Assembly (NCBI GenBank): GCA_003151825.1
Contig: PLYO01000022.1
Location: 1 to 64,000, forward strand
DNA: 64,000 nt
Origin: Ignavibacteriota bacterium
GTDB lineage: Bacteria; Bacteroidota; Ignavibacteria; Palsa-1295
Direction of reading: 5' to 3'
The notes beneath the pieces are model-generated. The model was not told the origin of the DNA. It did no database searches and worked only from the letters and a program-made list of their open reading frames with translations. The translations under genes were made by a program, and so were the position numbers. This document shows, one piece after another, positions 1 through 64,000 of the stretch (its first letter is position 1; each line of letters opens with the position of its first letter).

Positions 1-173
1 AGCTTTCCGATGAACAGCCGCTTGCGGCCATCGAGGCCGGGGACGGCATCAACATCGACCTCACGGCCGACAAACGAATCGTCGGAATTGAAATTCTCGA
101 TGCATCGAAGAAAATTTCGATTGACACGCTCTACAAGTATGAGGTAGAACAGGATGAGTTTGAGTTAGCGTAA
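1..173 (+). CDS. DUF2283 family protein (3' fragment)
   Basis: Only the C-terminal 56 codons are inside the window; the reading frame starts at base 3 and ends with TAA at 171-173. The visible protein has the pattern typical of DUF2283 proteins: an LSD near the start, an INIDLTADKRIVGIEILDAS core (a D/N-rich strand, then a glycine turn, then GIEILDAS) and an acidic end. These small single-domain proteins of about 60-100 residues have no assigned biochemical role and often sit near toxin-antitoxin or accessory genes. The 5' end lies outside the window, so start, promoter and neighbours on that side cannot be judged. Confidence 0.7.
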   Translation, partial: LSDEQPLAAIEAGDGINIDLTADKRIVGIEILDASKKISIDTLYKYEVEQDEFELA

Positions 174-250
174 AACCACGCCGCGCACCCGCAAAACGAA
201 CGCGAAGGGTAGCGGTATAAAGCGTCCGCCGCCAGCCGATTTAGATGGAC

Positions 251-350
251 GTGTAGAACAGACTTTCAGTCTGTCTGCGGACTTTTAGTCCGCGTGGCAG
301 CTTCGCACGGGCTGGAAAGCCCGGGGACAGACTGAAAGCCTGTTCTACAC
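251..350. repeat. Palindromic intergenic repeat (GTGTAGAACAG type)
   Basis: The left arm GTGTAGAACAGACTTTCAGT and the right arm, its near-perfect reverse complement ending in CTGTTCTACAC, enclose a second inverted pair (GCGGACTTTTAGTCCGC, then GGGCTGGAAAGCCCGG). The whole unit is a strong multi-stem palindrome of 100 bp between the DUF2283 fragment and the convergent gene at 384. It has no coding potential that I would support. It resembles the REP-like, hairpin-forming interspersed repeats seen in many environmental genomes. Confidence 0.8.
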
Positions 351-383
351 GGTGCATTCCCACGCCGCGCGCCACCTCCCATT

Positions 384-1280
384 TTATTTGGTCGGAGTTT
401 GAAATTGATGAGCGTATTGATATGCAAATTGTTCTGGGCCTAATAAATTCCTTTTTTCAATTAATTCTTGCTTCGATAACTCACCCTTTGCACGAAGATT
501 GATTAAGCAATCAGCCAAATTAGAAGAAATCGGGAAAGTTGCTCCTTGAATACGTTCGACACTTTGTTCCCGGAAAGTATCCTTGAAAACTATTGCTGAT
601 AGCTTCTTCCAATGTTCTAAGAAATACTCGATGCCGCTGCCAGTCCATTTTTTATCATGAAAATAAGACTCCTTGCGATTCTTAATTTGTTTTCCTATCC
701 AATATACGGCTCTTTGAATTGAAAGAAAATCAAAGTCTGGACTTTCTGTTAGGATGAATAGCACATTCGGTTTCAAATCGACGAGTTGAGTTAGTTTAGA
801 AAAAATAATATCCTTGATTTTCGCAGTTCGATCTATTAATCGTTCAGCGCCGGTGTCGATGAGGATCCCATTCTCATCTTCATAAGTAAACTTTTGCCGT
901 TCAAGGTTTTGATTGTCTCGTATTCTTGCCACTTCAAGATAGAATTCTTCTTCCTCGAACGACACAAAATAATCTGGATTGCGTGAGGAGATCTCGGAAC
1001 TGTTTTTGGGCTGGTAAATAATAACGCGAGTTTCTGGGACCAGGGTCAAATAATAGCCTACCTCTAACTCGTAAAATACATCCCACAAATCTTCTTCCTC
1101 TTGAATATCTCTAATTTTTTTTGCAATTGATGGTTTATTCCGAATGGCAAAGTTTTGAAATTCATCCGAATCTCTGAGCCACTTCGTCAAACGAGCCTCA
1201 AAGAAAGGATTTTCTTTGGAAGTCTCTGTAATGAGAAAAGATTGGAGTAAATCTTCCATTTTAGCAGAATTTGAATTCAT
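384..1280 (-). CDS. Hypothetical protein with PD-(D/E)XK-like core
   Basis: This 298-aa protein has no signal peptide or membrane segment, so it is probably cytoplasmic. I do not recognise the family. Residues about 70-118 carry a helix with a conserved Glu (ELEVGYYL), then NPDYF followed about ten residues later by FYLEVAR. The order E...PD...ExA fits the core of PD-(D/E)XK nucleases, although the last catalytic position would be Ala rather than Lys. The C-terminal half (WIGKQIKNRK, AFQ-rich end) has no motif I can name. The DNA is clearly AT-richer than the flanking genes and the gene stands alone between palindromic repeats, which is consistent with horizontal acquisition. A restriction- or abortive-infection-type role is inference only. 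Confidence 0.6.
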   Translation of the reverse strand: MNSNSAKMEDLLQSFLITETSKENPFFEARLTKWLRDSDEFQNFAIRNKPSIAKKIRDIQEEEDLWDVFYELEVGYYLTLVPETRVIIYQPKNSSEISSRNPDYFVSFEEEEFYLEVARIRDNQNLERQKFTYEDENGILIDTGAERLIDRTAKIKDIIFSKLTQLVDLKPNVLFILTESPDFDFLSIQRAVYWIGKQIKNRKESYFHDKKWTGSGIEYFLEHWKKLSAIVFKDTFREQSVERIQGATFPISSNLADCLINLRAKGELSKQELIEKRNLLGPEQFAYQYAHQFQTPTK

Positions 1281-1300
1281 ATTTAAAATTAACCTCAGCT

Positions 1301-1329
1301 CTGGATTTCCGCTTTCGCGGAAATGACAG
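1301..1329. repeat. Short hairpin repeat
   Basis: ATTTCCGC TTTC GCGGAAAT forms a perfect 8-bp stem flanked by CTGG and GACAG, a form often seen as a dispersed mini-palindrome (CTGGAT...ATGACAG) in bacterial genomes. It lies 20 bases upstream of the start codon of the gene at 384-1280, on the side of its promoter. The rest of 1330-1450 contains no gene that I can see. Confidence 0.5.
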
Positions 1330-1452
1330 TCAACGTCGTTCTAATAAATGTTTAACGGTTCGCTGCTGTGTACCGGTTCCCATACATCACGGTGAGATGC
1401 GCGCCGTGTACCGCCGAACCTGAAGGTTCGTCCGTGCACTCAATCCACGAAT

Positions 1453-1610
1453 GACAACGCCGTAGGCGTGGCCCGTTTGTAGCAATCGTTATTGCATGGA
1501 AATCCTAAGCTCCGTCAGGAGCGGTCTTTGCGCAGGCCGCTCCTGACGGAGCTTGATCGCTCAAAAAAAATATACTCTTTCTACAAACGGGCCGTCCCTA
1601 ACGGGACTGA
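1453..1610. repeat. Nested palindromic repeat, copy 1
   Basis: Outer arms GGCCCGTTTGTAG (1470-1482) and CTACAAACGGGCC (1581-1593) enclose inner arms AAGCTCCGTCAGGAGCGG (1507-1524) and its complement (1537-1554). The 5' lead ACAACGCCGTAGGCGT is itself partly palindromic. A second copy with the same architecture lies at 6403-6553. The element fills the gap down to the stop codon of the M16 peptidase gene at 1615. An apparent reading frame across it is spurious. Confidence 0.85.
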
Positions 1611-1614
1611 CACC

Positions 1615-2919
1615 TCACTCGAAATGATACACATCCCGCGTGGATTTGCCATCGGGACCCATGAGCACAAAGGTAAGGCCGTGCAGGTATTTCTTTGCGG
1701 CTTTCTGCACTTGCGGAGCGGTAACGTTCTCGGTTTCGGGAACGATCTTGAAAAAGAGACGCCAATCGCCGGCCTCTACCTGATCGGTGAACAGAATTTG
1801 GGCTTGACGAAGATTTTCCTGTGCGACGTAATAAAAGGTCGTGATACGTCCTTCTTTTGCATGACGCAGATCGGTCGGGCTAACCTCGGTATTTTGCAAT
1901 TTTCTCAGCTCGTCGAACACCACGTGCGACGCGGAATCCGGGAGCACGGATTGCAGTGAAACAGCCGTGTAAAAATTCGTGTAGTTCCCCGTCGCGTAAG
2001 CTTCGGGCGAATAGGAGAGATTCCGTTTCGTCCGAACTTCATCGAACAAACGCCGGTCGAGAATTTCGAGCATAATGCGCTCGGCCCACCATCCCTGATC
2101 CTCGACGCTTGCCGAGGACGCGCGCATGTTTACATACGTTGTGGGAAAATCCGCAGGTTTCGGAACGAATTTGAATTGATCGGTCACGGGAATAATCCGC
2201 TCGATCTTCGGCCACGCGAAGCTGCCCTGCGGCAATGCGTCGAGCGCCGCAAGCTTGGACTCCAGCTCTTTCCGGGAAACATCGCCCACAACGACAAGCA
2301 CCATGCGCGAACGCTGAAATTGGCTGTTCCGGTATTGCATGAGATCCGAAATAGTCAGCTTGTTCACTTCGTCCTCGGTCGAAACGCGGTTCAAGCGGGA
2401 AGTTCCCTTCCAGATACTATCGGCCAGAAATGCCGAATAGCTTTCGGGATCGGATTCGCGCCCTTCGATGGCCTTGAGCGCCTGTTCGCGCAGCTTGTCG
2501 GTTTCGAGCGAATCGTAATGAGGATGCGTCAGCAGGTCGGCAAAAATATTCCACGCCGAATTGAAACTCGGGCGAATAGTTCTCAGCGTGAACGTAATAT
2601 GATAGATATTGCCCGAACCGGCAATGGTGGTCGAAAGCCGCGCGAGAGAATCGCGGTACGCGGATTTCGGGAATTTATCGCTGCCGCTCGCGGCAATGAG
2701 CGCCGCCGTCCCGTTGGCAATCGTGGCATTATCCGTTTCGCCATAAGCAAGCCCGCCCTCGAATCCTAAGATTGAGCCGATGACCTGATTGGCGTTCGTC
2801 GATCGAAGAATGACGTGGACGCCGTGGCTGGTGAAGTCCTGCACGTCGTTCGGCGCTTGTGCCGAAGCGTTGCAGACCGCGAAGAGCGAAGAAAAGACGA
2901 TGAGTGTAATAGTTTTCAT
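1615..2919 (-). CDS. M16 family peptidase-like subunit, non-catalytic
   Basis: The 434-aa protein begins with a Sec signal peptide (MKTITLIVFSSLFAVCNASAQA) and has the two-lobe plan of M16B (processing-peptidase-like) proteins. The zinc motif HxxEH is absent from the N-terminal lobe. The C-terminal lobe keeps the region equivalent to the Arg/Tyr substrate-binding pair (LFDEVRTKRNLSYSP). It is therefore probably the inactive partner of a heterodimer with the upstream catalytic subunit, whose stop codon overlaps this start (ATGA, 2916-2919), implying translational coupling. Such pairs act in the periplasm or at the outer membrane on peptides. The substrate cannot be read from the sequence. Confidence 0.85.
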   Translation of the reverse strand: MKTITLIVFSSLFAVCNASAQAPNDVQDFTSHGVHVILRSTNANQVIGSILGFEGGLAYGETDNATIANGTAALIAASGSDKFPKSAYRDSLARLSTTIAGSGNIYHITFTLRTIRPSFNSAWNIFADLLTHPHYDSLETDKLREQALKAIEGRESDPESYSAFLADSIWKGTSRLNRVSTEDEVNKLTISDLMQYRNSQFQRSRMVLVVVGDVSRKELESKLAALDALPQGSFAWPKIERIIPVTDQFKFVPKPADFPTTYVNMRASSASVEDQGWWAERIMLEILDRRLFDEVRTKRNLSYSPEAYATGNYTNFYTAVSLQSVLPDSASHVVFDELRKLQNTEVSPTDLRHAKEGRITTFYYVAQENLRQAQILFTDQVEAGDWRLFFKIVPETENVTAPQVQKAAKKYLHGLTFVLMGPDGKSTRDVYHFE

Positions 2920-4316
2920 TGAAGAAGATCCTCCGGCTTAAGATTGAGTTTATCGAGCGCGGTCTGATTAGTCGTTACGCCGAGCACATACGGTTTTCCT
3001 TCGATCCACCGATTGAGATAGCGGTTAATGTCGGCGCGCGTAACTTTTTTTGCATTTTCGATATAATGGAGATAGTAATCCAGCCCGGCGGAAGCCCACC
3101 AGAGCGGAAGCGAGCTTGTCGCAAACTCCGTTGCGGAAGCCGTTTCGTAAATGCGGTCGCCTTCCATAATGCGCTTGGCGGTTGCAAGTTCGTCGTCGGT
3201 GAAATAATCGGGGTCGGTCCAGTGCGTAATCTCGCCCTGAATCGCCTTGATGGCCTTTTTCGTGGCAGGGATGGGAACGTAAGCATCGATTTGAATCGGC
3301 CCAACATTCTTCTGCGAGAACCATCCAGAGGTGACCTGATACGCGAGCCGTTTATCGACTAACGCTTTTTGGAATCGGCTATTCTTCTGACTGATGATGG
3401 TGTGAAACACATCTGCGGCATAGCTATCCGCGTTGTCTTTGCCGAGACTTGGCCCTTGCCACGTCATGCTAATTTCTGTATAAGGCATCTCGGCCCCTTC
3501 GCGGACGACAAGCTGCTTTTTAATTGGCGGAAACGGCGGCGGATCGTACTTCGGAAACGGCGGAGGGCCTTCGGGCCAAATCTTCGCGCCAAAATATTTC
3601 TCGGCTTGCGCATAGACCTCTTCGGGCTTGACGTCGCCGGCAATAATGAGCGCCATGTTGTTCGGAATATAAAAGCGGTGCTGGATCGTATGCATCATTT
3701 CCGGCGTGGCTGCGAGAATAGCGGGACGCAAACCAAGCTGCTGTTTGCGGCTGAACAGTTCCGGCGACCACACAGCAGAATCCATCGCATAACGCAGCTT
3801 AAAATCCGGCTGCGCTTCGTTGCGGTCGAACTCGCCCAGAACGACGTGCGTCTCTTTGCGAAGCTCGTTCGAATCGAAAAGCGGGGTGCGAATCGCGTTC
3901 GACATGAAGTCCATCCCGCCCGACATGTTTTTATTTGGAATGACGATAAAATAGTTCACATGCTCCTGATGCGTCGCCGCGTTGCTGACGCCAAGCGAGC
4001 CGCCGAGATCGGCAAGGCCCTCCATAAATTGTTCCTGCGAAGGCAATTTTTGGTTCGCCTTGAAGAACATGTGCTCATACAGGTGCGAGAGTCCGTTATA
4101 CTCCTGCGGCTCGGTGAAGCTGCCATTTTTCGCGACCAGCTCGATCGTCACGAGCGGCACCATGTGATTTTCGATGACGATCACATTCAGGCCATTCGAA
4201 AGCGTCTTCTCCACAAACGGCGGGGCTTGCGCGCGCGCGCCGCTCACATTGATAAAAAATCCAAGCGCCAGCAGCGCACTTAAAATGCACAGCCAGCAAA
4301 AACATCTATGAGTCAT
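2916..4316 (-). CDS. M16 family zinc peptidase, catalytic subunit
   Basis: This 466-aa protein has an N-terminal hydrophobic signal ending near GARAQA. The zinc-binding inverted motif HxxEH is present at about residues 78-82 (HLYEH) in the canonical GLSHLYEHM context, with the downstream acidic helix (ETHVVLGEFDRNEAQ) that supplies the third zinc ligand. The length fits M16B. It is the first gene of a two-gene operon with the non-catalytic subunit and overlaps it by 4 bp. It probably degrades or processes peptides in the periplasm. Start choice: ATG at 4316 directly precedes the signal peptide. Confidence 0.9.
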   Translation of the reverse strand: MTHRCFCWLCILSALLALGFFINVSGARAQAPPFVEKTLSNGLNVIVIENHMVPLVTIELVAKNGSFTEPQEYNGLSHLYEHMFFKANQKLPSQEQFMEGLADLGGSLGVSNAATHQEHVNYFIVIPNKNMSGGMDFMSNAIRTPLFDSNELRKETHVVLGEFDRNEAQPDFKLRYAMDSAVWSPELFSRKQQLGLRPAILAATPEMMHTIQHRFYIPNNMALIIAGDVKPEEVYAQAEKYFGAKIWPEGPPPFPKYDPPPFPPIKKQLVVREGAEMPYTEISMTWQGPSLGKDNADSYAADVFHTIISQKNSRFQKALVDKRLAYQVTSGWFSQKNVGPIQIDAYVPIPATKKAIKAIQGEITHWTDPDYFTDDELATAKRIMEGDRIYETASATEFATSSLPLWWASAGLDYYLHYIENAKKVTRADINRYLNRWIEGKPYVLGVTTNQTALDKLNLKPEDLLQ

Positions 4317-4626
4317 ATTTCTTAAGAGGTTTAGTTAAAAGCCGGTGTGAAACAGGCGCGGGGGGAATTTGATTCGGCACCGAATACCTGTGCTTGAAGT
4401 TACTCACGGTTTCCGGCATCATGCGGAAACCCAACGCCCGCGTTTCCCGGACCCATTCGGCAAGCTCAGGGCAAGCCTAACGCTGGGCCGCTCCACGTTT
4501 AAGCGCGCGGCTGTTGAGGATATGGTGGCGGAGCAGGGAAATTATTGTAAAGACATGCTTAGCACCGACAGGTGTGACAAATTTGCTCCGAAGTGTGTTA
4601 CAGCGGCCCAAGACATTTTCGAGACA
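4317..4626. other. Divergent intergenic region
   Basis: This region separates the M16 operon (leftward) from the ATPase gene (rightward) and should hold both promoters. A frame open across 4369-4626 is not conserved-looking and I do not count it as part of the ATPase. Positions about 4440-4500 look like a decayed mobile palindrome (GCGTTTCCC, CATTCGGCAAGCTCAGG). No gene is supported. Confidence 0.5.
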
Positions 4627-5823
4627 ATGCTAAATAAAATATCGGTTAAGAATTTTCGGTCGATAAAATCGGCGGAGCTTGAGCTTGCGCCGATTACGGT
4701 GTTATACGGGCCGACGGCCTCAGGCAAGTCGAGTCTTCTGTATGCCCCACTGGTGCTCAGAAACTTCGTGACTAATCCGGGTCAATCAGTTGATGCCTTT
4801 TTCAATCTTGGATTTATCAATCTTGGTGGCTTCGAGTCTTGCATTTTTGACCACGAGATGAATAAGAGCGTTGAAATTTCACTTTCAGGCGAGATAAATG
4901 GAGAGCGGTTATCTTATGGAGTCAGCTTCTCGAAAGACACCGCAGAGATAACAGCGGGATTAGGAGACTTTCAAATGCGGGGCAAGGTGACCCTGCCTTA
5001 CGCTTTGAATCAAAGCTTCCCATTTCCTTTCGTTGAGGACGAAGAAGAATATACTGTCACTTGGAATGGTCTCGCTGTCTCAACAGTGATCCCGAAAACA
5101 GAGACCGATCTGTCTTTGCAAAAAGCCCGAAGTATTGCCGTGCGGTTGAACCAAACATCAGAGTTACTGAATTCACTCGACATCGCCCCGCACCGAAGAG
5201 GTTTTTTTAAACCTCAATATCAAACAACCACGCTTTCTACATTGCCAACTTCGGAAGACGAAGTTGCATCCATTATAATTAACAATCAATATCTTGCCGC
5301 CAAAATTTCACGCTACTCAGAAGAGATCTGCGATCGAGATTTTCGCACGTACACCCTTCCGGGTACACAACAGTATAGGTTCCAGACATCTGATAAAGAA
5401 GGGAAGATCGCCGTTGATATTGTAAACGATGGTTTTGGAATAAATCAAATAATGTATCTCTGGACAAAGATATTGCGAAATGAGGTACGAACCGAGTTGA
5501 TTGAGGAGCCCGAAGCGCATCTTCATCCTTCAATCGTTAGAAGGTTTGCGCGAACTTTGGCGAAATTAGTAGAAGAGCAGGGAAACGAAAAACAGGTCAT
5601 ATTGGCAACCCACTCTGAGCAATTCGTTGCCTCATTACTCGTCGCCGTTAGCGAAAAGATTCTCCCAAGCGGGCACATCCGGTGCTATCTCAGCGACAAG
5701 AGCGGAAAATCCACTACATTTCAGCCGCAAAAGGTGAACGATGACGGTCAAATCGAAGGAGGATTAGTTACGTTCGTCGAATCACAACTGGAAGATTTAA
5801 AGTCGCTTTTCGGAATCAGCTAA
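4627..5823 (+). CDS. AAA/ABC-type ATPase of a two-gene module
   Basis: This 398-aa protein belongs to the RecF/SMC/OLD-like AAA_21 group. It starts MLNKISVKNFRSIKSAELEL, the usual first strand-helix, then Walker A GPTASGKSS at about residues 33-41. At the C-terminus are Walker B/signature LIEEPEAHLHP and the switch-like ATHSEQF. Family members couple ATP binding and dimerisation to a partner nuclease. The start at 4627 was chosen because the family N-terminus begins there; further upstream the frame encodes unrelated residues. The next gene, 5 bp downstream, encodes a PIN-like protein, so the pair is probably one operon. AT-rich composition and isolation between repeats suggest acquisition. 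A defence role is inferred by analogy with OLD/Gabija/PARIS-type ATPase-nuclease pairs. Confidence 0.85.
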   Translation: MLNKISVKNFRSIKSAELELAPITVLYGPTASGKSSLLYAPLVLRNFVTNPGQSVDAFFNLGFINLGGFESCIFDHEMNKSVEISLSGEINGERLSYGVSFSKDTAEITAGLGDFQMRGKVTLPYALNQSFPFPFVEDEEEYTVTWNGLAVSTVIPKTETDLSLQKARSIAVRLNQTSELLNSLDIAPHRRGFFKPQYQTTTLSTLPTSEDEVASIIINNQYLAAKISRYSEEICDRDFRTYTLPGTQQYRFQTSDKEGKIAVDIVNDGFGINQIMYLWTKILRNEVRTELIEEPEAHLHPSIVRRFARTLAKLVEEQGNEKQVILATHSEQFVASLLVAVSEKILPSGHIRCYLSDKSGKSTTFQPQKVNDDGQIEGGLVTFVESQLEDLKSLFGIS

Positions 5824-5828
5824 GACAA

Positions 5829-6302
5829 ATGGCCTACTTGATTATTGATGAGTGGCTATGGGAGGACCTTGCCCATGCTAAAGGCTCCGTAAAAGGTAGA
5901 CAGGCATTCGAGTTCTTACAAGCAATTTTCCAGAAGTGTGATAACATCGTTGTCGTCCAACCGAGCAAATTTCTTCAGAAGGCATTCGACCTGTTCAGTC
6001 GTCCAGATTTGGAGGCAAAATTCCTTGCCAGCTATTTCGTCCCTTATTTTCTTCAGAATTCGAAGAAGGTACGCTTGGTGGATACGTCTGAGCTTCCGAA
6101 TCTCCCACAACAATTTGAAACCACAGTGAAGGACGATGACCATTACCTCGTTCAAGCTTACGTCTTGGTTAATGCAGAGTTATTGATCACAACCGATAGT
6201 CCTTTGAAGGACGCGTTGATAGCTGGGGGATTAAAATGTGAATGGCGCGATTCGTATTTGCCAATCTACATTCGAAAATATTTGCATGAGGGTGGACCTT
6301 AG
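5829..6302 (+). CDS. PIN-like nuclease partner of the ATPase
   Basis: This small 157-aa cytoplasmic protein starts with a buried strand ending in Asp (MAYLIIDEW). It has a later DDDHYLVQAYVL helix and a strand LLITTDSPLKDAL, matching the PIN-fold order D ... D-x(3)-helix ... (L/I)(V/I)T.D. The acidic residues near 7, 102-104 and about 121 are candidates for the metal site of an RNase. It follows the ATPase gene by 5 bp, so the two are almost certainly co-transcribed. I do not recognise a named family, and the middle region differs from VapC toxins. It could be a toxin-like effector gated by the ATPase; this is inference from fold pattern and gene order. Confidence 0.65.
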   Translation: MAYLIIDEWLWEDLAHAKGSVKGRQAFEFLQAIFQKCDNIVVVQPSKFLQKAFDLFSRPDLEAKFLASYFVPYFLQNSKKVRLVDTSELPNLPQQFETTVKDDDHYLVQAYVLVNAELLITTDSPLKDALIAGGLKCEWRDSYLPIYIRKYLHEGGP

Positions 6303-6402
6303 TAATCCCAAGGCTGAGTCGTAAATTAATAGCCAAATACCTCCGCTTCCTGTCGTGCGGATTGTGTCGTCCCCATCGCACGTTGCCGGGAATGTCTGAA
6401 CC

Positions 6403-6553
6403 TGACAACGCCGTAGGCGTGGCCCGTTTGTAGAAACCGTTATTCGCATAGAATCTTAAGCTCCGTCAGGAGCGACCTTTTTAGGCCGCTCCTAACGGAG
6501 CTTGCTCGTTCTAAAAAACCGCATTTCTACAAACGGGCCGCTGCTAACGCAGC
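6403..6553. repeat. Nested palindromic repeat, copy 2
   Basis: This has the same architecture as 1453-1610: outer arms GGCCCGTTTGTAGA (6421-6434) and TCTACAAACGGGCC (6526-6539), inner arms AAGCTCCGTCAGGAGCG (6458-6474) and CCGCTCCTAACGGAGCTT (6486-6503). The first 30 bases are shared with copy 1, while the loops differ. The surrounding 6303-6744 gap otherwise holds a smaller palindrome at 6675-6717 and the promoter region of the gene at 6745. Confidence 0.85.
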
Positions 6554-6674
6554 TTTCCTAAAAAATCTTTATGCTTTTGCAACCTTTATGTCCCGGACGT
6601 GTTATATTAGAGATGCTTTGATGGGCACCTGCTTGTTTTAGCATGTTTTAAGGCATTTTTATCATTCACCAAAG

Positions 6675-6717
6675 GAGGTCGGGCTGGAAGCCGCATCGTG
6701 GGCGATGCGTCCGACCT
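6675..6717. repeat. Small palindrome in leader region
   Basis: AGGTCGG and CCGACCT arms enclose GCATCGTGGGCGATGC, giving a two-step hairpin. It lies in the leader of the gene starting at 6745, just after an AAAGGAGGT stretch that looks like a strong Shine-Dalgarno site but is about 66 bases too far upstream to serve that start. The working ribosome site for 6745 is more likely AAAGGA at 6730-6735. Confidence 0.4.
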
Positions 6718-6744
6718 ACGCAATACACGAAAGGAAAAACTACC

Positions 6745-7515
6745 ATGGCTATTTACCAACGATTAGGGGCGCGGGCATACGATGTGAGCGAGGTGTTTAC
6801 GGCACTACCGGAGGCAACGCAGGAAGTGCTTTGCACCTACGCCGATGACAATGAGAATATCGTGACTCGGAGCAATACGTTTACGATCATTATGAACCGG
6901 GATATTCGGAAGACGGTTGAAATTTCGAGCGAGATGGCGGTGCATCTGGCGCGGAAATATCCCGAGCAAAAAATTCTGCTCGTCAATACCTACGCCGGCA
7001 CCGATCTAATGCAGCAGACCATCGCGATGGGCCTTGCCCGTAGCGGCGCGAAGCTTCCGCCGGAATTTGCGCGGCATTTGGAATCCGGCTGGGAAAACGC
7101 GATCGGCGAAGCAGGCTCCACGCCGGAGTTCCCGCTCAACCTTCGCATCCTTGATTGCGAAAGCGGAATGCTCGAAGCCTGGCGCATCGAGGAAGAACTA
7201 AAATTATTCGGATGCGTGGACGACATGCCTGCGATCGTCATCCTGAATTCGTTCGAGTTTTCCGCCTACGATGGGCGCGACCGCAGGCTGCTGGCACAAG
7301 ATCTGGTGACCTTGCGCGAGAAGCGTTCACTCACGATGGTCGTTTTTTCACATGAAATGCGCGCGGACGTGAAAAGCCACACCCCCTCGCATGGCGGCAT
7401 CGGCATCCTGAGCGCATTTTCGGGATCGGTCTGGCGCATCATGTCACAATATGACCGCGCGCGATATAATGCATTTTATCGCCGAATTGCAAACCTGACA
7501 AAGACGAGTTCATGA
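6745..7515 (+). CDS. RecA/DnaB-like protein with degenerate P-loop
   Basis: I do not recognise a named family for this 256-aa cytoplasmic protein. Its layout resembles the RecA-like domain of DnaB/KaiC proteins: a strand-loop-helix TFTIIMNRDIRKTVEIS where the Walker A should be, a strand KILLVNTYAG, a later LRILDCES, and a Walker-B-like strand AIVILNSFEF followed by a long helix and TMVVFSH. The P-loop lacks the GxxxxGK signature (NRDIRKT instead), so ATP hydrolysis is doubtful. AAAGGA about ten bases upstream supports the ATG at 6745. An ECF sigma factor gene follows 225 bp downstream on the same strand. The role is unknown; it could be a regulatory or DNA-associated pseudo-ATPase. Confidence 0.7.
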   Translation: MAIYQRLGARAYDVSEVFTALPEATQEVLCTYADDNENIVTRSNTFTIIMNRDIRKTVEISSEMAVHLARKYPEQKILLVNTYAGTDLMQQTIAMGLARSGAKLPPEFARHLESGWENAIGEAGSTPEFPLNLRILDCESGMLEAWRIEEELKLFGCVDDMPAIVILNSFEFSAYDGRDRRLLAQDLVTLREKRSLTMVVFSHEMRADVKSHTPSHGGIGILSAFSGSVWRIMSQYDRARYNAFYRRIANLTKTSS

Positions 7516-7740
7516 AAAGCTCCATGAAAATTAAACGTGAAAACACATTTTGAGCACCTTTTCTTGAGGAAAGAATGGCGAAACGGACTGGGATTCACTA
7601 TATTTTCGAGGGATGATGGGATGAGGGTTTTTATTTTACACCGCTTTTATGCATTCCTTATGCATAAAGTAATTGAAACCCGACTCACTCTGGGCGTATA
7701 ATCCGGCTCATATTACAATAATCCTCACCACCTTTCGTCT

Positions 7741-8277
7741 ATGTACCCGAAGATGACTGCTGCACTAACCATGAACGATCTCGCGGGGCCGCAGGCCGGA
7801 GCAATCCTGGCCGATGGCCGGGACGCGATCCTGAAATTCGTGCGCTCGAAAGTCCGCGATCTCGATCAAGCCGAGGACATCGTACAGGATGTGCTTTATC
7901 AGCTTGTCCGTGCCGTGGATGCTTCCGAAACCATTGAAGACATGGGCGCGTGGCTCTATCATGCCGCGCGAAACCGTGTCATCGATTGGTACCGCAAGAA
8001 AAAGCTCGAACCGATGACCGACGCGATCGCCCAAACCGCAATCGCGGAGCGTGCGGACGGAGAAACCACGCTCGCACAGGAAGAAATTTGGATGGCGCTG
8101 ATGAACGCGCTCGCCGAACTTCCTGAAAAGCAGCGCGATGTCTTCGTGATGCACGAGCTTGAAGGTTTCTCGTTTCATGAGATTCAGGAGATCACGGGCG
8201 AGAACCTGAATACGCTTTTGGCGCGGAAACGCTATGCGGTGCTGGCGCTCCGGAAGCGGCTGAAACATTTGAGGTAA
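7741..8277 (+). CDS. RNA polymerase sigma-70 family factor (ECF type)
   Basis: This 178-aa protein has the two-domain ECF layout. Region 2 is at about residues 27-90 (AILKFVRSKVRDLDQAEDIVQDVLYQL ... WLYHAARNRVIDWYRK, split here for reading), and region 4 at about 120-178 (LAELPEKQRDVFVMHELEGFSFHEIQEITGE) with its helix-turn-helix. It directs core RNA polymerase to a specific promoter set. ATGs at 7741, 7753 and 7771 are all possible starts; none has a clear ribosome site. No anti-sigma gene is adjacent. The next gene, about 65 bp downstream, is a small membrane protein that may act as its partner or target. Confidence 0.9.
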   Translation: MYPKMTAALTMNDLAGPQAGAILADGRDAILKFVRSKVRDLDQAEDIVQDVLYQLVRAVDASETIEDMGAWLYHAARNRVIDWYRKKKLEPMTDAIAQTAIAERADGETTLAQEEIWMALMNALAELPEKQRDVFVMHELEGFSFHEIQEITGENLNTLLARKRYAVLALRKRLKHLR

Positions 8278-8343
8278 TTGGTTCCGAGGAACTAAAACGA
8301 CACGCCATTGCGACACCATGGCAAGAAAGGATTATTGGAAATT

Positions 8344-8697
8344 ATGTTTATCATTGCGATTTTTTTACTTGGCTGGATCGTCCAGCTGCTTTGGAATGCG
8401 CTCATTCCGGACTTATTTCATGGGCCAATGCTTAGTTATTGGCAATCGGTTGGGCTGTTGCTGCTCAGCAGAATATTAGTAGGATTTAAAGGGCGGCATC
8501 GTGGGTGGAGACGCTGGAAGCGCTGCGGTCCACCCTGGAAATGGGGTAAGCGGAGCAATTGGAATATGGGCCCCGGCCCCGACTATTGCGGCCCGTGGCA
8601 AAACGGATGGCAGCATTGGCAAAATATGACGCCCGAAGAACGCCAGCAAGCCAAAGAAGAATGGAAGAAGAAAAAGGAAGAATGGAAGGCAAGCTGA
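8344..8697 (+). CDS. Small membrane protein with Trp/Gly/Lys-rich tail
   Basis: This is about 117 aa from the ATG at 8344, with AAAGG about 13 bases upstream; an in-frame TTG at 8308 is less likely. The N-terminus has a hydrophobic segment (FIIAIFLLGWIVQLLWNAL) and a second one (SVGLLLLSRILVGF). A basic tail rich in W, G, P and K follows, ending in a charged helix (MTPEERQQAKEEWKKKKEEW). The order ECF sigma factor then short two-TM protein with a WNALIPDLF-type turn recurs in Bacteroidota, as far as I recall. The function is unknown. The topology suggests the charged tail is cytoplasmic, where it could contact the sigma factor; that is inference. Confidence 0.75.
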   Translation: MFIIAIFLLGWIVQLLWNALIPDLFHGPMLSYWQSVGLLLLSRILVGFKGRHRGWRRWKRCGPPWKWGKRSNWNMGPGPDYCGPWQNGWQHWQNMTPEERQQAKEEWKKKKEEWKAS

Positions 8698-8750
8698 AAG
8701 CACCAGGGAGGGTAGGCGGCTTCTTTTGTTAAAAAAATCCTTCCGGCAAT

Positions 8751-8787
8751 TGCGACCTATGGGTCACATGCGACGCGTGGGTCGCAC
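8751..8787. repeat. Palindromic repeat (GCGACC-YATGGGTC type)
   Basis: TGCGACCTATGGGTCACATG followed by CGACGCGTGGGTCGCA makes overlapping inverted repeats of the GCGACCC/GGGTCGC motif. It lies between the convergent genes ending at 8697 and 8802. A related sequence occurs inside the coding region at 31291-31319. Confidence 0.55.
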
Positions 8788-8801
8788 TAAAATCACAAAA
8801 T

Positions 8802-9779
8802 CTACCACCCTGCGGCTTTCAACTCTGCCCTTACCCGAAGCGAATTCACAAGCTCTGAAATTTTTCCAATTTTTTGATCGCGCATAAATTCAGCGAGGCC
8901 CTCGGCTACACGAACGCCGGCATCGGGATAGACGAAATTCGCGGTGCCGACCTGCACCATGTCCGCGCCGGCGATGAAAAATTCAACGGCGTCTTCGACG
9001 GTAACTATTCCGCCCATGCCGATAACTGGAATTCTACATGCTTTTCGTGCCTGATACACTTGCGCCAGTGCAATGGGCTTTATCGCCGGGCCGGAAAGTC
9101 CGCCGGTGACAGTGTTCAGCCGAGGCTCATGCGTGTAAATGTCAATCGACATGCCGACGAGGGTGTTGATGAGGCTAACGGCGTCGGCGCCGGCGCGTTC
9201 GCACGCCTCAGCGAATGGCGCGACGCTCGTGACGTTCGGCGTGAGCTTTATCATCAGAATGCGATCCGTCGAGGCGCGGAGCAGCGTCGTCAGTTCTTCC
9301 GTCCGCTCGACGCTCGTGCCGAAGGAAAGGCCGCCATCTTTTACATTCGGGCAGCTAATGTTGATTTCGTATCCCGCGAGATTTTCCACCGCGTTCGCTT
9401 CGATATGTTCCAGCACATCGCGGTATTCTTCCATCGAGGAAGCCGCGATGTTGGCGATGATCTTCGTATCGAACTTTGCGAGATAGGGAAGTTTTTCTTT
9501 AACGAACGTATGCACGCCGACATTCGCCAGCCCAATAGAATTCAGCATTCCGCTCGCCGTCTCGATAATGCGATGCGGCGGATTGCCCATGCGCGGCTTC
9601 CAGCTAACGGACTTCGTGACCACGCCGCCAAGCTGCTCGATGTCGCACCACTGCTTTGCCTCTGCGCCATAGCCGAAGGTCCCGCTCGCGACGAGAATGG
9701 GATTTTTAAATGTGACAGTGCCGAGCTTAACGCTCAGATCAGGCGTAACCATGCCGTTTGTCGCAGCAGAGTTTTTCAT
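8802..9779 (-). CDS. pyrD: Dihydroorotate dehydrogenase, catalytic subunit (class 1B)
   Basis: The 325-aa TIM-barrel flavoprotein oxidises dihydroorotate to orotate in pyrimidine synthesis. Family motifs visible in order are: FKNPILVASGTFGYG near the N-terminus, NSIGLAN, the catalytic-loop NISCPNVKDGG with the Cys that marks class 1 enzymes, LMIKLTPNV, SLINTLVGM, GGLSGPAIKP, and the FMN phosphate site IPVIGMGGI...GADMVQVGT. A PyrK partner encoded immediately upstream makes this the NAD-dependent class 1B form. ATG at 9779 overlaps the pyrK stop (ATGA), which decides the start over longer open frame upstream. It is the third gene of a minus-strand operon with the TPR lipoprotein and pyrK. Confidence 0.95.
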   Translation of the reverse strand: MKNSAATNGMVTPDLSVKLGTVTFKNPILVASGTFGYGAEAKQWCDIEQLGGVVTKSVSWKPRMGNPPHRIIETASGMLNSIGLANVGVHTFVKEKLPYLAKFDTKIIANIAASSMEEYRDVLEHIEANAVENLAGYEINISCPNVKDGGLSFGTSVERTEELTTLLRASTDRILMIKLTPNVTSVAPFAEACERAGADAVSLINTLVGMSIDIYTHEPRLNTVTGGLSGPAIKPIALAQVYQARKACRIPVIGMGGIVTVEDAVEFFIAGADMVQVGTANFVYPDAGVRVAEGLAEFMRDQKIGKISELVNSLRVRAELKAAGW

Positions 9780-10618
9780 AGCACGATTTCCTCCGCGTTG
9801 AACGATGGCCCCTCGGTGCAGACAAGTTTGAAGCGGCGTCCGCTTTGTAGAAAGATCGATTCCTCGGTCTGGACCGGACATCCCTGGCAAATTCCAATGC
9901 CGCAGGCCATTTCCGTTTCGAGGCTGAGTTCGCATGGGATTCCGAATTCCGCTGCGAGCGATTGCGCGGCGCGCATCATAGCTGTCGGGCCGCAAGCGAA
10001 AATTTTTGGCGATTCAATCGGACCACCAGCATGATCGCTCATGCTTCCTGCCACCTCCTTGAAAAGGAGAGGGTCTAAAAATGTCCGCAAGAGTTCCACA
10101 TTCGAGCCATGGTAACCTTCGGAACCATCGTCGGTCGCGATATGAAGATTCGAAAGATGGTCTTTCGCGATAAGCGATGCGGTGCGCGCTCCATAAAATG
10201 TTTGGACTGGAATTTCTTCCAATTCGAGCGCGCGCGTGAGCATTGGCATCGAAGCTACGCCGACACCGCCGATGAGCAGCACGGCGGTAGCGTAATCCGA
10301 TGACTGATACATCCACGGCTTGCCAAGCGGACCCAGAATGTCAAGCATTTCCTCCTCTCGCGTTTCGGCGAGAATGCCGGTTCCCCGGCCATGTGCTTGA
10401 ACGATGATTTCGGCTTCGTTTTCATCCGCCCAATAGACGGAGAAGGGCCGGCGCAGCATCGGGTCGCCGAAACCCGATTTTGGCAGCACATTCACAAATT
10501 GCCCTGCGAGAGTCTCACGCGCAACACGGGGGTTATGAAAACGGAGCGTAACTAATCCCGGAGCGATCACGCGGCGCTTGGTGACAAGGGAACGTTCGGA
10601 GAGATGTCGATCGGGCAT
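9776..10618 (-). CDS. pyrK: Dihydroorotate dehydrogenase electron-transfer subunit
   Basis: This 280-aa FAD and 2Fe-2S protein passes electrons from PyrD to NAD. The N-terminal barrel binds FAD (RRPFSVY). The middle Rossmann part has LLIGGVGVASMPML. The C-terminus carries the iron-sulfur cysteines C-x4-C-x2-C (ACGIGICQGC) and a last Cys in KLVCTEGP. The start at 10618 overlaps the stop of the upstream lipoprotein gene by one base, and the stop overlaps pyrD, so the three genes are translationally linked. Unusual: residues about 182-204, just before the conserved FACGPTAMM, contain DPLLFKEVAG plus a short extension. This is encoded by a palindromic element also found inside the gene at 13175 (see findings). 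It lies in a surface-loop position of the family. Confidence 0.95.
   Translation of the reverse strand: MPDRHLSERSLVTKRRVIAPGLVTLRFHNPRVARETLAGQFVNVLPKSGFGDPMLRRPFSVYWADENEAEIIVQAHGRGTGILAETREEEMLDILGPLGKPWMYQSSDYATAVLLIGGVGVASMPMLTRALELEEIPVQTFYGARTASLIAKDHLSNLHIATDDGSEGYHGSNVELLRTFLDPLLFKEVAGSMSDHAGGPIESPKIFACGPTAMMRAAQSLAAEFGIPCELSLETEMACGIGICQGCPVQTEESIFLQSGRRFKLVCTEGPSFNAEEIVL
10046..10075. repeat. In-frame palindromic element inside pyrK
   Basis: Read on the minus strand, this is GACCCTCTCCTTTTCAAGGA plus GGTGGCAGG. It matches by eye 26 of 29 positions of the start of the element at 14139-14241. In both cases the palindrome core CTCCTTTTCAAGGAG is read in the same frame to give PLLFKE. 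It is probably a truncated or eroded copy. Confidence 0.6.
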
Positions 10619-13014
10619 TACGGTGGCGGGCCGGGCACAACCGGCGTGGGTGGTTGCGGCGGGTTCGGCACAATGTGCTGGATCGGAGGTATAGGAGGTT
10701 GCTGAGCGCCCGGCGGTAGTGTCGGCAGTGGCGGCGGCATGCCGGGCCTCGGAGGCATATTGGCCGGATGTTGTCTCACTCCAGGAATGGTCTGAGGCAT
10801 GGACTGCTGGGTACCATCGCCGGGAGGGGTGGACGATGGATCGTTCGTGATAGTCGGATTGACGGCCCGTCCCGGCGAGTGTAGCAAACTCGGCGTACTG
10901 GCGTCCGCAAAGCGCGGACGAAGCGCAAGCGCATAAGAAGAATACGGATAATCCTTCAGAATTCGCTTGTAATAGGCCAGCGCGCTGTCGTATCGGGGTA
11001 CTTCTTCATAACTTACGCCGATGGCATAGAGCGAGCGTGGCGCGACATCCTCCTGCGAAAAATTGGTAACGACTTGGAGCAGCGCCGGTTTTGCGGCCGC
11101 CACCCCGCTATCCCGAAGGGATTTATAGGCGCCCAGATAGGCCAGTTCACTCGGTGAATTGCGAGTGGTCTTGACGTAAAGGATGCGCGCTTGCTCCGCG
11201 AACATTGTTTGGCCGTAATGCGCGAGCAGTTCGTGCAGCAGCGAATCCGCCATGACCTGATTTTTTTCCTGACGTTCAAGCTCGATCCAGGCATAGAGCG
11301 TTTGCGCTCGGAGGGCCGTTCTACCAGTGTCCATGGGACCAATGTTCATGCTATCGGCCTCATGGTATTCAGCGCGGGCCTCGGGAATTTGGCCGAAGGT
11401 CTCATATGCACGTCCAATCTGATAGTGGGCTGTTCCGGCGCGGAATTGAAGGCTGTCGAGGAAATGGGCCGTATCGGAAATAACCAATTTCTGCGGCGCC
11501 TTTTGCTTTAGCCGCGCTTCGGCTTCCCGAACGCGAGTGGAATCCATCTTCGTCATCTGGGCCGGCGCTGCCGGATTCCAGCGTGTGCCAAGCACTTCCT
11601 GTAAGGCTTGCAGATGAAAATTCTCGTCCTCGTTTTGGCCGGGAACTTTGATGTCATGCCGGTGAGTCGCTTCGCTTTTCTTGATCGCTGCCTCCAGCGT
11701 GTCGATGTGATCCAGATCCCGCCGCCACTGTGAATAACTTATGAGCGAATTTGCCCGGTCGGAGACATACTCGTTCATCGCGGGCGAGGAGAAGTCCTTC
11801 GTGCCAATGAGTGAGGTAGCCGCGCGCGCGGCGGAATCGTAAAGACCCATCTCGCGATAAATCTCGGCTTGCCGGAATTTGACACGTGAAAGGATGGGCG
11901 CGCTCGAACTCTTATAGGTTGTGTCGAGCGCAAAATACTCGGCGTGCATCGGGTGCTCATAGTTGTCGCGGAATGCCGTGGACCGGAGATCGTTGCCCAC
12001 GGCTTTGCGGGCGATTAGCTCATCGGTATAGGCAAGCTCGAAGCGCGCTGCGGCTTGCGAGCCGCCATATTTAGCGAGATGAGTAACGAGCGCCAGTTCG
12101 GTTTTCGCCGCGTCTAAATTTCCTTCTTCGCGGAGCGCGAGCGCGTGGGCCACGCGGCCTTCGCCGGCAAGCCAATCGTCCTTCGCGGCATTGGATGTTG
12201 TTTGGAACGCGCGTTCGGCATTGGCCCAATCGCCGTTGATGTACTCGACCGCGCCTTCCTGGTAGGCCAGCCGCGCAAGTTCCTCGCCCTGCATACCCGC
12301 TTCCGCCTTATGGAGTTCGGCGGCGATGGCCGCGAGCGAATCAGGATTTTTTGCGTAGATAAGTTCCGCCATCGCGCGATGGACGGTCGATGCCACGGCG
12401 GGGTCGTTGGACTCCGTGGCAGCAAGCCCGCGTTCCAGCGTCATCGCCGCAGTATCGATGTCATGGTTGACGAGCATCGAGCGAGCGAGATACACTTGTA
12501 CCTGCGCGCCATATTTTGTTTGTGGGTAATTCGTCAGGAGTTCGTGAAACTTCCGTTCCGCGCCGATAAAATCGTTCTTATAAAACTGCGCCTTGCCGAC
12601 GATGAAGAGCGCGTCCTCTTTATATTTTGTCGCTTTTTTATCCGCGAGGATTTTGGAACCGAGAATGATCGCGGAATCGAGGTGGACGTTGGTGATTTGC
12701 TTGGTAGCGCTGAGCGATTGCGAAAAAGATGGCGTGATCGGCTCGACGCTCCCCGCGTGCAGCCCGACCTGGCGCATGAGATACTCTTCATCGAGCCAGC
12801 GGTGGTTCACAACCGCAACTGCGCCATTCGGATTTTGCGCAACGATGATGCGCTGCTGCGCCTCATACGCCTCTAAATGGGTTTCGGCAAGATAGACCGT
12901 GTTGTAGTACGTCGAGAAATTGTTCCACCATGCGCAGCCCGAAAAGGCTGTTGCACCGGCAAGAAATGCCGCCGCAAGCGTTAACGAAAGAGTCGTTCGT
13001 GGATGATGAAGCAT
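10618..13014 (-). CDS. Large TPR outer-membrane lipoprotein (SprE/PorW-like)
   Basis: This 798-aa protein has a lipoprotein signal peptide (lipobox FSGC, Cys about residue 26). The start of the mature part, CAWWNNFSTYYNTVYLAETH, recalls the YN-rich N-terminus of the T9SS/gliding lipoprotein SprE (PorW). The body is helical with many TPR-like pairs (ALFIVGKAQFYKNDFIGAE, YAIGVSYEEVPRYDSALAYY), about 700 residues in all. The last 60 residues form a Pro-rich low-complexity tail (PPRPGMPPPLPTLPPG). SprE/PorW links the T9SS ring to the motor complex; given the many T9SS cargos in this window that role is plausible but inferred. The gene leads the operon with pyrK and pyrD, an odd pairing of envelope and nucleotide genes. 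Confidence 0.75.
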   Translation of the reverse strand: MLHHPRTTLSLTLAAAFLAGATAFSGCAWWNNFSTYYNTVYLAETHLEAYEAQQRIIVAQNPNGAVAVVNHRWLDEEYLMRQVGLHAGSVEPITPSFSQSLSATKQITNVHLDSAIILGSKILADKKATKYKEDALFIVGKAQFYKNDFIGAERKFHELLTNYPQTKYGAQVQVYLARSMLVNHDIDTAAMTLERGLAATESNDPAVASTVHRAMAELIYAKNPDSLAAIAAELHKAEAGMQGEELARLAYQEGAVEYINGDWANAERAFQTTSNAAKDDWLAGEGRVAHALALREEGNLDAAKTELALVTHLAKYGGSQAAARFELAYTDELIARKAVGNDLRSTAFRDNYEHPMHAEYFALDTTYKSSSAPILSRVKFRQAEIYREMGLYDSAARAATSLIGTKDFSSPAMNEYVSDRANSLISYSQWRRDLDHIDTLEAAIKKSEATHRHDIKVPGQNEDENFHLQALQEVLGTRWNPAAPAQMTKMDSTRVREAEARLKQKAPQKLVISDTAHFLDSLQFRAGTAHYQIGRAYETFGQIPEARAEYHEADSMNIGPMDTGRTALRAQTLYAWIELERQEKNQVMADSLLHELLAHYGQTMFAEQARILYVKTTRNSPSELAYLGAYKSLRDSGVAAAKPALLQVVTNFSQEDVAPRSLYAIGVSYEEVPRYDSALAYYKRILKDYPYSSYALALRPRFADASTPSLLHSPGRAVNPTITNDPSSTPPGDGTQQSMPQTIPGVRQHPANMPPRPGMPPPLPTLPPGAQQPPIPPIQHIVPNPPQPPTPVVPGPPP

Positions 13015-13174
13015 GGCCTTTTTTGCTAACGCCCTGAAAAATTACTTCGTTCGTGAGAGGGGCGCACCATAGCCACTCTACGGCAAATCTTTGTAATTGT
13101 TGTATTTTTGTATGAAATAACTCCATTTTCATTAATAGCCCGTGCCGGTTCCAATGCAAAGACGCGAAAACTCC

Positions 13175-16078
13175 ATGAACGAGCTTCGCCTGTTCGTCTC
13201 CTCGACGTTCCGCGATCTCATGCCCGAACGCGAGCACCTCGTGAAAAAAGTCTTCCCGCGCATTCGGAAAGAATGCCGCGCGCGCGGAGTGGAATTCACC
13301 GAGATCGACCTCCGGTGGGGCATCACCGAGGAAGAATCGCGCTCCGGCAGGACCATCCGGATTTGCTTAGAAGAGATCGATCGCTGCCGTCCCTATTTCA
13401 TTGGCATTATCGGCACACGCTACGGCTGGATACCGGGCATCACCGAGATCGAGAAAGACGAGGAAATGCTTGAAGAATTTCCCTGGCTGCGCGACTATGC
13501 TGCTGGCGAAAAAAGCATTATCGAGATGGAATTCGCGCATGGGGCGGTGTTGCAGAAAAACGATTCGGCGTTTTTTTATGAGCAATATGGGACGGATGCA
13601 ACGAATGCGACGGATGGGCCGCTCAGCGATCTGAAAAATAGTCTTCAATCATCTGGATCTCCCTATCGCCGCTTCGCGGCTCCTGATGAGCTTGGAGAGC
13701 TTGTTTTTCAGGACATCCTCACCATTCTCGATCGCGATTTCCCGATCAGGAAGGATCTGACGCCGCTCGAACACGAACGCATCGAGCACGAAGCGTACGC
13801 CTTAAACCGGCGTCAATCCTATGTTGCGAATCCTGCATATTACGATGCCTTCGCTAAGCATGTCGAGTCCGATGGCGCGCCGCTAATCATCTGGGGAAAA
13901 TCGGGTTTGGGCAAGAGCGCGCTCATGGCGTATCTCGCGCATGAATATCAATTGCGGAATCCGGATGCATTCGTAGTTCAGCATTTCATCGGCGCGGCAG
14001 AAGGCAGCGATCCCGAAGACGTGATGCGCCAGATAATGATGGAAATCAAAGAACGCTATGGGCTATCGGACGCCATCCCCTCGGACGATAACGCACTCCG
14101 TGAGGAATTTCCGGTCTGGCTGGCGAAAGTGGGACGGAACCCCCTCCTTTTCAAGGAGGGGGCAGGGGGTGGTTATTCCCCAGCAGCGGGTCAACCACCC
14201 CCCAACCCCCGCCTTGGAAAGGCGGGGGAGTCTGGGGAGAAACTTGTGCTTTTGATCGACGCCCTGAACCAACTCACCGACATTGCGCCGGAAATGCACT
14301 GGCTGCCGGAGTTCTTTCCCGCGAATGTTCGCCTCATTGTTTCGACTACAGAAGATAGCCTTCCGCTCGAACAATTACGCAAGCGAAATTGGCAGGAGCT
14401 GGAACTTCAGCCGCTCACCGAAACGCAGCGAGAATCCATCGCTCGCGAGTTCCTGAATCGGTATAGCAAGGTGCTTGATTCGGGCGATCTTCACACACTT
14501 TCCGCTAATCCCAAATCGTCGAGTCCACTATTTCTACGGACGGTGCTCGAAGAGCTGCGCATTTTCGGGCATCACCGATCGTTGCACGACGAGCTTGAGG
14601 ACTATCTCTCAAGCGCGGACGAGCGCGAGCTGTTCCAAAAAGTCCTCGCTCGGATGGAGCGCGATCATGGCGCGGAAGCCGTGCGCGATGTCATGACCGC
14701 GATCTGGGCCTCGCGGCATGGGCTTTCGGAAGTGGAACTTATGGAAATTACCGGCATGTCCCGCATGGCGCTTTCGGAACTGATGATCGCGATGGAATAC
14801 CACCTCATGCAGCGCGAGGGATTCCATACCTTCTTCCATAATTATCTGCGGGAAGCGATTCAGTTACGCTATCTGCCGGCGGAGCAAGACCAAAAGGCCG
14901 CGCACGCCCGTTTGGGAACATATTTCTCCACGCAGGATTATGGCCACCGAAGGCGCGACGAAGAACCGTGGCAATGGAGCGCTGCCGGCGATACCGATTC
15001 GCTGTGGAAGAGCTTTGCCGATCCCGGCATGTTCATGCTCTTCGCCAACGAGGATCAACGTTATCACTTTATTGCCTATTTGCAGTCGTTCGAACGCGAG
15101 CGAAGTTTTGCGCTCTTTGCCTCGCTCCATAAGGCGATGCAGCGCGATGACGAATACGACCGCCGTCGCTGGCTTGCGCAAATTGCGCGCGAGGGAGCGT
15201 TCTTCGATGCCGCTTCGGAGATTCTCACGGCTATTGCGGAAGCAGCGTTGCACACGCCGCTCGACGACAAAACCTCGCTCGATTTCAAACGCGAGCAGGC
15301 GCAGCTTTATGCCGAGAAACAGGAATATAAGCTTGCACTTCCGCTCTGCGAGGAGATTGTTTCGATCATCGATGCGAAGCAGGGACGAAGCGCGGAGCTA
15401 TTCGATGCTCTCCTCGATCTTTCCACAGTGATGCACGGTCTTGGCGATTATGCCGGCGCCGAACGCTTCATTCGCCGCGCAATTGAATTTAGTGAGGTCA
15501 TATCGGAATCGAGGCGGATAGATGCGATGCTAAATCTGGCGGCGATTGTCCTTGCACAGGGGAAACACGATGAAGCGGTCAGACTATTCGAACAAACGCT
15601 TGAACTTTCCAACAAATTACTCGGGAAGATGCACCCCGCTTCGCTGCATTGTTCCATCAATCTCGGAGCAGCACTCATTTTTGCGGGAAGGTTCGCTGAT
15701 GCGCTCAAAATTTTAGAGGTGGCATTGCCGACCATTAGAAATACGCTCGGCGACAAGCATGCATGGTATATCGCATGCCTTACGAGTATTGGAAGAATAC
15801 TTACGGAAACCGGCGAATATGACCGGGCCGAACGAACCATCCTGGAACTGATAGATAAATCGACTTTATCGCAGGGAGCCGAAAGTGAGAACACGCTTCG
15901 CTCGCGGATCAGTCTCGGGCACGTTTACCGTCTCAAGGGTGATCTTCAAAAGGCGCTACCACTCTTCGAAACATCGCTTCCGCCCCTTGTGGACCGTCTT
16001 GGAATGGACCATCCGTATATTATCCGCACTAAGGAGAGAATCGCGGAAATGTCCTCCGCGTTTTACGAAAAAACGTAG
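13175..16078 (+). CDS. DUF4062-NACHT/STAND-TPR protein
   Basis: From ATG 13175 the protein is 967 aa. Residues 1-110 form a DUF4062 domain (LRLFVSSTFRDL, FTEIDLRWGITEEE, FIGIIGTRYGWIP), the TIR-like module also at the head of eukaryotic NPHP3/TEP1-type proteins. Next comes a STAND/NACHT ATPase with Walker A GKSGLGKS (about 241-248), Walker B LVLLIDALNQL (Asp about 362) and a winged-helix-like part (GLSEVELMEITGMSRMALSELM). The C-terminal 300 residues are TPRs (GDYAGAERFIRRAIEF, GKHDEAVRLFEQTLEL). This architecture is typical of NLR-like bacterial defence or signalling proteins, where the TPRs sense a ligand and the N-domain acts on oligomerisation. Residues 322-355 are an insertion encoded by a palindromic repeat. 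GTG 13142 and ATG 13154 are alternative starts. Confidence 0.85.
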   Translation: MNELRLFVSSTFRDLMPEREHLVKKVFPRIRKECRARGVEFTEIDLRWGITEEESRSGRTIRICLEEIDRCRPYFIGIIGTRYGWIPGITEIEKDEEMLEEFPWLRDYAAGEKSIIEMEFAHGAVLQKNDSAFFYEQYGTDATNATDGPLSDLKNSLQSSGSPYRRFAAPDELGELVFQDILTILDRDFPIRKDLTPLEHERIEHEAYALNRRQSYVANPAYYDAFAKHVESDGAPLIIWGKSGLGKSALMAYLAHEYQLRNPDAFVVQHFIGAAEGSDPEDVMRQIMMEIKERYGLSDAIPSDDNALREEFPVWLAKVGRNPLLFKEGAGGGYSPAAGQPPPNPRLGKAGESGEKLVLLIDALNQLTDIAPEMHWLPEFFPANVRLIVSTTEDSLPLEQLRKRNWQELELQPLTETQRESIAREFLNRYSKVLDSGDLHTLSANPKSSSPLFLRTVLEELRIFGHHRSLHDELEDYLSSADERELFQKVLARMERDHGAEAVRDVMTAIWASRHGLSEVELMEITGMSRMALSELMIAMEYHLMQREGFHTFFHNYLREAIQLRYLPAEQDQKAAHARLGTYFSTQDYGHRRRDEEPWQWSAAGDTDSLWKSFADPGMFMLFANEDQRYHFIAYLQSFERERSFALFASLHKAMQRDDEYDRRRWLAQIAREGAFFDAASEILTAIAEAALHTPLDDKTSLDFKREQAQLYAEKQEYKLALPLCEEIVSIIDAKQGRSAELFDALLDLSTVMHGLGDYAGAERFIRRAIEFSEVISESRRIDAMLNLAAIVLAQGKHDEAVRLFEQTLELSNKLLGKMHPASLHCSINLGAALIFAGRFADALKILEVALPTIRNTLGDKHAWYIACLTSIGRILTETGEYDRAERTILELIDKSTLSQGAESENTLRSRISLGHVYRLKGDLQKALPLFETSLPPLVDRLGMDHPYIIRTKERIAEMSSAFYEKT
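14139..14241. repeat. Palindromic element inserted in frame in the NACHT gene
   Basis: Two hairpins, CCCCTCCTTTTCAAGGAGGGG and CCCCCGCCTTGGAAAGGCGGGGG, are joined by complementary GGGGGTGGTT / AACCACCCCC arms. The unit of about 102 bp is open in the reading frame of the host gene and encodes a Gly/Pro-rich stretch of about 34 residues between Walker A and Walker B. Elements of this build are normally intergenic. Confidence 0.85.
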
Positions 16079-16155
16079 GGATCGCGGCGCAACCGCAATA
16101 TTAAACATGATCCCTTCCGGGTTTTCGAAATTTTGACCAGATTCCATCCCATTCG

Positions 16156-16265
16156 TTCCCAGGGTTCCGCGCGCATCGTTGCCGATGCTTGCTCCACCCT
16201 GGGCTATTTATCGAAAAATCCTCTCGGTTATTAGCCCAGGGTGGAGTGAAACGGAACCCTGGGAA
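16156..16265. repeat. Large nested palindromic repeat
   Basis: Outer arms TTCCCAGGGTTCCG (16156-16169) and CGGAACCCTGGGAA (16252-16265) enclose inner arms CTCCACCCTGGGCTA (16192-16206) and its exact complement (16232-16246). It lies between the convergent genes ending at 16078 and 16341 and could act as a bidirectional structured spacer. Confidence 0.85.
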
Positions 16266-16284
16266 TCTGATCGATCAAAACAAA

Positions 16285-16312
16285 GGAGCCTCACGCACAC
16301 GCGTGAGGCTCC
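16285..16312 (-). terminator. Rho-independent terminator
   Basis: On the minus strand, GGAGCCTCACGC, loop GTGT, GCGTGAGGCTCC is a perfect 12-bp stem followed by TTTGTTTTG. It sits 28 bases past the stop of the lipoprotein gene at 16341-16979, in the expected orientation and distance. Confidence 0.8.
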
Positions 16313-16340
16313 AAAATAAAATTGCTACTCTAACGCGCGG

Positions 16341-16979
16341 TTATCTGGCCATACCAGCATTCACGGTTATCGTAACCACCGCAGACTGCGCCCCGCTCGT
16401 GGATTTATAAGTAGCGGAAACGGTACCTTTGATAGCGCCCACGCCAGAGCCGTAGTAAGTGTTTGGCGTATTCGGTGTGTAGGTTACGCTGTCGAAGGGA
16501 ATCCAATTTGCGCCGGTCGCGACTGTTTTATAGAGCGGCACGATGATCGACCGCGCGCCGGCGGGAAGCGCAAGCACAGTATTATTGCTCACTACTGAAC
16601 AGTTGGGAAATGGGGAAGTCGAGGAAATCGCCGGGGCGTAGAGAACCTTGAATGAATCCACGCCCGTTGTTGCGCCCAACGTTGCGGTTTGGTTCGTGGT
16701 TGGGCCTGGATTGGTGATTTGCGTGAATCCAAACCACGCGGTATTACCGTTCGGCGACGCCGTGTCAACCGTCGTACCGCCCTGAAGCAGCTTCAGGAAC
16801 TGGAATTCAGCAGCGGGCTTGTTTCCGCAATAAAACACAAACGAAGAGTCCGGCTGGCCCGTAGGCCCGCTAATGGAATCGACGGCCCCCATTTTAGATT
16901 CGTTTTTCGAGCACCCCGAAATCGAAAGAGCACCCGCAAGCGCCACGAAAAGCACAGGTAAGAGAAGTTTACGTGTCAT
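16341..16979 (-). CDS. Hypothetical lipoprotein
   Basis: This 212-aa protein has a clear lipoprotein signal: a Lys/Arg start, a hydrophobic core and lipobox SISGC (Cys about 23). The mature part is rich in Thr, Ser, Asn and Gly and looks all-beta (SSFVFYCGNKPAAEFQFLKLL; WIPFDSVTYTPNTP), with two more cysteines that may pair. I do not recognise a family. A strong terminator follows its stop. It stands alone on the minus strand between the two rightward conflict-type genes, so a shared function with them is not indicated by orientation. Confidence 0.8.
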   Translation of the reverse strand: MTRKLLLPVLFVALAGALSISGCSKNESKMGAVDSISGPTGQPDSSFVFYCGNKPAAEFQFLKLLQGGTTVDTASPNGNTAWFGFTQITNPGPTTNQTATLGATTGVDSFKVLYAPAISSTSPFPNCSVVSNNTVLALPAGARSIIVPLYKTVATGANWIPFDSVTYTPNTPNTYYGSGVGAIKGTVSATYKSTSGAQSAVVTITVNAGMAR

Positions 16980-17206
16980 AGTTAAATTTGGTTAAAATGA
17001 TTGAAAAGAACATGAAATACCACATTGCCGAGCCGAAAACCGACCCCGGCGGCGGCGGAACAGCCGCCACTCGGATACAAATATACGACATTTTTTCCGG
17101 CGGCCGTGAAATCCGAGCGGCGCGGCCTGAAATTCCAGAGCAAGGATGTTTATTTGAAATTATTGTTACAACGAGCGAGCGTTATAATTTTCGTATCTTC
17201 GTATAA

Positions 17207-19210
17207 ATGGAAATCACCGAGAAGCACCGAGGACGCCCAGAACCGACCGCCGCAGCCGCCGGAATGAACGGCGCGCATACGAACGAGTCGGCGGTCGAGG
17301 AGTTCCTCGATTCGGAGCTTTCGGGCGCGCATCACGCGGCCTCGCATCTGCGCCCGTTCGGTATGCGGGATCTTGTCGAATCAGGCCCGCTGCCGCTCGT
17401 TATCGGAGTATCGGGCCACCGGGACTTGCGCGAAGAAGACATCCCGCATTTGGAACGGGTGGTGTTAAGCGAATATTCGAGTCTCAGAGCGCAATATCCA
17501 TCCACTCCGATCACGCTGCTCTCGGCGCTTGCCGATGGCGCGGACCGCCTGATGGCCCGCGTGGCGCTCGGAGCGGGAATGCGCCTCGCCGTCGTGCTGC
17601 CGATGCCCATCGATCTGTATGAGACGGATTTCGACGCCGAATCCATCGAGGAATTTCACGCGCTCCTCAGTAAGGCGGAATACTCGACCGAGCTGCCCAT
17701 TATGCCGGGGCTGATGCGCGAGGACATCCGCGAACATGGCATCAACCGCGAGCAGCAGTATGCGCAGGTCGGTGCGTACCTTGCCTCGCATAGCACCATC
17801 CTTTTCGCGCTCTGGGATGGCGTGAAGTTAGAAAAGATTGGCGGGACTTCGCAGGTCGTCCGTTACAAGCTCGATGGGATCCCGCAGCCATTTGCGCCGC
17901 CGAAGAGCGAGCTTGACGCGCCCGATCGCGGCCCGGTCTATCACATCGTGACGCCCCGCCGTTCGAACCCGCATCCAACGTCGCGCGCCTTTGCCGTGCA
18001 TCATTTGTTTCCCTCCGGATTTGCGTCGCATGCCGAAGCCGACAAGGCGAACCACGATATTTATTCCAGGATAGAAGCCTTCAACCACGACGCCATTCTC
18101 TATGCGGACGATCTGAAAGAGCACTTCCGCCAAAGCAGGGAATATATGTTCCCCGCCCATGCCCATCCCAAGCACCCCCACTCTCATAAAAAGCATCATA
18201 ACAGCCATGCTGCCACGAGCCAACATGCGGGAATGAGCCAACATACGGCGATGAGCAATGAGGACGTGATGCGCGAGCATGCCGGGATGAGCAATCATCC
18301 GGGCCAGACGCCATCGATGATGCAGGAAGACCTCGATTTTTACGCCATTGCCGACGTGCTTTCCCAGCGCTTCCAAAAGCGGACGAAAACGATAATTACG
18401 CTGCTGCTTACGTTCGTCTTTTTTGCGGCGCTCTTTTATGAAATGTATTCCGGTCTCTTCCAGGAGCCGGTGATGCTCGGGCTGTATCTCAGCATGTTCG
18501 TGTTTTCCTTTTTCTGCTATAGCTGGGCGGAGCGGAATGGTTACCAATCGAAATATCTCGATTACCGCGCTTTAGCCGAAGGGCTGCGCGTCCAATTTTT
18601 CTGGAAATTAGCCGGCATCGAGGACTCCGCCGCCGATTTCTATATGCGAAAACAGCGCAGCGAGCTCGACTGGATTCGCCATGCCATCCGCACCTGCACG
18701 ATTGGGAACACCCGGTTCGCAGGCCCAGGCTTGCCCGAGGAACAGGCGCTGGATCGGGAGCGGCTGGAGCTCGCGTTGAAATACTGGGTCGAGGATCAGG
18801 CGAAATACTTCGCCCGCGCCGCCCACCGCGACCACGAACGCCTACACGGGCACGAGCGGCAGATTACGTTCCTCTTCGGCGCCGCCCTTATTCTTGCCGC
18901 AGTGCAAGCGTTCGTTTTTAGAGAGCACAATGAATATTTGCTTCTGGGAATTGGCGTTTTTCCTGTTGCCGGCGCAGTCCTGCATAGTTGGCTGCAAAAA
19001 AATGCCTTCGCAGAAACCAAGCGCCAGTACGACCGGATGAGTGTGTTCTACCATCGCGCTACCGAGCATCTTCAAAAGCTCCTCGGCGAGAACCGTTTGG
19101 CCGACGCGCGCGCCTTCCTCGCCGAACTCGGCCGCGAAGCGCTCGCCGAAAACGGCGACTGGATTCTCATGCACCGCGACCGGCCACTTGAAGTGCCAAA
19201 GGGAGCTTGA
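17207..19210 (+). CDS. SLOG-SLATT membrane protein (nucleotide sensor-pore type)
   Basis: This 667-aa protein has an N-terminal Rossmann-like SLOG domain (residues about 60-240): PLVIGVSGHRDL, LLSALADGADRLMA, LAVVLPMP, and a STILFALWDG strand, the pattern of LOG/DprA-related nucleotide-binding proteins. A His- and Met-rich linker (about 317-366) follows. The C-terminal half has four membrane segments in two pairs (about 394-413, 425-441, 553-571, 577-595). The first pair is followed by the SLATT hallmark YLDYRALAEGLRVQFFWKLAG. SLOG-SLATT proteins are described in comparative genomics as nucleotide-sensing, pore-forming effectors of conflict systems. No cyclase or SMODS gene is visible nearby. 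Start ATG 17207; 17264 is an alternative. Confidence 0.8.
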   Translation: MEITEKHRGRPEPTAAAAGMNGAHTNESAVEEFLDSELSGAHHAASHLRPFGMRDLVESGPLPLVIGVSGHRDLREEDIPHLERVVLSEYSSLRAQYPSTPITLLSALADGADRLMARVALGAGMRLAVVLPMPIDLYETDFDAESIEEFHALLSKAEYSTELPIMPGLMREDIREHGINREQQYAQVGAYLASHSTILFALWDGVKLEKIGGTSQVVRYKLDGIPQPFAPPKSELDAPDRGPVYHIVTPRRSNPHPTSRAFAVHHLFPSGFASHAEADKANHDIYSRIEAFNHDAILYADDLKEHFRQSREYMFPAHAHPKHPHSHKKHHNSHAATSQHAGMSQHTAMSNEDVMREHAGMSNHPGQTPSMMQEDLDFYAIADVLSQRFQKRTKTIITLLLTFVFFAALFYEMYSGLFQEPVMLGLYLSMFVFSFFCYSWAERNGYQSKYLDYRALAEGLRVQFFWKLAGIEDSAADFYMRKQRSELDWIRHAIRTCTIGNTRFAGPGLPEEQALDRERLELALKYWVEDQAKYFARAAHRDHERLHGHERQITFLFGAALILAAVQAFVFREHNEYLLLGIGVFPVAGAVLHSWLQKNAFAETKRQYDRMSVFYHRATEHLQKLLGENRLADARAFLAELGREALAENGDWILMHRDRPLEVPKGA

Positions 19211-19422
19211 ACAATTACGAATGACAAATGAGGGGCCGGGCAATCCCCCATTCGTCATTGATTATTCCTTCACGAATATCACCGTTGCACTTCGCCGTAG
19301 TTCGGAAAACTATTTTTATCTTTGCGGCAACCCACGTGAGAAAATTATGGTTTGTAAAAGTCCACGGCCTTGCCGATAGGCTGCGGCTGCTTCTTAAATC
19401 TATCTCTTCAAACGATATTGGG

Positions 19423-20916
19423 ATGATACGATCACAACGAGTTCCATCGCTTGCGCTCACCCTTGCTACGCTGGTGTTACTGTCCGGGCTTTTTTCGGGA
19501 TGTTTTTTTTCGCGTATCGAAAGCCCCATCACGCGGACCGAGACCGATTATTACACGATCACCGATCGCGATACGACCACGCGCGAGATTGCGCACAATG
19601 CGCCCGGCGCCAGCACGGACAATGGCGTCATTTTCCCGTCTTCGCGCGAGACGCATGCCAATCGCAACACGCTTTCCCACGATTCGACGCATGACCGGGA
19701 TTACCCTAATTTCCTTCGCGCGGGCGGCATCGAAACCGCCGGACTCATCGGTTCTTCCACGATGAATGGTCTCGGTCCGGGCTTGTTTGGCGTCTATGCG
19801 CTGGCCAACAGCACGCAATTTCTTGCGACGTCATCCGGCGCGCCAGTCTCTGGAACGCTCTACAAACTCACGGACTCGCTCCATCCACAGAACACGAACG
19901 GGAGCCAACTATTCAAGGGCGAGCTAATTCGCTTCATGCCTTACGAATATCGTTTGCGCTGGTTCAACGACGCGCCTAATTGGACTCTGGGATGGAGCGC
20001 CTACGAATTCCTCGCGCAGGATGAAGACCGCAATCATTGGCTTCAGAGCTGGGGCACCAATATCTATCTTCGGCGCCGCGTCTATATTCGCGATCAAATT
20101 CCGTATGTCATTTTTTCGCCATTTTTTGGAGTGAGTGTTTATCCATCCGGATACATCAATGCCGGCGGCGAGTTGCAGCTTGGCTCGCTCGCGGGACTCA
20201 ATCTCCGCGCCTATGCCGGCTTTGCCGATGGGTTCAGCCAGTGGACGGGCAATAATAAAACAGTAGGATTCCCTTATATGGGGCTTGGCATGAGCGTACT
20301 CGATTTCACCAATCTCCCGGAAGAGACGGAACGCGAATGGAAGTATTACGCCTACACGGGAATCAATATCAATATTCTGGAAGCCTCTTTTTTTGTAACT
20401 TCTCCAAAAGATACGAGCATCTTGCAGAACTCGACATTTCCCTTCAATGCGGCGCAGGTCAAGCTGGCCAATGTGGAAATCCCGCTGCCGTTTGCCAATT
20501 ATCATTTTTGGGCGGGCACCTCGCTCGTGAACTGGATGGGCATGGGGTTTACCAATCAGGCAATTGGAATCCTGCCGCTCCGCATAGGTTACCGGCAATA
20601 TATTTTTGGAGAGGATTTAATGGTGGAACCTTTTGTCGAGTATAATTACTATCCCTCGAACGTCATCAATATCGGCGCGCGGCTCAAGCTCGATACCTGG
20701 ACGCATGAAAACATCGGCATTACTTTTGGCTATGCCTCCGGTTCGCCGGGAGCATTCTCGCCGCAGCTCTTGAATACCGGAGCCGAAGCACTGTCTCAAA
20801 ACTTCAGCACCGCCTATCTCGGAGTCACGCTGTTTCTCGGCGATTGGAATAAAACGCCGGAAACCATCCGTGCGCTGCACACGACCACCTCGGACGCATG
20901 GAGCAGCCAGCCGTGA
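19423..20916 (+). CDS. Hypothetical outer-membrane lipoprotein, beta-rich
   Basis: From ATG 19423 this is a 497-aa protein with a lipobox LFSGC (Cys about 26) after a typical hydrophobic signal; the open frame further upstream is not supported. The first 80 mature residues are Asp/Thr-rich and polar. The rest alternates aromatic and polar residues as in beta-barrel proteins (LRWFNDAPNWTLGWSAYEFL, YRQYIFGEDLMVEPFVEYNY, FSTAYLGVTLFLGDW). I do not recognise a family. The next lipoprotein gene overlaps its stop codon, so the two are one operon and probably act together at the outer membrane. Confidence 0.8.
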   Translation: MIRSQRVPSLALTLATLVLLSGLFSGCFFSRIESPITRTETDYYTITDRDTTTREIAHNAPGASTDNGVIFPSSRETHANRNTLSHDSTHDRDYPNFLRAGGIETAGLIGSSTMNGLGPGLFGVYALANSTQFLATSSGAPVSGTLYKLTDSLHPQNTNGSQLFKGELIRFMPYEYRLRWFNDAPNWTLGWSAYEFLAQDEDRNHWLQSWGTNIYLRRRVYIRDQIPYVIFSPFFGVSVYPSGYINAGGELQLGSLAGLNLRAYAGFADGFSQWTGNNKTVGFPYMGLGMSVLDFTNLPEETEREWKYYAYTGININILEASFFVTSPKDTSILQNSTFPFNAAQVKLANVEIPLPFANYHFWAGTSLVNWMGMGFTNQAIGILPLRIGYRQYIFGEDLMVEPFVEYNYYPSNVINIGARLKLDTWTHENIGITFGYASGSPGAFSPQLLNTGAEALSQNFSTAYLGVTLFLGDWNKTPETIRALHTTTSDAWSSQP

Positions 20917-21482
20917 AAAATCTCTGCGCCCATATTGGAATTCTCTTCATCATGGCTTTTGCCGTTGGATGCCATCCGTATGAATTCTCCATGGGTGGGC
21001 CGCACGTCGTAAGCTGTGAAATTCTTACTTCGCTGCCAGGGGTCGATCATAGTATCGAGATGGCAACGCTACGCGACACCGCCGCCATTGACCTTAGTTA
21101 TTATGGCGCCACGCAATATCTTATTACGATGGGTGTGCGGCTGCGGCATGGGGAAGGATTCCGAATTCTCGTGCGGCCCGTCGTCGAGGCCCGCGATGTT
21201 CGCGATTCCGGTATTATTGTAACCGCGACCCAGTCCTACGTATCGCTGGATTCCGGACATCACCGGTTTCTTACGCGGCCCGATGTGACCGTTGCTCCCG
21301 ATCAGATTATCCATGTGGCGCTGCTTTCGGAGAACAACTACATGCAAGTTGTGCTCGATTGCGATACCGTCTTTCGCGGATGGACCAAGCTCAAGGAATC
21401 GGACGATGTAGTCGTGCAGGCGCTTCAGGGAAGCGAAGTCGAAGTGATTCAGCCCGATTGGGCCGGGCTGCCGGATAGGTAG
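20913..21482 (+). CDS. Hypothetical lipoprotein
   Basis: This protein is about 189 aa if translated from GTG 20913, which overlaps the upstream stop (GTGA) and has GGAG nine bases before it. ATG 20898 would add five residues. The signal peptide ends in lipobox FAVGC. The mature protein is beta-rich (MGVRLRHGEGFRILVRPVVEA; IIHVALLSENNYMQVVLDCD) without a motif I recognise. It is coupled to the larger lipoprotein upstream. The gene ends 22 bp before the convergent M28 peptidase gene. Confidence 0.75.
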   Translation: MKNLCAHIGILFIMAFAVGCHPYEFSMGGPHVVSCEILTSLPGVDHSIEMATLRDTAAIDLSYYGATQYLITMGVRLRHGEGFRILVRPVVEARDVRDSGIIVTATQSYVSLDSGHHRFLTRPDVTVAPDQIIHVALLSENNYMQVVLDCDTVFRGWTKLKESDDVVVQALQGSEVEVIQPDWAGLPDR

Positions 21483-21504
21483 ATAGGACATACTTCCAAA
21501 TTTG

Positions 21505-23616
21505 TCAAAGCGCATCGAGGCGCTGCGTAACGTCCTCAAGTATTTTCGTGGCTTTCGTGACGGCGCGAATGAGCTCGATGGTCGCACGATTTGCCTCATA
21601 CCCGTTTTTGCCGCGAAATGCAACGCTGAGCGCCGGAAGTTCGAGATCGGCATAGCCATTATCGGGATCGGCGAGGACAAGCATATTCCGTTCCCATTTA
21701 TCGAAGAACAATCCCTCCGGCGCAGTGAAGGCAAATCCGACGGATCGCAGTAATTGGTTCACCGAATCCGCAAGCGCAGGATTTTGAATGAGAGGAGAAT
21801 TTTCTGAAAGTCCTTTTTTGTCGCGCGCTTCGGTAAATTGTTTGCTCGCGGCTATCAATGTGTCGATAACGTTTTCGAGAGGCCCGAAACCGGAGGAATC
21901 GTGCATGTTTTTCATTGCGAGAACTTTTTCATGCTGCACGGCAGTGAGAAGCCACTGTCCCAGCGCGGTAAAATTGAGTGGCAGCACATCGGCATTGGCA
22001 AGGCGCATCGCTTCGACCGCCGCAAATTGCGAAGATGCCGCGTGATACCGAAAACTGGAATCGCCGAAGTGCATTGTCCACCCGATGTTATCGTGATTGG
22101 AATGATACTGCCCGAACGGCCCGCCAAAGCCATGTTCCAGCGATGGAATTCCGAGGTGATTGTAAAAAGCCGAGAAATCGCTCCCGCCGCCGAGAAGCCC
22201 GATCTCCGGTTGCGCCACCTCACCATCTCTTTTCGGAGCACGCTCCATCCATTTATCATAGACTGGGTTCCCACTCCCATCCAAAACCGATTTACTTACT
22301 TCATACACGAGAGAGCGCAGCATTGGATCGGCTCCCGCCGAGAACGAAGTACCCGTCGCGCACTCATCCTGATTGATATAGGCGATAGCTTTTGCGCCGA
22401 GTTCCTTCTCCAATTGCTCGACCCACTCCGTCGAGCCGAGGAGCCCCCATTCTTCCGCATCCCACGTAACGAACATTACCGATCGCTTCGGACGAATTCC
22501 TTCCTTTTGCAGTTTCGCAAATGCTTCTGCCGCCGCGACGGAACTCGCGCAGCCCGAGGCATTATCCTCCGTTCCATAGCACCAGGCGTCGCGGTGTCCG
22601 CCAATGATGATCCACTCATCGGGCCAAGTCGAACCCTGGACAGTCGCGACGGTATTCCATATTGGCTTCAATCCCGTATCGCATTCGACGTGCAGCTTTA
22701 CCTGCACACTCCCTCTATTCGTTCCTTCGATGTGATAACGAAACGCAAGGCCGCCCTGCCAGCTCGAATTCGGAATATCGTGACCGTGCATTGTGCCGAG
22801 AATTTCCTGCGCGATACCATAGGAAATTGGAATGACGGGAATTTTTGGAGTAGGATACATCGAGTCCGCCGAAACACGCCGGGCTCCGGGAACCGAAGCG
22901 TAGCCGGGGGTGGTCGGGTCGCCGTGGCCGTTATAAACGCTGCCCCGTTGCACGCCGCCGCTCGAACGCATCGGGCCGGCGGGATACACGTCCCCTTCAT
23001 CATAGCCATCGCCGGAGGGATCGGAATAAATGAGCAGCCCCGCCGCGCCATGCAGTTCGGCAAGCTGCGCCTTGATGCCTCGGTAACTTTTGCCATATCG
23101 CGCAATCACGATCTTGCCCTTCACGCTGATATCCAAGCTGTCGAGTACATGATAATCCTCATGAAGGCCATAGTTCACATAGACTACATCGCCGCTTACC
23201 GTTCCCGGCGCGGAATAGCCGTTGACCCACGGATACTCTTTGCCATCCGGGTCGAATGCCGTTTTATCTTCATGGAGATCGAATGTTTTCTTTACCGGAG
23301 CGAGCATTTCGAGCGAAGAACTTTTTGCAAGCGGAATATCGACTTCGTAAGGATACACCTTCGTCGAAAGCCCCGCTTTTTTCCAACGGTTTAGGACATA
23401 ATCTCGTGTGACGGCCTGGGCAGGAGTTCCGGCAACGTGAACTTCTTTGCTGATCGCGGTAACGATGGCGCGGAGTGTATCGGGCTTTATTTCATCCACG
23501 AGCCGCTTTTCGATAGCAAGCTCGGCGCGTTGGCTTGCGGGACTAAAGCCCGTCATTTGTGCCCGCGCAATCGTAGGTGAAATCGCTGCGAGAACCCAAA
23601 GGATTACGAACATCAT
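21505..23616 (-). CDS. M28 family metallopeptidase (glutamate carboxypeptidase II-like)
   Basis: This 703-aa exported peptidase starts at ATG 23616 (or 23613), directly before the signal peptide MFVILWVLAAISPTIARAQ. It contains a PA-type insert (about 150-250, with GLLIYSDPSGDGYD), then the M28 core. The two-zinc ligands are visible in order: GGHRDAW, GTEDNASG, WDAEEWG, NQDECAT and YHSNHDN. A C-terminal helical domain like the transferrin-receptor dimerisation region follows. It removes N- or C-terminal residues from peptides in the periplasm or outside. The upstream open frame is translated from a palindromic repeat and is not part of the protein; the repeat abuts or overlaps the start codon. 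Confidence 0.9.
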   Translation of the reverse strand: MMFVILWVLAAISPTIARAQMTGFSPASQRAELAIEKRLVDEIKPDTLRAIVTAISKEVHVAGTPAQAVTRDYVLNRWKKAGLSTKVYPYEVDIPLAKSSSLEMLAPVKKTFDLHEDKTAFDPDGKEYPWVNGYSAPGTVSGDVVYVNYGLHEDYHVLDSLDISVKGKIVIARYGKSYRGIKAQLAELHGAAGLLIYSDPSGDGYDEGDVYPAGPMRSSGGVQRGSVYNGHGDPTTPGYASVPGARRVSADSMYPTPKIPVIPISYGIAQEILGTMHGHDIPNSSWQGGLAFRYHIEGTNRGSVQVKLHVECDTGLKPIWNTVATVQGSTWPDEWIIIGGHRDAWCYGTEDNASGCASSVAAAEAFAKLQKEGIRPKRSVMFVTWDAEEWGLLGSTEWVEQLEKELGAKAIAYINQDECATGTSFSAGADPMLRSLVYEVSKSVLDGSGNPVYDKWMERAPKRDGEVAQPEIGLLGGGSDFSAFYNHLGIPSLEHGFGGPFGQYHSNHDNIGWTMHFGDSSFRYHAASSQFAAVEAMRLANADVLPLNFTALGQWLLTAVQHEKVLAMKNMHDSSGFGPLENVIDTLIAASKQFTEARDKKGLSENSPLIQNPALADSVNQLLRSVGFAFTAPEGLFFDKWERNMLVLADPDNGYADLELPALSVAFRGKNGYEANRATIELIRAVTKATKILEDVTQRLDAL

Positions 23617-23712
23617 TGCGAGGAGTCCCGGAGGGACGACGACGCAATCCGTTGAGATTACAGTTGCTCTCACGGGATTGCTTCGTCGCTCCTTCGTCGC
23701 TCCTCGCAATGA
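23614..23712. repeat. Palindromic repeat overlapping a start codon
   Basis: CATTGCGAGGAGTCCCGGAG and the facing CTCCTTCGTCGCTCCTCGCAATG form the ends; GCAATCCGTTGAG / CTCACGGGATTGC form the inner arms. This is the widespread ATTGCGAGGAGCGACGAAGCAATCC type of bacterial palindrome. Its left end supplies the CAT that is the start codon (minus strand) of the M28 peptidase gene. Confidence 0.8.
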
Positions 23713-23757
23713 CGTTCTTGAAAATGGACTAATCAGAAGTTCCTAAAATCGGGATGG

Positions 23758-24495
23758 CTACTTAATCGTAATGAGCTTCGAGGAATGCGCCAGTGAGTGC
23801 GATTGGAGATCGGTCGCTTCGAGACGCAGGATATACGAACCTTTCTGTAACGCTTTGCCGATGTCCGATTTCTCGTCGAAAGGAGTCTCGTAATAGCCGG
23901 CTGTTTTCACGGCTTCGAACGGGAAATTGCGGACAATTTTGCCCATCATGTTTTCGAGCGTGAGATGAACGGTCCCGCGAGTTTTGAGTCCAAACTGGAA
24001 CGTCCAATGGTGCTTCTTATAGTGGACTTCCGTGATGCCCGTCTCTTTGGGAACTGGCACAACCTCCGGCGGCGCCACGCCACGTCCCGAGACCTTGAGC
24101 GGAACCGTATCGCCCTGAAAAATTGCGAGGACCTCGCTTTGATACGGCTTGACTTCATCGGCCTTAAAACAGAGGTTCAGGTAAAAGGTCGTGTTCGCGC
24201 CAATGGTGAGCGGCATCATCTCCTGCGCCGGCGAGGTGACGTAAAAATGTTTGGGGTCGAGCGATTTTAGTTGCGTGAGCAGGCGTGGGTGGTCGGTCGT
24301 GTTATCGATCGCAATGTTGACGCAATTTTCGATGCCCGTGCTTTGCGGCGCAAACGAAAGCTCGGCGCGCTCGAAGGCCAGCGTGCCACCCTCGCCGGCG
24401 AGCGGGAGCGGCGGCGTAGTATGCTCGAACTGCGCGCGCGTAGCGCTTGCGAAAAATAATAGTATAACGGCGAGAAACGCGGACTTAGAGATCAT
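23758..24495 (-). CDS. T9SS-exported Ig-like protein
   Basis: This 245-aa protein has a signal peptide starting MISKSAFLAVILLFFAS and ending ATRAQ; start ATG 24495 was chosen to place it at the N-terminus. The mature part begins with PPLPLAGEGG, encoded by a small GC palindrome, then a DUF1573/HYDIN-like Ig domain (ELSFAPQSTG ... VNIAIDNTTDHPRLLTQL ... VPLKVSGRGVAPP). The C-terminal about 80 residues look like a type A T9SS sorting tail (FQFGLKTRGTVHLTLENMMG, KGSYILRLEA, ending KLITIK). It is probably secreted and surface-attached. It follows the M28 peptidase gene on the same strand upstream of it, 45 bp away from the repeat. Confidence 0.75.
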   Translation of the reverse strand: MISKSAFLAVILLFFASATRAQFEHTTPPLPLAGEGGTLAFERAELSFAPQSTGIENCVNIAIDNTTDHPRLLTQLKSLDPKHFYVTSPAQEMMPLTIGANTTFYLNLCFKADEVKPYQSEVLAIFQGDTVPLKVSGRGVAPPEVVPVPKETGITEVHYKKHHWTFQFGLKTRGTVHLTLENMMGKIVRNFPFEAVKTAGYYETPFDEKSDIGKALQKGSYILRLEATDLQSHSLAHSSKLITIK

Positions 24496-24906
24496 GCCGT
24501 GGTAAACGATGAGGCTGCGCGCTCGGTTCGGGGAGGATGGGTGGGCGGGAATGCCCATTCAGAGCGTCCGGCGCGCGGGATGCCCGAGAGGGCGGGCATC
24601 CTGCGGCAGGAAGCATCGCTATGGGCGATGCGCGCTCATTGTGCTATCGAATAATAGATTGCCATGGAGGTCACCCGCCGTTTTGTGCTGAGGGTAGAAA
24701 GCGGCATTTCTTTCTTTAAGAAAGTCGTGGCTTTCCGAAGGGTAAATATTCACTACTTTGCTCACAATGAGAACCAAAGCTTTCAGGATTTTGCTTACGG
24801 TGCACACTTTTAGCACCCAGGCTTCGGCTTTGGGTATTCATTCCACCAGCGCTGTTGGGCACTGCTCCATTTGGGGACGTAAGTGTGCGGCGGCTGATAG
24901 AACATT
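24496..24906. other. Divergent intergenic region with palindromes and rplY leader
   Basis: There is no gene here. GGATGCCCG...CGGGCATCC (24580-24602) and GCATCGC...GCGATGC (24618-24634) are small palindromes. Bases 24818-24839 form a hairpin with a TTCG loop (ACCCAGGC TTCG GCTTTGGGT) about 70 bases before the rplY start, which could be part of an autoregulatory leader. Promoters for the divergent genes at 24495 and 24907 must lie here. Confidence 0.4.
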
Positions 24907-25632
24907 ATGTCAGAACTTACGATTAACGCGGAATCGCGCAAGAAATTAGGCGGGTCGTCCGCGCTTCAGCTTCGGCAAAAGGGGCGGGTCCCCGGAATTC
25001 TTTATGGCCACGGCGAGCCGAGCATTCCCTTCCATGTGAAAGAGCTGGATCTTCGTCCGCTCATCTTCACGAACGAAACGCATACCATCAGCCTGAATCT
25101 CGATGGTCAGCCGCAGCGCTGCGTCTTGCGCGAAGTGCAGTTTCATCCGGTGACCGACCGGGTGAGCCATATCGATCTTATCCTCATTCATGCTGATGAG
25201 AAAATCCGGATCGATGTGCCGGTGAGCCTCGTCGGCACCGCCGCCGGCGTGAAAGATGGCGGCATTATGGATTTTTCGCTGCATAAGCTTTCGATCGAGG
25301 TGTTGCCGGACAAAATTCCCGAGCATATCGAACTCGATATTAGCAATCTGAAAATCGGCCATTCGCTCCATGTGAGCGATTTGCCCGCGAATGCAGATTA
25401 CACCATCGCCACCGATTCCCATGCGGTGATCGTTACCATCGCCGCGCCGAAGGCTGCGGAAGAAGTTGCCGTGGTGGCCGATGCGGTCATCGCCGAGCCG
25501 GAGCAAATCAAGGCCAAGGGCAAGAAGGATGAAGAGGAAGCTCCTGCCGCTGAAAAGGGTAAGACTGCCGCTGCCGAGAAAGGCAAACCTGCCGCTGAAA
25601 AGGGTAAACCTGCTGAAAAAGGAAAGGCTTAA
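24907..25632 (+). CDS. rplY: 50S ribosomal protein L25 (CTC family, long form)
   Basis: This 241-aa protein is the two-domain TL5/CTC form of bL25, which binds 5S rRNA in the central protuberance. The N-terminal domain has SRKKLGGSSALQLRQKGRVPGILYG and the typical LREVQFHPVTDRVSHIDL. The C-terminal beta domain runs KIRIDVPVSLVGTAAGVKDGG ... LPDKIPEHIELDISNL. The last 50 residues are a Lys/Ala/Glu/Pro-rich tail with AEKGKPA repeats, usual for this family in Bacteroidota. The pth gene follows 73 bp downstream, separated by a perfect palindrome, a common rplY-pth order. Confidence 0.96.
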   Translation: MSELTINAESRKKLGGSSALQLRQKGRVPGILYGHGEPSIPFHVKELDLRPLIFTNETHTISLNLDGQPQRCVLREVQFHPVTDRVSHIDLILIHADEKIRIDVPVSLVGTAAGVKDGGIMDFSLHKLSIEVLPDKIPEHIELDISNLKIGHSLHVSDLPANADYTIATDSHAVIVTIAAPKAAEEVAVVADAVIAEPEQIKAKGKKDEEEAPAAEKGKTAAAEKGKPAAEKGKPAEKGKA

Positions 25633-25641
25633 ACTTGCGAA

Positions 25642-25703
25642 TGTAGCGCAAACTTTAGTTTGCGATCCGAGCGCGACAATCGCAAACTAAAGTTTGCGCT
25701 ACA
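25642..25703. repeat. Perfect palindrome between rplY and pth
   Basis: Two 24-bp arms, perfectly complementary (TGTAGCGCAAACTTTAGTTT plus GCGA, and its reverse complement at 25680-25703), enclose a 14-base loop. Each arm is itself palindromic (GCAAACTTTAGTTTGC). The right end stops two bases before the pth start codon, so the hairpin would cover the position of its ribosome-binding site. Confidence 0.9.
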
Positions 25704-25705
25704 CT

Positions 25706-26284
25706 ATGTGGCTATTTGCAGGTCTTGGCAATATAGGGAAGGAATATGCCGGTACAAGGCATAACGTCGGCTTCGAAGTCGCGGAACTTTTGGAGCGGAA
25801 ACTCGAACGTTCCACCGGATGGCGCGCCGGCAAAGGGGAATATTATGTTGCGAAGGGATGGCGCGGCTCTGAGGAATTATTGCTTGTGAAGCCCACGACG
25901 TATATGAACCTTTCGGGCCGGGCTGTTCGGGATGCGCTGCAATTTTACAAGGTTCCCATTCCGCAAATGATTGTGATTGCCGACGATCTTGCGCTGCCGC
26001 TCGGCACGCTGAGGCTTCGCTTAGGAGGCTCGGATGGCGGGCATAACGGGCTTTCTTCGATTATCTATGAATTGGGAACGGAAGATTTCGCGCGCCTCCG
26101 ATGCGGCATCGGTTCCAATTTTCATCGTGGAGATCAGGTGAATTTTGTGCTATCGCGATTTAAGCCGGATGAGATAGAGACTGCCGAACAAATGACCCGC
26201 CGCGCCGCTGATGCATGTTTTGAAATTGTGGATTTCGGAGTGCAGAAGGCGATGAACGCTGTGAATGCGAAGCCCGAAGAATAG
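25706..26284 (+). CDS. pth: Peptidyl-tRNA hydrolase
   Basis: This 192-aa enzyme recycles peptidyl-tRNA by cleaving the ester bond. The family motifs are present: LFAGLGNIGKEYAGTRHNVGF with the catalytic His, KPTTYMNLSG, VIADDLALPLGTLRLRLGGSDGGHNGL with the Asp and second His, and RLRCGIG. The ATG at 25706 gives the usual N-terminus; an in-frame TTG four codons upstream lies inside the palindrome. There is no visible Shine-Dalgarno because the 24-bp repeat arm occupies that position. Confidence 0.96.
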   Translation: MWLFAGLGNIGKEYAGTRHNVGFEVAELLERKLERSTGWRAGKGEYYVAKGWRGSEELLLVKPTTYMNLSGRAVRDALQFYKVPIPQMIVIADDLALPLGTLRLRLGGSDGGHNGLSSIIYELGTEDFARLRCGIGSNFHRGDQVNFVLSRFKPDEIETAEQMTRRAADACFEIVDFGVQKAMNAVNAKPEE

Positions 26285-26301
26285 AGAGAGAAAGTTTTAA
26301 T

Positions 26302-26715
26302 TCAACCACGAACAAGATTTTTCGCGGCGATGCGGGCTTTGGCGCGGTCGCGGGAAGCGCGGGCGCGCTCGTAGTCAATGGTGCCGTCCATCGCGTGCTG
26401 GAGCCGCTCCTCGGCGCGGAGACGGGAACGCTCGGCGCGTTCGACATCGATATCTTCGACTCGCTCGGCGGAACTTGCGAGCACGACGCCTGTATTTTCG
26501 TGAAATTCGAGAAATCCGCCTCCGAGCAGAAGTTTCGTTTCGCGGCCGCTATCCTTCCATTTGAAGATGCCGGGAACGAGCGCCGAGACAATCGGCGCGT
26601 GATTTAAAAGCACCGTGAACGGCCCGACAGCGCCGGGAACGGTAAACTCCTCGACCTCGCCATCGAAAATCGAGCGGTCGGGCGTTACCAATTGAAGTTT
26701 TAAAGATTTAGCCAT
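26302..26715 (-). CDS. atpC: ATP synthase F1 epsilon subunit
   Basis: From ATG 26715 this is 137 aa. The N-terminal beta-sandwich shows LQLVTPDRSIFDGEVEEFTVPGAVG split across the usual motif (TPD..IFDGEVE and VPG..G.FTVL..HAP), then LLLGGGFLEF. The C-terminal helical hairpin is Arg/Ala/Glu-rich (ERAERSRLRAEERL, YERARASRDRAKARI). The subunit couples and inhibits the F1 motor. No atpD or other ATP synthase gene is adjacent: a T9SS cargo gene lies upstream on the same strand and pth is convergent on the other side. The rest of the complex must be encoded elsewhere. Detached atp genes occur in Chlorobi/Bacteroidota relatives. Confidence 0.93.
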   Translation of the reverse strand: MAKSLKLQLVTPDRSIFDGEVEEFTVPGAVGPFTVLLNHAPIVSALVPGIFKWKDSGRETKLLLGGGFLEFHENTGVVLASSAERVEDIDVERAERSRLRAEERLQHAMDGTIDYERARASRDRAKARIAAKNLVRG

Positions 26716-26788
26716 TGAAAAAATAACCGAATGCAAGTCGGATAACTCTTAAGCGGCGAAATCGTTTCTTTTTTTTTGCCAAAGTGCA

Positions 26789-29593
26789 CTATCGTACAAT
26801 CACAAATTTCCTGGTCAAACTCCCTTCGCCGGTTTCGAGCGTGATATAATAGGCGCCGGCGGGCACGTCCGCGAGCGAAACTTCTGTCTGCTGCGGACCG
26901 GCAGCGCTGAATCCATCGGAGATCGTCCGCACGGTTCGCCCCAAAACATCCTGCAGGACAAGCCGCGCCCGTCCTGACGAAGGAAGGCTGTAAAATATGC
27001 GGGCATAAGACTCCGAAGAGCTTACCTCGAGCGAGAGCGCCGCTTCGGAAACTGCACTCACGGATAGCACCGTGTCCGGAGGAGACGGAGCGTAGTCATT
27101 GTAATTCAGCGTGATGATTTCGTGGAGCTTTCCTTTAATCTTGGAAAATGTTTTCGTCTTTGCAATGCCGCTGTCAGTGAAATGCATACGATACTCATAA
27201 GGGAAAGCGCCATCGATGCCGCTAAAAACAAAATTCCCCTGCTCGTTCGTATAGGCGTTGTCTTGAAGGGAACTGACGGTGTCCGTATCGCCGAGCACAA
27301 CCACATAATAACGATCGACATTCGCACCCATAATTGGCTCCGGCGGATTGCCGAAAGTCAGCCGCCCACGAACAATCGAGTTGACCACACTTGGCTCTCC
27401 ATCGTAATTCAGCACGCCTTCGTCAGCTGCGGCATGCCCCGCGAGGCTGAAGAAATTGATCGAAGTGGCATTATGGGGAAATTCGGGCATGGGCGCCCAA
27501 CTTGCGCCGGCATCGTAGGTCACAGACGAAGAGCCGCCATCGCCCACGGAATAGCCGATACTCGCGTTCAGGAAATAGGTGCTATTGCCGTTTGGGCCGC
27601 CAAAAAAGATGGTGCCCGGCTGCCAGGTTTCGCCGGTGTCGGTCGTATTCAGGATGGTCCCGCCATCGCCCACGACCCATCCATGCGTGGGGTCGCGGAA
27701 TTTCACGTCGTGTAAGTCCTCGTTCGCTTCATAGAGCGCAGACCAGTTGATACCGCTATCGCGGGTTCGGAAAATCTCGCGGCGCGAGAGCGCAAAGCCG
27801 ATGAGCGAATCGGGATAATATACTTGGAGAATGCTATCGCCAACAAACGGCGGCGCGGGAAGAACAAACGTTCCCCGAATATTCGAAGGGCCGAGCAGGA
27901 ACGTGAGGTTAGTGAGCGTGTCCAATACCATGTAATACACTTGGGAGGCGGTATTGTAGTTCTCCTTTACAATCTCGCAGGAAAAGAAGCTGTCGAGGGG
28001 AAGCGTAAAAATAAAATTTCCTCCCTCGTCCGTTGTGTCCACGCCGCGCACTCCAAGCACTTTCGCGCCTGATACGGGTTGGCCGGTGATCGAGTCCTGG
28101 ACGTGCGCGAAGATGCGCGAGATGAACGTCGTTCCGGGTTCGAACATCTTGCCGGTGATAAACAGCGGCGCCGACCCATTCGCGCGGATATAAGCAAAGA
28201 AAATGGCCGTATCCTGACTGGAGAAATACTGGATGGTACCATTCCAGGAGATCGAATCGCTGTTTCCAGGCAAAACTTGAGAAGACAATCGCTTGTCGGG
28301 GACGCTATCGAGATACGTTAGCGGCGCGCCGAGCACTAAGAAAGCATCGGCATTGGTGAGCGGCAACCCAGAGCTTCCATTGCTGACCACGAGTGTAATA
28401 GTATAGGGTTCGGTGAACGTTGCGGGGGCAATTGAACTCCCGGACATCGCCAGTGAAGCGCACACTTTTAGCACTTTAACCGGTTTCGCCTGATTTGGCG
28501 CGGCGCCGACGCCAAGTTCGCCCACGCTGTTATCGCCCCATGCATAGAGCCAGCCATCGTTGCCGACGGCGAGGGAATGATTCAACCCAGCCGCGATAGC
28601 CACAAATTGCGTCACGCCGGATGGAAAGGGAATTATACCCTCCTTTATCTTCGTGCCAAAAACGCCAATCCCAAGCTGGCCGTAGGTATTATCTCCGGTC
28701 GCTCCAAGCGTGCCGAGCATGGAGAGCAGCAAGGCATGCCTTCCGCCATCGGCGACCGCAGCGATGGAATCTATATTGCCATGCGTCGGAGCAATCCACA
28801 AAAGGCGAATCCCTTTATAATAAGGCCCCGGCAGATCAGCGTTCTGATCGATTCGCGATTCCAAACGGTACGACGCGGCAATGCAGGGCAGCGGAGAATA
28901 GACGCGGAACGGATCTATCTGTGCCAGCACCGGACCTTCGAAGGGTTGAAAGGTGCTAAGGCTGTCCATCCCACAGCCATAGAGGAGGCCGCTTTGCGAG
29001 AGCATCATCGTGTAACCCGGCCCGGCAGCAACCGCGCCCCAGGCCGATACGCCCGTTGGGAACTCGACTGGCTGCGGCGTGAGGAGATATTCCGTATTGC
29101 CAACTCCAAGCTGGCCCTGCGCGTTATCGCCCCACGCGAAAAGACGGCCATCCGTCGTCAGCGCCTCTGAGTGATCCGCTCCGGCCGAGACCCATTTCCA
29201 CGTTGTCACATACGGCGGATTCTGAATTCTCACCGGCGCGACATAAAGCCCGCCGGCGATGCCGGTTCCGATCTGGCCTTTATCGTTCAATCCCCACGCA
29301 TAGAGCTTGTCGCTGTCGGCCACAGCCACGGCGAAGCTCGCGCCGCCGGCCACGAGCACCCATTTGCTCGCCCCCGGTGGGACGGGAACCATCGTTGGCG
29401 TATTCCGATCCGTTCGGTCGCCCACGCCGAGCTGGCCGTATAAATTTCGTCCCCAAGACCAAAGATTTCCCGATTGATCGATGACATAGGACGATTCCGA
29501 AAGCGATTGCTGACCCAAAAATTGAGCGCGAAGTGTAAAAGGCGCTAAAACAAGCAGAATTACGGCAAGAAGGGATAAGCGAAGAGTATTCAT
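26789..29593 (-). CDS. RCC1-repeat T9SS-exported protein
   Basis: This 934-aa protein starts at ATG 29593 with a signal peptide (LSLLAVILLVLAPFTLRAQ). Residues about 30-390 form an RCC1-type beta-propeller with repeats such as LWSWGRNLYGQLGVGD, LYAWGLNDKGQIGTG, LFAWGDNAQGQLGVGN and LYAWGDNSVGELGVG. Later parts contain carboxypeptidase-regulatory-like Ig folds (VQDSITGQPVSGAKVLGV; GRLTFGNPPEPIMGANV) and BNR/Ycf48-type propeller motifs (VKFRDPTHGWVVGDGGTIL). The C-terminal 80 residues are a type A T9SS sorting tail (RLVLQDVLGRTVRTI ... VPAGAYYITLETG ... KFVIVR). It is probably a large surface or released protein; the ligand is unknown. Confidence 0.88.
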   Translation of the reverse strand: MNTLRLSLLAVILLVLAPFTLRAQFLGQQSLSESSYVIDQSGNLWSWGRNLYGQLGVGDRTDRNTPTMVPVPPGASKWVLVAGGASFAVAVADSDKLYAWGLNDKGQIGTGIAGGLYVAPVRIQNPPYVTTWKWVSAGADHSEALTTDGRLFAWGDNAQGQLGVGNTEYLLTPQPVEFPTGVSAWGAVAAGPGYTMMLSQSGLLYGCGMDSLSTFQPFEGPVLAQIDPFRVYSPLPCIAASYRLESRIDQNADLPGPYYKGIRLLWIAPTHGNIDSIAAVADGGRHALLLSMLGTLGATGDNTYGQLGIGVFGTKIKEGIIPFPSGVTQFVAIAAGLNHSLAVGNDGWLYAWGDNSVGELGVGAAPNQAKPVKVLKVCASLAMSGSSIAPATFTEPYTITLVVSNGSSGLPLTNADAFLVLGAPLTYLDSVPDKRLSSQVLPGNSDSISWNGTIQYFSSQDTAIFFAYIRANGSAPLFITGKMFEPGTTFISRIFAHVQDSITGQPVSGAKVLGVRGVDTTDEGGNFIFTLPLDSFFSCEIVKENYNTASQVYYMVLDTLTNLTFLLGPSNIRGTFVLPAPPFVGDSILQVYYPDSLIGFALSRREIFRTRDSGINWSALYEANEDLHDVKFRDPTHGWVVGDGGTILNTTDTGETWQPGTIFFGGPNGNSTYFLNASIGYSVGDGGSSSVTYDAGASWAPMPEFPHNATSINFFSLAGHAAADEGVLNYDGEPSVVNSIVRGRLTFGNPPEPIMGANVDRYYVVVLGDTDTVSSLQDNAYTNEQGNFVFSGIDGAFPYEYRMHFTDSGIAKTKTFSKIKGKLHEIITLNYNDYAPSPPDTVLSVSAVSEAALSLEVSSSESYARIFYSLPSSGRARLVLQDVLGRTVRTISDGFSAAGPQQTEVSLADVPAGAYYITLETGEGSLTRKFVIVR

Positions 29594-30006
29594 ATATTTA
29601 AAACGCACTGACCCCCCTCCGGTTACAAATAAATATAGCATTCTCCATGAAAATGGGTGCTCGGAATGTGTGTGCTCGGTTAATACTCATCGAACTTTTC
29701 ATGAATTTATGCAACAGGCAAGAGCGAGTTCCCGGGATTCCCGAGTTTTTCTATTTTTTATAGATTGCTATAAGAAAAGATTATTCTTTTAAGCTTTCAC
29801 TTGTTCCAGAATTTTATTGTGCATGTTTGCAGAGAGTAACGTTTCGTTAAAAGGTTGCCGAATGTTTAACGGGCGGGAAGTTCAGCCGGTGAAGCTCGTA
29901 AAAGAATAACCCCTCAACCCTACCCCTCTCCCTGCTGGGAGACGGGCTATTTGCTGGAACAGGCGATGTTTTTCTGTGACTCTTTTGCCCCTGGCGTGTT
30001 TAGCTT
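29594..30006. other. Divergent intergenic region
   Basis: This AT-rich stretch lies between the T9SS cargo gene (leftward) and the ECF sigma gene (rightward). It contains a hairpin GTTCCCGGGATTCCCGAGT around 29730 and a palindrome-like CCTACCCCTCTCCCTGCTGGGAG remnant at about 29915-29940. Promoters for both genes should be here. No coding sequence is supported. Confidence 0.4.
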
Positions 30007-30858
30007 ATGATGTCGATCGGATCGCTGAGCCTGAAAAGGACGCGTAGTGCCGGAGCACGCCCAAACGTGGCGCTGGGAGGCCGCGTGGTTCAAAAATCCT
30101 ATCCTGCGATGAATGGATCGGCTCTACCGGTCAATGGATCGGCATTACCGGTCACGGCAGATGTTCTGGATGCGCCAACCCTCAGCGCTCCGGCAACAGG
30201 CAATGGCGCAGCGGTTACGCAAACGATCAACATGGTCCGGCCTCCCAAAGAGGTAACTGACGACGAACTCCTCGAGCGGTTTCAACGGGGCGATGAGGAT
30301 GGCTACGTCGAGCTATACTTGCGGCGTCAGGCGGAAGTTTTTACCTTTGCGCTTCGACTGGCCGGCGGCGACCGCGATCTCGCCAGCGATCTGTTTCAGG
30401 AGACATTTATCAAGGTCTATCGCAAGGCGCATACCTTCCGCGCCGTCGTTTCGAAAGATGGCGAGCACGGGACGAACGTGCTCGGCTGGCTCTACACCAT
30501 CGTCCGCACAACATATCTGAACCACAAGCGGCGACGGCAGTTGGTGGGCTTGGACGACATGGCATACGAACTGCCTTCGACCGACCGGACCCTCCAGCCG
30601 GAATTCCGCGAGGAGCAAGCGACACTTCGCGAGCGCGTCGAAGGCGCAATTTTAAGTTTGCCCATCGAAATCCGCGAGCCGTTCGTGCTCAGGGAATTCG
30701 ACGGGCTTTCGTATCAGGAAATTTCCGAGCAGCTAAACCTCACCCTCGGCGGAGTGCGGCAGCGAATTTATCGCGCGAAACTTGCGATGCGCGAGCAATT
30801 GTGGGACTTGGTCCATGACGACCCATTTTCGAACGATAACAAGGAGGGTTTAAAGTGA
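30007..30858 (+). CDS. RNA polymerase sigma factor, ECF family
   Basis: This 283-aa protein has sigma region 2 at about residues 85-160 (DDELLERFQRGDEDGYVELY ... DLASDLFQETFIKVYRKAHTF, and WLYTIVRTTYLNHKRRR). Region 4 is at about 205-265 (LPIEIREPFVLREFDGLSYQEISEQL, GVRQRIYRAKLAMRE). It carries an unusual N-terminal extension of about 75 residues, low in complexity, with a duplicated NGSALPV. ATG 30232 would give a normal-length ECF factor, so the true start is uncertain. Directly downstream is a membrane protein with an anti-sigma-like head, so this is a cognate sigma/anti-sigma pair, probably sensing an envelope condition. Confidence 0.9.
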   Translation: MMSIGSLSLKRTRSAGARPNVALGGRVVQKSYPAMNGSALPVNGSALPVTADVLDAPTLSAPATGNGAAVTQTINMVRPPKEVTDDELLERFQRGDEDGYVELYLRRQAEVFTFALRLAGGDRDLASDLFQETFIKVYRKAHTFRAVVSKDGEHGTNVLGWLYTIVRTTYLNHKRRRQLVGLDDMAYELPSTDRTLQPEFREEQATLRERVEGAILSLPIEIREPFVLREFDGLSYQEISEQLNLTLGGVRQRIYRAKLAMREQLWDLVHDDPFSNDNKEGLK

Positions 30859-30912
30859 ACGGCTTCGTGGATGATCGATCATGCTCGGCCTATGCACTTG
30901 AGGACAGCACTA

Positions 30913-32634
30913 ATGGCAAACTTTGAAGAAAAAATCTTAGCCTATCTCGATGGCTCGCTCCCGGAAGCGGACCGTGAGGATGTGCTTGCCGGAATTTCCG
31001 GCGAGCATGCCCACAGCTCCGAGCGCGCGCTCTTCGATGCGCACCTGCGCTTGCAGGATCTTTATTCGGTCGTGCGGAAACCGGTGAGCGCTCCGCTCGC
31101 GCTCCAGCGCGAGCTTGCCACGCAAATACCGGTGCTTGCCATAAAGCTTCCCTATCTCGCCGCGCCAAGCGATCGCCGTAACCGCTTTGCGGCAGGGTGG
31201 CTGGGTTCCATTCGTTCGTCGTGGATCAATGTGTTTTTGCTGCTTGCCGCATTGTTGCTTGCGGGAGGGGTCTGGTATTTTGCCACCGAGCATGGGTCTC
31301 CTGTGACCCATGGGTCGCAAAGCGGCGTGTCCGAAAAGACGTTGAGTAATGGGATGGGAACCCCGTCAAATAATAATGGGACGGGGAATGCTCCACGGAA
31401 TACAGCTTCGACTGGCTCCAATATGGCGAATTCGGTCAGCGGGCATTCCAATGCCGCGCTGCAATTAAAAGGGATGCAAAGGACCCTAACGACCAACGGA
31501 ACGCCAACGAATGCTTTCGCAAACCGAAGTGCGAACAACTCGGTGGGATCGAACGGAACGACAACAACAGGGAGTGCAATAAAGAATAGTTCCGGAAATC
31601 GGAGCGTAAACAATTCGGTGGGGACAAAAGGCACGTTAGCAACAGAACGCACAATAAAGAATGGTTCCACGAACCGGATTGCGAACAACTCGGCGGAATC
31701 GAACGGAGCGGCAACGCCAAAAGGGGCAATAAAGAATGGTTCTGCAAACCGGATTGCGAATAACTCGGTAGGAACGAAAGGGACAGCAACGACGGAACGG
31801 ACGCAACAGGATGGTTCCACAACGACGTCGCACGAGAACCCTCCCACGGCAGTGAATACTCCACCGCAACAGCTTCCTCCGGCAACCGTGATTCCTCTTC
31901 AGGAGAAGCCGCCCGAACCGCCACCGCTCGATCTTCGAGCGATCGGCATTCGGGAGCAGCCCATCAGCTACCGGCTACAGCATGATATTCTCAATCAATA
32001 TCCCATCGAAGAGAATGCTTCGAGCTTCATGCCGCTGCGCGTGTATGCTTCGGCGGGTGAGCGATTTATTACACCCTCACCATCCTCTGCTCTTAGTCAG
32101 TATGTGCTCGATAACAAGAAGGTTTACAGCGGTAACTTTTTCGCGCCGTCGTACGAAGCTGGCGTGGAATACGAGTTCAGTCCGTGGACATCCGCAGGCG
32201 TGCGCGTGGGACAGACAAGCTTCGCGCAATATCAGCCATTTACACATGGAACATCCGCGAACCAGTACAGCCAATTTTATAATCAATTTTCAGACGATTA
32301 TGTAAATTCCGTTCCCGCATTCTGGTGCGCGCTTTCGGCGACCGAGACCTTCAATCCGCAAGACCGGATGCGCTATTCGGTTTCGTTGGCAGGCGGCCCG
32401 GCGTTTACGACACCCAGCGTGGCATGGCTTGGCATGGCGGAGGCGAGCGCGGCGTACGATCTTACTCCGGCGCTCCTGTTCCGTGGCGGCGTCTCGTTCG
32501 ATATTTCCCGCGTCAATCAGGGCAACTCGAGTAATCCTCAAAATATAACGCAGGGAATTATTACAGCCTCGTCCGGCGGCGCGCTTACGTCGAGAGCAAT
32601 CGGCATCACGCTCGGCCTTTCGTTCCATCCATAG
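30913..32634 (+). CDS. Anti-sigma head fused to an outer-membrane barrel-like domain
   Basis: This is 573 aa from ATG 30913. Residues 1-95 are cytoplasmic and resemble anti-sigma domains of Bacteroidota (FEEKILAYLDGSL..ADRE); no zinc-binding HxxxCxxC is seen. One membrane helix follows at 102-122 (INVFLLLAALLLAGGVWYF). A long Asn/Ser/Thr/Gly-rich linker (about 125-320) contains roughly 25-residue repeats (IKNGSxNRIANNS...). A Pro-rich stretch follows, then a C-terminal region of about 220 residues with barrel-like alternation (AGVEYEFSPWTSAGVRVGQT; GGVSFDISRV) ending ITLGLSFHP. The protein could span both membranes and signal envelope state to the sigma factor encoded just upstream; this is inference. 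The third operon gene starts 4 bp after its stop. Confidence 0.8.
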   Translation: MANFEEKILAYLDGSLPEADREDVLAGISGEHAHSSERALFDAHLRLQDLYSVVRKPVSAPLALQRELATQIPVLAIKLPYLAAPSDRRNRFAAGWLGSIRSSWINVFLLLAALLLAGGVWYFATEHGSPVTHGSQSGVSEKTLSNGMGTPSNNNGTGNAPRNTASTGSNMANSVSGHSNAALQLKGMQRTLTTNGTPTNAFANRSANNSVGSNGTTTTGSAIKNSSGNRSVNNSVGTKGTLATERTIKNGSTNRIANNSAESNGAATPKGAIKNGSANRIANNSVGTKGTATTERTQQDGSTTTSHENPPTAVNTPPQQLPPATVIPLQEKPPEPPPLDLRAIGIREQPISYRLQHDILNQYPIEENASSFMPLRVYASAGERFITPSPSSALSQYVLDNKKVYSGNFFAPSYEAGVEYEFSPWTSAGVRVGQTSFAQYQPFTHGTSANQYSQFYNQFSDDYVNSVPAFWCALSATETFNPQDRMRYSVSLAGGPAFTTPSVAWLGMAEASAAYDLTPALLFRGGVSFDISRVNQGNSSNPQNITQGIITASSGGALTSRAIGITLGLSFHP

Positions 32635-32638
32635 CATT

Positions 32639-34252
32639 ATGCGCGGACTATTTTTCTTCGGCTGCATCGTCCTTGCGGCAGCGTTTGCGGGCTGCACGCA
32701 GGCTGTCGTTGCGCCCGTTTCGCAGCAGCCGATTGGAAACATCGACGCCTATTTTTGGACGAATGGGCAGGCGCCCGCAAAATTCGACGACACGACTGGG
32801 AACCCTAAGTATTTGTATTCGCTCGCCTTCTCATCCCCTGCTAATGGAACGCTCGCCGTGAGCGAGTTCGGGCATCCAACCATTGAATGTATCGTCAATC
32901 AAGACAGCATTTACGCTTCCGGTTTTGCGGACAGTTCCATCCTCGTTCTCGATCCGGGCTCGTATTTCAGCAAGGATACTTCGGAAGTGTTCGATTCAGT
33001 GCCCCCCACCGCGATTACGATCTCGGAAAATCCTTCTCGCCAAATCATCGTCGCCACCGATTCTGGAATTTATTTTTACAATCCCGGCGTCAAGGATTCC
33101 TTTTATCTTGGCGGGTACCCAAATGGCGATGTTACCGCGCTCGCGGTGAATAGCGATAAGGGTATCATCTTTGCCGGTACTGCTTCGGGAAAAATTTTAT
33201 ATACGAATACTCCTATTAGTGCAATGTCAGTATGGAATTCTTACGTTACCTCTGGGTTTCCCACAGATACCATCAAACAGCTTCTTTGGGTTAATAGCCA
33301 TGACAGTCTCTTCGCAACGGTTGCCAGCCAACCTGGGATCTTGGTTTCGAATAGCGGCAACCCGTTTACCTCTCTTCCACTTTTCCAAATTAGCATAGTA
33401 AGCGCGCTGGGCAAATATCAAACGGCGAGTACTACTTATCTGCTCGCAGGAACAACCGATGGCCAAATTGGCGCCATCTCGCTGACGCTTGGAAAGCCCA
33501 GTGTCGGCCCCTCTCGCCCAGCGACCAGCTCGAATACCATCTATTGCTTTGGAAGTCAAAACCAAACCGAGCCGGCATTCGCCGGAACGGACAGCGGAAT
33601 TTATGAGTGGTTCGGCCAACCCACAACGCTATGGACTTTGGAAGCAACCCTCAAATACAAACCCGTGACCTCGCTCGATGTGAACAGTTCCCAGATTATT
33701 TTTCTGTACAAGGGAGGTATTTACACATCTCCGATTACTGCCCCAACAGCCACTACGTTATCCGCGCCCTCAAGCCGTATGCTACAAGTGGGATGGAATG
33801 CCACGAATCCGTGGATACTCACCACGACCGGTTACGATACAGAAAATACAGCGCGCAAGATCGATCCTATTCCCGGGCTACCTGTTGGCTATTGGCATCC
33901 CGATACGGGCGGCCTCGTCCTGCTCCGAAGCAATCTTTTTGCAAACGATTCTTCCTGGCGCGCGGGAACGCTTGTGACGAAAGACCATCAATCGCACCCC
34001 ATCACGGGGCATGTGCTGGCGCATTTCGATACGCTTCAGGTTGTGACAAACAACATCACCAAAAAGTATCCGGACGTTCTCATGGTGCGCTATGCACACG
34101 AGCTTTCGGGCGCGAATCCGGAATCGGACATCATCCCTTACTGGGTGGTTTATTACGCGAAAAATATCGGGCCGGTTATGTTCGACAAAATAAAAGCTGT
34201 GGCGCCAGGCTCGCAAATCCTGGGCATCGAGCGGCGTGAAATCGCTCCGTGA
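32639..34252 (+). CDS. Lipoprotein with beta-propeller-like repeats
   Basis: This 537-aa protein has a lipoprotein signal with lipobox FAGC (Cys about 19). The mature chain has repeated strands with Ser/Gly/Asp turns typical of a WD- or BNR-like propeller (LYSLAFSSPANGTLAVSEFG; DVTALAVNSDKGIIFAGTASGKILY; SLFATVASQPGILVSNSG). The C-terminal 120 residues (GYWHPDTGGLVLLRSNLF ... TGHVLAHFDTLQVV) form a separate domain. I do not recognise a family. It is the last gene of the sigma/anti-sigma operon and might be the outer-surface input or an effector of that pathway. Confidence 0.8.
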   Translation: MRGLFFFGCIVLAAAFAGCTQAVVAPVSQQPIGNIDAYFWTNGQAPAKFDDTTGNPKYLYSLAFSSPANGTLAVSEFGHPTIECIVNQDSIYASGFADSSILVLDPGSYFSKDTSEVFDSVPPTAITISENPSRQIIVATDSGIYFYNPGVKDSFYLGGYPNGDVTALAVNSDKGIIFAGTASGKILYTNTPISAMSVWNSYVTSGFPTDTIKQLLWVNSHDSLFATVASQPGILVSNSGNPFTSLPLFQISIVSALGKYQTASTTYLLAGTTDGQIGAISLTLGKPSVGPSRPATSSNTIYCFGSQNQTEPAFAGTDSGIYEWFGQPTTLWTLEATLKYKPVTSLDVNSSQIIFLYKGGIYTSPITAPTATTLSAPSSRMLQVGWNATNPWILTTTGYDTENTARKIDPIPGLPVGYWHPDTGGLVLLRSNLFANDSSWRAGTLVTKDHQSHPITGHVLAHFDTLQVVTNNITKKYPDVLMVRYAHELSGANPESDIIPYWVVYYAKNIGPVMFDKIKAVAPGSQILGIERREIAP

Positions 34253-34283
34253 CAAAGCAATCTCTGATTAAGTCGGTGTTTCC

Positions 34284-35279
34284 TCACAACTCTTTTAATA
34301 TCCTTCCCAAAACTTCACTCACTCCAATCCCTTCCATGCACTCATGCGTGTAGATGGGGCAAATATGACTCCCATGTGGTGTGCAGGGGCGACACCACAG
34401 CGTGGGCAGTTCGATTATTTCTCCTGTCCCATCGGGCGGCGCAAAACCAAAAGCAGGCGACGTCGGACCAAAAATGGTGAGCACGCGTGTGCCGACGGCT
34501 GCGGCGGCATGCGCCGGCGCGCTGTCATTGCCCACGAGCAGCGAGGCGCGCTCGATCGCGGCCATCGAAACGAGAAAATTCGCGCGGCCGGCGAGATCGA
34601 GCACGGCCTTTGCCGCGCAAGCTTCCCGGATACGCTTGGCAAGCGCGCGTTCCTCTTCTCCGCCGATGACCATGACCCCAATTCCATGTTCCGTCAGCAC
34701 ATTGGCAAGCTCGAAAAATTTTTCGTCTCCCCATTTTTTCGTTTCCCATGCGCTTCCGGGCGCAAGTGCGACGGATTTTTTCCAGCGATAAAGAAACGGA
34801 GCCAGCAGCGGCGCGAGTGGAGGAATAATGCGTGGGAGCACCCCAAGATTCGCGTCGGGAAAAATCGCCCGGAGCAGCAGAATCGTACGCTCGTAACGGT
34901 TCGACCACCCTGCGTCAGCAACAGTATGCGTAAGATGGGCGTGCGTCATTGTGTCGAATCCGATTTTCACATCACAGGAAACGAGCGCGGCGAGCGCCTG
35001 CGAACGGCGCGACGCATGGAGAAGGAACAGTGTGTCGAAACCACATTCGTTAAGCTCGCTGGCTTTCGCTCGAATGCCGGCAATGCCGCGTTCCGAGCCG
35101 TGCTTATCGAACGGGATAACCCGATCGACATCGGGCGAGCTTGCAATCACATCTTCAATGCCGGAGCGCACAAGATAGGTGACGCGCGACGCGGGGTCCA
35201 GCCGCTTCAACTCGCGCGCAAGGCCGAGCGAAATAATCGCATCACCCAGAAACGCCGTTTCAATGATGAGCGCGTTCAT
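34284..35279 (-). CDS. Glycosyltransferase family 9 (heptosyltransferase-like)
   Basis: This 331-aa GT-B enzyme of the WaaF/WaaC type adds heptose to the lipopolysaccharide inner core. Visible motifs: N-terminal IIETAFLGDAIISLGLARELKR, SRRSQALAALVSCDVKIGFD, then the donor-binding lobe VALAPGSAWETKKWGDEKF, VMVIGGEEE, DLAGRANFLVSMAAIERASLLVGNDSAPAHAAAAVGT split around the family's GNDSxPxH motif, and FGPTSP. ATG at 35279 overlaps the acyltransferase stop (ATGA). It is the last gene of the minus-strand envelope operon. It stops 31 bp before the convergent lipoprotein gene end. Confidence 0.9.
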   Translation of the reverse strand: MNALIIETAFLGDAIISLGLARELKRLDPASRVTYLVRSGIEDVIASSPDVDRVIPFDKHGSERGIAGIRAKASELNECGFDTLFLLHASRRSQALAALVSCDVKIGFDTMTHAHLTHTVADAGWSNRYERTILLLRAIFPDANLGVLPRIIPPLAPLLAPFLYRWKKSVALAPGSAWETKKWGDEKFFELANVLTEHGIGVMVIGGEEERALAKRIREACAAKAVLDLAGRANFLVSMAAIERASLLVGNDSAPAHAAAAVGTRVLTIFGPTSPAFGFAPPDGTGEIIELPTLWCRPCTPHGSHICPIYTHECMEGIGVSEVLGRILKEL

Positions 35280-36130
35280 GGCGTGTCCGCTTGTGAGCGT
35301 TGGTCTTCCGCGTGTTTCCATCGTTTGTGCTGCCAGAGCCAGAACTCCGGCCGTTCGCGTATAGCCTCTTCCAGCATGGCCGTATGGCGCGCGGTCAACT
35401 CGCGCACGGTCTGGGGATTGGTTTCCACGAGATCGTCGAACGGAACGTTATGAAACCGGCAGCGGTATCCCCAGCGGGTGCGTTCATACGGTTGAAGAAA
35501 AAGAATGGGCGCGCGCGATGCGAGCGCGAGCCGTGCCGTGCCTTCGAGCGTGGGAACCGGGATGCCAAAAAAAGGCACGCGCACGTCTTCGGCGGATGCG
35601 GCCTGATCGCCAAGGATGGCGAGCAACTCACCGTTCCGGAGCGCGCGGAAGATCGCGCGAACATTTCCGGCGTCGAGCATCCGGTTGCCGAAGCGCGTCC
35701 GCATCCGCATGAGAAATTGCTCGGCCTTGCGTGATCGCTGGTTTTTGATGATGACGTCGAGCGGCTTTTTTACGCGCAATCCGCATCCGAGCGCAAGCCA
35801 CTCCCAATTTCCGATATGGCCGGAAAGGAGGATTGCTCCGGATGGCAAGATCGTCCCATTCACTCCGGAAAGCAATGGAAGAAATTCCGCGAGGTTTACG
35901 ATCTCGAGTCCCCGTTCGATTGCCGCTTTGCTCGCACATCGAAGAAAAAGAAATTCGAAGAACACCGTGCCGAGCGATGCGTAACTTTTTGCCGCAGTGC
36001 ACCTGCGTTTGGCGGAAGTCCATTCGGGAAAGGCCCGCGCGAGATTATCCAGCGTGACGCGCGAGCGGATGCCGGCATAAAAAGCAAGCCGCCCTAATGC
36101 ACCGCCCACAAACCTTAGCAGCCACAGCAT
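35276..36130 (-). CDS. Lipid A biosynthesis acyltransferase (LpxL/HtrB family)
   Basis: This 284-aa inner-membrane enzyme transfers a secondary acyl chain to lipid A. The N-terminal hydrophobic anchor is followed by NLARAFPEWT, the catalytic HxxxxE (GHIGNWEW), a substrate loop with NQRSRKAEQF, the GDQAAS motif, and the C-terminal RPEFWLWQHKRWK. ATG 36130 overlaps the upstream GWxTD gene stop (TGATG), which favours it over a TTG twelve codons upstream. The downstream glycosyltransferase overlaps by 4 bp, so the two lipopolysaccharide genes are coupled. Confidence 0.9.
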   Translation of the reverse strand: MLWLLRFVGGALGRLAFYAGIRSRVTLDNLARAFPEWTSAKRRCTAAKSYASLGTVFFEFLFLRCASKAAIERGLEIVNLAEFLPLLSGVNGTILPSGAILLSGHIGNWEWLALGCGLRVKKPLDVIIKNQRSRKAEQFLMRMRTRFGNRMLDAGNVRAIFRALRNGELLAILGDQAASAEDVRVPFFGIPVPTLEGTARLALASRAPILFLQPYERTRWGYRCRFHNVPFDDLVETNPQTVRELTARHTAMLEEAIRERPEFWLWQHKRWKHAEDQRSQADTP

Positions 36131-37596
36131 CAGTGCGCGAGACGCAGCGCCTCGTTGGTCATCCAATTGGGATCGTAACTTTCACCGATGACATTCGCGC
36201 TCACGAGCGAATAATTTCCGCCACCCATGCGATCGACGAAATCGAATTCTGCCCAAGAGCCACTCTGCAAACGAATATTGGGATCCGGATCGTACGTCCA
36301 GGTGATATATGGCTTATAGCTTGCCTTGAAGGAGACGGTTTGAATCCCCTTGTTGGGCGGTGGGCCATAGGTAATCCAGACTCGGCCCCGTCCTGTTTTC
36401 CAGCCTGGCGTTTTTTGATACGAGAATTGCTTGTTCGCTTGATCGACACGCCGTTTGAAAAGCCGGTACTCGTCGAGCGGGTGCTCGGCATGCAGCTTGT
36501 TGTCCTCGGTACGCCAAAAGGTAAACAAAAATCGCTGTTTCTCATCGAGATTCGTGAGCTTTTTCGCCGCCTTTTGATCGAACTCGCCTGCCCAATACAT
36601 GGATTGGGCAATCGCGTCATCGGCTTCCGGCTCGGTCATGCGGACGAAGTCTGAAGCGGCAAACAATACCGAATCGCTGCCTGCGGAGTTAGACGGCGGC
36701 GGCGGTTCCTCGGAAAGCTGCATCCCGGACGAATAAAAAAATGCCTTTTCCGTTTCGGCCTGAATGGCATCTTCCACTTTCGCCCGGATTCGCAATTTAT
36801 AGGAGTCGCTGGCAAGTCCATCGATGTCGATTCCCAAAAGAACGGGAACTGTTTCTGCGGTCAGCTGCACCTTTTGGATATTCGAAATAAGGGCTTTGCC
36901 CGTGGCGTCAATCACCTCGGTGATAATATCCGCACTCTGCCCTGGACCGATCGAGGACTGAGGCACGTAGAGTTCTGTATAATAAAAGAGCTTATCATAA
37001 TTTTCGCCAAAAATGGCGGAGGGATTCGGGGATACGATAAATCCCGCTTTCTCGAACGGGCCTGGAGTGCCTGTGGACTTTTCCACGGACGAAGCAAGCT
37101 CGATCCCGCTAAAGGAAAATTTCGTGGCGTCCTTATCGGGCAGCGTAATCGGGATCACAATCGTATCGAAACCCTTTTTCCCAAGATTCTCGCCGCGCTG
37201 CCAAATAAACGCTGCCGCCGTTGGCGCGATATAGGGAACGGCAAAGCCCATAGCGCCGAGAAGCTTGTTCGCACCTGCGGAATCGAGCTGACTCTTGGTG
37301 CCAGTAAATCGCACCGTGTCGTGAATATCTTTGCGTTGTGCCACGCTTCCATTTTGCCAGATTTCCACCTTCGATGCGGTGACGGCCGTCCAGGTAGCGC
37401 CTTTTTGCTGGAAGGCAAGCGCGCGCTCGATCACGCCATAATCAAGCTCGATCTCGGCACGCGCAGTGTCGTATCGAAATGCCACGGCGTCCGCTTCCAG
37501 CGGGTTCTGCGATTGTGCGATTCTCGGCGCAAGGAGCGCCATCAGCAGACCGGCCGTCAGGATGACGGTAGGAGAAAAAATAGTTCGGTCGTTCAT
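36130..37596 (-). CDS. GWxTD domain-containing protein
   Basis: This 488-aa exported protein starts at ATG 37596 with signal peptide ILTAGLLMALLAPRIAQSQ. The N-terminal 300 residues are beta-rich Ig-like domains. The C-terminal about 130 residues are the GWxTD domain, with the track YWAGEFDQKAAKKLTNLDEK, YRLFKRRVDQANKQFSY and PGWKTGRGRVWITYGPP; here the motif reads GWKTG, with Gly in place of Asp. Such proteins are found in Bacteroidota, Chlorobi and Acidobacteria and their role is unknown. It overlaps the acyltransferase gene by one base and follows a PorV-like gene, so it is probably part of an envelope assembly operon. Confidence 0.85.
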   Translation of the reverse strand: MNDRTIFSPTVILTAGLLMALLAPRIAQSQNPLEADAVAFRYDTARAEIELDYGVIERALAFQQKGATWTAVTASKVEIWQNGSVAQRKDIHDTVRFTGTKSQLDSAGANKLLGAMGFAVPYIAPTAAAFIWQRGENLGKKGFDTIVIPITLPDKDATKFSFSGIELASSVEKSTGTPGPFEKAGFIVSPNPSAIFGENYDKLFYYTELYVPQSSIGPGQSADIITEVIDATGKALISNIQKVQLTAETVPVLLGIDIDGLASDSYKLRIRAKVEDAIQAETEKAFFYSSGMQLSEEPPPPSNSAGSDSVLFAASDFVRMTEPEADDAIAQSMYWAGEFDQKAAKKLTNLDEKQRFLFTFWRTEDNKLHAEHPLDEYRLFKRRVDQANKQFSYQKTPGWKTGRGRVWITYGPPPNKGIQTVSFKASYKPYITWTYDPDPNIRLQSGSWAEFDFVDRMGGGNYSLVSANVIGESYDPNWMTNEALRLAH

Positions 37597-37689
37597 ATCA
37601 CGGAATGTAATTATGCTCACCCAGCCATAAGTTGCAGGAGATTCGTTCCGAAGTGAGAGTGGAAAAAAAATTCTCCGTTTTTAGAAAAC

Positions 37690-37735
37690 CCCTTAAATGA
37701 CAAGAGCGTCCCCGCAAAAACGGAAACGCCCTGTT
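37690..37735 (-). terminator. Possible weak terminator or processing hairpin
   Basis: On the minus strand, GCGTTTCCG, loop TTTTTG, CGGGGACGC pairs with G-U pairs and is followed by TCTTGTCATTT. It lies about 40 bases past the stop of the PorV-like gene and before the GWxTD gene, so it may only reduce downstream expression. Confidence 0.35.
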
Positions 37736-37752
37736 CCTGCAAGCCTTGCCGA

Positions 37753-38889
37753 TTATTGGAACGTCCCAGTAATCGTAATGTAATGGATTCCGCCGAGACT
37801 TTTCGTCGTGTTGTAGGCATATTCGATAACTCCGGAAAAATCCTCGCTCTTGTAATGAAATCCCGCTCCGATGCCGAAGCCAAGCTGATCCTGATTGAAG
37901 GCATATCCCGCGCGAAGCGAGGCCATGTCATTCCATACATATTCGGCACCGAGATTGTACTGCTCCGGCCCATCGGAATGCGTGGAAAAATCGAAGTCCA
38001 TATTCAGCTTTTGGTTCTCGGCCTGACCCTGCAATACATCGGTGGCCACGCCGATGCGAAAAATGAGCGGGAGCGGGTAATCCTGCGTGCTCAAACCGCC
38101 CGAAAGCGAATCGCGGACGGCATTGATATTCGGATTATTCGCAATGAAGTCGAGGCTGTTGCCGGAGAAATTCTGATTCGGTCCCAGATTGGTAAGGTCC
38201 ATCGCAATTTTCATGTGATAAAAATCGGTCAGGTATTCCGAACCCGCGTCGAAGGCCATGCCATTGGAGCTCAAGTCCAGAATAGTACTGCGAAGGTATT
38301 TCGCCGTTACTCCAAACGAGAAACGATCCGTGAGCGAGCCGGCAATCGTCCCGGCGAAGGAAAGGTCGTTCGCGTTATAGACGCCGGCATTCGCATCCTG
38401 CTGAATCGTGGAGTAAGCCAGGTTCCCATAATCCACGAGGGTGAGGGCGAATCCGGCCCGGTACTTGTCGCTCACCGGGAGCGTGACCCCAACAAAATTC
38501 TCCGTGACACCTCCAAACCACAGCGTGGTGGAGGCGCCCACATTGACGCCGGGGAGATTTGCTATGCCGGCCGGATTCCAGTAGAGCGACGAAATATCGT
38601 CCGCCAAGGCGGTATAGGCGCCGGCCATGCCTGCGGCGCGCGCGCCTACCCACAGCTTGGTGAATACCGACCCGGAAGCGCCGACATTCGTAAAATTGGC
38701 GGCCGTGGTGTTCGTGGTTACGCCGCCCTGCTGGGCAAACGCACGCTCTCCCGCCTCGCCGAGCAGAAGCGCGGCAGACATAGCGAACACACGCCCGCAT
38801 ACGAATACTCGCCGACGGTCGAGGACTCGCCTACGATCGAGGATTAGCGCGCGCTCCGTTGGGGTTTTCCGGCCACGGTACTCATTCAT
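37753..38889 (-). CDS. PorV/PorQ-family outer-membrane barrel
   Basis: This is 378 aa from ATG 38889 (GTG 38910 is an alternative). The first 50 residues are Arg-rich with a duplicated LDRRRV; the signal peptide proper is probably VFAMSAALLL...AFAQQ, so the start may be later. The mature part opens with the family signature FTKLWVGARAAGMAGAYTALADDISSLYWNPAGIA split here in two (ARAAGMAGAYTAL and SLYWNPAGIA). A 14-strand-like FadL-type barrel follows, ending ITITGTF. PorV shuttles T9SS cargo to the attachment complex; PorQ acts in the same system. It sits directly downstream of a 1348-aa secreted protein gene, fitting a cargo-handling role. Confidence 0.82.
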   Translation of the reverse strand: MNEYRGRKTPTERALILDRRRVLDRRRVFVCGRVFAMSAALLLGEAGERAFAQQGGVTTNTTAANFTNVGASGSVFTKLWVGARAAGMAGAYTALADDISSLYWNPAGIANLPGVNVGASTTLWFGGVTENFVGVTLPVSDKYRAGFALTLVDYGNLAYSTIQQDANAGVYNANDLSFAGTIAGSLTDRFSFGVTAKYLRSTILDLSSNGMAFDAGSEYLTDFYHMKIAMDLTNLGPNQNFSGNSLDFIANNPNINAVRDSLSGGLSTQDYPLPLIFRIGVATDVLQGQAENQKLNMDFDFSTHSDGPEQYNLGAEYVWNDMASLRAGYAFNQDQLGFGIGAGFHYKSEDFSGVIEYAYNTTKSLGGIHYITITGTFQ

Positions 38890-38962
38890 CTTTTGTATGA
38901 TCGATTTCACTCTATTAATAATCGTTTAGTTGGTTATTTTTTGGGATAGCCCCACTATTGGG

Positions 38963-41900
38963 TTATTTGGATAGCCCCACGACCACGCCGAATTTTGTTG
39001 TAATCTCTCCTATTTCAGCTCCGGAATTCGGGTCCTTCGCAATCACTCTCGCAAAGAGTACCTGGCTGCCCACGAGCTGCAGCCCGCTCGTCTGCAGGTT
39101 CCACACTTCGACTGCGGTTTGATCGCTGAGTTGATTGTAATGATAGGTCGTCGTCGTCTGAGCCAGATCATTCGTATCCTGCGTGACCGTCGATTGATAC
39201 CCGATGTGCTCGATCGTTTTGACGAGCGTTCCATCGAGAGCATAAATCTCGATGGTGCAGCGCGGCGGAAGGCGTGTAAAGAACAGCTTCGCCTCATCCG
39301 TGGAAATCTGAGCGAGGTTCGTAGCGATATAGGGATTGGGCACGACCTGCACCTGCGCGAGGATGGAATTGACGTAATTACTCGAATTTAAAAAACTCAC
39401 CGGAGGGCCGCTCTCGGTCTTGATGGAAAACTTCGCACCGGGGAACGGCAGATTTTTCATCAATCCAGTGAACGAAAGCATCACTTTATCGCCCGGCGCA
39501 AAATCTGGAGAATTCGGGCTGGTGTGGCCTGCGCTACCCGCAATCGTATCGCCGGTCGTGCCGGGGTCGGCAATTTCCGGCGCATTGAAGATAATCTCCG
39601 CGCCGCCCACGCTGAGTTTATGGACGACGACATGGTACGCAGGCGTGCCACCGGCGCCAGGCCCGTTGTCGATGTTGTCATTCCCACCCATCGGAAAATA
39701 ATATGGCCCCACGGAGCCACCGCTCGTGGGTCTTAAGCCGCCCGATGGCCCTTGAAGGTTAATTGAAGGAGAGCTGTGCTGAGAAGTGAAATTTGCCGCA
39801 TCGGTATAGTGGAACGCCGCCATCTCATACCACCCCGGATTCGGGACGTACATCGTGTCGGGGTCATTACAAAGTGGAAGATACGGAGTGCTCGACCCTT
39901 TAGCAGTGGCACCGATGTTATGGTAAAAATGATAGTCAAACTCTTCGGTCATATCGGTCGCAGTGTCCTTGACGAGGCGCAAGGTGTCATTCGGACATAT
40001 TGCAGGATCGATGGTTACGGTGATGGGCATAACCCGCGGGTACAGGGTGTCGCCATCGGTGAGAATAATTTGCACCGGACCCGGAGGGCCAATCACGTTT
40101 CCAAACGTCACCTGATAGGAGGTCTCGCCCAATGCGCCGAGGAAGGAGGGCCGCGTTGCGTCCGTATCGGTTGGCAGATTATAGATGCTCTGGTTGGCGA
40201 CACCATCCAAATTATTATTTGTGCGTTCCGAGAGCCGAAGGATACCCGTTGTCGTGCTGAGCGTTGGATTGTTCGGTCCGGGTATCACGGTTACGGAATT
40301 CAACCGGTACGGCGTGCCCAATTGCTCGAGGTTTACGTCGGCAAGGACGCTGAACGCATGATCGATGGTCTGATTCGGCGCGAAGGCCGGATTGTCGGTT
40401 GTAAATTGCGCGACAATAATGGAATCCGGCTGCGACGAACCTCCCTCGACGAGGGTCGTGCCAGGCTGAATAAGGAGCGGGAAGGAATACCCTGTGGTAT
40501 TATTCGCCGGATTCTGGAGATTGGCATACGTGTTCCGCACACTGTCCTGCGAGAGCTTCGTATCCGTCACATCGACATGGAAAATAAGCGGACTTTGGGC
40601 GAGAAACGCATCGTTATCTTCCGTCCATTGGGGCTGGAAGCTCACATTGATCGTGTCGTTGGTAAAGAGTTTGGCGAAAATTCCCGTATCGGCAATATTG
40701 AGCCGGACGTCCACTACCCCACCCAATTTGGGATTACCGCTTCCCGCCTGGCAATTGCCCGCGATGTTCGTACTCGTGTCGGCATTAAAGGGTACGAGGA
40801 AGGCGGGCTTGTTCGGAGTCCCCGGGACAAAGTTCTTTGGCGGCACGATCGCTGTATAAAGCGGGCCGACCTTATTGAGCGAATCGTACTCGCTAAAAGC
40901 AATGACGTAATAATAATACGTCACATTATTATTTAACCCCTCCGCTGACGTGAGGACCCCGGTGTGGGTATCGTCGCCAACATCGAGATAGTTATGCGGG
41001 ATGGGATTCGGCACGGTGTTCGTGCGCTTGTAATGCAGGTGATTGAAATGGCCGCTGGCATCGAAAACGGAATCGGTGGTGAAATTATAGAGCTGCCACT
41101 GGCCGAGCATGACGTCCGGGTTGTTGCCGTCGGGCCGGATGGTGCTGTCATGGTCCGAACGCGTCGAACGCCAGAGCTGATAGCCCATAAAGGAAAGCGT
41201 CGTATCCGGCAGGAGCGAAGCGGCGACGAGCAGTTTGGGATGCGTTATCTCCGCCGCCGTATCCCAATGCACGAGTACGGCTTTGTCTAAAGCGGTCGTG
41301 CTGACCTGCGGAATGTTTGGCGAGGTTGGCGAAAGAAAATGGTTGCAGGAGCAATTCCACCCGGTTGTATCTGGTTTCGGTGGCGTACCGGTATCCACGA
41401 CGACTGCGGTGGAATCGATCTCGCCAAACACTTCGTGCGCAAAATCCGTCAGGAGCAGCACTGCGGCGAAATTCTTTTCGTAGCTCTTGTTATCGACCTG
41501 CGCGATTGTAATGGCAACTATGGTTTCCACCGATTGTCCGGGCTGCCCGGGTTTTCCGGGCAGCAAGGTAAAGGGCCCTGTGGCCATGAGCAGGCGCTGA
41601 TCGTAATAGACCCCATTGAATAAGTCCTTCTCGCCCGAGGAGACGAAATTATAGCGCAGATCCTCGGTCGATGGATCATTCAGGATGGTCCAATCCTTGA
41701 ACGTGGTAAGCCCAAGCTGGTTTTTCTGGAACAGGCTGTTCGCGCAATATCCATGTAGGGCGGCGCTGTCGTCGTTTGCGATAATATTGCCGGCCGAATC
41801 TTTCACAGGGCTTTCGAGGAAGCTAAAGCCAATCCATCCGTATTGCTGCCCGTTGGGCGGCTGGCCATAATTACGCCATTGGACACCCATGTTGAGCTTT

Positions 41901-43009
41901 GTAAGGTCGGAGCGGTATGGCTCGCGCAGTTGCGAGGTATCCACTGGGTTCAAGCAATTGATGATCGGGAGCAAACTGGAGTTCACGTAGCTATTGCCAT
42001 CTTGCTGCGCCGCGCCGGATGCCGCGTCATCGAGATCGGGATCGTAGGCTGGCGCCATATAGCAATCAATGAGCGTGTCACCCGCTCCGGACCCCAACTC
42101 ACTGGAATTGTTCGTCACTTTGTGGCGCTCGAAAATCATATCGCGATAGCGTCCGAAGCTCCAGGAATAAATTTCCTCCTGAATATCGATGCCGAACGGA
42201 TACCCGGTTCCCTGACGGAATTCCGGATTGTTCGAGGGATCCTGATCGGAGTAAAAATTGACGATGTCTTCTTCGGAAGTAAGGGCCGGTTTCGGAACTT
42301 TGCCGTTTGCGAGCGGCGTATTGGACCCTGAGAGTTGGGATAAGGATTTGCGCGTTCCAACGTCGGAGACATAATCGCCGAAGTAATAATTACGGTTTAG
42401 CGTCTTGGTGGCGCTGGTGTCCCAGAGCGGCCAATAAGAATCCTGGTTGGGCACGACAGAGGACGATCCCGGGATGTATTTCCCCGAAGTTTTGTCATAC
42501 CGCGGCCCGACGTAGGAGATATATTTTGCCGAAGGAGTTGACCCATCGCTGCCGGTCGTGAGTCCGACCTGACTTGCTTCGCCTTCCATGTACCATCCCG
42601 CGCCCGAGTTTGGGTTATATCCAAGCTCGCAAAGCTTATGGGGTTTTCCCTGAAGGTCCTTTTCGGTTGCGAACCACAGCCCTCCGCCAAAAATGTAGCT
42701 GTCGCCCGAGCCGCGAGGCCAAAAGCAGCCTTCTCCGAGACCGCCGCTGTTGAAATCAACGCCGCGGTTCGTATAATAGAATTCGATGTTGCTATAGACG
42801 TTCAATTGCCGAAGGAACGCCTGGATTTGCTCGCCGGATTGTTTGCCGTTCTTCGCGGACGGACGAGCCGTGGCGGGCCGGGAAGCGGCCGAAACCAAAA
42901 GTGCCATGGCCATGAAGGAAAGCGCCCATCCAAACATGCGCGAGCGAACAACGTGAATGCGCGGGCGAACTACGCGGAACGAGCGCCCTGTGGAAAATAA
43001 AGTAATCAT
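38963..43009 (-). CDS. Very large secreted surface protein
   Basis: This 1348-aa protein has a signal peptide (WALSFMAMALLVSAAS...TARP). The N-terminal third is rich in Tyr, Trp, Gly and Asn (YSNIEFYYTNRGVDFNSGG; FGGGLWFATEKDL). The middle holds Ig/fibronectin-like strands (ALDKAVLVHWDTAAE, GYQLWRSTRSDHDS, NNVTYYYYVIAFSEYDS). The last 150 residues begin VVPNPYIATN, contain a FlgD-like fold (LPPRCTIEIYALDGTLVKTI) and end in FGVVVGLSK. This PNPY-FlgD-like end recurs in large exported proteins of Ignavibacteria-type genomes, as far as I recall, and may serve as a T9SS signal. It is encoded between the TonB receptor and the PorV-like barrel, so it may be a surface partner of that receptor. Confidence 0.8.
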   Translation of the reverse strand: MITLFSTGRSFRVVRPRIHVVRSRMFGWALSFMAMALLVSAASRPATARPSAKNGKQSGEQIQAFLRQLNVYSNIEFYYTNRGVDFNSGGLGEGCFWPRGSGDSYIFGGGLWFATEKDLQGKPHKLCELGYNPNSGAGWYMEGEASQVGLTTGSDGSTPSAKYISYVGPRYDKTSGKYIPGSSSVVPNQDSYWPLWDTSATKTLNRNYYFGDYVSDVGTRKSLSQLSGSNTPLANGKVPKPALTSEEDIVNFYSDQDPSNNPEFRQGTGYPFGIDIQEEIYSWSFGRYRDMIFERHKVTNNSSELGSGAGDTLIDCYMAPAYDPDLDDAASGAAQQDGNSYVNSSLLPIINCLNPVDTSQLREPYRSDLTKLNMGVQWRNYGQPPNGQQYGWIGFSFLESPVKDSAGNIIANDDSAALHGYCANSLFQKNQLGLTTFKDWTILNDPSTEDLRYNFVSSGEKDLFNGVYYDQRLLMATGPFTLLPGKPGQPGQSVETIVAITIAQVDNKSYEKNFAAVLLLTDFAHEVFGEIDSTAVVVDTGTPPKPDTTGWNCSCNHFLSPTSPNIPQVSTTALDKAVLVHWDTAAEITHPKLLVAASLLPDTTLSFMGYQLWRSTRSDHDSTIRPDGNNPDVMLGQWQLYNFTTDSVFDASGHFNHLHYKRTNTVPNPIPHNYLDVGDDTHTGVLTSAEGLNNNVTYYYYVIAFSEYDSLNKVGPLYTAIVPPKNFVPGTPNKPAFLVPFNADTSTNIAGNCQAGSGNPKLGGVVDVRLNIADTGIFAKLFTNDTINVSFQPQWTEDNDAFLAQSPLIFHVDVTDTKLSQDSVRNTYANLQNPANNTTGYSFPLLIQPGTTLVEGGSSQPDSIIVAQFTTDNPAFAPNQTIDHAFSVLADVNLEQLGTPYRLNSVTVIPGPNNPTLSTTTGILRLSERTNNNLDGVANQSIYNLPTDTDATRPSFLGALGETSYQVTFGNVIGPPGPVQIILTDGDTLYPRVMPITVTIDPAICPNDTLRLVKDTATDMTEEFDYHFYHNIGATAKGSSTPYLPLCNDPDTMYVPNPGWYEMAAFHYTDAANFTSQHSSPSINLQGPSGGLRPTSGGSVGPYYFPMGGNDNIDNGPGAGGTPAYHVVVHKLSVGGAEIIFNAPEIADPGTTGDTIAGSAGHTSPNSPDFAPGDKVMLSFTGLMKNLPFPGAKFSIKTESGPPVSFLNSSNYVNSILAQVQVVPNPYIATNLAQISTDEAKLFFTRLPPRCTIEIYALDGTLVKTIEHIGYQSTVTQDTNDLAQTTTTYHYNQLSDQTAVEVWNLQTSGLQLVGSQVLFARVIAKDPNSGAEIGEITTKFGVVVGLSK

Positions 43010-43052
43010 GCTTCGTGCTAAAAAAATTATTTCAAAAAGGTCAAAACGACCG

Positions 43053-46000
43053 TTAGAATCGGAGAGTGAAGTTCAAATAGACTCGACGCGGCACCTGATA
43101 CCATATATTCCGATTGAAATAATCGTTGCGGTATTGCGTATAGGCGATTTGCTGCTCGGCCACGCTTACGCGACCATCGTGGTTCAAATCGATGCGTGGG
43201 TTGTAATAAAGATTACCGAGCGCGTCGATCTGTCCGCCGAGGCTGTTGGTCGGGTTGTTAAAATATTCGGTGCTGGAGGGCAGCGTGTTCCCAAGTCCAT
43301 CGTTATTGCCCTGGCCGGTCGCAGCATAGACATAGAGCGGCGTGGTCCGGTTGAACACGTTAGTCACTTCGAGCTGCAAGTCGAGAAAGAGCTTGCTCAT
43401 GCTCGGGCCAAAGAGATCCTCGAACGGAATGGTACGCGTAAGTGTGGCGTCGGTCTCGAAATAATCCGGCTCCCGGTCGCCATCGGTCGGGCCGATTTGC
43501 GCGCCCTTGAGATTGACGGCGGTATAAGGCGTCCCCGTGTAATACACGGTCGTGGTAGATAACGAGAACCATTCGAGCAATTTTTGGCCAAAAATCGTGG
43601 GACCCTCGCCCTTGTTATAATTGAGGTTAAACAGGAAGTTCATCACGTTGGTCTTGTCGTAACTTAAGGGAAAAGGCGTGAGCGGCAATACGGCCTGAAC
43701 TGAGTTCGGATCCTGGTTGATGAGCGCGCTATAGGCGGACGTGGCCGAATTAGAAGTTCCCATGGCCGCCCCGTAAGTGTAATTCAGTTTCATGGAATAA
43801 TTGTCGGACATGCGCTTTTCCGCGACGAGTTCGATCGACCGATCCGTCCCATACTGGTCATTGGAATAAACCGTGTAGCCAATGGGAAGCAGTGGGCTTG
43901 AAATCAGTTCCAGACCATCCTCATTGCGAAGGTCTTTATAAATGCCCGTAATACTAAAGGCGAAAATATCCGAAAGCTGTGTGCTGAAACCGACATCGAC
44001 TTCCTTGGTTTTTTCAGCCTGGAGTCCGGCCTGCCCGATGATTTGATTTCCTCGAGCGAGTACCTGCGCAATTGCAGTGAGATTTCCGCCGGCGGTATTC
44101 GTGAGCACATCATTGAGATTCGGCTCCTTGAAGTACCAATTGTAGCCGAAGTTAAAGGTCGTTTGGTCCGTAACGGCGTACGTAATGGCGAGCCGTGGCG
44201 AGAGCTGTGTCTGAAGTTTGGTGGGAGTAAGCGCGTATCCCGGTGCCGTGAGTCCATTCGCGCCGACGCCGAGCGGATTGTAAAGATCGGGAATCTGATT
44301 GGCGTCCGGCTGATACATATCGAAGCGCAGTCCGGGCGCGAAGGTGATGTCGCTGAACTCCATCTTGTCCGTGAAATAAACCGCGCCGGTGTATGGATGA
44401 ACGAGAAACGAGTCCTTGAACGGATTGGCGTCCCAGGGAAGCTGGTCGTTGTACTTATAGATCGACATGATGTTCGACTCGAAGCCGCCATTCAGGAAAT
44501 GCGAGCCGACCTGGATCGAATAATTACCACTGAATTGTGCCTGGCCCGTATTTTCAATATCAAACCCGCCCTGCTCGTTTCCGACAACATTGAAAAGCCC
44601 TACAATACCATACGCGTTCGCGCTGGAAGCGTTGATCGCCGGACCTTCGATATGGCCGGTAAAAGGGTTGAGTCCTGGAACTTGTGAGGAGTATGGCTGC
44701 GTGGGGTTTGCCGGATCGGGGATTTGCCTGTTTACGGGCGTATAAATATCTATAATGCCATCGGGCTTAGCGGTAAGACTACCGTCCGGATTTATGGTGT
44801 AATTATCGGCGATGGACAAAAATTGCGGCTCGTGTAATGCATTGACGGGTTGTGTTACATCGTATAACCCGGATTGAATATCGTAAAGGCTATAGGCACC
44901 CGTGAACTCGATGACGCCGTCCCCGATTTGGCCGCGGCCTGTGATAGAATAAACGTCGTTCGTCCATTCCGTGGCCGGATAATAATAGTTGGGTTCATAT
45001 TGCGTCCCTCCGTTCGTTGTCCCTGGCACGCCAGCGCCATTACCCAAGCGCGATTGCGCATTCACGGCAGCATTAGCCTGAATGGACAATCCAAAGGCGT
45101 CGAACGAAAGCTTGCCGGTCGCCGTGCGGCTATATTGCTCCATGTCCGGCAACGATCCGAGATTATTCCCGAGCGGATCGATAACACCAAGCCCCTGATT
45201 CTGGAATCCCTGCCCGTTGGTGCCACCGGCGACATCGGTAAAGACATTATAATTACTAAAGGAATTGAGGCGGCCCGTAATATAAAATTTGACGTCCTGG
45301 GTAAACAGCGGGCCGCCAAGCGCAAACTCATAAATTTGATCCCCCGCCGGCATTTGCTTGAAGCCATTTGAATTCGAGCCAAACAGCGAAGGCACTTCCG
45401 TACGGTAATGCGCCTGGAAATCGAGATCGGTGCCGCCGGCGCGCGTCTGCGTGTTGATCTCGCCGCCGGTAAATCCTCCTTTGGACGCATCGGCGGAGCC
45501 GGTAACGACATCGATCTCTGAAATAGCCAAGCGTGAAAGACCGCTCTGCAGCGAGCTGGCCGTGCCCGTGAGCGGGTCCGTAATCTCGACTCCATTCAGA
45601 CGAATGGAGTTCGAAGTCCCGCGGCTACCATGAAAACTGATGCCGCCGTTGGCATTATCCTGCACCGCGCCGGGCGTAAGCATGATGACATCCTGGATGC
45701 GCTGGCGCCCCGGCATACTCGCAAACTCCGAAGCCGAGAACTTCGACGAAATATCGGTCTTGGTCTTTTCGACAAGCGGCGCCTGCGCCACGATGTTGAC
45801 GACCACGCCGCCCTTGACTCCGAGCTTGTAATTCAATCCGGTCGTGATATCGGATTGTACCTTCACGTGATAGATGGTGTCCGGCTCGTACCCGGCATAC
45901 TTCGCAACCACCGAGTAATTCTCGTCCGGGGGGACGTTGATGATGGTAGCGACGCCATTATCCTTGGAAAACGCGCCCAATCGGTTTTGAACGATCTGGA

Positions 46001-46178
46001 CGGTGGCTTTCAGAAGCGGCTCGCCCGTTTTCGCGTCGAGGATTTTCGCGCTGATTTTTCCGTATTGCGCGCGTGCATCGCCGGCAATACCGATCGCGGC
46101 AACCATTGCCAAACCCACGAGGGCACCCGTCCGAAAAATCCGGAACGAAGGACTCTTACCAAACCGATTTCGTATCAT
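43053..46178 (-). CDS. TonB-dependent receptor with regulatory-like N-domain
   Basis: This 1041-aa outer-membrane protein has a signal peptide (ALVGLAMVAAIGIAGDARAQ), then a carboxypeptidase-regulatory-like domain (GKISAKILDAKTGEPLLKATV ... YAGYEPDTI). The plug domain follows (ASMPGRQRIQDVIMLTPGAV, ISFHGSRGTSNSIRLNGVEI, RLAISEIDVVTGSADASKGG). A long 22-strand barrel ends in an aromatic residue (YLNFTLRF). No SusD partner is adjacent; the large secreted protein downstream may take that place. It imports or senses an unidentified substrate using TonB energy. It is the first gene of the minus-strand operon running to 34284. Confidence 0.92.
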   Translation of the reverse strand: MIRNRFGKSPSFRIFRTGALVGLAMVAAIGIAGDARAQYGKISAKILDAKTGEPLLKATVQIVQNRLGAFSKDNGVATIINVPPDENYSVVAKYAGYEPDTIYHVKVQSDITTGLNYKLGVKGGVVVNIVAQAPLVEKTKTDISSKFSASEFASMPGRQRIQDVIMLTPGAVQDNANGGISFHGSRGTSNSIRLNGVEITDPLTGTASSLQSGLSRLAISEIDVVTGSADASKGGFTGGEINTQTRAGGTDLDFQAHYRTEVPSLFGSNSNGFKQMPAGDQIYEFALGGPLFTQDVKFYITGRLNSFSNYNVFTDVAGGTNGQGFQNQGLGVIDPLGNNLGSLPDMEQYSRTATGKLSFDAFGLSIQANAAVNAQSRLGNGAGVPGTTNGGTQYEPNYYYPATEWTNDVYSITGRGQIGDGVIEFTGAYSLYDIQSGLYDVTQPVNALHEPQFLSIADNYTINPDGSLTAKPDGIIDIYTPVNRQIPDPANPTQPYSSQVPGLNPFTGHIEGPAINASSANAYGIVGLFNVVGNEQGGFDIENTGQAQFSGNYSIQVGSHFLNGGFESNIMSIYKYNDQLPWDANPFKDSFLVHPYTGAVYFTDKMEFSDITFAPGLRFDMYQPDANQIPDLYNPLGVGANGLTAPGYALTPTKLQTQLSPRLAITYAVTDQTTFNFGYNWYFKEPNLNDVLTNTAGGNLTAIAQVLARGNQIIGQAGLQAEKTKEVDVGFSTQLSDIFAFSITGIYKDLRNEDGLELISSPLLPIGYTVYSNDQYGTDRSIELVAEKRMSDNYSMKLNYTYGAAMGTSNSATSAYSALINQDPNSVQAVLPLTPFPLSYDKTNVMNFLFNLNYNKGEGPTIFGQKLLEWFSLSTTTVYYTGTPYTAVNLKGAQIGPTDGDREPDYFETDATLTRTIPFEDLFGPSMSKLFLDLQLEVTNVFNRTTPLYVYAATGQGNNDGLGNTLPSSTEYFNNPTNSLGGQIDALGNLYYNPRIDLNHDGRVSVAEQQIAYTQYRNDYFNRNIWYQVPRRVYLNFTLRF

Positions 46179-46209
46179 TATTCCTATTCGAAATGTCTAA
46201 GTTCGCTTT

Positions 46210-46272
46210 GGATCGAACCGTTCGCCGAAGCGAACCTTCCCGGCCCGTTCGCTTTCGCAAGCGGTTCGATCC
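46210..46272. repeat. Imperfect palindrome upstream of the TonB receptor gene
   Basis: GGATCGAACCGTTCGCCGAA and the facing TTTCGCAAGCGGTTCGATCC form about 25-base arms with a few mismatches around a 13-base loop (CCTTCCCGGCCCG). It lies 32 bases before the start codon, inside the expected promoter or leader of the operon. Confidence 0.7.
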
Positions 46273-46377
46273 GATGCAAGAACACATGAAGAGATTTTAA
46301 GTCGCGGGAAGTTCGAAAAAAAGCAGAAAATTCAAAAAAATTAGTGTGCGGCGGAAAGAACATGCTGCGCCACGCCA

Positions 46378-48381
46378 TTACCGCAGAAGCGACATGCTCC
46401 CCGAAACACTCACCCCGTCCGCCTGGAGCGTGTACCGATAGACTCCGTCCGCCAGATCGCCTGCATTAAACACCGCCGTGTGCATCCCGGCTCCCATCCG
46501 CCCGTTCACTAAGGTTGCTATGGGCCGCCCAAGCATGTCCGTAACGCTGAGTAGCACATTGGATTCGCTCGGAAGCGTAAATTGAATCGTGGTGGAAGAA
46601 GCTAAGGGATTGGGATAATTTTCCAAAGCGATCGCAGACACAGTGCCGGCATTGTTTGACACCCCCGAAGAGGCAAGCGAAAGCGTATCGTGGAAGAAGT
46701 TAATAATGTCCCAGTCGCTGGCGCCGTTCTTTGCTGTCGTTCCCGCTGCGGTATCCGCTGCGTACATCACGGTAGGAGAAAACGCGGCGAGAGAAGCGCC
46801 GTTCCAATCCGAGACCTGTGGCCACCGGAAGTCAATTTTACCAAAAGTGCCTGCGGGGCCGGTGTTAAACCGAAAAGGAGTGGGTTCGGTCCAGGTTTTG
46901 CCGCCGTCCTTCGTTAATTGATAATAAATACTGCCATAAAGCTTTACCGTATCGATGGTGAAAAAGACAGTATCGGCCACGGGAAAGGTCTGATAAAACA
47001 CGGCAAAAGTATTGGGATCGGAACTCTGCGCGATTGTTGGATAATTGATGTAAAGGTCTGCCTCATCGTCAAATGGGCTATGGGAGTAGAAAGCGAGCGA
47101 GCCGAGCAAGCTATACTGAGCAGAATCGCCGGAAACGTTGCTCACAAAATCGAAGTCGCTATCGGAGGCAACATCGAAGAGATGAAGGCTGACCTCGGTA
47201 GGATAATCAAAAATCGTGTCGTTATCGAAAACCTCTTGGTCCTCCTCCCACAGAATTTTCGCATTTTCGCCGTTGTAAAAGAAATCAAGACCGGGCGAGG
47301 GCCCCGTATAAATTTCTTTACCGTTAGTAGGATCGGTCTTACTCTGATCTGCTATCGTTTCAAGCGGGTTGAAATTATCTTGTGGCCACGTATTGCCGCC
47401 GTCCGTGGATTCGATAAAATATAGGCTTGCGCTTGGAGTTGCTCCAACAGTTGCGTAATACGTTTCACGCCAAAGCAGCCCGACCTTCCCTTTTGGCGAA
47501 ACACGCAAAACATAATCGCCTGACTGATCATATCCAGCGAAAGCATCGTTACTATTGTTCGTGCCAATTTCCTGAGACCAGCCATTAAAAGCCGCTTTCC
47601 CTGTTTTGTCTAATGAAAACGTGCCAAATTCAATGTAATCCGCAGCAAATCCATCTTTCGGATTACTAAAGGAAGAGACAATGTATATCGTGTCGGCAGC
47701 GGGAGAGATACCGATGTAAGGCCACAACAGGTCGGCAGAGCCATTGACGCCATTCGTTCCGCACTCGGTCATTGCGAAGTTTCCATCGCCGGGATTGCCC
47801 TGCTCGACCCATAGAGCACATTCATAGGGTGTGTTAATCGTATCGGGATGCACAAGCGGCAGCGTGAATCTGTGCGCGGCGATGATGGGCACATACTTGC
47901 CCCCACGATTGTAAAGGATCATGCAGGGAAAGCCCGACCTGACATTTGAAAGTACGATGGGAGCCTTCCAGGTATGCCCGCCGTCGCTGCTAAATGTGTA
48001 GTACACCCTGCGGCTCAGAAGATTCGTATCGTGGACCCAATCGCTGGAAAGTTCCGTAATCACGGCGTGAACGTATAACGGATTACTCGGATCGACCTGA
48101 ATGTTGTGCAGTGCGCGGCCATCGGTCTGAGGCTGCTGCAAATGTCCACTAATTGGTAATGAGTCGGCCCCCGGTATCGAAACGGCGGATGAAAGCGGTT
48201 GCAGCGGCGCGCCGCTGGACCAATTTCCGCCTCCCGCATAATGCACCGGGGCGTTATCTCCCGAATAGCTGCGCGCGATGGATGTAGCCGAATAATGGTT
48301 TGAAAGGCCCTGAGCCTGCAATGAAAGTGACGGAAGAAGGGCAATCGTAAGGATTGCAAAAAGTAGCGAATGATGCTTCAT
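46378..48381 (-). CDS. T9SS-exported sialidase/BNR-like protein
   Basis: This 667-aa protein has a signal peptide (LLFAILTIALLPSLSLQAQ). The body is a propeller of exo-sialidase type with Asp-box-like motifs (SSDGGHTWKAPIVL; STDGGNTWPQDNF; TKDGGKTWTEPTPF). Between strands are long loops with dates and values of the environment-sensing kind seen in family members; no catalytic Arg triad is evident, so enzyme activity is uncertain. The C-terminus is a type A T9SS sorting tail: NYPNPLASSTTIQFTLP, SVTDMLGRPIATL, DGVYRYTLQADG, ending SMSLLR. It is single-gene, with engB downstream. Confidence 0.88.
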   Translation of the reverse strand: MKHHSLLFAILTIALLPSLSLQAQGLSNHYSATSIARSYSGDNAPVHYAGGGNWSSGAPLQPLSSAVSIPGADSLPISGHLQQPQTDGRALHNIQVDPSNPLYVHAVITELSSDWVHDTNLLSRRVYYTFSSDGGHTWKAPIVLSNVRSGFPCMILYNRGGKYVPIIAAHRFTLPLVHPDTINTPYECALWVEQGNPGDGNFAMTECGTNGVNGSADLLWPYIGISPAADTIYIVSSFSNPKDGFAADYIEFGTFSLDKTGKAAFNGWSQEIGTNNSNDAFAGYDQSGDYVLRVSPKGKVGLLWRETYYATVGATPSASLYFIESTDGGNTWPQDNFNPLETIADQSKTDPTNGKEIYTGPSPGLDFFYNGENAKILWEEDQEVFDNDTIFDYPTEVSLHLFDVASDSDFDFVSNVSGDSAQYSLLGSLAFYSHSPFDDEADLYINYPTIAQSSDPNTFAVFYQTFPVADTVFFTIDTVKLYGSIYYQLTKDGGKTWTEPTPFRFNTGPAGTFGKIDFRWPQVSDWNGASLAAFSPTVMYAADTAAGTTAKNGASDWDIINFFHDTLSLASSGVSNNAGTVSAIALENYPNPLASSTTIQFTLPSESNVLLSVTDMLGRPIATLVNGRMGAGMHTAVFNAGDLADGVYRYTLQADGVSVSGSMSLLR

Positions 48382-48514
48382 TGTGTTTCCGAAAATAATA
48401 CTTAAAAACGTTTAGACCGCGAAACGTAGCTTGCCGACCGGTTTACGAACCGTCTAAGACATGCAAAAATAACTCTTTTTTTACCTCGGCGCGTGAAATT
48501 CATAATTTGAGCGT

Positions 48515-49135
48515 TCATACTTCGGCTGGTTGCTGGAACACGCGGGGGGCGCGGGAGTTGCTCCCGGCGGCGGATTGGGCGATAAATCTTCGAAGATCGG
48601 CCATTCCACGGCCCTCCACGCTCGATGTTGTGAAAATTTTTGAGATCGAATCGGACTCGCCAATCGCGCGAACGTGACCGGCAATATCCCGCTGTTTCGC
48701 TTTATCGCATTTCGTGAGCACGATAAAGAGGGAGATCTCGTGATCGCGGAACCACTGGATGGCTGCTTCGTCGCTTTCCATGCGCGGATGGCGCGCATCG
48801 ATGAGCAGCCCGACGTCGGTAAGCTCCTTTCGCTCGATAAAATACCGCTCGGCCACGCGCGCCCACTCCACGCGTTCGGACTTGGCATGTCTCGCATAGC
48901 CATAGCCCGGCATATCGACAAGATAAAACGCGCCATTGACAAGATAGTAATTGAGCGTGCGCGTTTTCCCCGGCGTCCCACTCGTTTTCGCCAATTGCTT
49001 CCGATCCGCCAGGGCGTTCAAGAGCGAGGATTTTCCGACGTTCGAACGGCCAATCAATGCGACCTCCGGCTTGCCATCGACAGGCAGCGTACCCACCGAA
49101 GCGAAGCTGGAAACGAACGCGGCATCGAATTTCAT
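48515..49135 (-). CDS. engB: Ribosome biogenesis GTP-binding protein YsxC/EngB
   Basis: This 206-aa TrmE-Era-EngA-EngB-Septin-type GTPase is needed for assembly of the large ribosomal subunit. G1 is GRSNVGKSSLLN, G2 region TSGTPGKTRTLNYY, G3 DMPGYGYA, G4 TKCDK and G5 TSS, each at the normal spacing. The N-terminal PEVALIGRSN start is preceded by about 24 residues as in homologues. The start at 49135 lies 15 bp from a palindrome shared with the neighbouring gene end. Confidence 0.95.
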   Translation of the reverse strand: MKFDAAFVSSFASVGTLPVDGKPEVALIGRSNVGKSSLLNALADRKQLAKTSGTPGKTRTLNYYLVNGAFYLVDMPGYGYARHAKSERVEWARVAERYFIERKELTDVGLLIDARHPRMESDEAAIQWFRDHEISLFIVLTKCDKAKQRDIAGHVRAIGESDSISKIFTTSSVEGRGMADLRRFIAQSAAGSNSRAPRVFQQPAEV

Positions 49136-49149
49136 GGAATAATTTTAGC

Positions 49150-49213
49150 GTAGGGGCGCATGGCAATACGCCCACAGCCCTGACAAATTGGGCGCATTGC
49201 CATGCGCCCCTAC
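49150..49213. repeat. Palindrome spanning a gene end
   Basis: Arms GTAGGGGCGCATGGCAATAC (from 49150) and its near-complement ending ATTGCCATGCGCCCCTAC at 49213 enclose a short loop. The right arm contributes the TAG stop codon (49210-49212) of the gene on the minus strand, so the element either inserted at the very end of that gene or replaced its original stop. Confidence 0.85.
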
Positions 49214-50460
49214 TTTTTAATGGAGCCTTTCGTGGATGTGCCGTTGGAATCCGCAGGATTCGCCGCTTTTTCGGCTTCGGCTTTTTCCATCATGGTCTTG
49301 AGCTTGTGGTAGTAGCCTAACTGCTCCACAAAATAGCTCTGGTCGTCTTTCGGCGCGTCGGCGATGGCGGTTTCTTCATCGTGGATAGCGTCATCGGCGC
49401 GGTGCAAGCGGCCATTGACGAGCGCGCGGGTATCGTAATAATTGGGGTCGCTCCCCTTCTTGGCAATCGCCTCATCGATGAGTTGCAGGGCGTGATCGTA
49501 GTCCTTCGAATAACTGGCGAGATTCCATGCGTAATCGTTGAGCAAATCGGGATCGCGGAAGTGGGTAAAGGTCATAGTCCACTCGATCACCGCGTTGACG
49601 CTATCGTGCAGCTTCCGTTTACTGAAATGGTCGCGAAGGTGATCGAGAAGTTCGTAATGCAAAAGGCTGTCGCCCGGAGCGTTACCGAGCGATGCCATAA
49701 ATTCCTCGATGGGCGCGGTATTTCCTTCGACCTGAAGCCTGAGATAAGCATATCGCAACTGCGCCGCTCGCGCGACGGTGGGATAAGCCTTCGCCTGGGC
49801 CAAACCTTGCAAGTGATAGAGCACGCTATCGTACTTCGAACGCTCTTCGAACATATCGATGAGTCCTTCGCGCAACACGATGGACGTAGTGTCGCGCCAA
49901 AACGCCGCGATCATGCTGGCCATTGTATTGCGGCCTTCGAGGATTTCTGTAAGCCGCGCTTCCAACTCGGTGGCTGTCAATTTTTGTGGAAATACGATGC
50001 GATCCATTTCCGTTTTGTCGGGAGCGATCACGATCATAGCCGGACGGATAGCAACGCCGTAATCTTTTTCGAGGCCGCTTAAGCGCCAGCCGAGATTTCG
50101 GAGACTATCCAAACCCACCGAGGGCGGCGGATCGGTAGCAAAATCATTCATCGCCGGCTCGAAGCGCGACCGGATAAATTTCTGAAGCGACGCGCTGCCC
50201 ATCACTTCATTGGCGAGATGGATGCTGTTCGAATCGACAAGATCGAGATCGAAGGCCAGCGTGGGCTTGCCCGAACGTACCGAATTGAGCACCGCATCGT
50301 CCCACATCGTTTGGAATGGAAAGTCGTAATGCAATGCGGGCGTGGTGCTGGATTGCCGGCCGGTTTTCATTTGCGACCAAAGTGGACTAATGCCCGCCAG
50401 AAGCAAGCAGCCGGCAAAAAGAGCGGAAAAAATTATCGCGCGAGTAGAATTTCTTGGCAT
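49210..50460 (-). CDS. Exported thioredoxin-fold/TPR protein
   Basis: This 416-aa protein has a signal peptide (IIFSALFAGCLLLAGISPLWSQ). Residues about 50-175 follow a thioredoxin-like order (WDDAVLNSVRSGKPTLAFDL ... FIRSRFEPAMNDF ... YGVAIRPAMIVIAPDKTEMDRI) but the CxxC is absent (the position reads LVDSNS). The C-terminal 200 residues contain TPR-like helices (YDHALQLIDEAIAKKG, YYDTRALVNGRLHRADDAI). It is probably a periplasmic scaffold or chaperone rather than a redox enzyme. The stop codon lies in a palindromic repeat; engB follows 75 bp downstream. Confidence 0.75.
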   Translation of the reverse strand: MPRNSTRAIIFSALFAGCLLLAGISPLWSQMKTGRQSSTTPALHYDFPFQTMWDDAVLNSVRSGKPTLAFDLDLVDSNSIHLANEVMGSASLQKFIRSRFEPAMNDFATDPPPSVGLDSLRNLGWRLSGLEKDYGVAIRPAMIVIAPDKTEMDRIVFPQKLTATELEARLTEILEGRNTMASMIAAFWRDTTSIVLREGLIDMFEERSKYDSVLYHLQGLAQAKAYPTVARAAQLRYAYLRLQVEGNTAPIEEFMASLGNAPGDSLLHYELLDHLRDHFSKRKLHDSVNAVIEWTMTFTHFRDPDLLNDYAWNLASYSKDYDHALQLIDEAIAKKGSDPNYYDTRALVNGRLHRADDAIHDEETAIADAPKDDQSYFVEQLGYYHKLKTMMEKAEAEKAANPADSNGTSTKGSIKK

Positions 50461-50623
50461 TTCGATGCACCAAGAACACGCGAGAGGCTGCTCCGTTTCC
50501 CGTGATTGCTCGTTTCATTACCCCAGTCCCCGATCGAAATGTCCTACGCCGAGCTAAGAAGGCTCAACGGGTGGGTAGGAAGGTAGTGGCGAAATTGCCC
50601 GATATTCGTGTGGTGCTGGCCCC

Positions 50624-50666
50624 AAATGTGTGAATCTTGTAACATTTTTCCAAAGTTTTGTAACAC
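50624..50666 (+). promoter_or_regulatory. Shared 43-nt upstream element, copy 1
   Basis: The element runs AAATGTGTGAATCTTGTAAC, ATTTTTCCAAAGTTTTGTAA, CAC. It has two direct TTGTAAC repeats 22 bases apart and AT-rich spacing, as expected for a regulator site or promoter. By eye, 40 of 43 positions match 60737-60695 on the other strand. It lies about 190 bases before the Cys-rich secreted protein gene at 50854, in the same orientation relative to that gene as copy 2 is to its own. Confidence 0.65.
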
Positions 50667-50744
50667 ATTTTGAAAATCCTTATCGTAATTTTGCAACCAA
50701 TTGATCGACGGAGCTTCTGCCGGCGTGGGTCGGAGAATCGAAAA

Positions 50745-50811
50745 GCCGAACCGAAGCATCCTTCAACGATGCATCGGCCCGGCCTCCCGGAGATCAGTTG
50801 CCAGGTTCGGC
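50745..50811 (+). ncRNA. Possible structured leader RNA
   Basis: GCCGAACC (50745-50752) is exactly complementary to GGTTCGGC (50804-50811), closing a domain. Inside, CCGAAGCATC / GATGCATCGG (50751-50778) forms a hairpin with one mismatch. The two stems compete for CC at 50751-50752, as in a switch. It ends about 40 bases before the start at 50854. I do not recognise a known riboswitch class; function is inference. Confidence 0.3.
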
Positions 50812-50853
50812 TAACGAGCTGGCTTGTTTAACTAATTCTTTTCAATAACGCTT

Positions 50854-51732
50854 ATGATTAAGCAATTTGTTCCCAAACGTGCTGAAGCCGCGCAATCCTT
50901 GCGCCCGGCGCAAAGAACGAATTCCATCACGCGCTGTTTTCCCGCTATGAGAAAGAGCAGCCTAACCCATTCGGCATGGAGGTCCAGCGGCGGCATCTTG
51001 CCGATGATCGCGGCCTTGCTGCTGCTGGTTGCCGGGCCGAGGGTGGGCAATGCGCAAGCCTTTTGCCCCTCAATTCCGGGAGATTGCAATAGCTGGATTG
51101 GCCCAATCACTATAACCGTTTCCATGGCAGGCGAAGGCGCTACCGGCATGGGAAGACCCTATGATTCGCTTTCTGCCGGTTACACTCCCGTGGACGATAG
51201 TCTAATGGATTGTCCTGATAGTCTAAACGAGTTTCCCTACGTCGGTGATTCCAGCTACTCCATGCACTGTTGCCTCTCGATAACGTTTTGTTATGAGTGC
51301 TGCAATGGCGTCTTAACGACCTTTATTGAACAGGTGACACCCGATAATGCTTTTTGTAGTCCGACAGACCCACAGGTTATGATTAACTGGGCGTCCGATT
51401 ATGCGAGTAATTGGGCTGCGGAGAATTACGTCACATGGGGCGGTGCATGCGACCCTGCGCTCCAGCCCCCGTGTCCTCCCGGTCAATTGATCATTAAAAA
51501 CGATCTTCCGGAATGCTGGACCCAAGCATCCGTGTCGGGGCAATACACCTACTCATGGTGCAGAGCCAACGGCTGTATTTGCCAGACGGTATGCCAGGTT
51601 TGCTGGAATGGAACGGAATTTACAACCTTAAACTGTAGTCCGCCAGAAGTGATTAATGGTCCGTGCGCTTGCACCCCCGCTCCCCAAACTCCATGGTTAG
51701 ATGGAACATGTTATTCGGTTTGCGGCGATTAA
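50854..51732 (+). CDS. Cysteine-rich secreted protein
   Basis: This 292-aa protein has an extended N-terminus, then a hydrophobic signal (ILPMIAALLLLVAGPRVGNAQ); ATG 50947 would shorten the leader. The mature part carries about two dozen cysteines in clusters (MHCCLSITFCYECCNG; WCRANGCICQTVCQVCWNG; GPCACTP; GTCYSVCGD), which points to a disulfide-rich extracellular domain. I do not recognise the family. Residues in between are rich in Trp, Tyr and Pro. It is followed 4 bp later by the first of two paralogous T9SS cargo genes, so all three may form one transcript under the shared upstream element. Confidence 0.75.
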   Translation: MIKQFVPKRAEAAQSLRPAQRTNSITRCFPAMRKSSLTHSAWRSSGGILPMIAALLLLVAGPRVGNAQAFCPSIPGDCNSWIGPITITVSMAGEGATGMGRPYDSLSAGYTPVDDSLMDCPDSLNEFPYVGDSSYSMHCCLSITFCYECCNGVLTTFIEQVTPDNAFCSPTDPQVMINWASDYASNWAAENYVTWGGACDPALQPPCPPGQLIIKNDLPECWTQASVSGQYTYSWCRANGCICQTVCQVCWNGTEFTTLNCSPPEVINGPCACTPAPQTPWLDGTCYSVCGD

Positions 51733-51736
51733 ACTA

Positions 51737-53083
51737 ATGAAAAAAAAAACTATCTTTTTCGCGCTCCTCGCAAGCCTGGCGTTTTCGTCAGGCTTGCGGG
51801 CGCAATACCGTTGGCACATCGTGTATTCGAATCATGTCGATAGTACTTATTACGGATTCCAAACTATTTCTTGCTTCGGAGAAAACTGCTCTGTAGCGGG
51901 CGATTTTCAGGCCGCTATTGAAAAGCCAGATTCCGAATTTATTATTCACAGCACCGATGGGGGTCTGACATGGATATCAGTGGACTCCATACCGCAAGTA
52001 ATGTTGTACCCTCGCTGGGGTGCTCGTTTTTACTGGTATAAAATTCAACAGATTGATTCCCTCGACGCCATTGCAGTGGACGAACTCGCCGGCGCGATTG
52101 TTCAGACGTTCGATGGCTGGCAAACGTTTCAAACCGACACGACTAATAGCGTTCAACTCACGGTTAATGGCCAAGACACCACGTTCAGCGGTGGATATTA
52201 CGATGTCAATTTTTCGAATGCGGCTGAAGGAATGCTAAACGGGGGGTTTGGATTTTATTATTCCACCTTAGACTCCGGGAAACATTGGGATAAGCTAATT
52301 ACGAATAATGCCGCCGCGTTTCACTCTTATGGCAGCGGCATGTTTCGCGTTTTCGTTCCGCCGAATAAGATTTTAACAACCTACGACGATTGGAGAACTT
52401 TGGATACGTCCTTGATCGTACTTACCGATTCCATCGAAAGTTCCTTTTTCGTTCCCCAATTTCTGACCTTTGGAGGTAACGATTCCTTAGTGATGCTGAG
52501 TTTGCATTTTGATTCGACGATGACGCATTACTCCCTTTCGATCGCGATCTCTTCCGATTTGGGACAGAACTGGCAGTACCCGCTCCACGATACTGTTGCA
52601 TTAGATCCCCTCACCATATCTCCTTTAAGCAATCGTATGATTGCGATTGCGGGCGAAGATTCCTCTGGACGAATCGTCATGAGCACGGATCAAGGAGCAA
52701 CGTGGCATGTCTATTCCGTACCTCTCGATAACGGCGTATCTTATTATTCAATTATCAGTGTAGCTGTGACGGGATCGGGGCGTGTCATTGCGTCCATTCA
52801 GGTGGACAGTAGTTCAGATGGTTCCGTGCTTGCCTATTTAGAGCCTGTTCCTTCCAGCGTGGTGCCTACACTGTCTACGCAACAAAATTTAACACTTTAT
52901 CCGAATCCGGCAACGAATATACTTAACATCGCACCGCCATCCGGAACGATTTCCATTCTCGATCCCCTGGGCCGCAGCTATACCGTTCCAGGAAATGGCG
53001 ATGTGCGCGATGTTTCCTCGCTCCCGCCCGGCGTGTATTTCGTAAGCGATGGCGCAAGCCGGGCGAAGTTTGTGAAGAAATAA
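51737..53083 (+). CDS. T9SS-exported BNR-like protein, paralogue 1
   Basis: This is 448 aa from ATG 51737, which puts the signal peptide (KKKTIFFALLASLAFSSGLRAQ) at the N-terminus. The body is a propeller with Asp-box-like and Ycf48-like motifs (HSTDGGLTWISVDSIPQV; DELAGAIVQTFDGWQTF; YYSTLDSGKHWDKL). The C-terminus is a short type A sorting tail (LYPNPATNILNI, ISILDPLGRSYTV, PPGVYFVSDG, FVKK). It is a tandem duplicate of the next gene. It probably sits on the cell surface after T9SS export; ligand unknown. Confidence 0.88.
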   Translation: MKKKTIFFALLASLAFSSGLRAQYRWHIVYSNHVDSTYYGFQTISCFGENCSVAGDFQAAIEKPDSEFIIHSTDGGLTWISVDSIPQVMLYPRWGARFYWYKIQQIDSLDAIAVDELAGAIVQTFDGWQTFQTDTTNSVQLTVNGQDTTFSGGYYDVNFSNAAEGMLNGGFGFYYSTLDSGKHWDKLITNNAAAFHSYGSGMFRVFVPPNKILTTYDDWRTLDTSLIVLTDSIESSFFVPQFLTFGGNDSLVMLSLHFDSTMTHYSLSIAISSDLGQNWQYPLHDTVALDPLTISPLSNRMIAIAGEDSSGRIVMSTDQGATWHVYSVPLDNGVSYYSIISVAVTGSGRVIASIQVDSSSDGSVLAYLEPVPSSVVPTLSTQQNLTLYPNPATNILNIAPPSGTISILDPLGRSYTVPGNGDVRDVSSLPPGVYFVSDGASRAKFVKK

Positions 53084-53088
53084 TTCCA

Positions 53089-54426
53089 ATGAAAAAAAGC
53101 ACTATCTTCTTTGCGCTCCTCGCACTCCTGATGATTTCATCGGGAGCGCGGGGCCAATATCGTTGGCACATTGTGTACCCTGATCTTGTGGATTCCCCCT
53201 ATAACTTCAATAGTGTTTCATGTTTCGGAGAAAACTGTTCCGTGGCAGGTTCAGCACTGATAGGTGCTGGTAATGCGATACGCGATACCAGTTTTATTAT
53301 TCACAGCACGGACGGGGGTTTGACCTGGAATTCTGTTGATGCTATTCCGCAAGTAATTCTTCACCCTCACGGGGGCGCTTATTTTGTCTTCGATAAAATT
53401 CAACAGATTGATTCCCTCGACGCCATTGCGGTGGACGAACTCGCCGGCGCGATTGTTCAGACGTTCGATGGCTGGCAAACCTTTCAGACCGATACTACCA
53501 ATAGCATCGATCGCGAATATTACGATGTTGATTTTTCGACACCAGCCGAAGGCATGCTAAACGGGGGGTTTGGATTTTATTATTCCACCTTAGACTCCGG
53601 AAGACATTGGGATCAGCTCATTATAAATCATGGAGTCGCCTTTCATTCATATGGCAGCGGCATGTTTCGCGTCTTTGCTTCTCCCGATACGATTTTCACC
53701 ACTTATGACGATTGGAGAACGTCGGATACGTCCTTGATCGTACTTACCGATTCCATCGAAAGTTCCTTTTTCGTTCCCCAATTTCTGACCTTTGGAGGTA
53801 ACGATTCCTTAGTGGTGCTGAGTTTGCATTTCGATTCGACGATGACGCATTACTCACTTTCAATTGCAATCTCTTCAGATTTAGGACAGAACTGGCAATA
53901 TCCCCTTCATGATACCGCCGAATTATATCCTACCACAATATCCCCTTTGAGCAATCGCACGATTGTTATTGCTGGTGAAGACTCCTCTGAGCGTATTGTT
54001 ATGAGTACGAATCGAGGAGTTTCGTGGAATGTTTATGCGGTACCCCTTGAGGATAGTATACCTTATTATCGGATTCTGTCGGTTGCTGTGACGGAATCGG
54101 GCCGTGTTCTCGCCTCCGTTAGAACCGATAGTAATGGGGGTGATTATAGCCTGCTCGCATATTTGGAAACGGTTCCATCGAAAGTGAACGAAAGTACCGC
54201 TTCTCAAACTGATTTTGAAATTTACCCCAATCCTGCAACAAATATTCTTAATCTCATATCGCCATCCGTAACGATTTCCATTCTCGATCCTCTTGGCCGC
54301 GGCTATGAGGTAAAACAAACCGGCAACACGCTGGATGTCTCCTCGCTTCCGACGGGCGTGTATTTCGTGAGCGATGGCGGGCGCACCAATGCTGCGCCAA
54401 GTCGGGCGAAATTCGTGAAAAAATAG
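53089..54426 (+). CDS. T9SS-exported BNR-like protein, paralogue 2
   Basis: This 445-aa protein is co-linear with paralogue 1 over its whole length: signal peptide (FFALLALLMISSGARGQ), YRWHIVYPD opening, the same Asp boxes, the same DDWRTSDTSLIVLTDSIESS segment, and a T9SS tail (IYPNPATNILNL ... TGVYFVSDG ... FVKK). It differs most at the first loop and near the tail, where a short GRTNAAPS insertion precedes the last residues. It starts 6 bp after the first copy and ends 5 bp before the convergent histidine kinase gene. Confidence 0.88.
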   Translation: MKKSTIFFALLALLMISSGARGQYRWHIVYPDLVDSPYNFNSVSCFGENCSVAGSALIGAGNAIRDTSFIIHSTDGGLTWNSVDAIPQVILHPHGGAYFVFDKIQQIDSLDAIAVDELAGAIVQTFDGWQTFQTDTTNSIDREYYDVDFSTPAEGMLNGGFGFYYSTLDSGRHWDQLIINHGVAFHSYGSGMFRVFASPDTIFTTYDDWRTSDTSLIVLTDSIESSFFVPQFLTFGGNDSLVVLSLHFDSTMTHYSLSIAISSDLGQNWQYPLHDTAELYPTTISPLSNRTIVIAGEDSSERIVMSTNRGVSWNVYAVPLEDSIPYYRILSVAVTESGRVLASVRTDSNGGDYSLLAYLETVPSKVNESTASQTDFEIYPNPATNILNLISPSVTISILDPLGRGYEVKQTGNTLDVSSLPTGVYFVSDGGRTNAAPSRAKFVKK

Positions 54427-54430
54427 CGCA

Positions 54431-56404
54431 TCAGGCGGGAATATAAATATCGAATCGCGCCCCTTTATTGAGTTCGCTGGTTGCGGTGATGATACCGTTG
54501 TGGTTCTCCACGATTTTTTTTACGATGGCCAGCCCGATGCCCGTGCCGGCGAATTCTTCTTTGTCGTGCAGTTTTTGGAATACTTCAAAAATGCGCTCGT
54601 TGAATTTGGGTTCGAATCCGATGCCGTTATCGGTCACGGCGATGTGGCAATATTTTTTATCGGGTGAAAGCTTTTCGTTTTTTAACTGACTGCCCGTTTC
54701 GATCGTACTCGTTATTTTGATGTGGGGCGGTATCTGAGGAACGGAAAATTTGAGCGCGTTACCAATCAAGTTCAGCATCAGCTGCCGGAACTGAAACCGG
54801 ATGACATTGACCGGGCATAGTTCCACGGCTTCGATGACGGCGTGTTTTTCCTCGATGCTGTCTTTTAGTTCCGTTTTTACTTCTTCGATGATGACGTTGA
54901 GATCGGTGTTGACAAATATTCGCTCGGCCGTATTGACGCGAGAAAATGCGAGCAAATCTTCGATGAGCGTTTGCATCCGTTTCGCGGATTCCTGGATGCG
55001 GCGGAAAAACTCTTTGCCTTTATCGGTAAGGTTGGCGCTCTCATTTTCAGCAATGCGGCTCACGAAGGTTTGTATTTTGCGCAGCGGTTCCTGCAGATCG
55101 TGGCTCGATACGTAGGTAAATGCAAGAAGCTCTTTGTTGGCTATGCTTAACTCCTCAGCCCGCTTTTCTTTTTCGTTGTTTTGGAAGGCGAGTTCTTTGT
55201 TTGCAATATTCAACTCCGCCGCGCGTTTTTCTTTCTCATCGTTTTGAAACGCGAGTTCTTCGTTAGCGATGATTAGCTCGGCTGCTCGTTTTTCTTTCTC
55301 CGCCGCTCGTTTTTCTTTCTCGTCGTTTTGAAAGGCAAGCTCCTCGTTCGCAACGATGAGTTCCGCAGCACGTTTTTCTTTTTCATCGTTTTGATAGGCC
55401 AATTCGATGTTCGCAATGTTCAGCTCGGCGGCGCGTTTTTCTTTCTCATGGTTTTGAAAGGCCAGCTCGATGTTCGCAATATTTAGCTCCGCCGCCCGTT
55501 TTTCTTTTACCTGATTTTGAATGGCAAGCTCTTTGTTGGCGACGACCAACTCTTCCGCCCGTTTTTCTTTCTGATCGTTTTGAAAAGCAAGTTCTTTATT
55601 CGCAATGCTGAGTTCGGCTGCGCGTTTTTCTTTCTCCTTGTTTTGAAACGCCAGTTCTTTGTTCGCAACGCTTAACTCTGCTGCTCGTTTTTCTTTTTCG
55701 GTGTTTTGGAACGCGAGTTCCTTGTTGGCCACGCCCAATTCCGCCGCGCGTTTTTCTTTCTCGTCGTTTTGATACGCAAGCTCGATGTTCGCAATGTTTA
55801 ATTCCGCAGCTCGTTTTTCCTTCTCCGTGTTTTGGAACGCAAGTTCCTCGTTCGCAACGACGAGTTCCGCCGCGCGTTTTTCCTTGACCTGGTTTTGATA
55901 GGCAAGTTCTTTATTAGCAATGACTAACTCTTCAGCGCGTTTTTCTTTCTGATCGTTTTGAAAGGCGAGTTCTTTATTGGCAATGCCAAGCTCGGCTGCT
56001 CGTTTTTCTTTCTCTTTGTTTTGGAACGCAAGTTCCTTGTTTGCAATGCCTAACTCGGCCGCGCGCTTTTCTTTCTCTTCGTCTTGAAACGCGAGTTCTT
56101 TGTTGGCAATGCCAAGCTCCGCCGCGCGCTTTTCCTTCTCGTCGTTCTGAAAAGCAAGTTCTTTGTTGGCGATATTTAGTTCCGCCGCTCGTTTGGCTTT
56201 CTCTTTATTTTGGAACGCAAGTTCTTTGTTGGCAATGATGAGCTCCGCCGCTCGCTTTGCTTTCTCATCATTTTGGAATGCAAGCTCTTTATTGGCAATA
56301 ATCAACTTATCCGATTTCTGGCTTCTCGCCAAATCTTTTTTTGTGGCGGCAAGCGCCGGTAGGTGAAACAGGCTGGTGGGTTTCGTCAATTTTGTTGTTT
56401 TCAT
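54431..56404 (-). CDS. Histidine kinase with an 18-repeat coiled-coil
   Basis: This 657-aa protein has no membrane segment or recognisable sensor domain. Residues 34-418 are 18 copies of a 21-residue repeat (consensus LxIANKELAFQNDEKEKRAAE), each three heptads long, plus one extra heptad KEKRAAE after copy 16. The HisKA domain follows with the phospho-acceptor His about 435 (SSHDLQEPLRK), then HATPase_c with N box NLIGNALKF, G1 DNGIGF, F box FEVFQKLH and G2 GTGIGLAIVKKIV. It phosphorylates itself and presumably the response regulator encoded just upstream, whose stop overlaps this start (ATGA). The coiled-coil alone must carry input or bring partners together. Confidence 0.92.
   Translation of the reverse strand: MKTTKLTKPTSLFHLPALAATKKDLARSQKSDKLIIANKELAFQNDEKAKRAAELIIANKELAFQNKEKAKRAAELNIANKELAFQNDEKEKRAAELGIANKELAFQDEEKEKRAAELGIANKELAFQNKEKEKRAAELGIANKELAFQNDQKEKRAEELVIANKELAYQNQVKEKRAAELVVANEELAFQNTEKEKRAAELNIANIELAYQNDEKEKRAAELGVANKELAFQNTEKEKRAAELSVANKELAFQNKEKEKRAAELSIANKELAFQNDQKEKRAEELVVANKELAIQNQVKEKRAAELNIANIELAFQNHEKEKRAAELNIANIELAYQNDEKEKRAAELIVANEELAFQNDEKEKRAAEKEKRAAELIIANEELAFQNDEKEKRAAELNIANKELAFQNNEKEKRAEELSIANKELLAFTYVSSHDLQEPLRKIQTFVSRIAENESANLTDKGKEFFRRIQESAKRMQTLIEDLLAFSRVNTAERIFVNTDLNVIIEEVKTELKDSIEEKHAVIEAVELCPVNVIRFQFRQLMLNLIGNALKFSVPQIPPHIKITSTIETGSQLKNEKLSPDKKYCHIAVTDNGIGFEPKFNERIFEVFQKLHDKEEFAGTGIGLAIVKKIVENHNGIITATSELNKGARFDIYIPA
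55151..56305 (-). repeat. 63-bp tandem coding repeats (18 copies)
   Basis: The array encodes the 21-residue coiled-coil unit of the kinase. Copies differ mainly at positions 2, 7 and 13-15 of the unit. One 21-bp (seven-residue) partial unit sits after copy 16. Some neighbouring copies (for example 6-8 and 12-14) share the same variant order, suggesting block duplication. Confidence 0.9.
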
Positions 56405-56874
56405 AATGGTATGGTCTCTAAATCTCCTTTGATAACAAAGTTTTCTTTGGCCGGCTGTGTCATGTTTTCATCCGTTGCAAGAATCAGCGCCTGATAAATT
56501 ACTTTTTTGAGCTGCGAAAATTCCGCCGGCTTGCGGATGTAATAGTGCGCTCCTTTTTTGTAGAGCAAGTTTGCCACATCCTGCTCGAACGACGTGGAAA
56601 AAATAATGACGGGAAGCTTTGACAATTTTTCGTCTTGCTTTAATTCCGATAAGACCTCGAAACCGTTTTTGCGCGGCATGTTGAGATCCAGAAAAAGGAC
56701 ATGCGGAGGAGGCGGCTCGAATTTTGCTTCTTCGAGTAATTGCATAAGCTGCTCGCCATCATGCACGGTGGTAAGTTTTGCCGTTATCGGCAGTTCTTCT
56801 AATGCCTCTTTAAAAAAGAGGCAATCGTCTTTGTCGTCATCGGCCAGAAGAAGAATAACAGGATTTGGCATCAT
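56401..56874 (-). CDS. Response regulator, single receiver domain (Rcp1-like)
   Basis: This 157-aa CheY-like receiver has no output domain. The acidic pocket is ADDDKDD (about 11-17), the phospho-accepting Asp is about 63 (FLDLNMPRKNGFE), and the conserved Thr/Ser and Lys appear in IIFSTSFE and YYIRKPAEF. This subgroup is typical of phytochrome/PAS-kinase partners. Overlap with the kinase gene by 4 bp makes it the cognate partner. With no DNA-binding domain it probably relays phosphate or binds a protein target. Confidence 0.93.
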   Translation of the reverse strand: MMPNPVILLLADDDKDDCLFFKEALEELPITAKLTTVHDGEQLMQLLEEAKFEPPPPHVLFLDLNMPRKNGFEVLSELKQDEKLSKLPVIIFSTSFEQDVANLLYKKGAHYYIRKPAEFSQLKKVIYQALILATDENMTQPAKENFVIKGDLETIPL

Positions 56875-56913
56875 TTTTAGAATTTAAAAAATCGTTTGTC
56901 TTTGAAATAATAG

Positions 56914-58194
56914 TTACCGTTCGTTATAGGGCTCCAGTAATTGCGCGAGCGCCGGGTTCTTCCGTATTTCCGGCTGCCCATTAAGCCACTCTTCCGGTAT
57001 GGGCGCCAGACCGTCCGCAACATCCTGATTCATTTTGTTTTCCGAGGAATTCCTCACGTAGCGTGCGAATAACGTTCGATATTTATCCCTGACTTCATCT
57101 TCTTGCCGTATTCGGGCCCGTTCTTCATCCCGGAGCAGTTCCCGTCTTTCCCGTTCGTCGCTTCGTTCTTCCTGAATGCGCAACCGTTCATCGAGCGCGG
57201 CCCATCGTTTTTCTTCTTTATTTTCCTTGATGTGCCGAGCTTCCAGGTCGTCAGAGACTAAGCCTTTTCGCATCACTTCACCTTCCTCTTTAACGTCTTT
57301 GACCTGCTGAGCAACGACGAGTCTTTCTTCCGAGGCTAATTCCACGCTTTCTTTCTGAAGCCGGAGCGACTCATTCAATAACTCCCATCGTTCATTTTCT
57401 TTTTGATCTTTCAAGTCCCGCGCTTTCAGATCGTCTAACGCCAATCCGATGCGCACTACTTCCCGTTCGTCTTTCACATCCTTCACTTGTTGGGCAAGTA
57501 AGATTCTTTCCTCGGAGGCTAATTTCCCTGTTTCTTTCTGAAGGCGAAGCGACTCGTTGAGTGAATCCCAGCGTTTATCCTCTTTCAGATCCTTGACATG
57601 CCGGGCTTCGAGGTCGTCGGAAACTAATCCTTTTCGCATCACTTCCCCTTCCTCTTTAATATCTTTAATCTGCTGAGCAACGAGCAGTCGTTCTTCGGAG
57701 GCTAATTCGACGGTTTCGTTCTGAAGGCGGAGCGACTCATTCAACAGTTCCCAGCGGTCATTTTCCTTTTGGTCTTTTACCCCTCGCGCTTTCAAGTCAC
57801 CGGAGGCAACCTCTTGAAGCCGCACGACTTCCTGCTCATCTTTTTGTTCCTTGGCTTTCTGGGCCTTCAAATCTCCACGTGCCACGTCCTGTTGATGGGC
57901 CGCTTCGATCGCTTCCCGTCGCCGTATGCGTGGAGCGCGGGCGAGCGTAATAAGGTAAAGAGCAACCGTCGGCGCTACCACTACAATGGCTGCGGTAAGC
58001 AGCGCTCGCTGCACGATGGAATCCATCCCCATCGTGAAGAGATAGTTGTAGATGAAGAGGGATGACGTTAACGTAATACCGATCCCTTTTACTAAAAAGC
58101 TTGTCGGAAAAAACTTATGCGCGATCGTGAACAAACTATGACGTTTGCCCGGCATCAATGTGGGGAGTGGCCGTTCCTGCCATTTTAGCGACAT
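56914..58194 (-). CDS. Two-TM protein with long repeat-built coiled-coil
   Basis: This 426-aa protein has two hydrophobic segments (about 36-55 and 63-84), then an almost wholly helical charged tail. Residues 133-315 are three copies of a 61-residue unit (DLKARxxKDQKExxRWELLN ... ESLRLQ ... LASEERLxVAQQVKDVKEE), with a partial fourth copy. The C-terminus (GLAPIPEEWLNGQPEIRKNP) is a short non-repetitive domain. No enzymatic motif is visible. It lies upstream of the response regulator/kinase pair on the same strand, 40 bp away, so it could be the membrane anchor or input for the soluble coiled-coil kinase; this is inference. Confidence 0.75.
   Translation of the reverse strand: MSLKWQERPLPTLMPGKRHSLFTIAHKFFPTSFLVKGIGITLTSSLFIYNYLFTMGMDSIVQRALLTAAIVVVAPTVALYLITLARAPRIRRREAIEAAHQQDVARGDLKAQKAKEQKDEQEVVRLQEVASGDLKARGVKDQKENDRWELLNESLRLQNETVELASEERLLVAQQIKDIKEEGEVMRKGLVSDDLEARHVKDLKEDKRWDSLNESLRLQKETGKLASEERILLAQQVKDVKDEREVVRIGLALDDLKARDLKDQKENERWELLNESLRLQKESVELASEERLVVAQQVKDVKEEGEVMRKGLVSDDLEARHIKENKEEKRWAALDERLRIQEERSDERERRELLRDEERARIRQEDEVRDKYRTLFARYVRNSSENKMNQDVADGLAPIPEEWLNGQPEIRKNPALAQLLEPYNER
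57250..57798 (-). repeat. 183-bp tandem coding repeats (3 copies plus partial)
   Basis: These encode the 61-residue coiled-coil units of the two-TM protein. Copies 1 and 3 are closer to each other (EEGEVMRKGLVSD ending) than to copy 2 (DEREVVRIGLALD), suggesting past duplication of a larger block. Confidence 0.8.
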
Positions 58195-58390
58195 GGTTTT
58201 TTAGTATAAAGTCTTTTTAATAAGTTGCAAAAGCTCCACCATAGGGCGGAGCTTATTGCATTTTGTCGCAAGTCTCCACCCAGGATTGCTCTGAGACGGA
58301 GAGAGTGGAAACGGTCAAACGTTACGTTCAAACCACTTCCAATTCCCGCGACAAAATGAACGATGTAAAATAGTCGTCCGCCACGCTACG

Positions 58391-58675
58391 TTAGCGGGCT
58401 GTGACATCTTTATTTTCTTTTACGACGTCGTTCTTTTTCGTCTCACTTGTCTGATCTCCGCCGACGCTCTGCGGCGCCGAATTGCTACTCGATCCCGAGT
58501 TGCTGTTCGATCCCGAGTTGCGATTCGATCCTGAGTTGCTGTTCGATCCCGAATTACTCTTCGAGTCCGAATTGCTTTGCGGCGCAGAGGATTTCTGGCC
58601 GTTGCTGGATGAGGAAGTGCTCGGATTCGACGACGCACTTGCGATGGGTGTCGATGTTGAGTTCGAATTATTCAT
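58391..58675 (-). CDS. Asn/Ser-rich low-complexity protein
   Basis: From ATG 58675 this is 94 aa, without signal peptide or hydrophobic part. Almost half is Ser and Asn, with about five copies of a six-residue unit (SNSGSN) encoded by an 18-bp tandem repeat at about 58490-58585, and a charged end (TSETKKNDVVKENKDVTAR). It would be intrinsically disordered. The ATG gives an opening that fits (MNNSNSTSTPIASASS), while the frame further upstream reads as non-coding. No function can be proposed; the gene itself is moderately supported. Confidence 0.5.
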   Translation of the reverse strand: MNNSNSTSTPIASASSNPSTSSSSNGQKSSAPQSNSDSKSNSGSNSNSGSNRNSGSNSNSGSSSNSAPQSVGGDQTSETKKNDVVKENKDVTAR

Positions 58676-58736
58676 TGTATGGTTTTTTATAAGAGAGCAC
58701 ACTTTATTGCGTACTCTAAAAAGTTGGTAGCATGTG

Positions 58737-59255
58737 CTATGGATAAAACCGTATTCCCAGAGCAACATCAAGCCCAACACCCGATGGCGAGAGCCCGATG
58801 AGCGGTCCAATCCCGAAAAATATTTCAAGCGGGGTTCGTGCTGGAATGACGTTCAGCCCGAACATCACGCGAACTCCTATTCCTACCCCATTGTCGCCGC
58901 GATCAAATTCCCGTCCGCCGTAGATGCCGTTTCCATTGCCGAAAGCAAGCGCGAGTCCCGGTCCAGCGTACATTCTTACAATGCGGCTCTGAAATGGATC
59001 GAAATGCCAGAGGTAATCGGCATCGAGTCGAGTCGGACCGAAGTCCGACTCGCCAATGTCGAATGTCAATGCGTTTACGGGATTGATCCAGAGCTTCACG
59101 GTTGCTCCCAGGGGATCAATCAGAACCAGGCCAAAGCCGAAGGTTCTTCCATCGGGTCCCTGCGCGCGGCATTCGTTCGAGCCAAGCGTAAGAGCTAATA
59201 ACCCGACAGCCAGAAGCTTCGCATTCTTTAGAATGAATGTTTTTATATAATTCAT
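58737..59255 (-). CDS. Small outer-membrane beta-barrel protein
   Basis: This 172-aa protein has a signal peptide (LLAVGLLALTLGSNECRAQ). The mature part has alternating strands with Gly/Asp turns (TFGFGLVLIDPLGATVKLWI; MYAGPGLALAFGNGNGIY; GVGIGVRVMFGLNVIPA) and ends in an aromatic strand (VALGIRFYP), as in eight-stranded OMPs. I do not recognise a specific family; a structural or lipid-binding role is usual for the class. It follows the OmpA-family gene on the same strand by 26 bp and may share its transcript. Confidence 0.8.
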   Translation of the reverse strand: MNYIKTFILKNAKLLAVGLLALTLGSNECRAQGPDGRTFGFGLVLIDPLGATVKLWINPVNALTFDIGESDFGPTRLDADYLWHFDPFQSRIVRMYAGPGLALAFGNGNGIYGGREFDRGDNGVGIGVRVMFGLNVIPARTPLEIFFGIGPLIGLSPSGVGLDVALGIRFYP

Positions 59256-59280
59256 TTCTTAAGAATGAAAGTAACTTTGT

Positions 59281-60573
59281 TTACTGACAGGCCTGGACGA
59301 CCATCACGGAAATGCGGCGGTTCTGCGCGCGCTCGGTCTCGAGCACGGAAGCCGATACGTCCGTTCGTTCGCGGACAGCCGGGCGGGTATCGCCATATCC
59401 AACCGTGCGGGTAATCTTGTCAGGGCTTACCCCTTGCGCGATCAGCCAGTCATGAATACGCGTCGCGCGCCGTTCGGACAGATCCTGATTATGCTCGTGC
59501 GTTCCTTCCTCGCTCGCATATCCCTGAACCTCGACTTTGAGATTCGGGCATTGCTCCACCAACGCCTTGATATGGTAGAGATTGCCCATATTGTTCGGCT
59601 CCGCGTTGTTGAATTGATCGGTATTCACGATAAAGAGCGTTCCCGGGAAGTTGAATATCGTGTTGATCTTCGGATTATTCAAATACACGGTGTCCGTCGG
59701 GCTTTGGAAATAGATCGTATCGATGTGATAGACATTGTTCGTCGTGTAGGTATTGTTGTTAATGGTCGTACCCCCCGACGTGGGCGCTGCGGCCGGTGCC
59801 TCGGGCGCGAAGATGTAATAACTGAATCCGACACCAAAGGTCAGGAATGCGTCCTGGCGGTAGCTGCTATTACCAACTTGGGTTGCTCCATTAGCTTGGG
59901 CAGTAGCAGAAGCAGTATTGCCGCTGGAGTAATCGTCAAGCCAATCGGTCCCGGTCAAATGCATCAAGAGCTTACCGTTGAATGTGATTTTCGGAGAAAG
60001 AAACATTTCGAAACCTACTCCGAAGATACCGCCAATCCCATTCTTGCTGTAGGCGCCAGCGGCGTTGCCTTCCAATGGAGCCGGAGCCACATCATCGGGT
60101 TCGAAGTTAAGCGCTTCTATTCCGGCCATCACGTACGGGACAAAAGTCTGGTCAGGAAATACGTTATACGATAGCGCGAGATCCCATCCGCCGACTCGAG
60201 TATGGTTCATCGAACCGACAGTTCCGCCGTCGCTGCCGGCGCTGGTGCCGGGGGGGATGGAGGAGGGGGTGCGGCCAAAGAGATTGGTCTCATTGGTAAT
60301 CATTGCTGGCGTGGTTTTCCACCCCAGCACCCCGCCATTATAGGCCGCGTGCAAGGAGAGATAATCCATGATATTCCACCGGATGAATGCTTCGCCCTGG
60401 ATGCCGAAGTGGCTGTCCGTATAATTACCGTAGTATTTATTAAGGCCGCCATCGACGCCGAACGCGATGGTGCCCGCTACGTCCTGGGCTTGAGCTTTTA
60501 CGCTCATTAAGCCGAGCACACCGATTATGAGCAGCGCGAGGCTGCGATTTTTTAGATTGTTTAGGTTTTTCAC
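59281..60573 (-). CDS. OmpA-family outer-membrane protein
   Basis: This 430-aa protein has a signal peptide (LALLIIGVLGLMSVKAQAQ), an N-terminal barrel of about 230 residues (AFGVDGGLNKYYGNYTD ... FLTFGVGFSYYIF), then a polar linker with TINNNTYTTNNVYHIDTI. The C-terminal OmpA peptidoglycan-binding domain contains LKVEVQGYASEEGTHEHN, LSERRATRIHDWLIAQGVSPDKI cut at its usual place, and ERAQNRRISVMV. It ties the outer membrane to the cell wall. A 43-nt element shared with the gene at 50854 lies about 120 bases upstream of its start. Confidence 0.93.
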   Translation of the reverse strand: MKNLNNLKNRSLALLIIGVLGLMSVKAQAQDVAGTIAFGVDGGLNKYYGNYTDSHFGIQGEAFIRWNIMDYLSLHAAYNGGVLGWKTTPAMITNETNLFGRTPSSIPPGTSAGSDGGTVGSMNHTRVGGWDLALSYNVFPDQTFVPYVMAGIEALNFEPDDVAPAPLEGNAAGAYSKNGIGGIFGVGFEMFLSPKITFNGKLLMHLTGTDWLDDYSSGNTASATAQANGATQVGNSSYRQDAFLTFGVGFSYYIFAPEAPAAAPTSGGTTINNNTYTTNNVYHIDTIYFQSPTDTVYLNNPKINTIFNFPGTLFIVNTDQFNNAEPNNMGNLYHIKALVEQCPNLKVEVQGYASEEGTHEHNQDLSERRATRIHDWLIAQGVSPDKITRTVGYGDTRPAVRERTDVSASVLETERAQNRRISVMVVQACQ

Positions 60574-60694
60574 GATTGTTTGTTGTTAAATGGTTTGAAT
60601 AAGCACTGCGCGTTTGAAGACGCAAGCCAAGAACTTTTGAGAAAGCTGTTCTCATAATTCTCTGGTACAAAGTTACGGAATGTAATTTAGGAAA

Positions 60695-60737
60695 GTGTTA
60701 CAAAATTTTGGAAAAAAGTTACATGATTCACACATTT
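60695..60737 (-). promoter_or_regulatory. Shared 43-nt upstream element, copy 2
   Basis: Read on the minus strand this is AAATGTGTGAATCATGTAAC, TTTTTTCCAAAATTTTGTAA, CAC, differing from copy 1 at three positions. Similarity continues loosely to a GTAACTTTGTACC beyond it. It is oriented toward the OmpA-family gene. Both copies precede envelope or secreted protein genes, so one regulator or sigma factor may control them. Confidence 0.65.
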
Positions 60738-60761
60738 TTGGATTCGCGCTTTTGGGGGCTT

Positions 60762-60911
60762 TTAGACCACCCTCCGGCCCTGAATTATGCGAACGAGCAC
60801 CATCACCACGGCGATGACGAGTAAAATATGAAGTAATCCACCCATCGTATAGGCTGTTATCATTCCAAGCAGCCAGAGCAGAAGTACGATTACGATAATA
60901 GTAGTAAACAT
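60762..60911 (-). CDS. Small membrane protein, lmo0937 family
   Basis: This is a 49-aa protein, ATG at 60911 and TAA ending at 60762. The sequence opens with a hydrophobic helix (TIIVIVLLLWLLGMITAYTM), then GGLLHILLVIAVVMVLVRII and the basic end QGRRVV. The order WLLG, YTMGG, HILLVIAV, QGRR is the lmo0937 (DUF5670) signature. The function is unknown; members are often stress-linked. The 5' part of the OmpA gene's upstream region lies just beyond its stop. Confidence 0.8.
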   Translation of the reverse strand: MFTTIIVIVLLLWLLGMITAYTMGGLLHILLVIAVVMVLVRIIQGRRVV

Positions 60912-60967
60912 GAAAATATTCTCGAAAAAAGTGATTGTGTATTCTTATATTCCCGTATCCGTCAGCC

Positions 60968-60999
60968 GTTAGCCATCGGCGAATATGCCAATGGCTAAC
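60968..60999. repeat. Hairpin between lmo0937-type gene and adhesin gene
   Basis: GTTAGCCATCGGC, loop GAATAT, GCCAATGGCTAAC gives a 13-bp stem with one mismatch. There is no T-run on the minus strand, so it is more likely a repeat or RNA-stability hairpin than a terminator. It lies 16 bases past the stop codon at 61015. Confidence 0.55.
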
Positions 61000-61014
61000 G
61001 CGCCTCAGGATTCC

Positions 61015-64000
61015 TTACCTAACTACGTTCATCCGACCGTTCAGCCTGGTCGATCCGGCTACCAGCGTGTAAGTATAGACGCCACCCGAAAGCTGCGCTG
61101 TGTTGAATGGAATGTTGTGCTCGCCGGCGTCGAAGGTCTGCGATGTTTCGCTGATCTGACGCCCGAGATTATCGCTCACGATGAGCGTAACGTCGCTTCG
61201 AACGGGGAGCACGAAGTCGATCGTCGTGGTTTGCTCGGTGACCGGATTCGGATAATTCGAAATCGAATATCCGTCCATGGTTGCGTCCGAAGCTACGGAT
61301 GCAAGCGAGCCAATCGAGAATTGGATAGAGGTTGCAGTCATATTAATTGAGTCCGTGCTTGTGACACGAATATTGACCTGTTTGTGGTAACCCGTATCCG
61401 TTAGCCATGTGGTAGAGTTCGGCGATGGGAGGGTGACCAGAACCGTTCCGATGTTGCTCCATGTGGCCATATTATCGAGCGAATACTCAACATCGACGGA
61501 TTTGCCGATGGGCGCAGTGAACGTCCAACTAATTCCGAGCGACTTGTTATTACCGATGTTGTTCTTACTATCCAACCCGCTCAAAGTAAGTAAATTGATA
61601 GAACCCTTGCCCGGCGTAAACGTGATCGTGAATAATCCGCTTGTGCCGACAACTCCATTGGAATCCGTGATGCGAACGAGCGCCTGGGTCGTGGCTACGT
61701 TCGGCACCAGTGCCCAGGGAAAGGTTAGCGATTCGGAGTTCATCGAGCCGATCGAGCTCCAGTTAGCGCCGTCATCGAGCGAATACTCCAACGTCTTTTG
61801 CGCAGTGACATTCGTGTCGGTAAAGACGATCTGGTAGTTGGCCTTCCCGCCTGCGATCACTTCATTCATTGCCGGATTTACGATGACAATACTTCCAGGG
61901 ATTGGTTTCTTCGAGATGATGAAAATGCCGCTCTTCCCGGTAACACCATTCGAGTCCGTGATGCTGATAACAGCCTGTGTCGAAGCGGTATCCGGAACGT
62001 TCCAGAGATAGATGAAGCCATTCGTGGTATCTTTGCCGATTATCTGAAACGAACCGCCATTGAGCGATAACGCAAAAGTCTTCTTCGCTGCGATACTTGT
62101 TCCCGTCCAGGTGATCTGATACGCTTGCGTACCGCCAACGATGCTCTCCCCTGCTGCAGGAGTGACGACGACGATCGCAGGTATCTTGCTGGAAAGAATC
62201 GTAAATACGCCGCTTTTTCCCGTAACGCCATTCGAGTCCGTGATGCTGATAACAGCCTGTGTCGAAGCGGTATCCGGAACATTCCAGCTATAGGCGAATA
62301 CGTTTGCTGTAATGGTGCCGATTGTCTGAAACGGACCGCCATTGAGCGATAACGCAAAAGTCTTCTTCGCTGCGATACTTGTTCCCGTCCATGTGATCTG
62401 ATACGCTTGCGTACCGCCAACGATGCTCTCTCCTGCTGCGGGATGCGTGACGACGATCGCAGCGATCTTGTTGGAAAGAAGCGTAAACATGCCGCTCATT
62501 CCGGTAATACCATTTGAATCGGTGATGCTAATCATAGCCTTCGTCGAAACCGTATCGGGAACATTCCAGAGATAGGTAAAGCCATTCGTGGTATCTTTGC
62601 CGATCGTGATCCACGTCTTTCCGCTATCGAGCGAATACGCAAAGGTCTTTATATGATTAAGTCCGGTGCCCGTCCAGGTAATCGTATCATGTAACGTACC
62701 TTCGGTGATCAAAACGCCGGCCGCAGGGTTAACGACCGTGATTTTGCTCGATCGAAGCGTAAATACGCCGCTCATTCCGGTAACGCCATTCGAATCGGTG
62801 ATGCGGATCATCGCCTTCGTCGAAACGGAATTCGGAACATTCCAGAGATAGGTGAAACCAATCGTGGTATCTTTGCCGATCGTGGTCCACGTCAGACCGC
62901 TATCGAGCGAATAGGCAAAGGTCTTTATATGATTAAGTCCGGTGCCCGTCCACTTGATCGTATCGTTTAACGTGCCTTCCGTGATTAAGGCGCCGGCCGC
63001 AGGAGCAATGACGGAGATCGATCGGATCGTAAATACGCCGCTCATTCCGGTCACGCCGTTCGAATCGGTGATGCGAATAACAGCCTTTGCAGAACCCGTA
63101 TTCGGAACATTCCAGAGATAGGTGAAGCCATTCGTGGTATCTTTGCCGATCGTGGTCCATGTCAGGCCGCTATCGAGCGAATACGCAAACGTCTTTATAT
63201 GATTAAGTCCGGTACCCGTCCAGGTGATCGTATCGTGTAACATACCTCCCGTGATCAAGGCGCCCGCCGCAGGGGCGACGACGATGATCTTGTTCGCTAT
63301 GATCTTAAAGATTCCGCTCACGCCGCTCAGGTTATTCGAATCGGTGACGCGAACTAATGCTTTCGTCGAAGTCGTGTCCGGAACATTCCAAAGATAAAAT
63401 AACGAAGCGGTACTGATGGAAGCGATCGTGGTCCATGTGTGCCCGGTATCGAGCGAATATTGGATCGTCTTCCCTAAGGCGATGCCCGTACCTGTCCATT
63501 TGATCGTATCGTGTAGCGTCCCGCTTAGGATGGAGTCCCCGGAGGCGGGTTTAGTAACGGTAAGATTGTTCGTGCCCGCCTGACCCGTGTCATTGGAGAT
63601 TGACATGTGGTTTGCCGCCAGAGCAATCTGACCGGCGGTGGTGAGCGCCCTGCCAGTGAGTGTGGATTGACCAAGGAAGATAATTGCGCCGCCCGCGACG
63701 ATCGTCCCCGTGAAGGTCGCGCTATCGTGTACCGTTACCGCGCCACCGACGAACCAATAGACATTGCCCGCGCGCGCGTTGTTCTCCAGCAACATGTGCG
63801 TCCCTGAGGCCACGGAGAGCGCCCCGGTGCCGTGCCCGCTGCCGATGTTGACGATAAAGATCGCCGCCGAATCGCCCTGAGCATTGAATGTGACGTTCCC
63901 GCCTGTCGTCGAAGCGGCATCAGTTTGATACACGCCGGGAGTGAACGTGACGTTCGTGATTGTGACGTTGGTTACCGTGCCGGCTTGCAGGCTGTTGGTA
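61015..64000 (-). CDS. Ice-binding-like (DUF3494) T9SS adhesin, 5' end missing
   Basis: The frame stays open to the window edge, so the N-terminus is outside. The visible 994 codons begin in a DUF3494 ice-binding-like beta-solenoid (LQAGTVTNVTITNVTFTPG, DSAAIFIVNIGSGHGTG, NVYWFVGGAVTVHDSATF, GRALTTAGQIAL). Seven repeats of about 93 residues follow (VxxPAAGxxI...GTLHDTIxWTGTGLNHIKTF...WNVPDTxSTKA...ITDSNGVTGMSGVF), an Ig-like Ser/Thr-rich type, then a diverged eighth. The tail is T9SS type A (NYPNPVTEQTTTIDFVLP, IVSDNLGRQISET, GGVYTYTLVAG, MNVVR). It is probably a cell-surface adhesin. True ice binding is uncertain because the DUF3494 family is wider than its ice-binding members. Confidence 0.9.
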   Translation of the reverse strand, partial: TNSLQAGTVTNVTITNVTFTPGVYQTDAASTTGGNVTFNAQGDSAAIFIVNIGSGHGTGALSVASGTHMLLENNARAGNVYWFVGGAVTVHDSATFTGTIVAGGAIIFLGQSTLTGRALTTAGQIALAANHMSISNDTGQAGTNNLTVTKPASGDSILSGTLHDTIKWTGTGIALGKTIQYSLDTGHTWTTIASISTASLFYLWNVPDTTSTKALVRVTDSNNLSGVSGIFKIIANKIIVVAPAAGALITGGMLHDTITWTGTGLNHIKTFAYSLDSGLTWTTIGKDTTNGFTYLWNVPNTGSAKAVIRITDSNGVTGMSGVFTIRSISVIAPAAGALITEGTLNDTIKWTGTGLNHIKTFAYSLDSGLTWTTIGKDTTIGFTYLWNVPNSVSTKAMIRITDSNGVTGMSGVFTLRSSKITVVNPAAGVLITEGTLHDTITWTGTGLNHIKTFAYSLDSGKTWITIGKDTTNGFTYLWNVPDTVSTKAMISITDSNGITGMSGMFTLLSNKIAAIVVTHPAAGESIVGGTQAYQITWTGTSIAAKKTFALSLNGGPFQTIGTITANVFAYSWNVPDTASTQAVISITDSNGVTGKSGVFTILSSKIPAIVVVTPAAGESIVGGTQAYQITWTGTSIAAKKTFALSLNGGSFQIIGKDTTNGFIYLWNVPDTASTQAVISITDSNGVTGKSGIFIISKKPIPGSIVIVNPAMNEVIAGGKANYQIVFTDTNVTAQKTLEYSLDDGANWSSIGSMNSESLTFPWALVPNVATTQALVRITDSNGVVGTSGLFTITFTPGKGSINLLTLSGLDSKNNIGNNKSLGISWTFTAPIGKSVDVEYSLDNMATWSNIGTVLVTLPSPNSTTWLTDTGYHKQVNIRVTSTDSINMTATSIQFSIGSLASVASDATMDGYSISNYPNPVTEQTTTIDFVLPVRSDVTLIVSDNLGRQISETSQTFDAGEHNIPFNTAQLSGGVYTYTLVAGSTRLNGRMNVVR
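61622..63564 (-). repeat. About 280-bp tandem coding repeats of the adhesin (7 copies)
   Basis: Copies 2-4 are almost identical to each other (GLNHIKTFAYSLDSG) and copies 5-6 to each other (SIAAKKTFALSLNGG), while copies 1 and 7 are older. Copy 6 also carries the GKDTTNGF segment typical of copies 2-4, indicating exchange between blocks. Confidence 0.85.

Follow-up and report, generated by a model that had tools for sequence, protein, structure and literature searches.

Two copies of one palindromic repeat in unrelated genes

The window (the whole 64,000-nt stretch of DNA that was analysed) contains a pyrK-like gene on the minus strand and, on the plus strand, a gene for a DUF4062-NACHT-TPR protein, and both carry a palindromic insert (Table 1). 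Positions 10047-10074 and 14139-14166 are inverted copies of one 28-nt sequence (93% identical), as the original prediction had proposed, and both copies sit in open frames in which they translate to PLLFKE, a reading that was likewise confirmed. A search of the window with a 17-mer at three or fewer mismatches gave five matches, in four places, against 0.18 expected.

Table 1. Positions of the host genes and of the parts of their inserts in the window.
Feature	Position	Strand	Remarks
Host gene 1, pyrK-like (dihydroorotate dehydrogenase electron transfer subunit)	9776..10618	-	PF10418; alignment of relatives
PyrK insert, whole	10022..10075	-	adds 15 residues
PyrK insert, hairpin 1	10052-10072	-	followed by a GGCAGG link
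PyrK insert, hairpin 2, AGCATGAGCGATCATGCT	10028-10045	-	AGCATGA-GCGA-TCATGCT
PyrK insert, GGTGGT end	10022-10027	-	
Host gene 2, DUF4062-NACHT-TPR protein	13142..16078	+	
NACHT insert, unit 1	14140..14174	+	hairpin CCCCTCCTT-TTC-AAGGAGGGG, tail GCAGGGGGTGGTT
NACHT insert, unit 2	14193..14229	-	faces unit 1; hairpin CCCCGCCTT-TCC-AAGGCGGGG, tail GTTGGGGGGTGGTT

The PyrK palindrome, predicted at about 10046-10075, is present, but its true extent is that given in Table 1, with a second hairpin and a GGTGGT end that had not been listed. This two-hairpin form recurs at another locus of the set (L161, positions 4633-4677). The added residues are missing from 13 of 13 aligned relatives, and in a structure model the insert (about 182-199) appears as a low-confidence helix-plus-loop, with block means of 73 and 57. 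In the NACHT gene, an insert expected at 14139-14241 was also found, but it is composed of two facing units. It had been expected to add about 34 residues between what we take to be the Walker A and Walker B motifs, and 32-33 extra residues were found; of nine aligned homologues, seven have an empty site, and the other two carry the insert, in full in one and shortened in the other. Only two segments of the structure model of this protein have a pLDDT below 50, the insert (323-351) and a second site (140-144). The predicted fold of the facing pair is a hairpin of very high stability (-66.9 kcal/mol, z -5.5). Membership of a known RNA family was rejected, as all nine Rfam matches obtained for 9500-15500 fell below the gathering score; eight of the nine were to microRNA hairpins, and all eight lay on the NACHT pair.

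Spread of the repeat and its reading frames

The home genome (G000) holds at least 106 units in 89 elements, which include 14 pairs and one group of four units. The unit is about 35 nt long and consists of a 9-bp hairpin and the G-rich tail GCAGGGGGTGGTT; units occur singly or paired, and in some a second hairpin precedes the tail end. Alignment of 87 units placed their limits at about -5 to +34 of the 21-mer, beyond which conservation is about zero. At three or fewer mismatches the genome gave 77 forward and 82 reverse matches, and a reversed control gave none. A strict unit-plus-tail pattern was present in nine of 395 genomes of the phylum, including G000, in which the repeat is the most multiplied within its lineage.

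The prediction that the repeat is tolerated in frame, in the manner of the Rickettsia palindromic elements (RPEs), was borne out: 45 of the 89 elements lie within open reading frames, and orthologues without the insert were found. The hosts include transketolase (Tkt), PGK, CarA, RsgA, RsmH, biotin carboxylase, HutH and MnmE. Thirty-five elements were classed as internal using a codon model trained for this analysis, an open frame being the condition for entry, and a single profile match also covers 18 of them, in some cases under the curated cut-off. Occupied and empty sites were both seen for PyrK, NACHT, Tkt, RsgA and RarA, and also for CarA, in a length-variable linker. The insert sites examined are mostly length-variable or low-confidence loops, and those in CarA, RsgA and RarA differ in length among relatives. 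The net gain per insert ranges from 2 to about 33 residues. PGK contains a full 36-nt unit and yet gains just 2 residues, and RsgA, Kbl and Rpe gain 6-8, which means that some events replaced host sequence and were not plain insertions.

It had also been argued that the same frame is kept in unrelated hosts. This does not hold as a rule: the PyrK and NACHT copies agree, but 26 tailed internal single units of the genome use five stop-free frames (s0 6, s1 8, s2 6, a0 4 and a2 2), and the chance of two copies agreeing is roughly one in five. Copies in random frames were thus found, against the claim for the frame. In-gene pairs mostly combine s0 with a0 (the window, L140, L145, L163, the L130 group and L184 of genome G002). 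Selection may favour this combination: the L130 group, four G000 pairs and a single G002 pair fit it, whereas the RarA pair of genome G006 does not.

The 54 non-internal elements were screened for genes broken by a frameshift or stop, and 13 had same-strand coding sequence on both sides. Four of these are open through, six lie between distinct genes (four with different families on each side, two in locus L170) and three (L118, L158 and L160) had no profile match. No gene broken by an out-of-frame copy was therefore demonstrated among the 13 candidates, and stop-bearing copies inside genes, which the original prediction had named as contrary evidence, were not seen there, with those three undecided. 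The L170 elements, which stand between DUF4062-AAA and TPR and between TPR and TPR in differing frames, were rejected as gene breaks: the same ORFs are separate genes in genomes G001 and G003, so the copies there are gene-end extensions.

Shared sites and turnover of hairpins in congeners

Several insert sites are common to congeners, with the hairpins either retained or swapped. The same or a related insert was found at the same site in the NACHT gene of G003, in CoaBC of G006 and in RarA of G002, G006 and G001; in RarA, one loop holds differing in-frame hairpins in these three genomes and in G000. The flanking third positions at shared sites agree in only 45-55% of cases. In the NACHT units of G000 and G003, however, the third positions of identical residues are the same in 22 of 22 cases, compared with 328 of 661 outside, and this identity exceeds what passive tolerance predicts. 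At the second site in the NACHT gene, G001, G003 and G006 carry partly decayed copies which stay in frame and keep the residues, the full palindrome being gone. Part of what had been named as contrary to the prediction, the same residues without palindromic DNA, was thus found, and the decayed copies fit an ageing tolerated insert, as expected.

One possible reading, which we put forward tentatively, is that core-enzyme genes offer mobile hairpins a lasting place to dock within their coding sequence, where a hairpin captured in a loop may be renewed or swapped in place. This could occur by gene conversion among dispersed copies, by repeated insertion or through selection on the hairpin, and renewal in place would keep the hairpin palindromic while neighbouring third positions are about half alike. 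Among close relatives, a given site can be empty, decayed, doubled or swapped, and with before-and-after pairs of this kind one could directly measure the cost of an inserted peptide and also see how such repeats spread and persist.

Relation to known repeats and origin of the copies

Protein-coding palindromes became known first from Rickettsia and later from some REP-rich genomes; the RPEs were reportedly described by Ogata et al. in 2000 and 2002. The lineage studied here is distant from both, and about half of the copies are genic, many of them in core enzymes. The comparisons that follow are with other systems as described in the papers cited. RPEs are 105-146 bp long and a guanylate kinase carrying one is translated and active (PMC2229807), and nearly half of the first RPEs lay within ORFs (PMC10969869). 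The present repeat resembles them in being palindromic, in frame in unrelated conserved genes and within ORFs in about half of its copies, but by description it is shorter (about 35-90 nt) and its host lineage is Kapabacteria-like. Intragenic GTAG/CGTC REPs are 20-40 bp hairpins that form dimers and groups, those inside core-protein ORFs occur mostly in O. terrae and R. conorii, and those in linkers or loops are possibly neutral (Di Nocera et al. 2013, PMC3733652). The hairpin size, the dimers and groups and the presence of some copies in core-protein ORFs are shared, whereas those REPs have an end tetranucleotide and are mostly intergenic, and the present repeat has a G-rich tail, is untagged (column counts of the 87 aligned units revealed neither GTAG nor CGTC beside the stem) and is about half genic. 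REP/BIME and REPIN systems with a RAYT (PMC3116915, PMC2817692) also have facing hairpin pairs and many copies; in contrast, the present repeat has no adjacent Y1-transposase gene and is frequent inside genes. The enterobacterial RU-1/2/3 MITEs (Delihas 2007, PMC2759123) are small mobile repeats fused in frame in annotated genes, as the present repeat appears to be, but are 103-168 bp long and belong to another lineage. Among the literature matches listed, no prior report of such a repeat in Kapabacteria or Ignavibacteria was found. Intragenic palindromes as such have precedents in Rickettsia and some other bacteria, but this family of repeats, and the shared sites that it has long occupied, appear to be new.

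The copies are very probably REP/RPE-like non-autonomous palindromic repeats whose translated peptide is tolerated in flexible loops. A short non-autonomous repeat would have multiplied in the lineage, its copies inserting within and between genes. A genic copy would survive where it kept the frame, was stop-free in the frame used and fell in a flexible loop, and to judge from the open frames an extra peptide would then be translated; other genic insertions, out-of-frame copies among them, would vanish along with their bearers. At some sites a copy may outlast speciation, its hairpin being preserved or replaced in place. Some observations count against this explanation: no transposase is tied to the repeat, no target-site duplication was legible between occupied and empty sites, which are too diverged or rearranged, some events were part-replacements, and the third positions at the NACHT site are identical.

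The mobility of the repeat could also be that of a classical REP family moved by a resident RAYT transposase (a REPtron), which we consider unlikely. Y1_Tnp is the family that includes RAYTs, and G000 has six matches to it in five loci; the repeat also shares with the REP superfamilies a multicopy hairpin of 20-40 bp that frequently forms dimers, and it includes a tandem group. However, the stem is untagged, the repeat does not flank any of the six genes, and the genes at two of the five loci are bordered on either side by hairpins of their own that differ from it. A link to RAYT-type genes was rejected after 20 loci with Y1-transposase genes had been examined: none was flanked by the repeat, and only L210 had a degenerate match, about 2.6 kb off at the locus edge. 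These searches sought only the core palindrome beside the Y1 genes, and a transposase encoded at some other place could still move the repeat.

It is very improbable that the repeat goes untranslated, whether by excision from the mRNA or by ribosomal bypass, in which case frame and stops would be irrelevant. The stability of the NACHT hairpin would suit this, as would the RsgA copy, which lies between HTT and DTPG, conserved motifs of this GTPase; but the decayed copies retain their frame, and no broken gene emerged among the 13 coding-flanked elements, three of them undecided, although entry to the internal class itself required an open frame, which blurs the test. Slightly less credible again is that PLLFKE is a functional protein motif whose palindromic encoding is coincidental. 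An identical peptide in two unrelated proteins and the prevalence of s0 with a0 in pairs (G006 RarA excepted) would favour it, but the frame counts of the 26 units largely refute it, other genes read the same DNA as PPFQGGG, PSFSRRGQGVV or PLLEKEG, most aligned orthologues have no insert, and many copies lie outside genes. We give hardly any credence to an artefact of assembly or binning: the G000 assembly is in draft form (51 contigs, 6.57% contamination), but the NACHT, CoaBC and RarA sites carry the same or related inserts in other assemblies.

A dispersed hairpin repeat and the two hosts first noted

The two proteins in which the original prediction had placed a palindrome resembling the rickettsial palindromic elements (RPEs) were both found to be encoded by real genes, PyrK (PF10418) and a DUF4062-NACHT-TPR protein (PF13271, PF05729, TPRs), and their repeats were inverted copies of each other (93% over 28 nt). 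In the window the repeat occurred above chance, with five matches in four places against 0.18 expected. The home genome, G000, is a 3.59 Mb draft in 51 contigs (completeness 98.39%, contamination 6.57%); because the best named matches of PyrK (identity 66-73%) came from two Bacteroidetes, one Ignavibacteriae and one Candidatus Kapaibacterium MAG, its lineage would appear to be Kapabacteria-like.

Searched in G000 with up to three mismatches allowed, the 21-mer CCCCTCCTTTTCAAGGAGGGG had 77 forward and 82 reverse matches, and its reversed control had no match. Stretches fetched around the matched places contained at least 106 units in at least 89 elements (single units, 14 pairs and one four-unit group). 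Two of 108 places were dropped, each being a neighbour shifted by 1 base, and 106 is a lower bound that misses copies with other loops. Alignment of the 87 units with a recognisable tail revealed a 9-bp hairpin with CTCC/GGAG or CGCC/GGCG arms, a variable loop and the tail GCAGGGGGTGGTT, with a sharp loss of conservation at both borders. In some units another hairpin stood between the first one and the tail end; one type, GCATCG-TCGG-CGATGC, had 53 exact copies (reversed control 0) and adjoined the unit at five loci, and another, AGCATGA-GCGA-TCATGCT, was present in PyrK and at locus L161.

Copies inside genes and their reading frames

With 216 long ORFs as its training set, a codon model placed 35 of the 89 elements inside genes, in an open frame with same-frame coding sequence on either side; 14 lay near a gene end, 17 had coding sequence downstream only, 20 were intergenic and in 3 the frame ended within the element. 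Eighteen of the 35 also lay inside one profile match (some below the curated cut-off), the NACHT call was backed by orthologues spanning the element, and for the remainder the codon model was the basis. The hosts named by profile included transketolase, glucose-6-phosphate isomerase, phosphoglycerate kinase (PGK), exopolyphosphatase (two copies), CoaBC, ArgJ, Kbl, RsmH, HutH, NadA, a RarA-like ATPase, ribulose-phosphate epimerase (Rpe), biotin carboxylase and CarA; the model also counted as internal the elements of a PurL-like protein (L151) and ferrochelatase (L147), but these copies were close to a contig end or lay where the profile match begins. Ten more were added on the evidence of a profile, of orthologues or of a further test, bringing the total to 45 of 89: PyrK (orthologues), RsgA (alignment with congeners), MTA nucleosidase, HutI, methylmalonyl-CoA mutase, a NAD-binding domain, MnmE (with the four-unit group, open in the TrmE_N domain region), an EamA protein and two paralogues with a secretion sorting domain, one of which was scanned. 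With coding fractions of 0.876 in the window and 0.825 in the home genome's own loci, rough arithmetic in which 'elsewhere' includes gene ends made copies ~4.6-6.9 times rarer per kb in genes than elsewhere; frame and stops alone would, by the same arithmetic, predict ~3.6-fold rarity.

Split genes were sought among the 54 elements non-internal by the model, 13 of which had same-strand coding sequence on either side. Four of the 13 were open through, four separated genes of different families (L121, L154, L162, L166) and two, both at L170, each supplied the final residues of an ORF whose equivalents in the relatives G001 and G003 were separate genes without the repeat; the remaining three (L118, L158, L160) were assigned to none of these classes. 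At L170 each ORF stop overlapped the next start (ATGA), placing the repeat at coupled gene junctions.

The original observation was essentially right, and the RPE analogy apt, but its argument from a frame kept in both hosts was wrong. Among 31 internal single units, the 26 with a clear tail fixing orientation (five being omitted) were spread over five frames: 6, 8 and 6 in sense frames s0, s1 and s2, and 4, 0 and 2 in antisense frames a0, a1 and a2. The frame common to PyrK and NACHT is therefore chance as far as single units are concerned. The three sense frames were used alike (chi-square p 0.82), and sense and antisense stood at 20:6 against an expected 3:2 (p 0.11). Frame a1 has TGA with the commonest loop, and its zero count is no test since the internal class by definition needed an open frame. 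Pairs seemed to behave otherwise: they combined s0 with a0 in the window, at L140, L145 and L163, in the L130 group and at L184 of G002, the exception being the pair in G006 RarA.

Net gain, measured against orthologues or solved homologues, was 2 residues in PGK, 6-8 in RsgA, Kbl and Rpe, 12 in biotin carboxylase, 14 in transketolase (against five congeners), 15 in PyrK and HutH and 32-33 in NACHT. As a full unit is ~12 codons, the smaller gains indicate that host sequence was replaced in several events. The PyrK model (14 sequences) had a mean pLDDT of 80, with the insert (~182-199) modelled at low confidence as a helix plus a loop (block means 73 and 57) and followed by strand 204-209. The NACHT model, built from 10 sequences (mean pLDDT 82, pTM 0.55), had just two segments below pLDDT 50, the insert (323-351) and loop 140-144.

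Palindromes are read in frame within genes in Rickettsia (PMC2229807, PMC10969869) and Wolbachia (cited in PMC2229807), and nearly half of the first RPEs lay in ORFs (PMC10969869), so that the in-gene share found here is not new by itself. Intragenic GTAG and CGTC REPs are known too; the study describing them places most REPs between genes, considers intragenic ones possibly neutral where they fall in linkers or loops, and reports CGTC repeats to be without a link to transposase genes (PMC3733652). The G000 family matches these intragenic repeats in kind, but its sequence class is neither GTAG nor CGTC. No description of it was found in the literature searched, which covered few subscription journals.

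Spread and shared sites among relatives

The strict unit-plus-tail pattern occurred in 9 of 395 genomes of the phylum, a sample holding only part of the congeners, with 27 forward and 19 reverse matches in G000 and at most 4 in every other genome. The core 21-mer (up to three mismatches) matched in 19 of 61 genomes, including G000; these belong to nine genera, and the highest forward count outside the family was 10 (G027). Because the reversed control matched in 5 genomes too, a lone match carries little weight. Spread was most likely REP-like, by hairpin units and facing pairs without coding capacity of their own. At none of the 20 loci examined for Y1-transposase genes, among them the loci of all six G000 matches, did such a gene adjoin the repeat; one of the 20 had a degenerate repeat match ~2.6 kb away, and at two of five G000 loci these genes were flanked by other hairpins.

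The NACHT site held a pair in G000 and G003, a single unit in G001 and none in G006; it was empty in G005, G007, G008 and two G000 paralogues, and had a short unrelated stretch in G004. The G001 form would fit an in-frame deletion between both AACCCCC stretches. Between G000 and G003, third positions of identical residues were alike at 22 of 22 in the units (two more residues of unit 2 differ) and at 328 of 661 across the remainder of the gene, and the spacer had diverged. One copy in CoaBC was common to G000 and G006, the site in G004 being without it, and copies stood at one site in two species both in a CCG-domain protein and at a DUF559-RNase HI junction. There a DUF559 domain and RNase HI share one open frame in G000 that runs through a palindrome, and the G004 sequence can be aligned over this junction. 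Flank third-position identity at these three sites was 45-53%. The RarA loop was empty in G004, carried differing hairpins with a similar tail in G002, G001 and G000, a facing pair in G006, an unassigned stretch in G005 and, in G003, a different insert that by eye is similar to a third repeat family of G000. Gene conversion, recurrent insertion or selection acting on the hairpin could each account for such conservation or exchange. The NACHT loop 140-144 is the place of separate, partly decayed copies in G001, G003 and G006, so maintenance is not universal among copies. What raises the family above one more example of intragenic palindromes is a set of close relatives in which the same core-gene loops are empty, carry one unit or two, or contain a decayed or swapped copy.

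Other repeats

Coordinates of the repeat copies and of other repeats noticed
Feature	Sequence	Position
PyrK insert	window	10022-10075 (-)
NACHT unit 1	window	14140-14174 (+)
NACHT unit 2	window	14193-14229 (-)
Four tandem units in MnmE	L130	4024-4152
Copies at ORF ends	L170	4016; 5686
DUF559-RNase HI	L152	3670-4554
DUF559-RNase HI	L279	2151-3023
Third palindrome, GCATCGTGGGCGATGC	window	6693-6708
Third palindrome	L144	3731
Third palindrome	L160	2221
Near-identical repeats	window	1452-1600; 6403-6546
Inverted repeats, arms 23-50 nt	window	250-351; 16192-16246; 23608-23717; 25642-25703; 49150-49213
Tandem array, 63-nt unit	window	55128-56354
Spaced repeats and duplicated block	window	61448-63472; 51736-54379

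The third palindrome, also dispersed, was enclosed by GGTCGGGCTGGAAG..CCGACCTACG at two of the three places listed, and a seeming remnant lay in G003 RarA. In G006 RsgA (L259), the loop that carries the G000 insert held a different one reading PTHPNPLPKAEGN, possibly from another repeat family. The near-identical repeats contained nested inverted repeats, TAGGCGTGGCCCGTTTGTAGAAA and AAGCTCCGTCAGGAGCG, and are perhaps another dispersed family; the further inverted repeats were unlike the family studied in sequence. The long tandem array, with a unit that is a multiple of three, comprised 14 + 17 overlapping windows in two families, the spaced repeats lay 270-282 nt apart, and the duplicated block had its copies ~1.33 kb apart.
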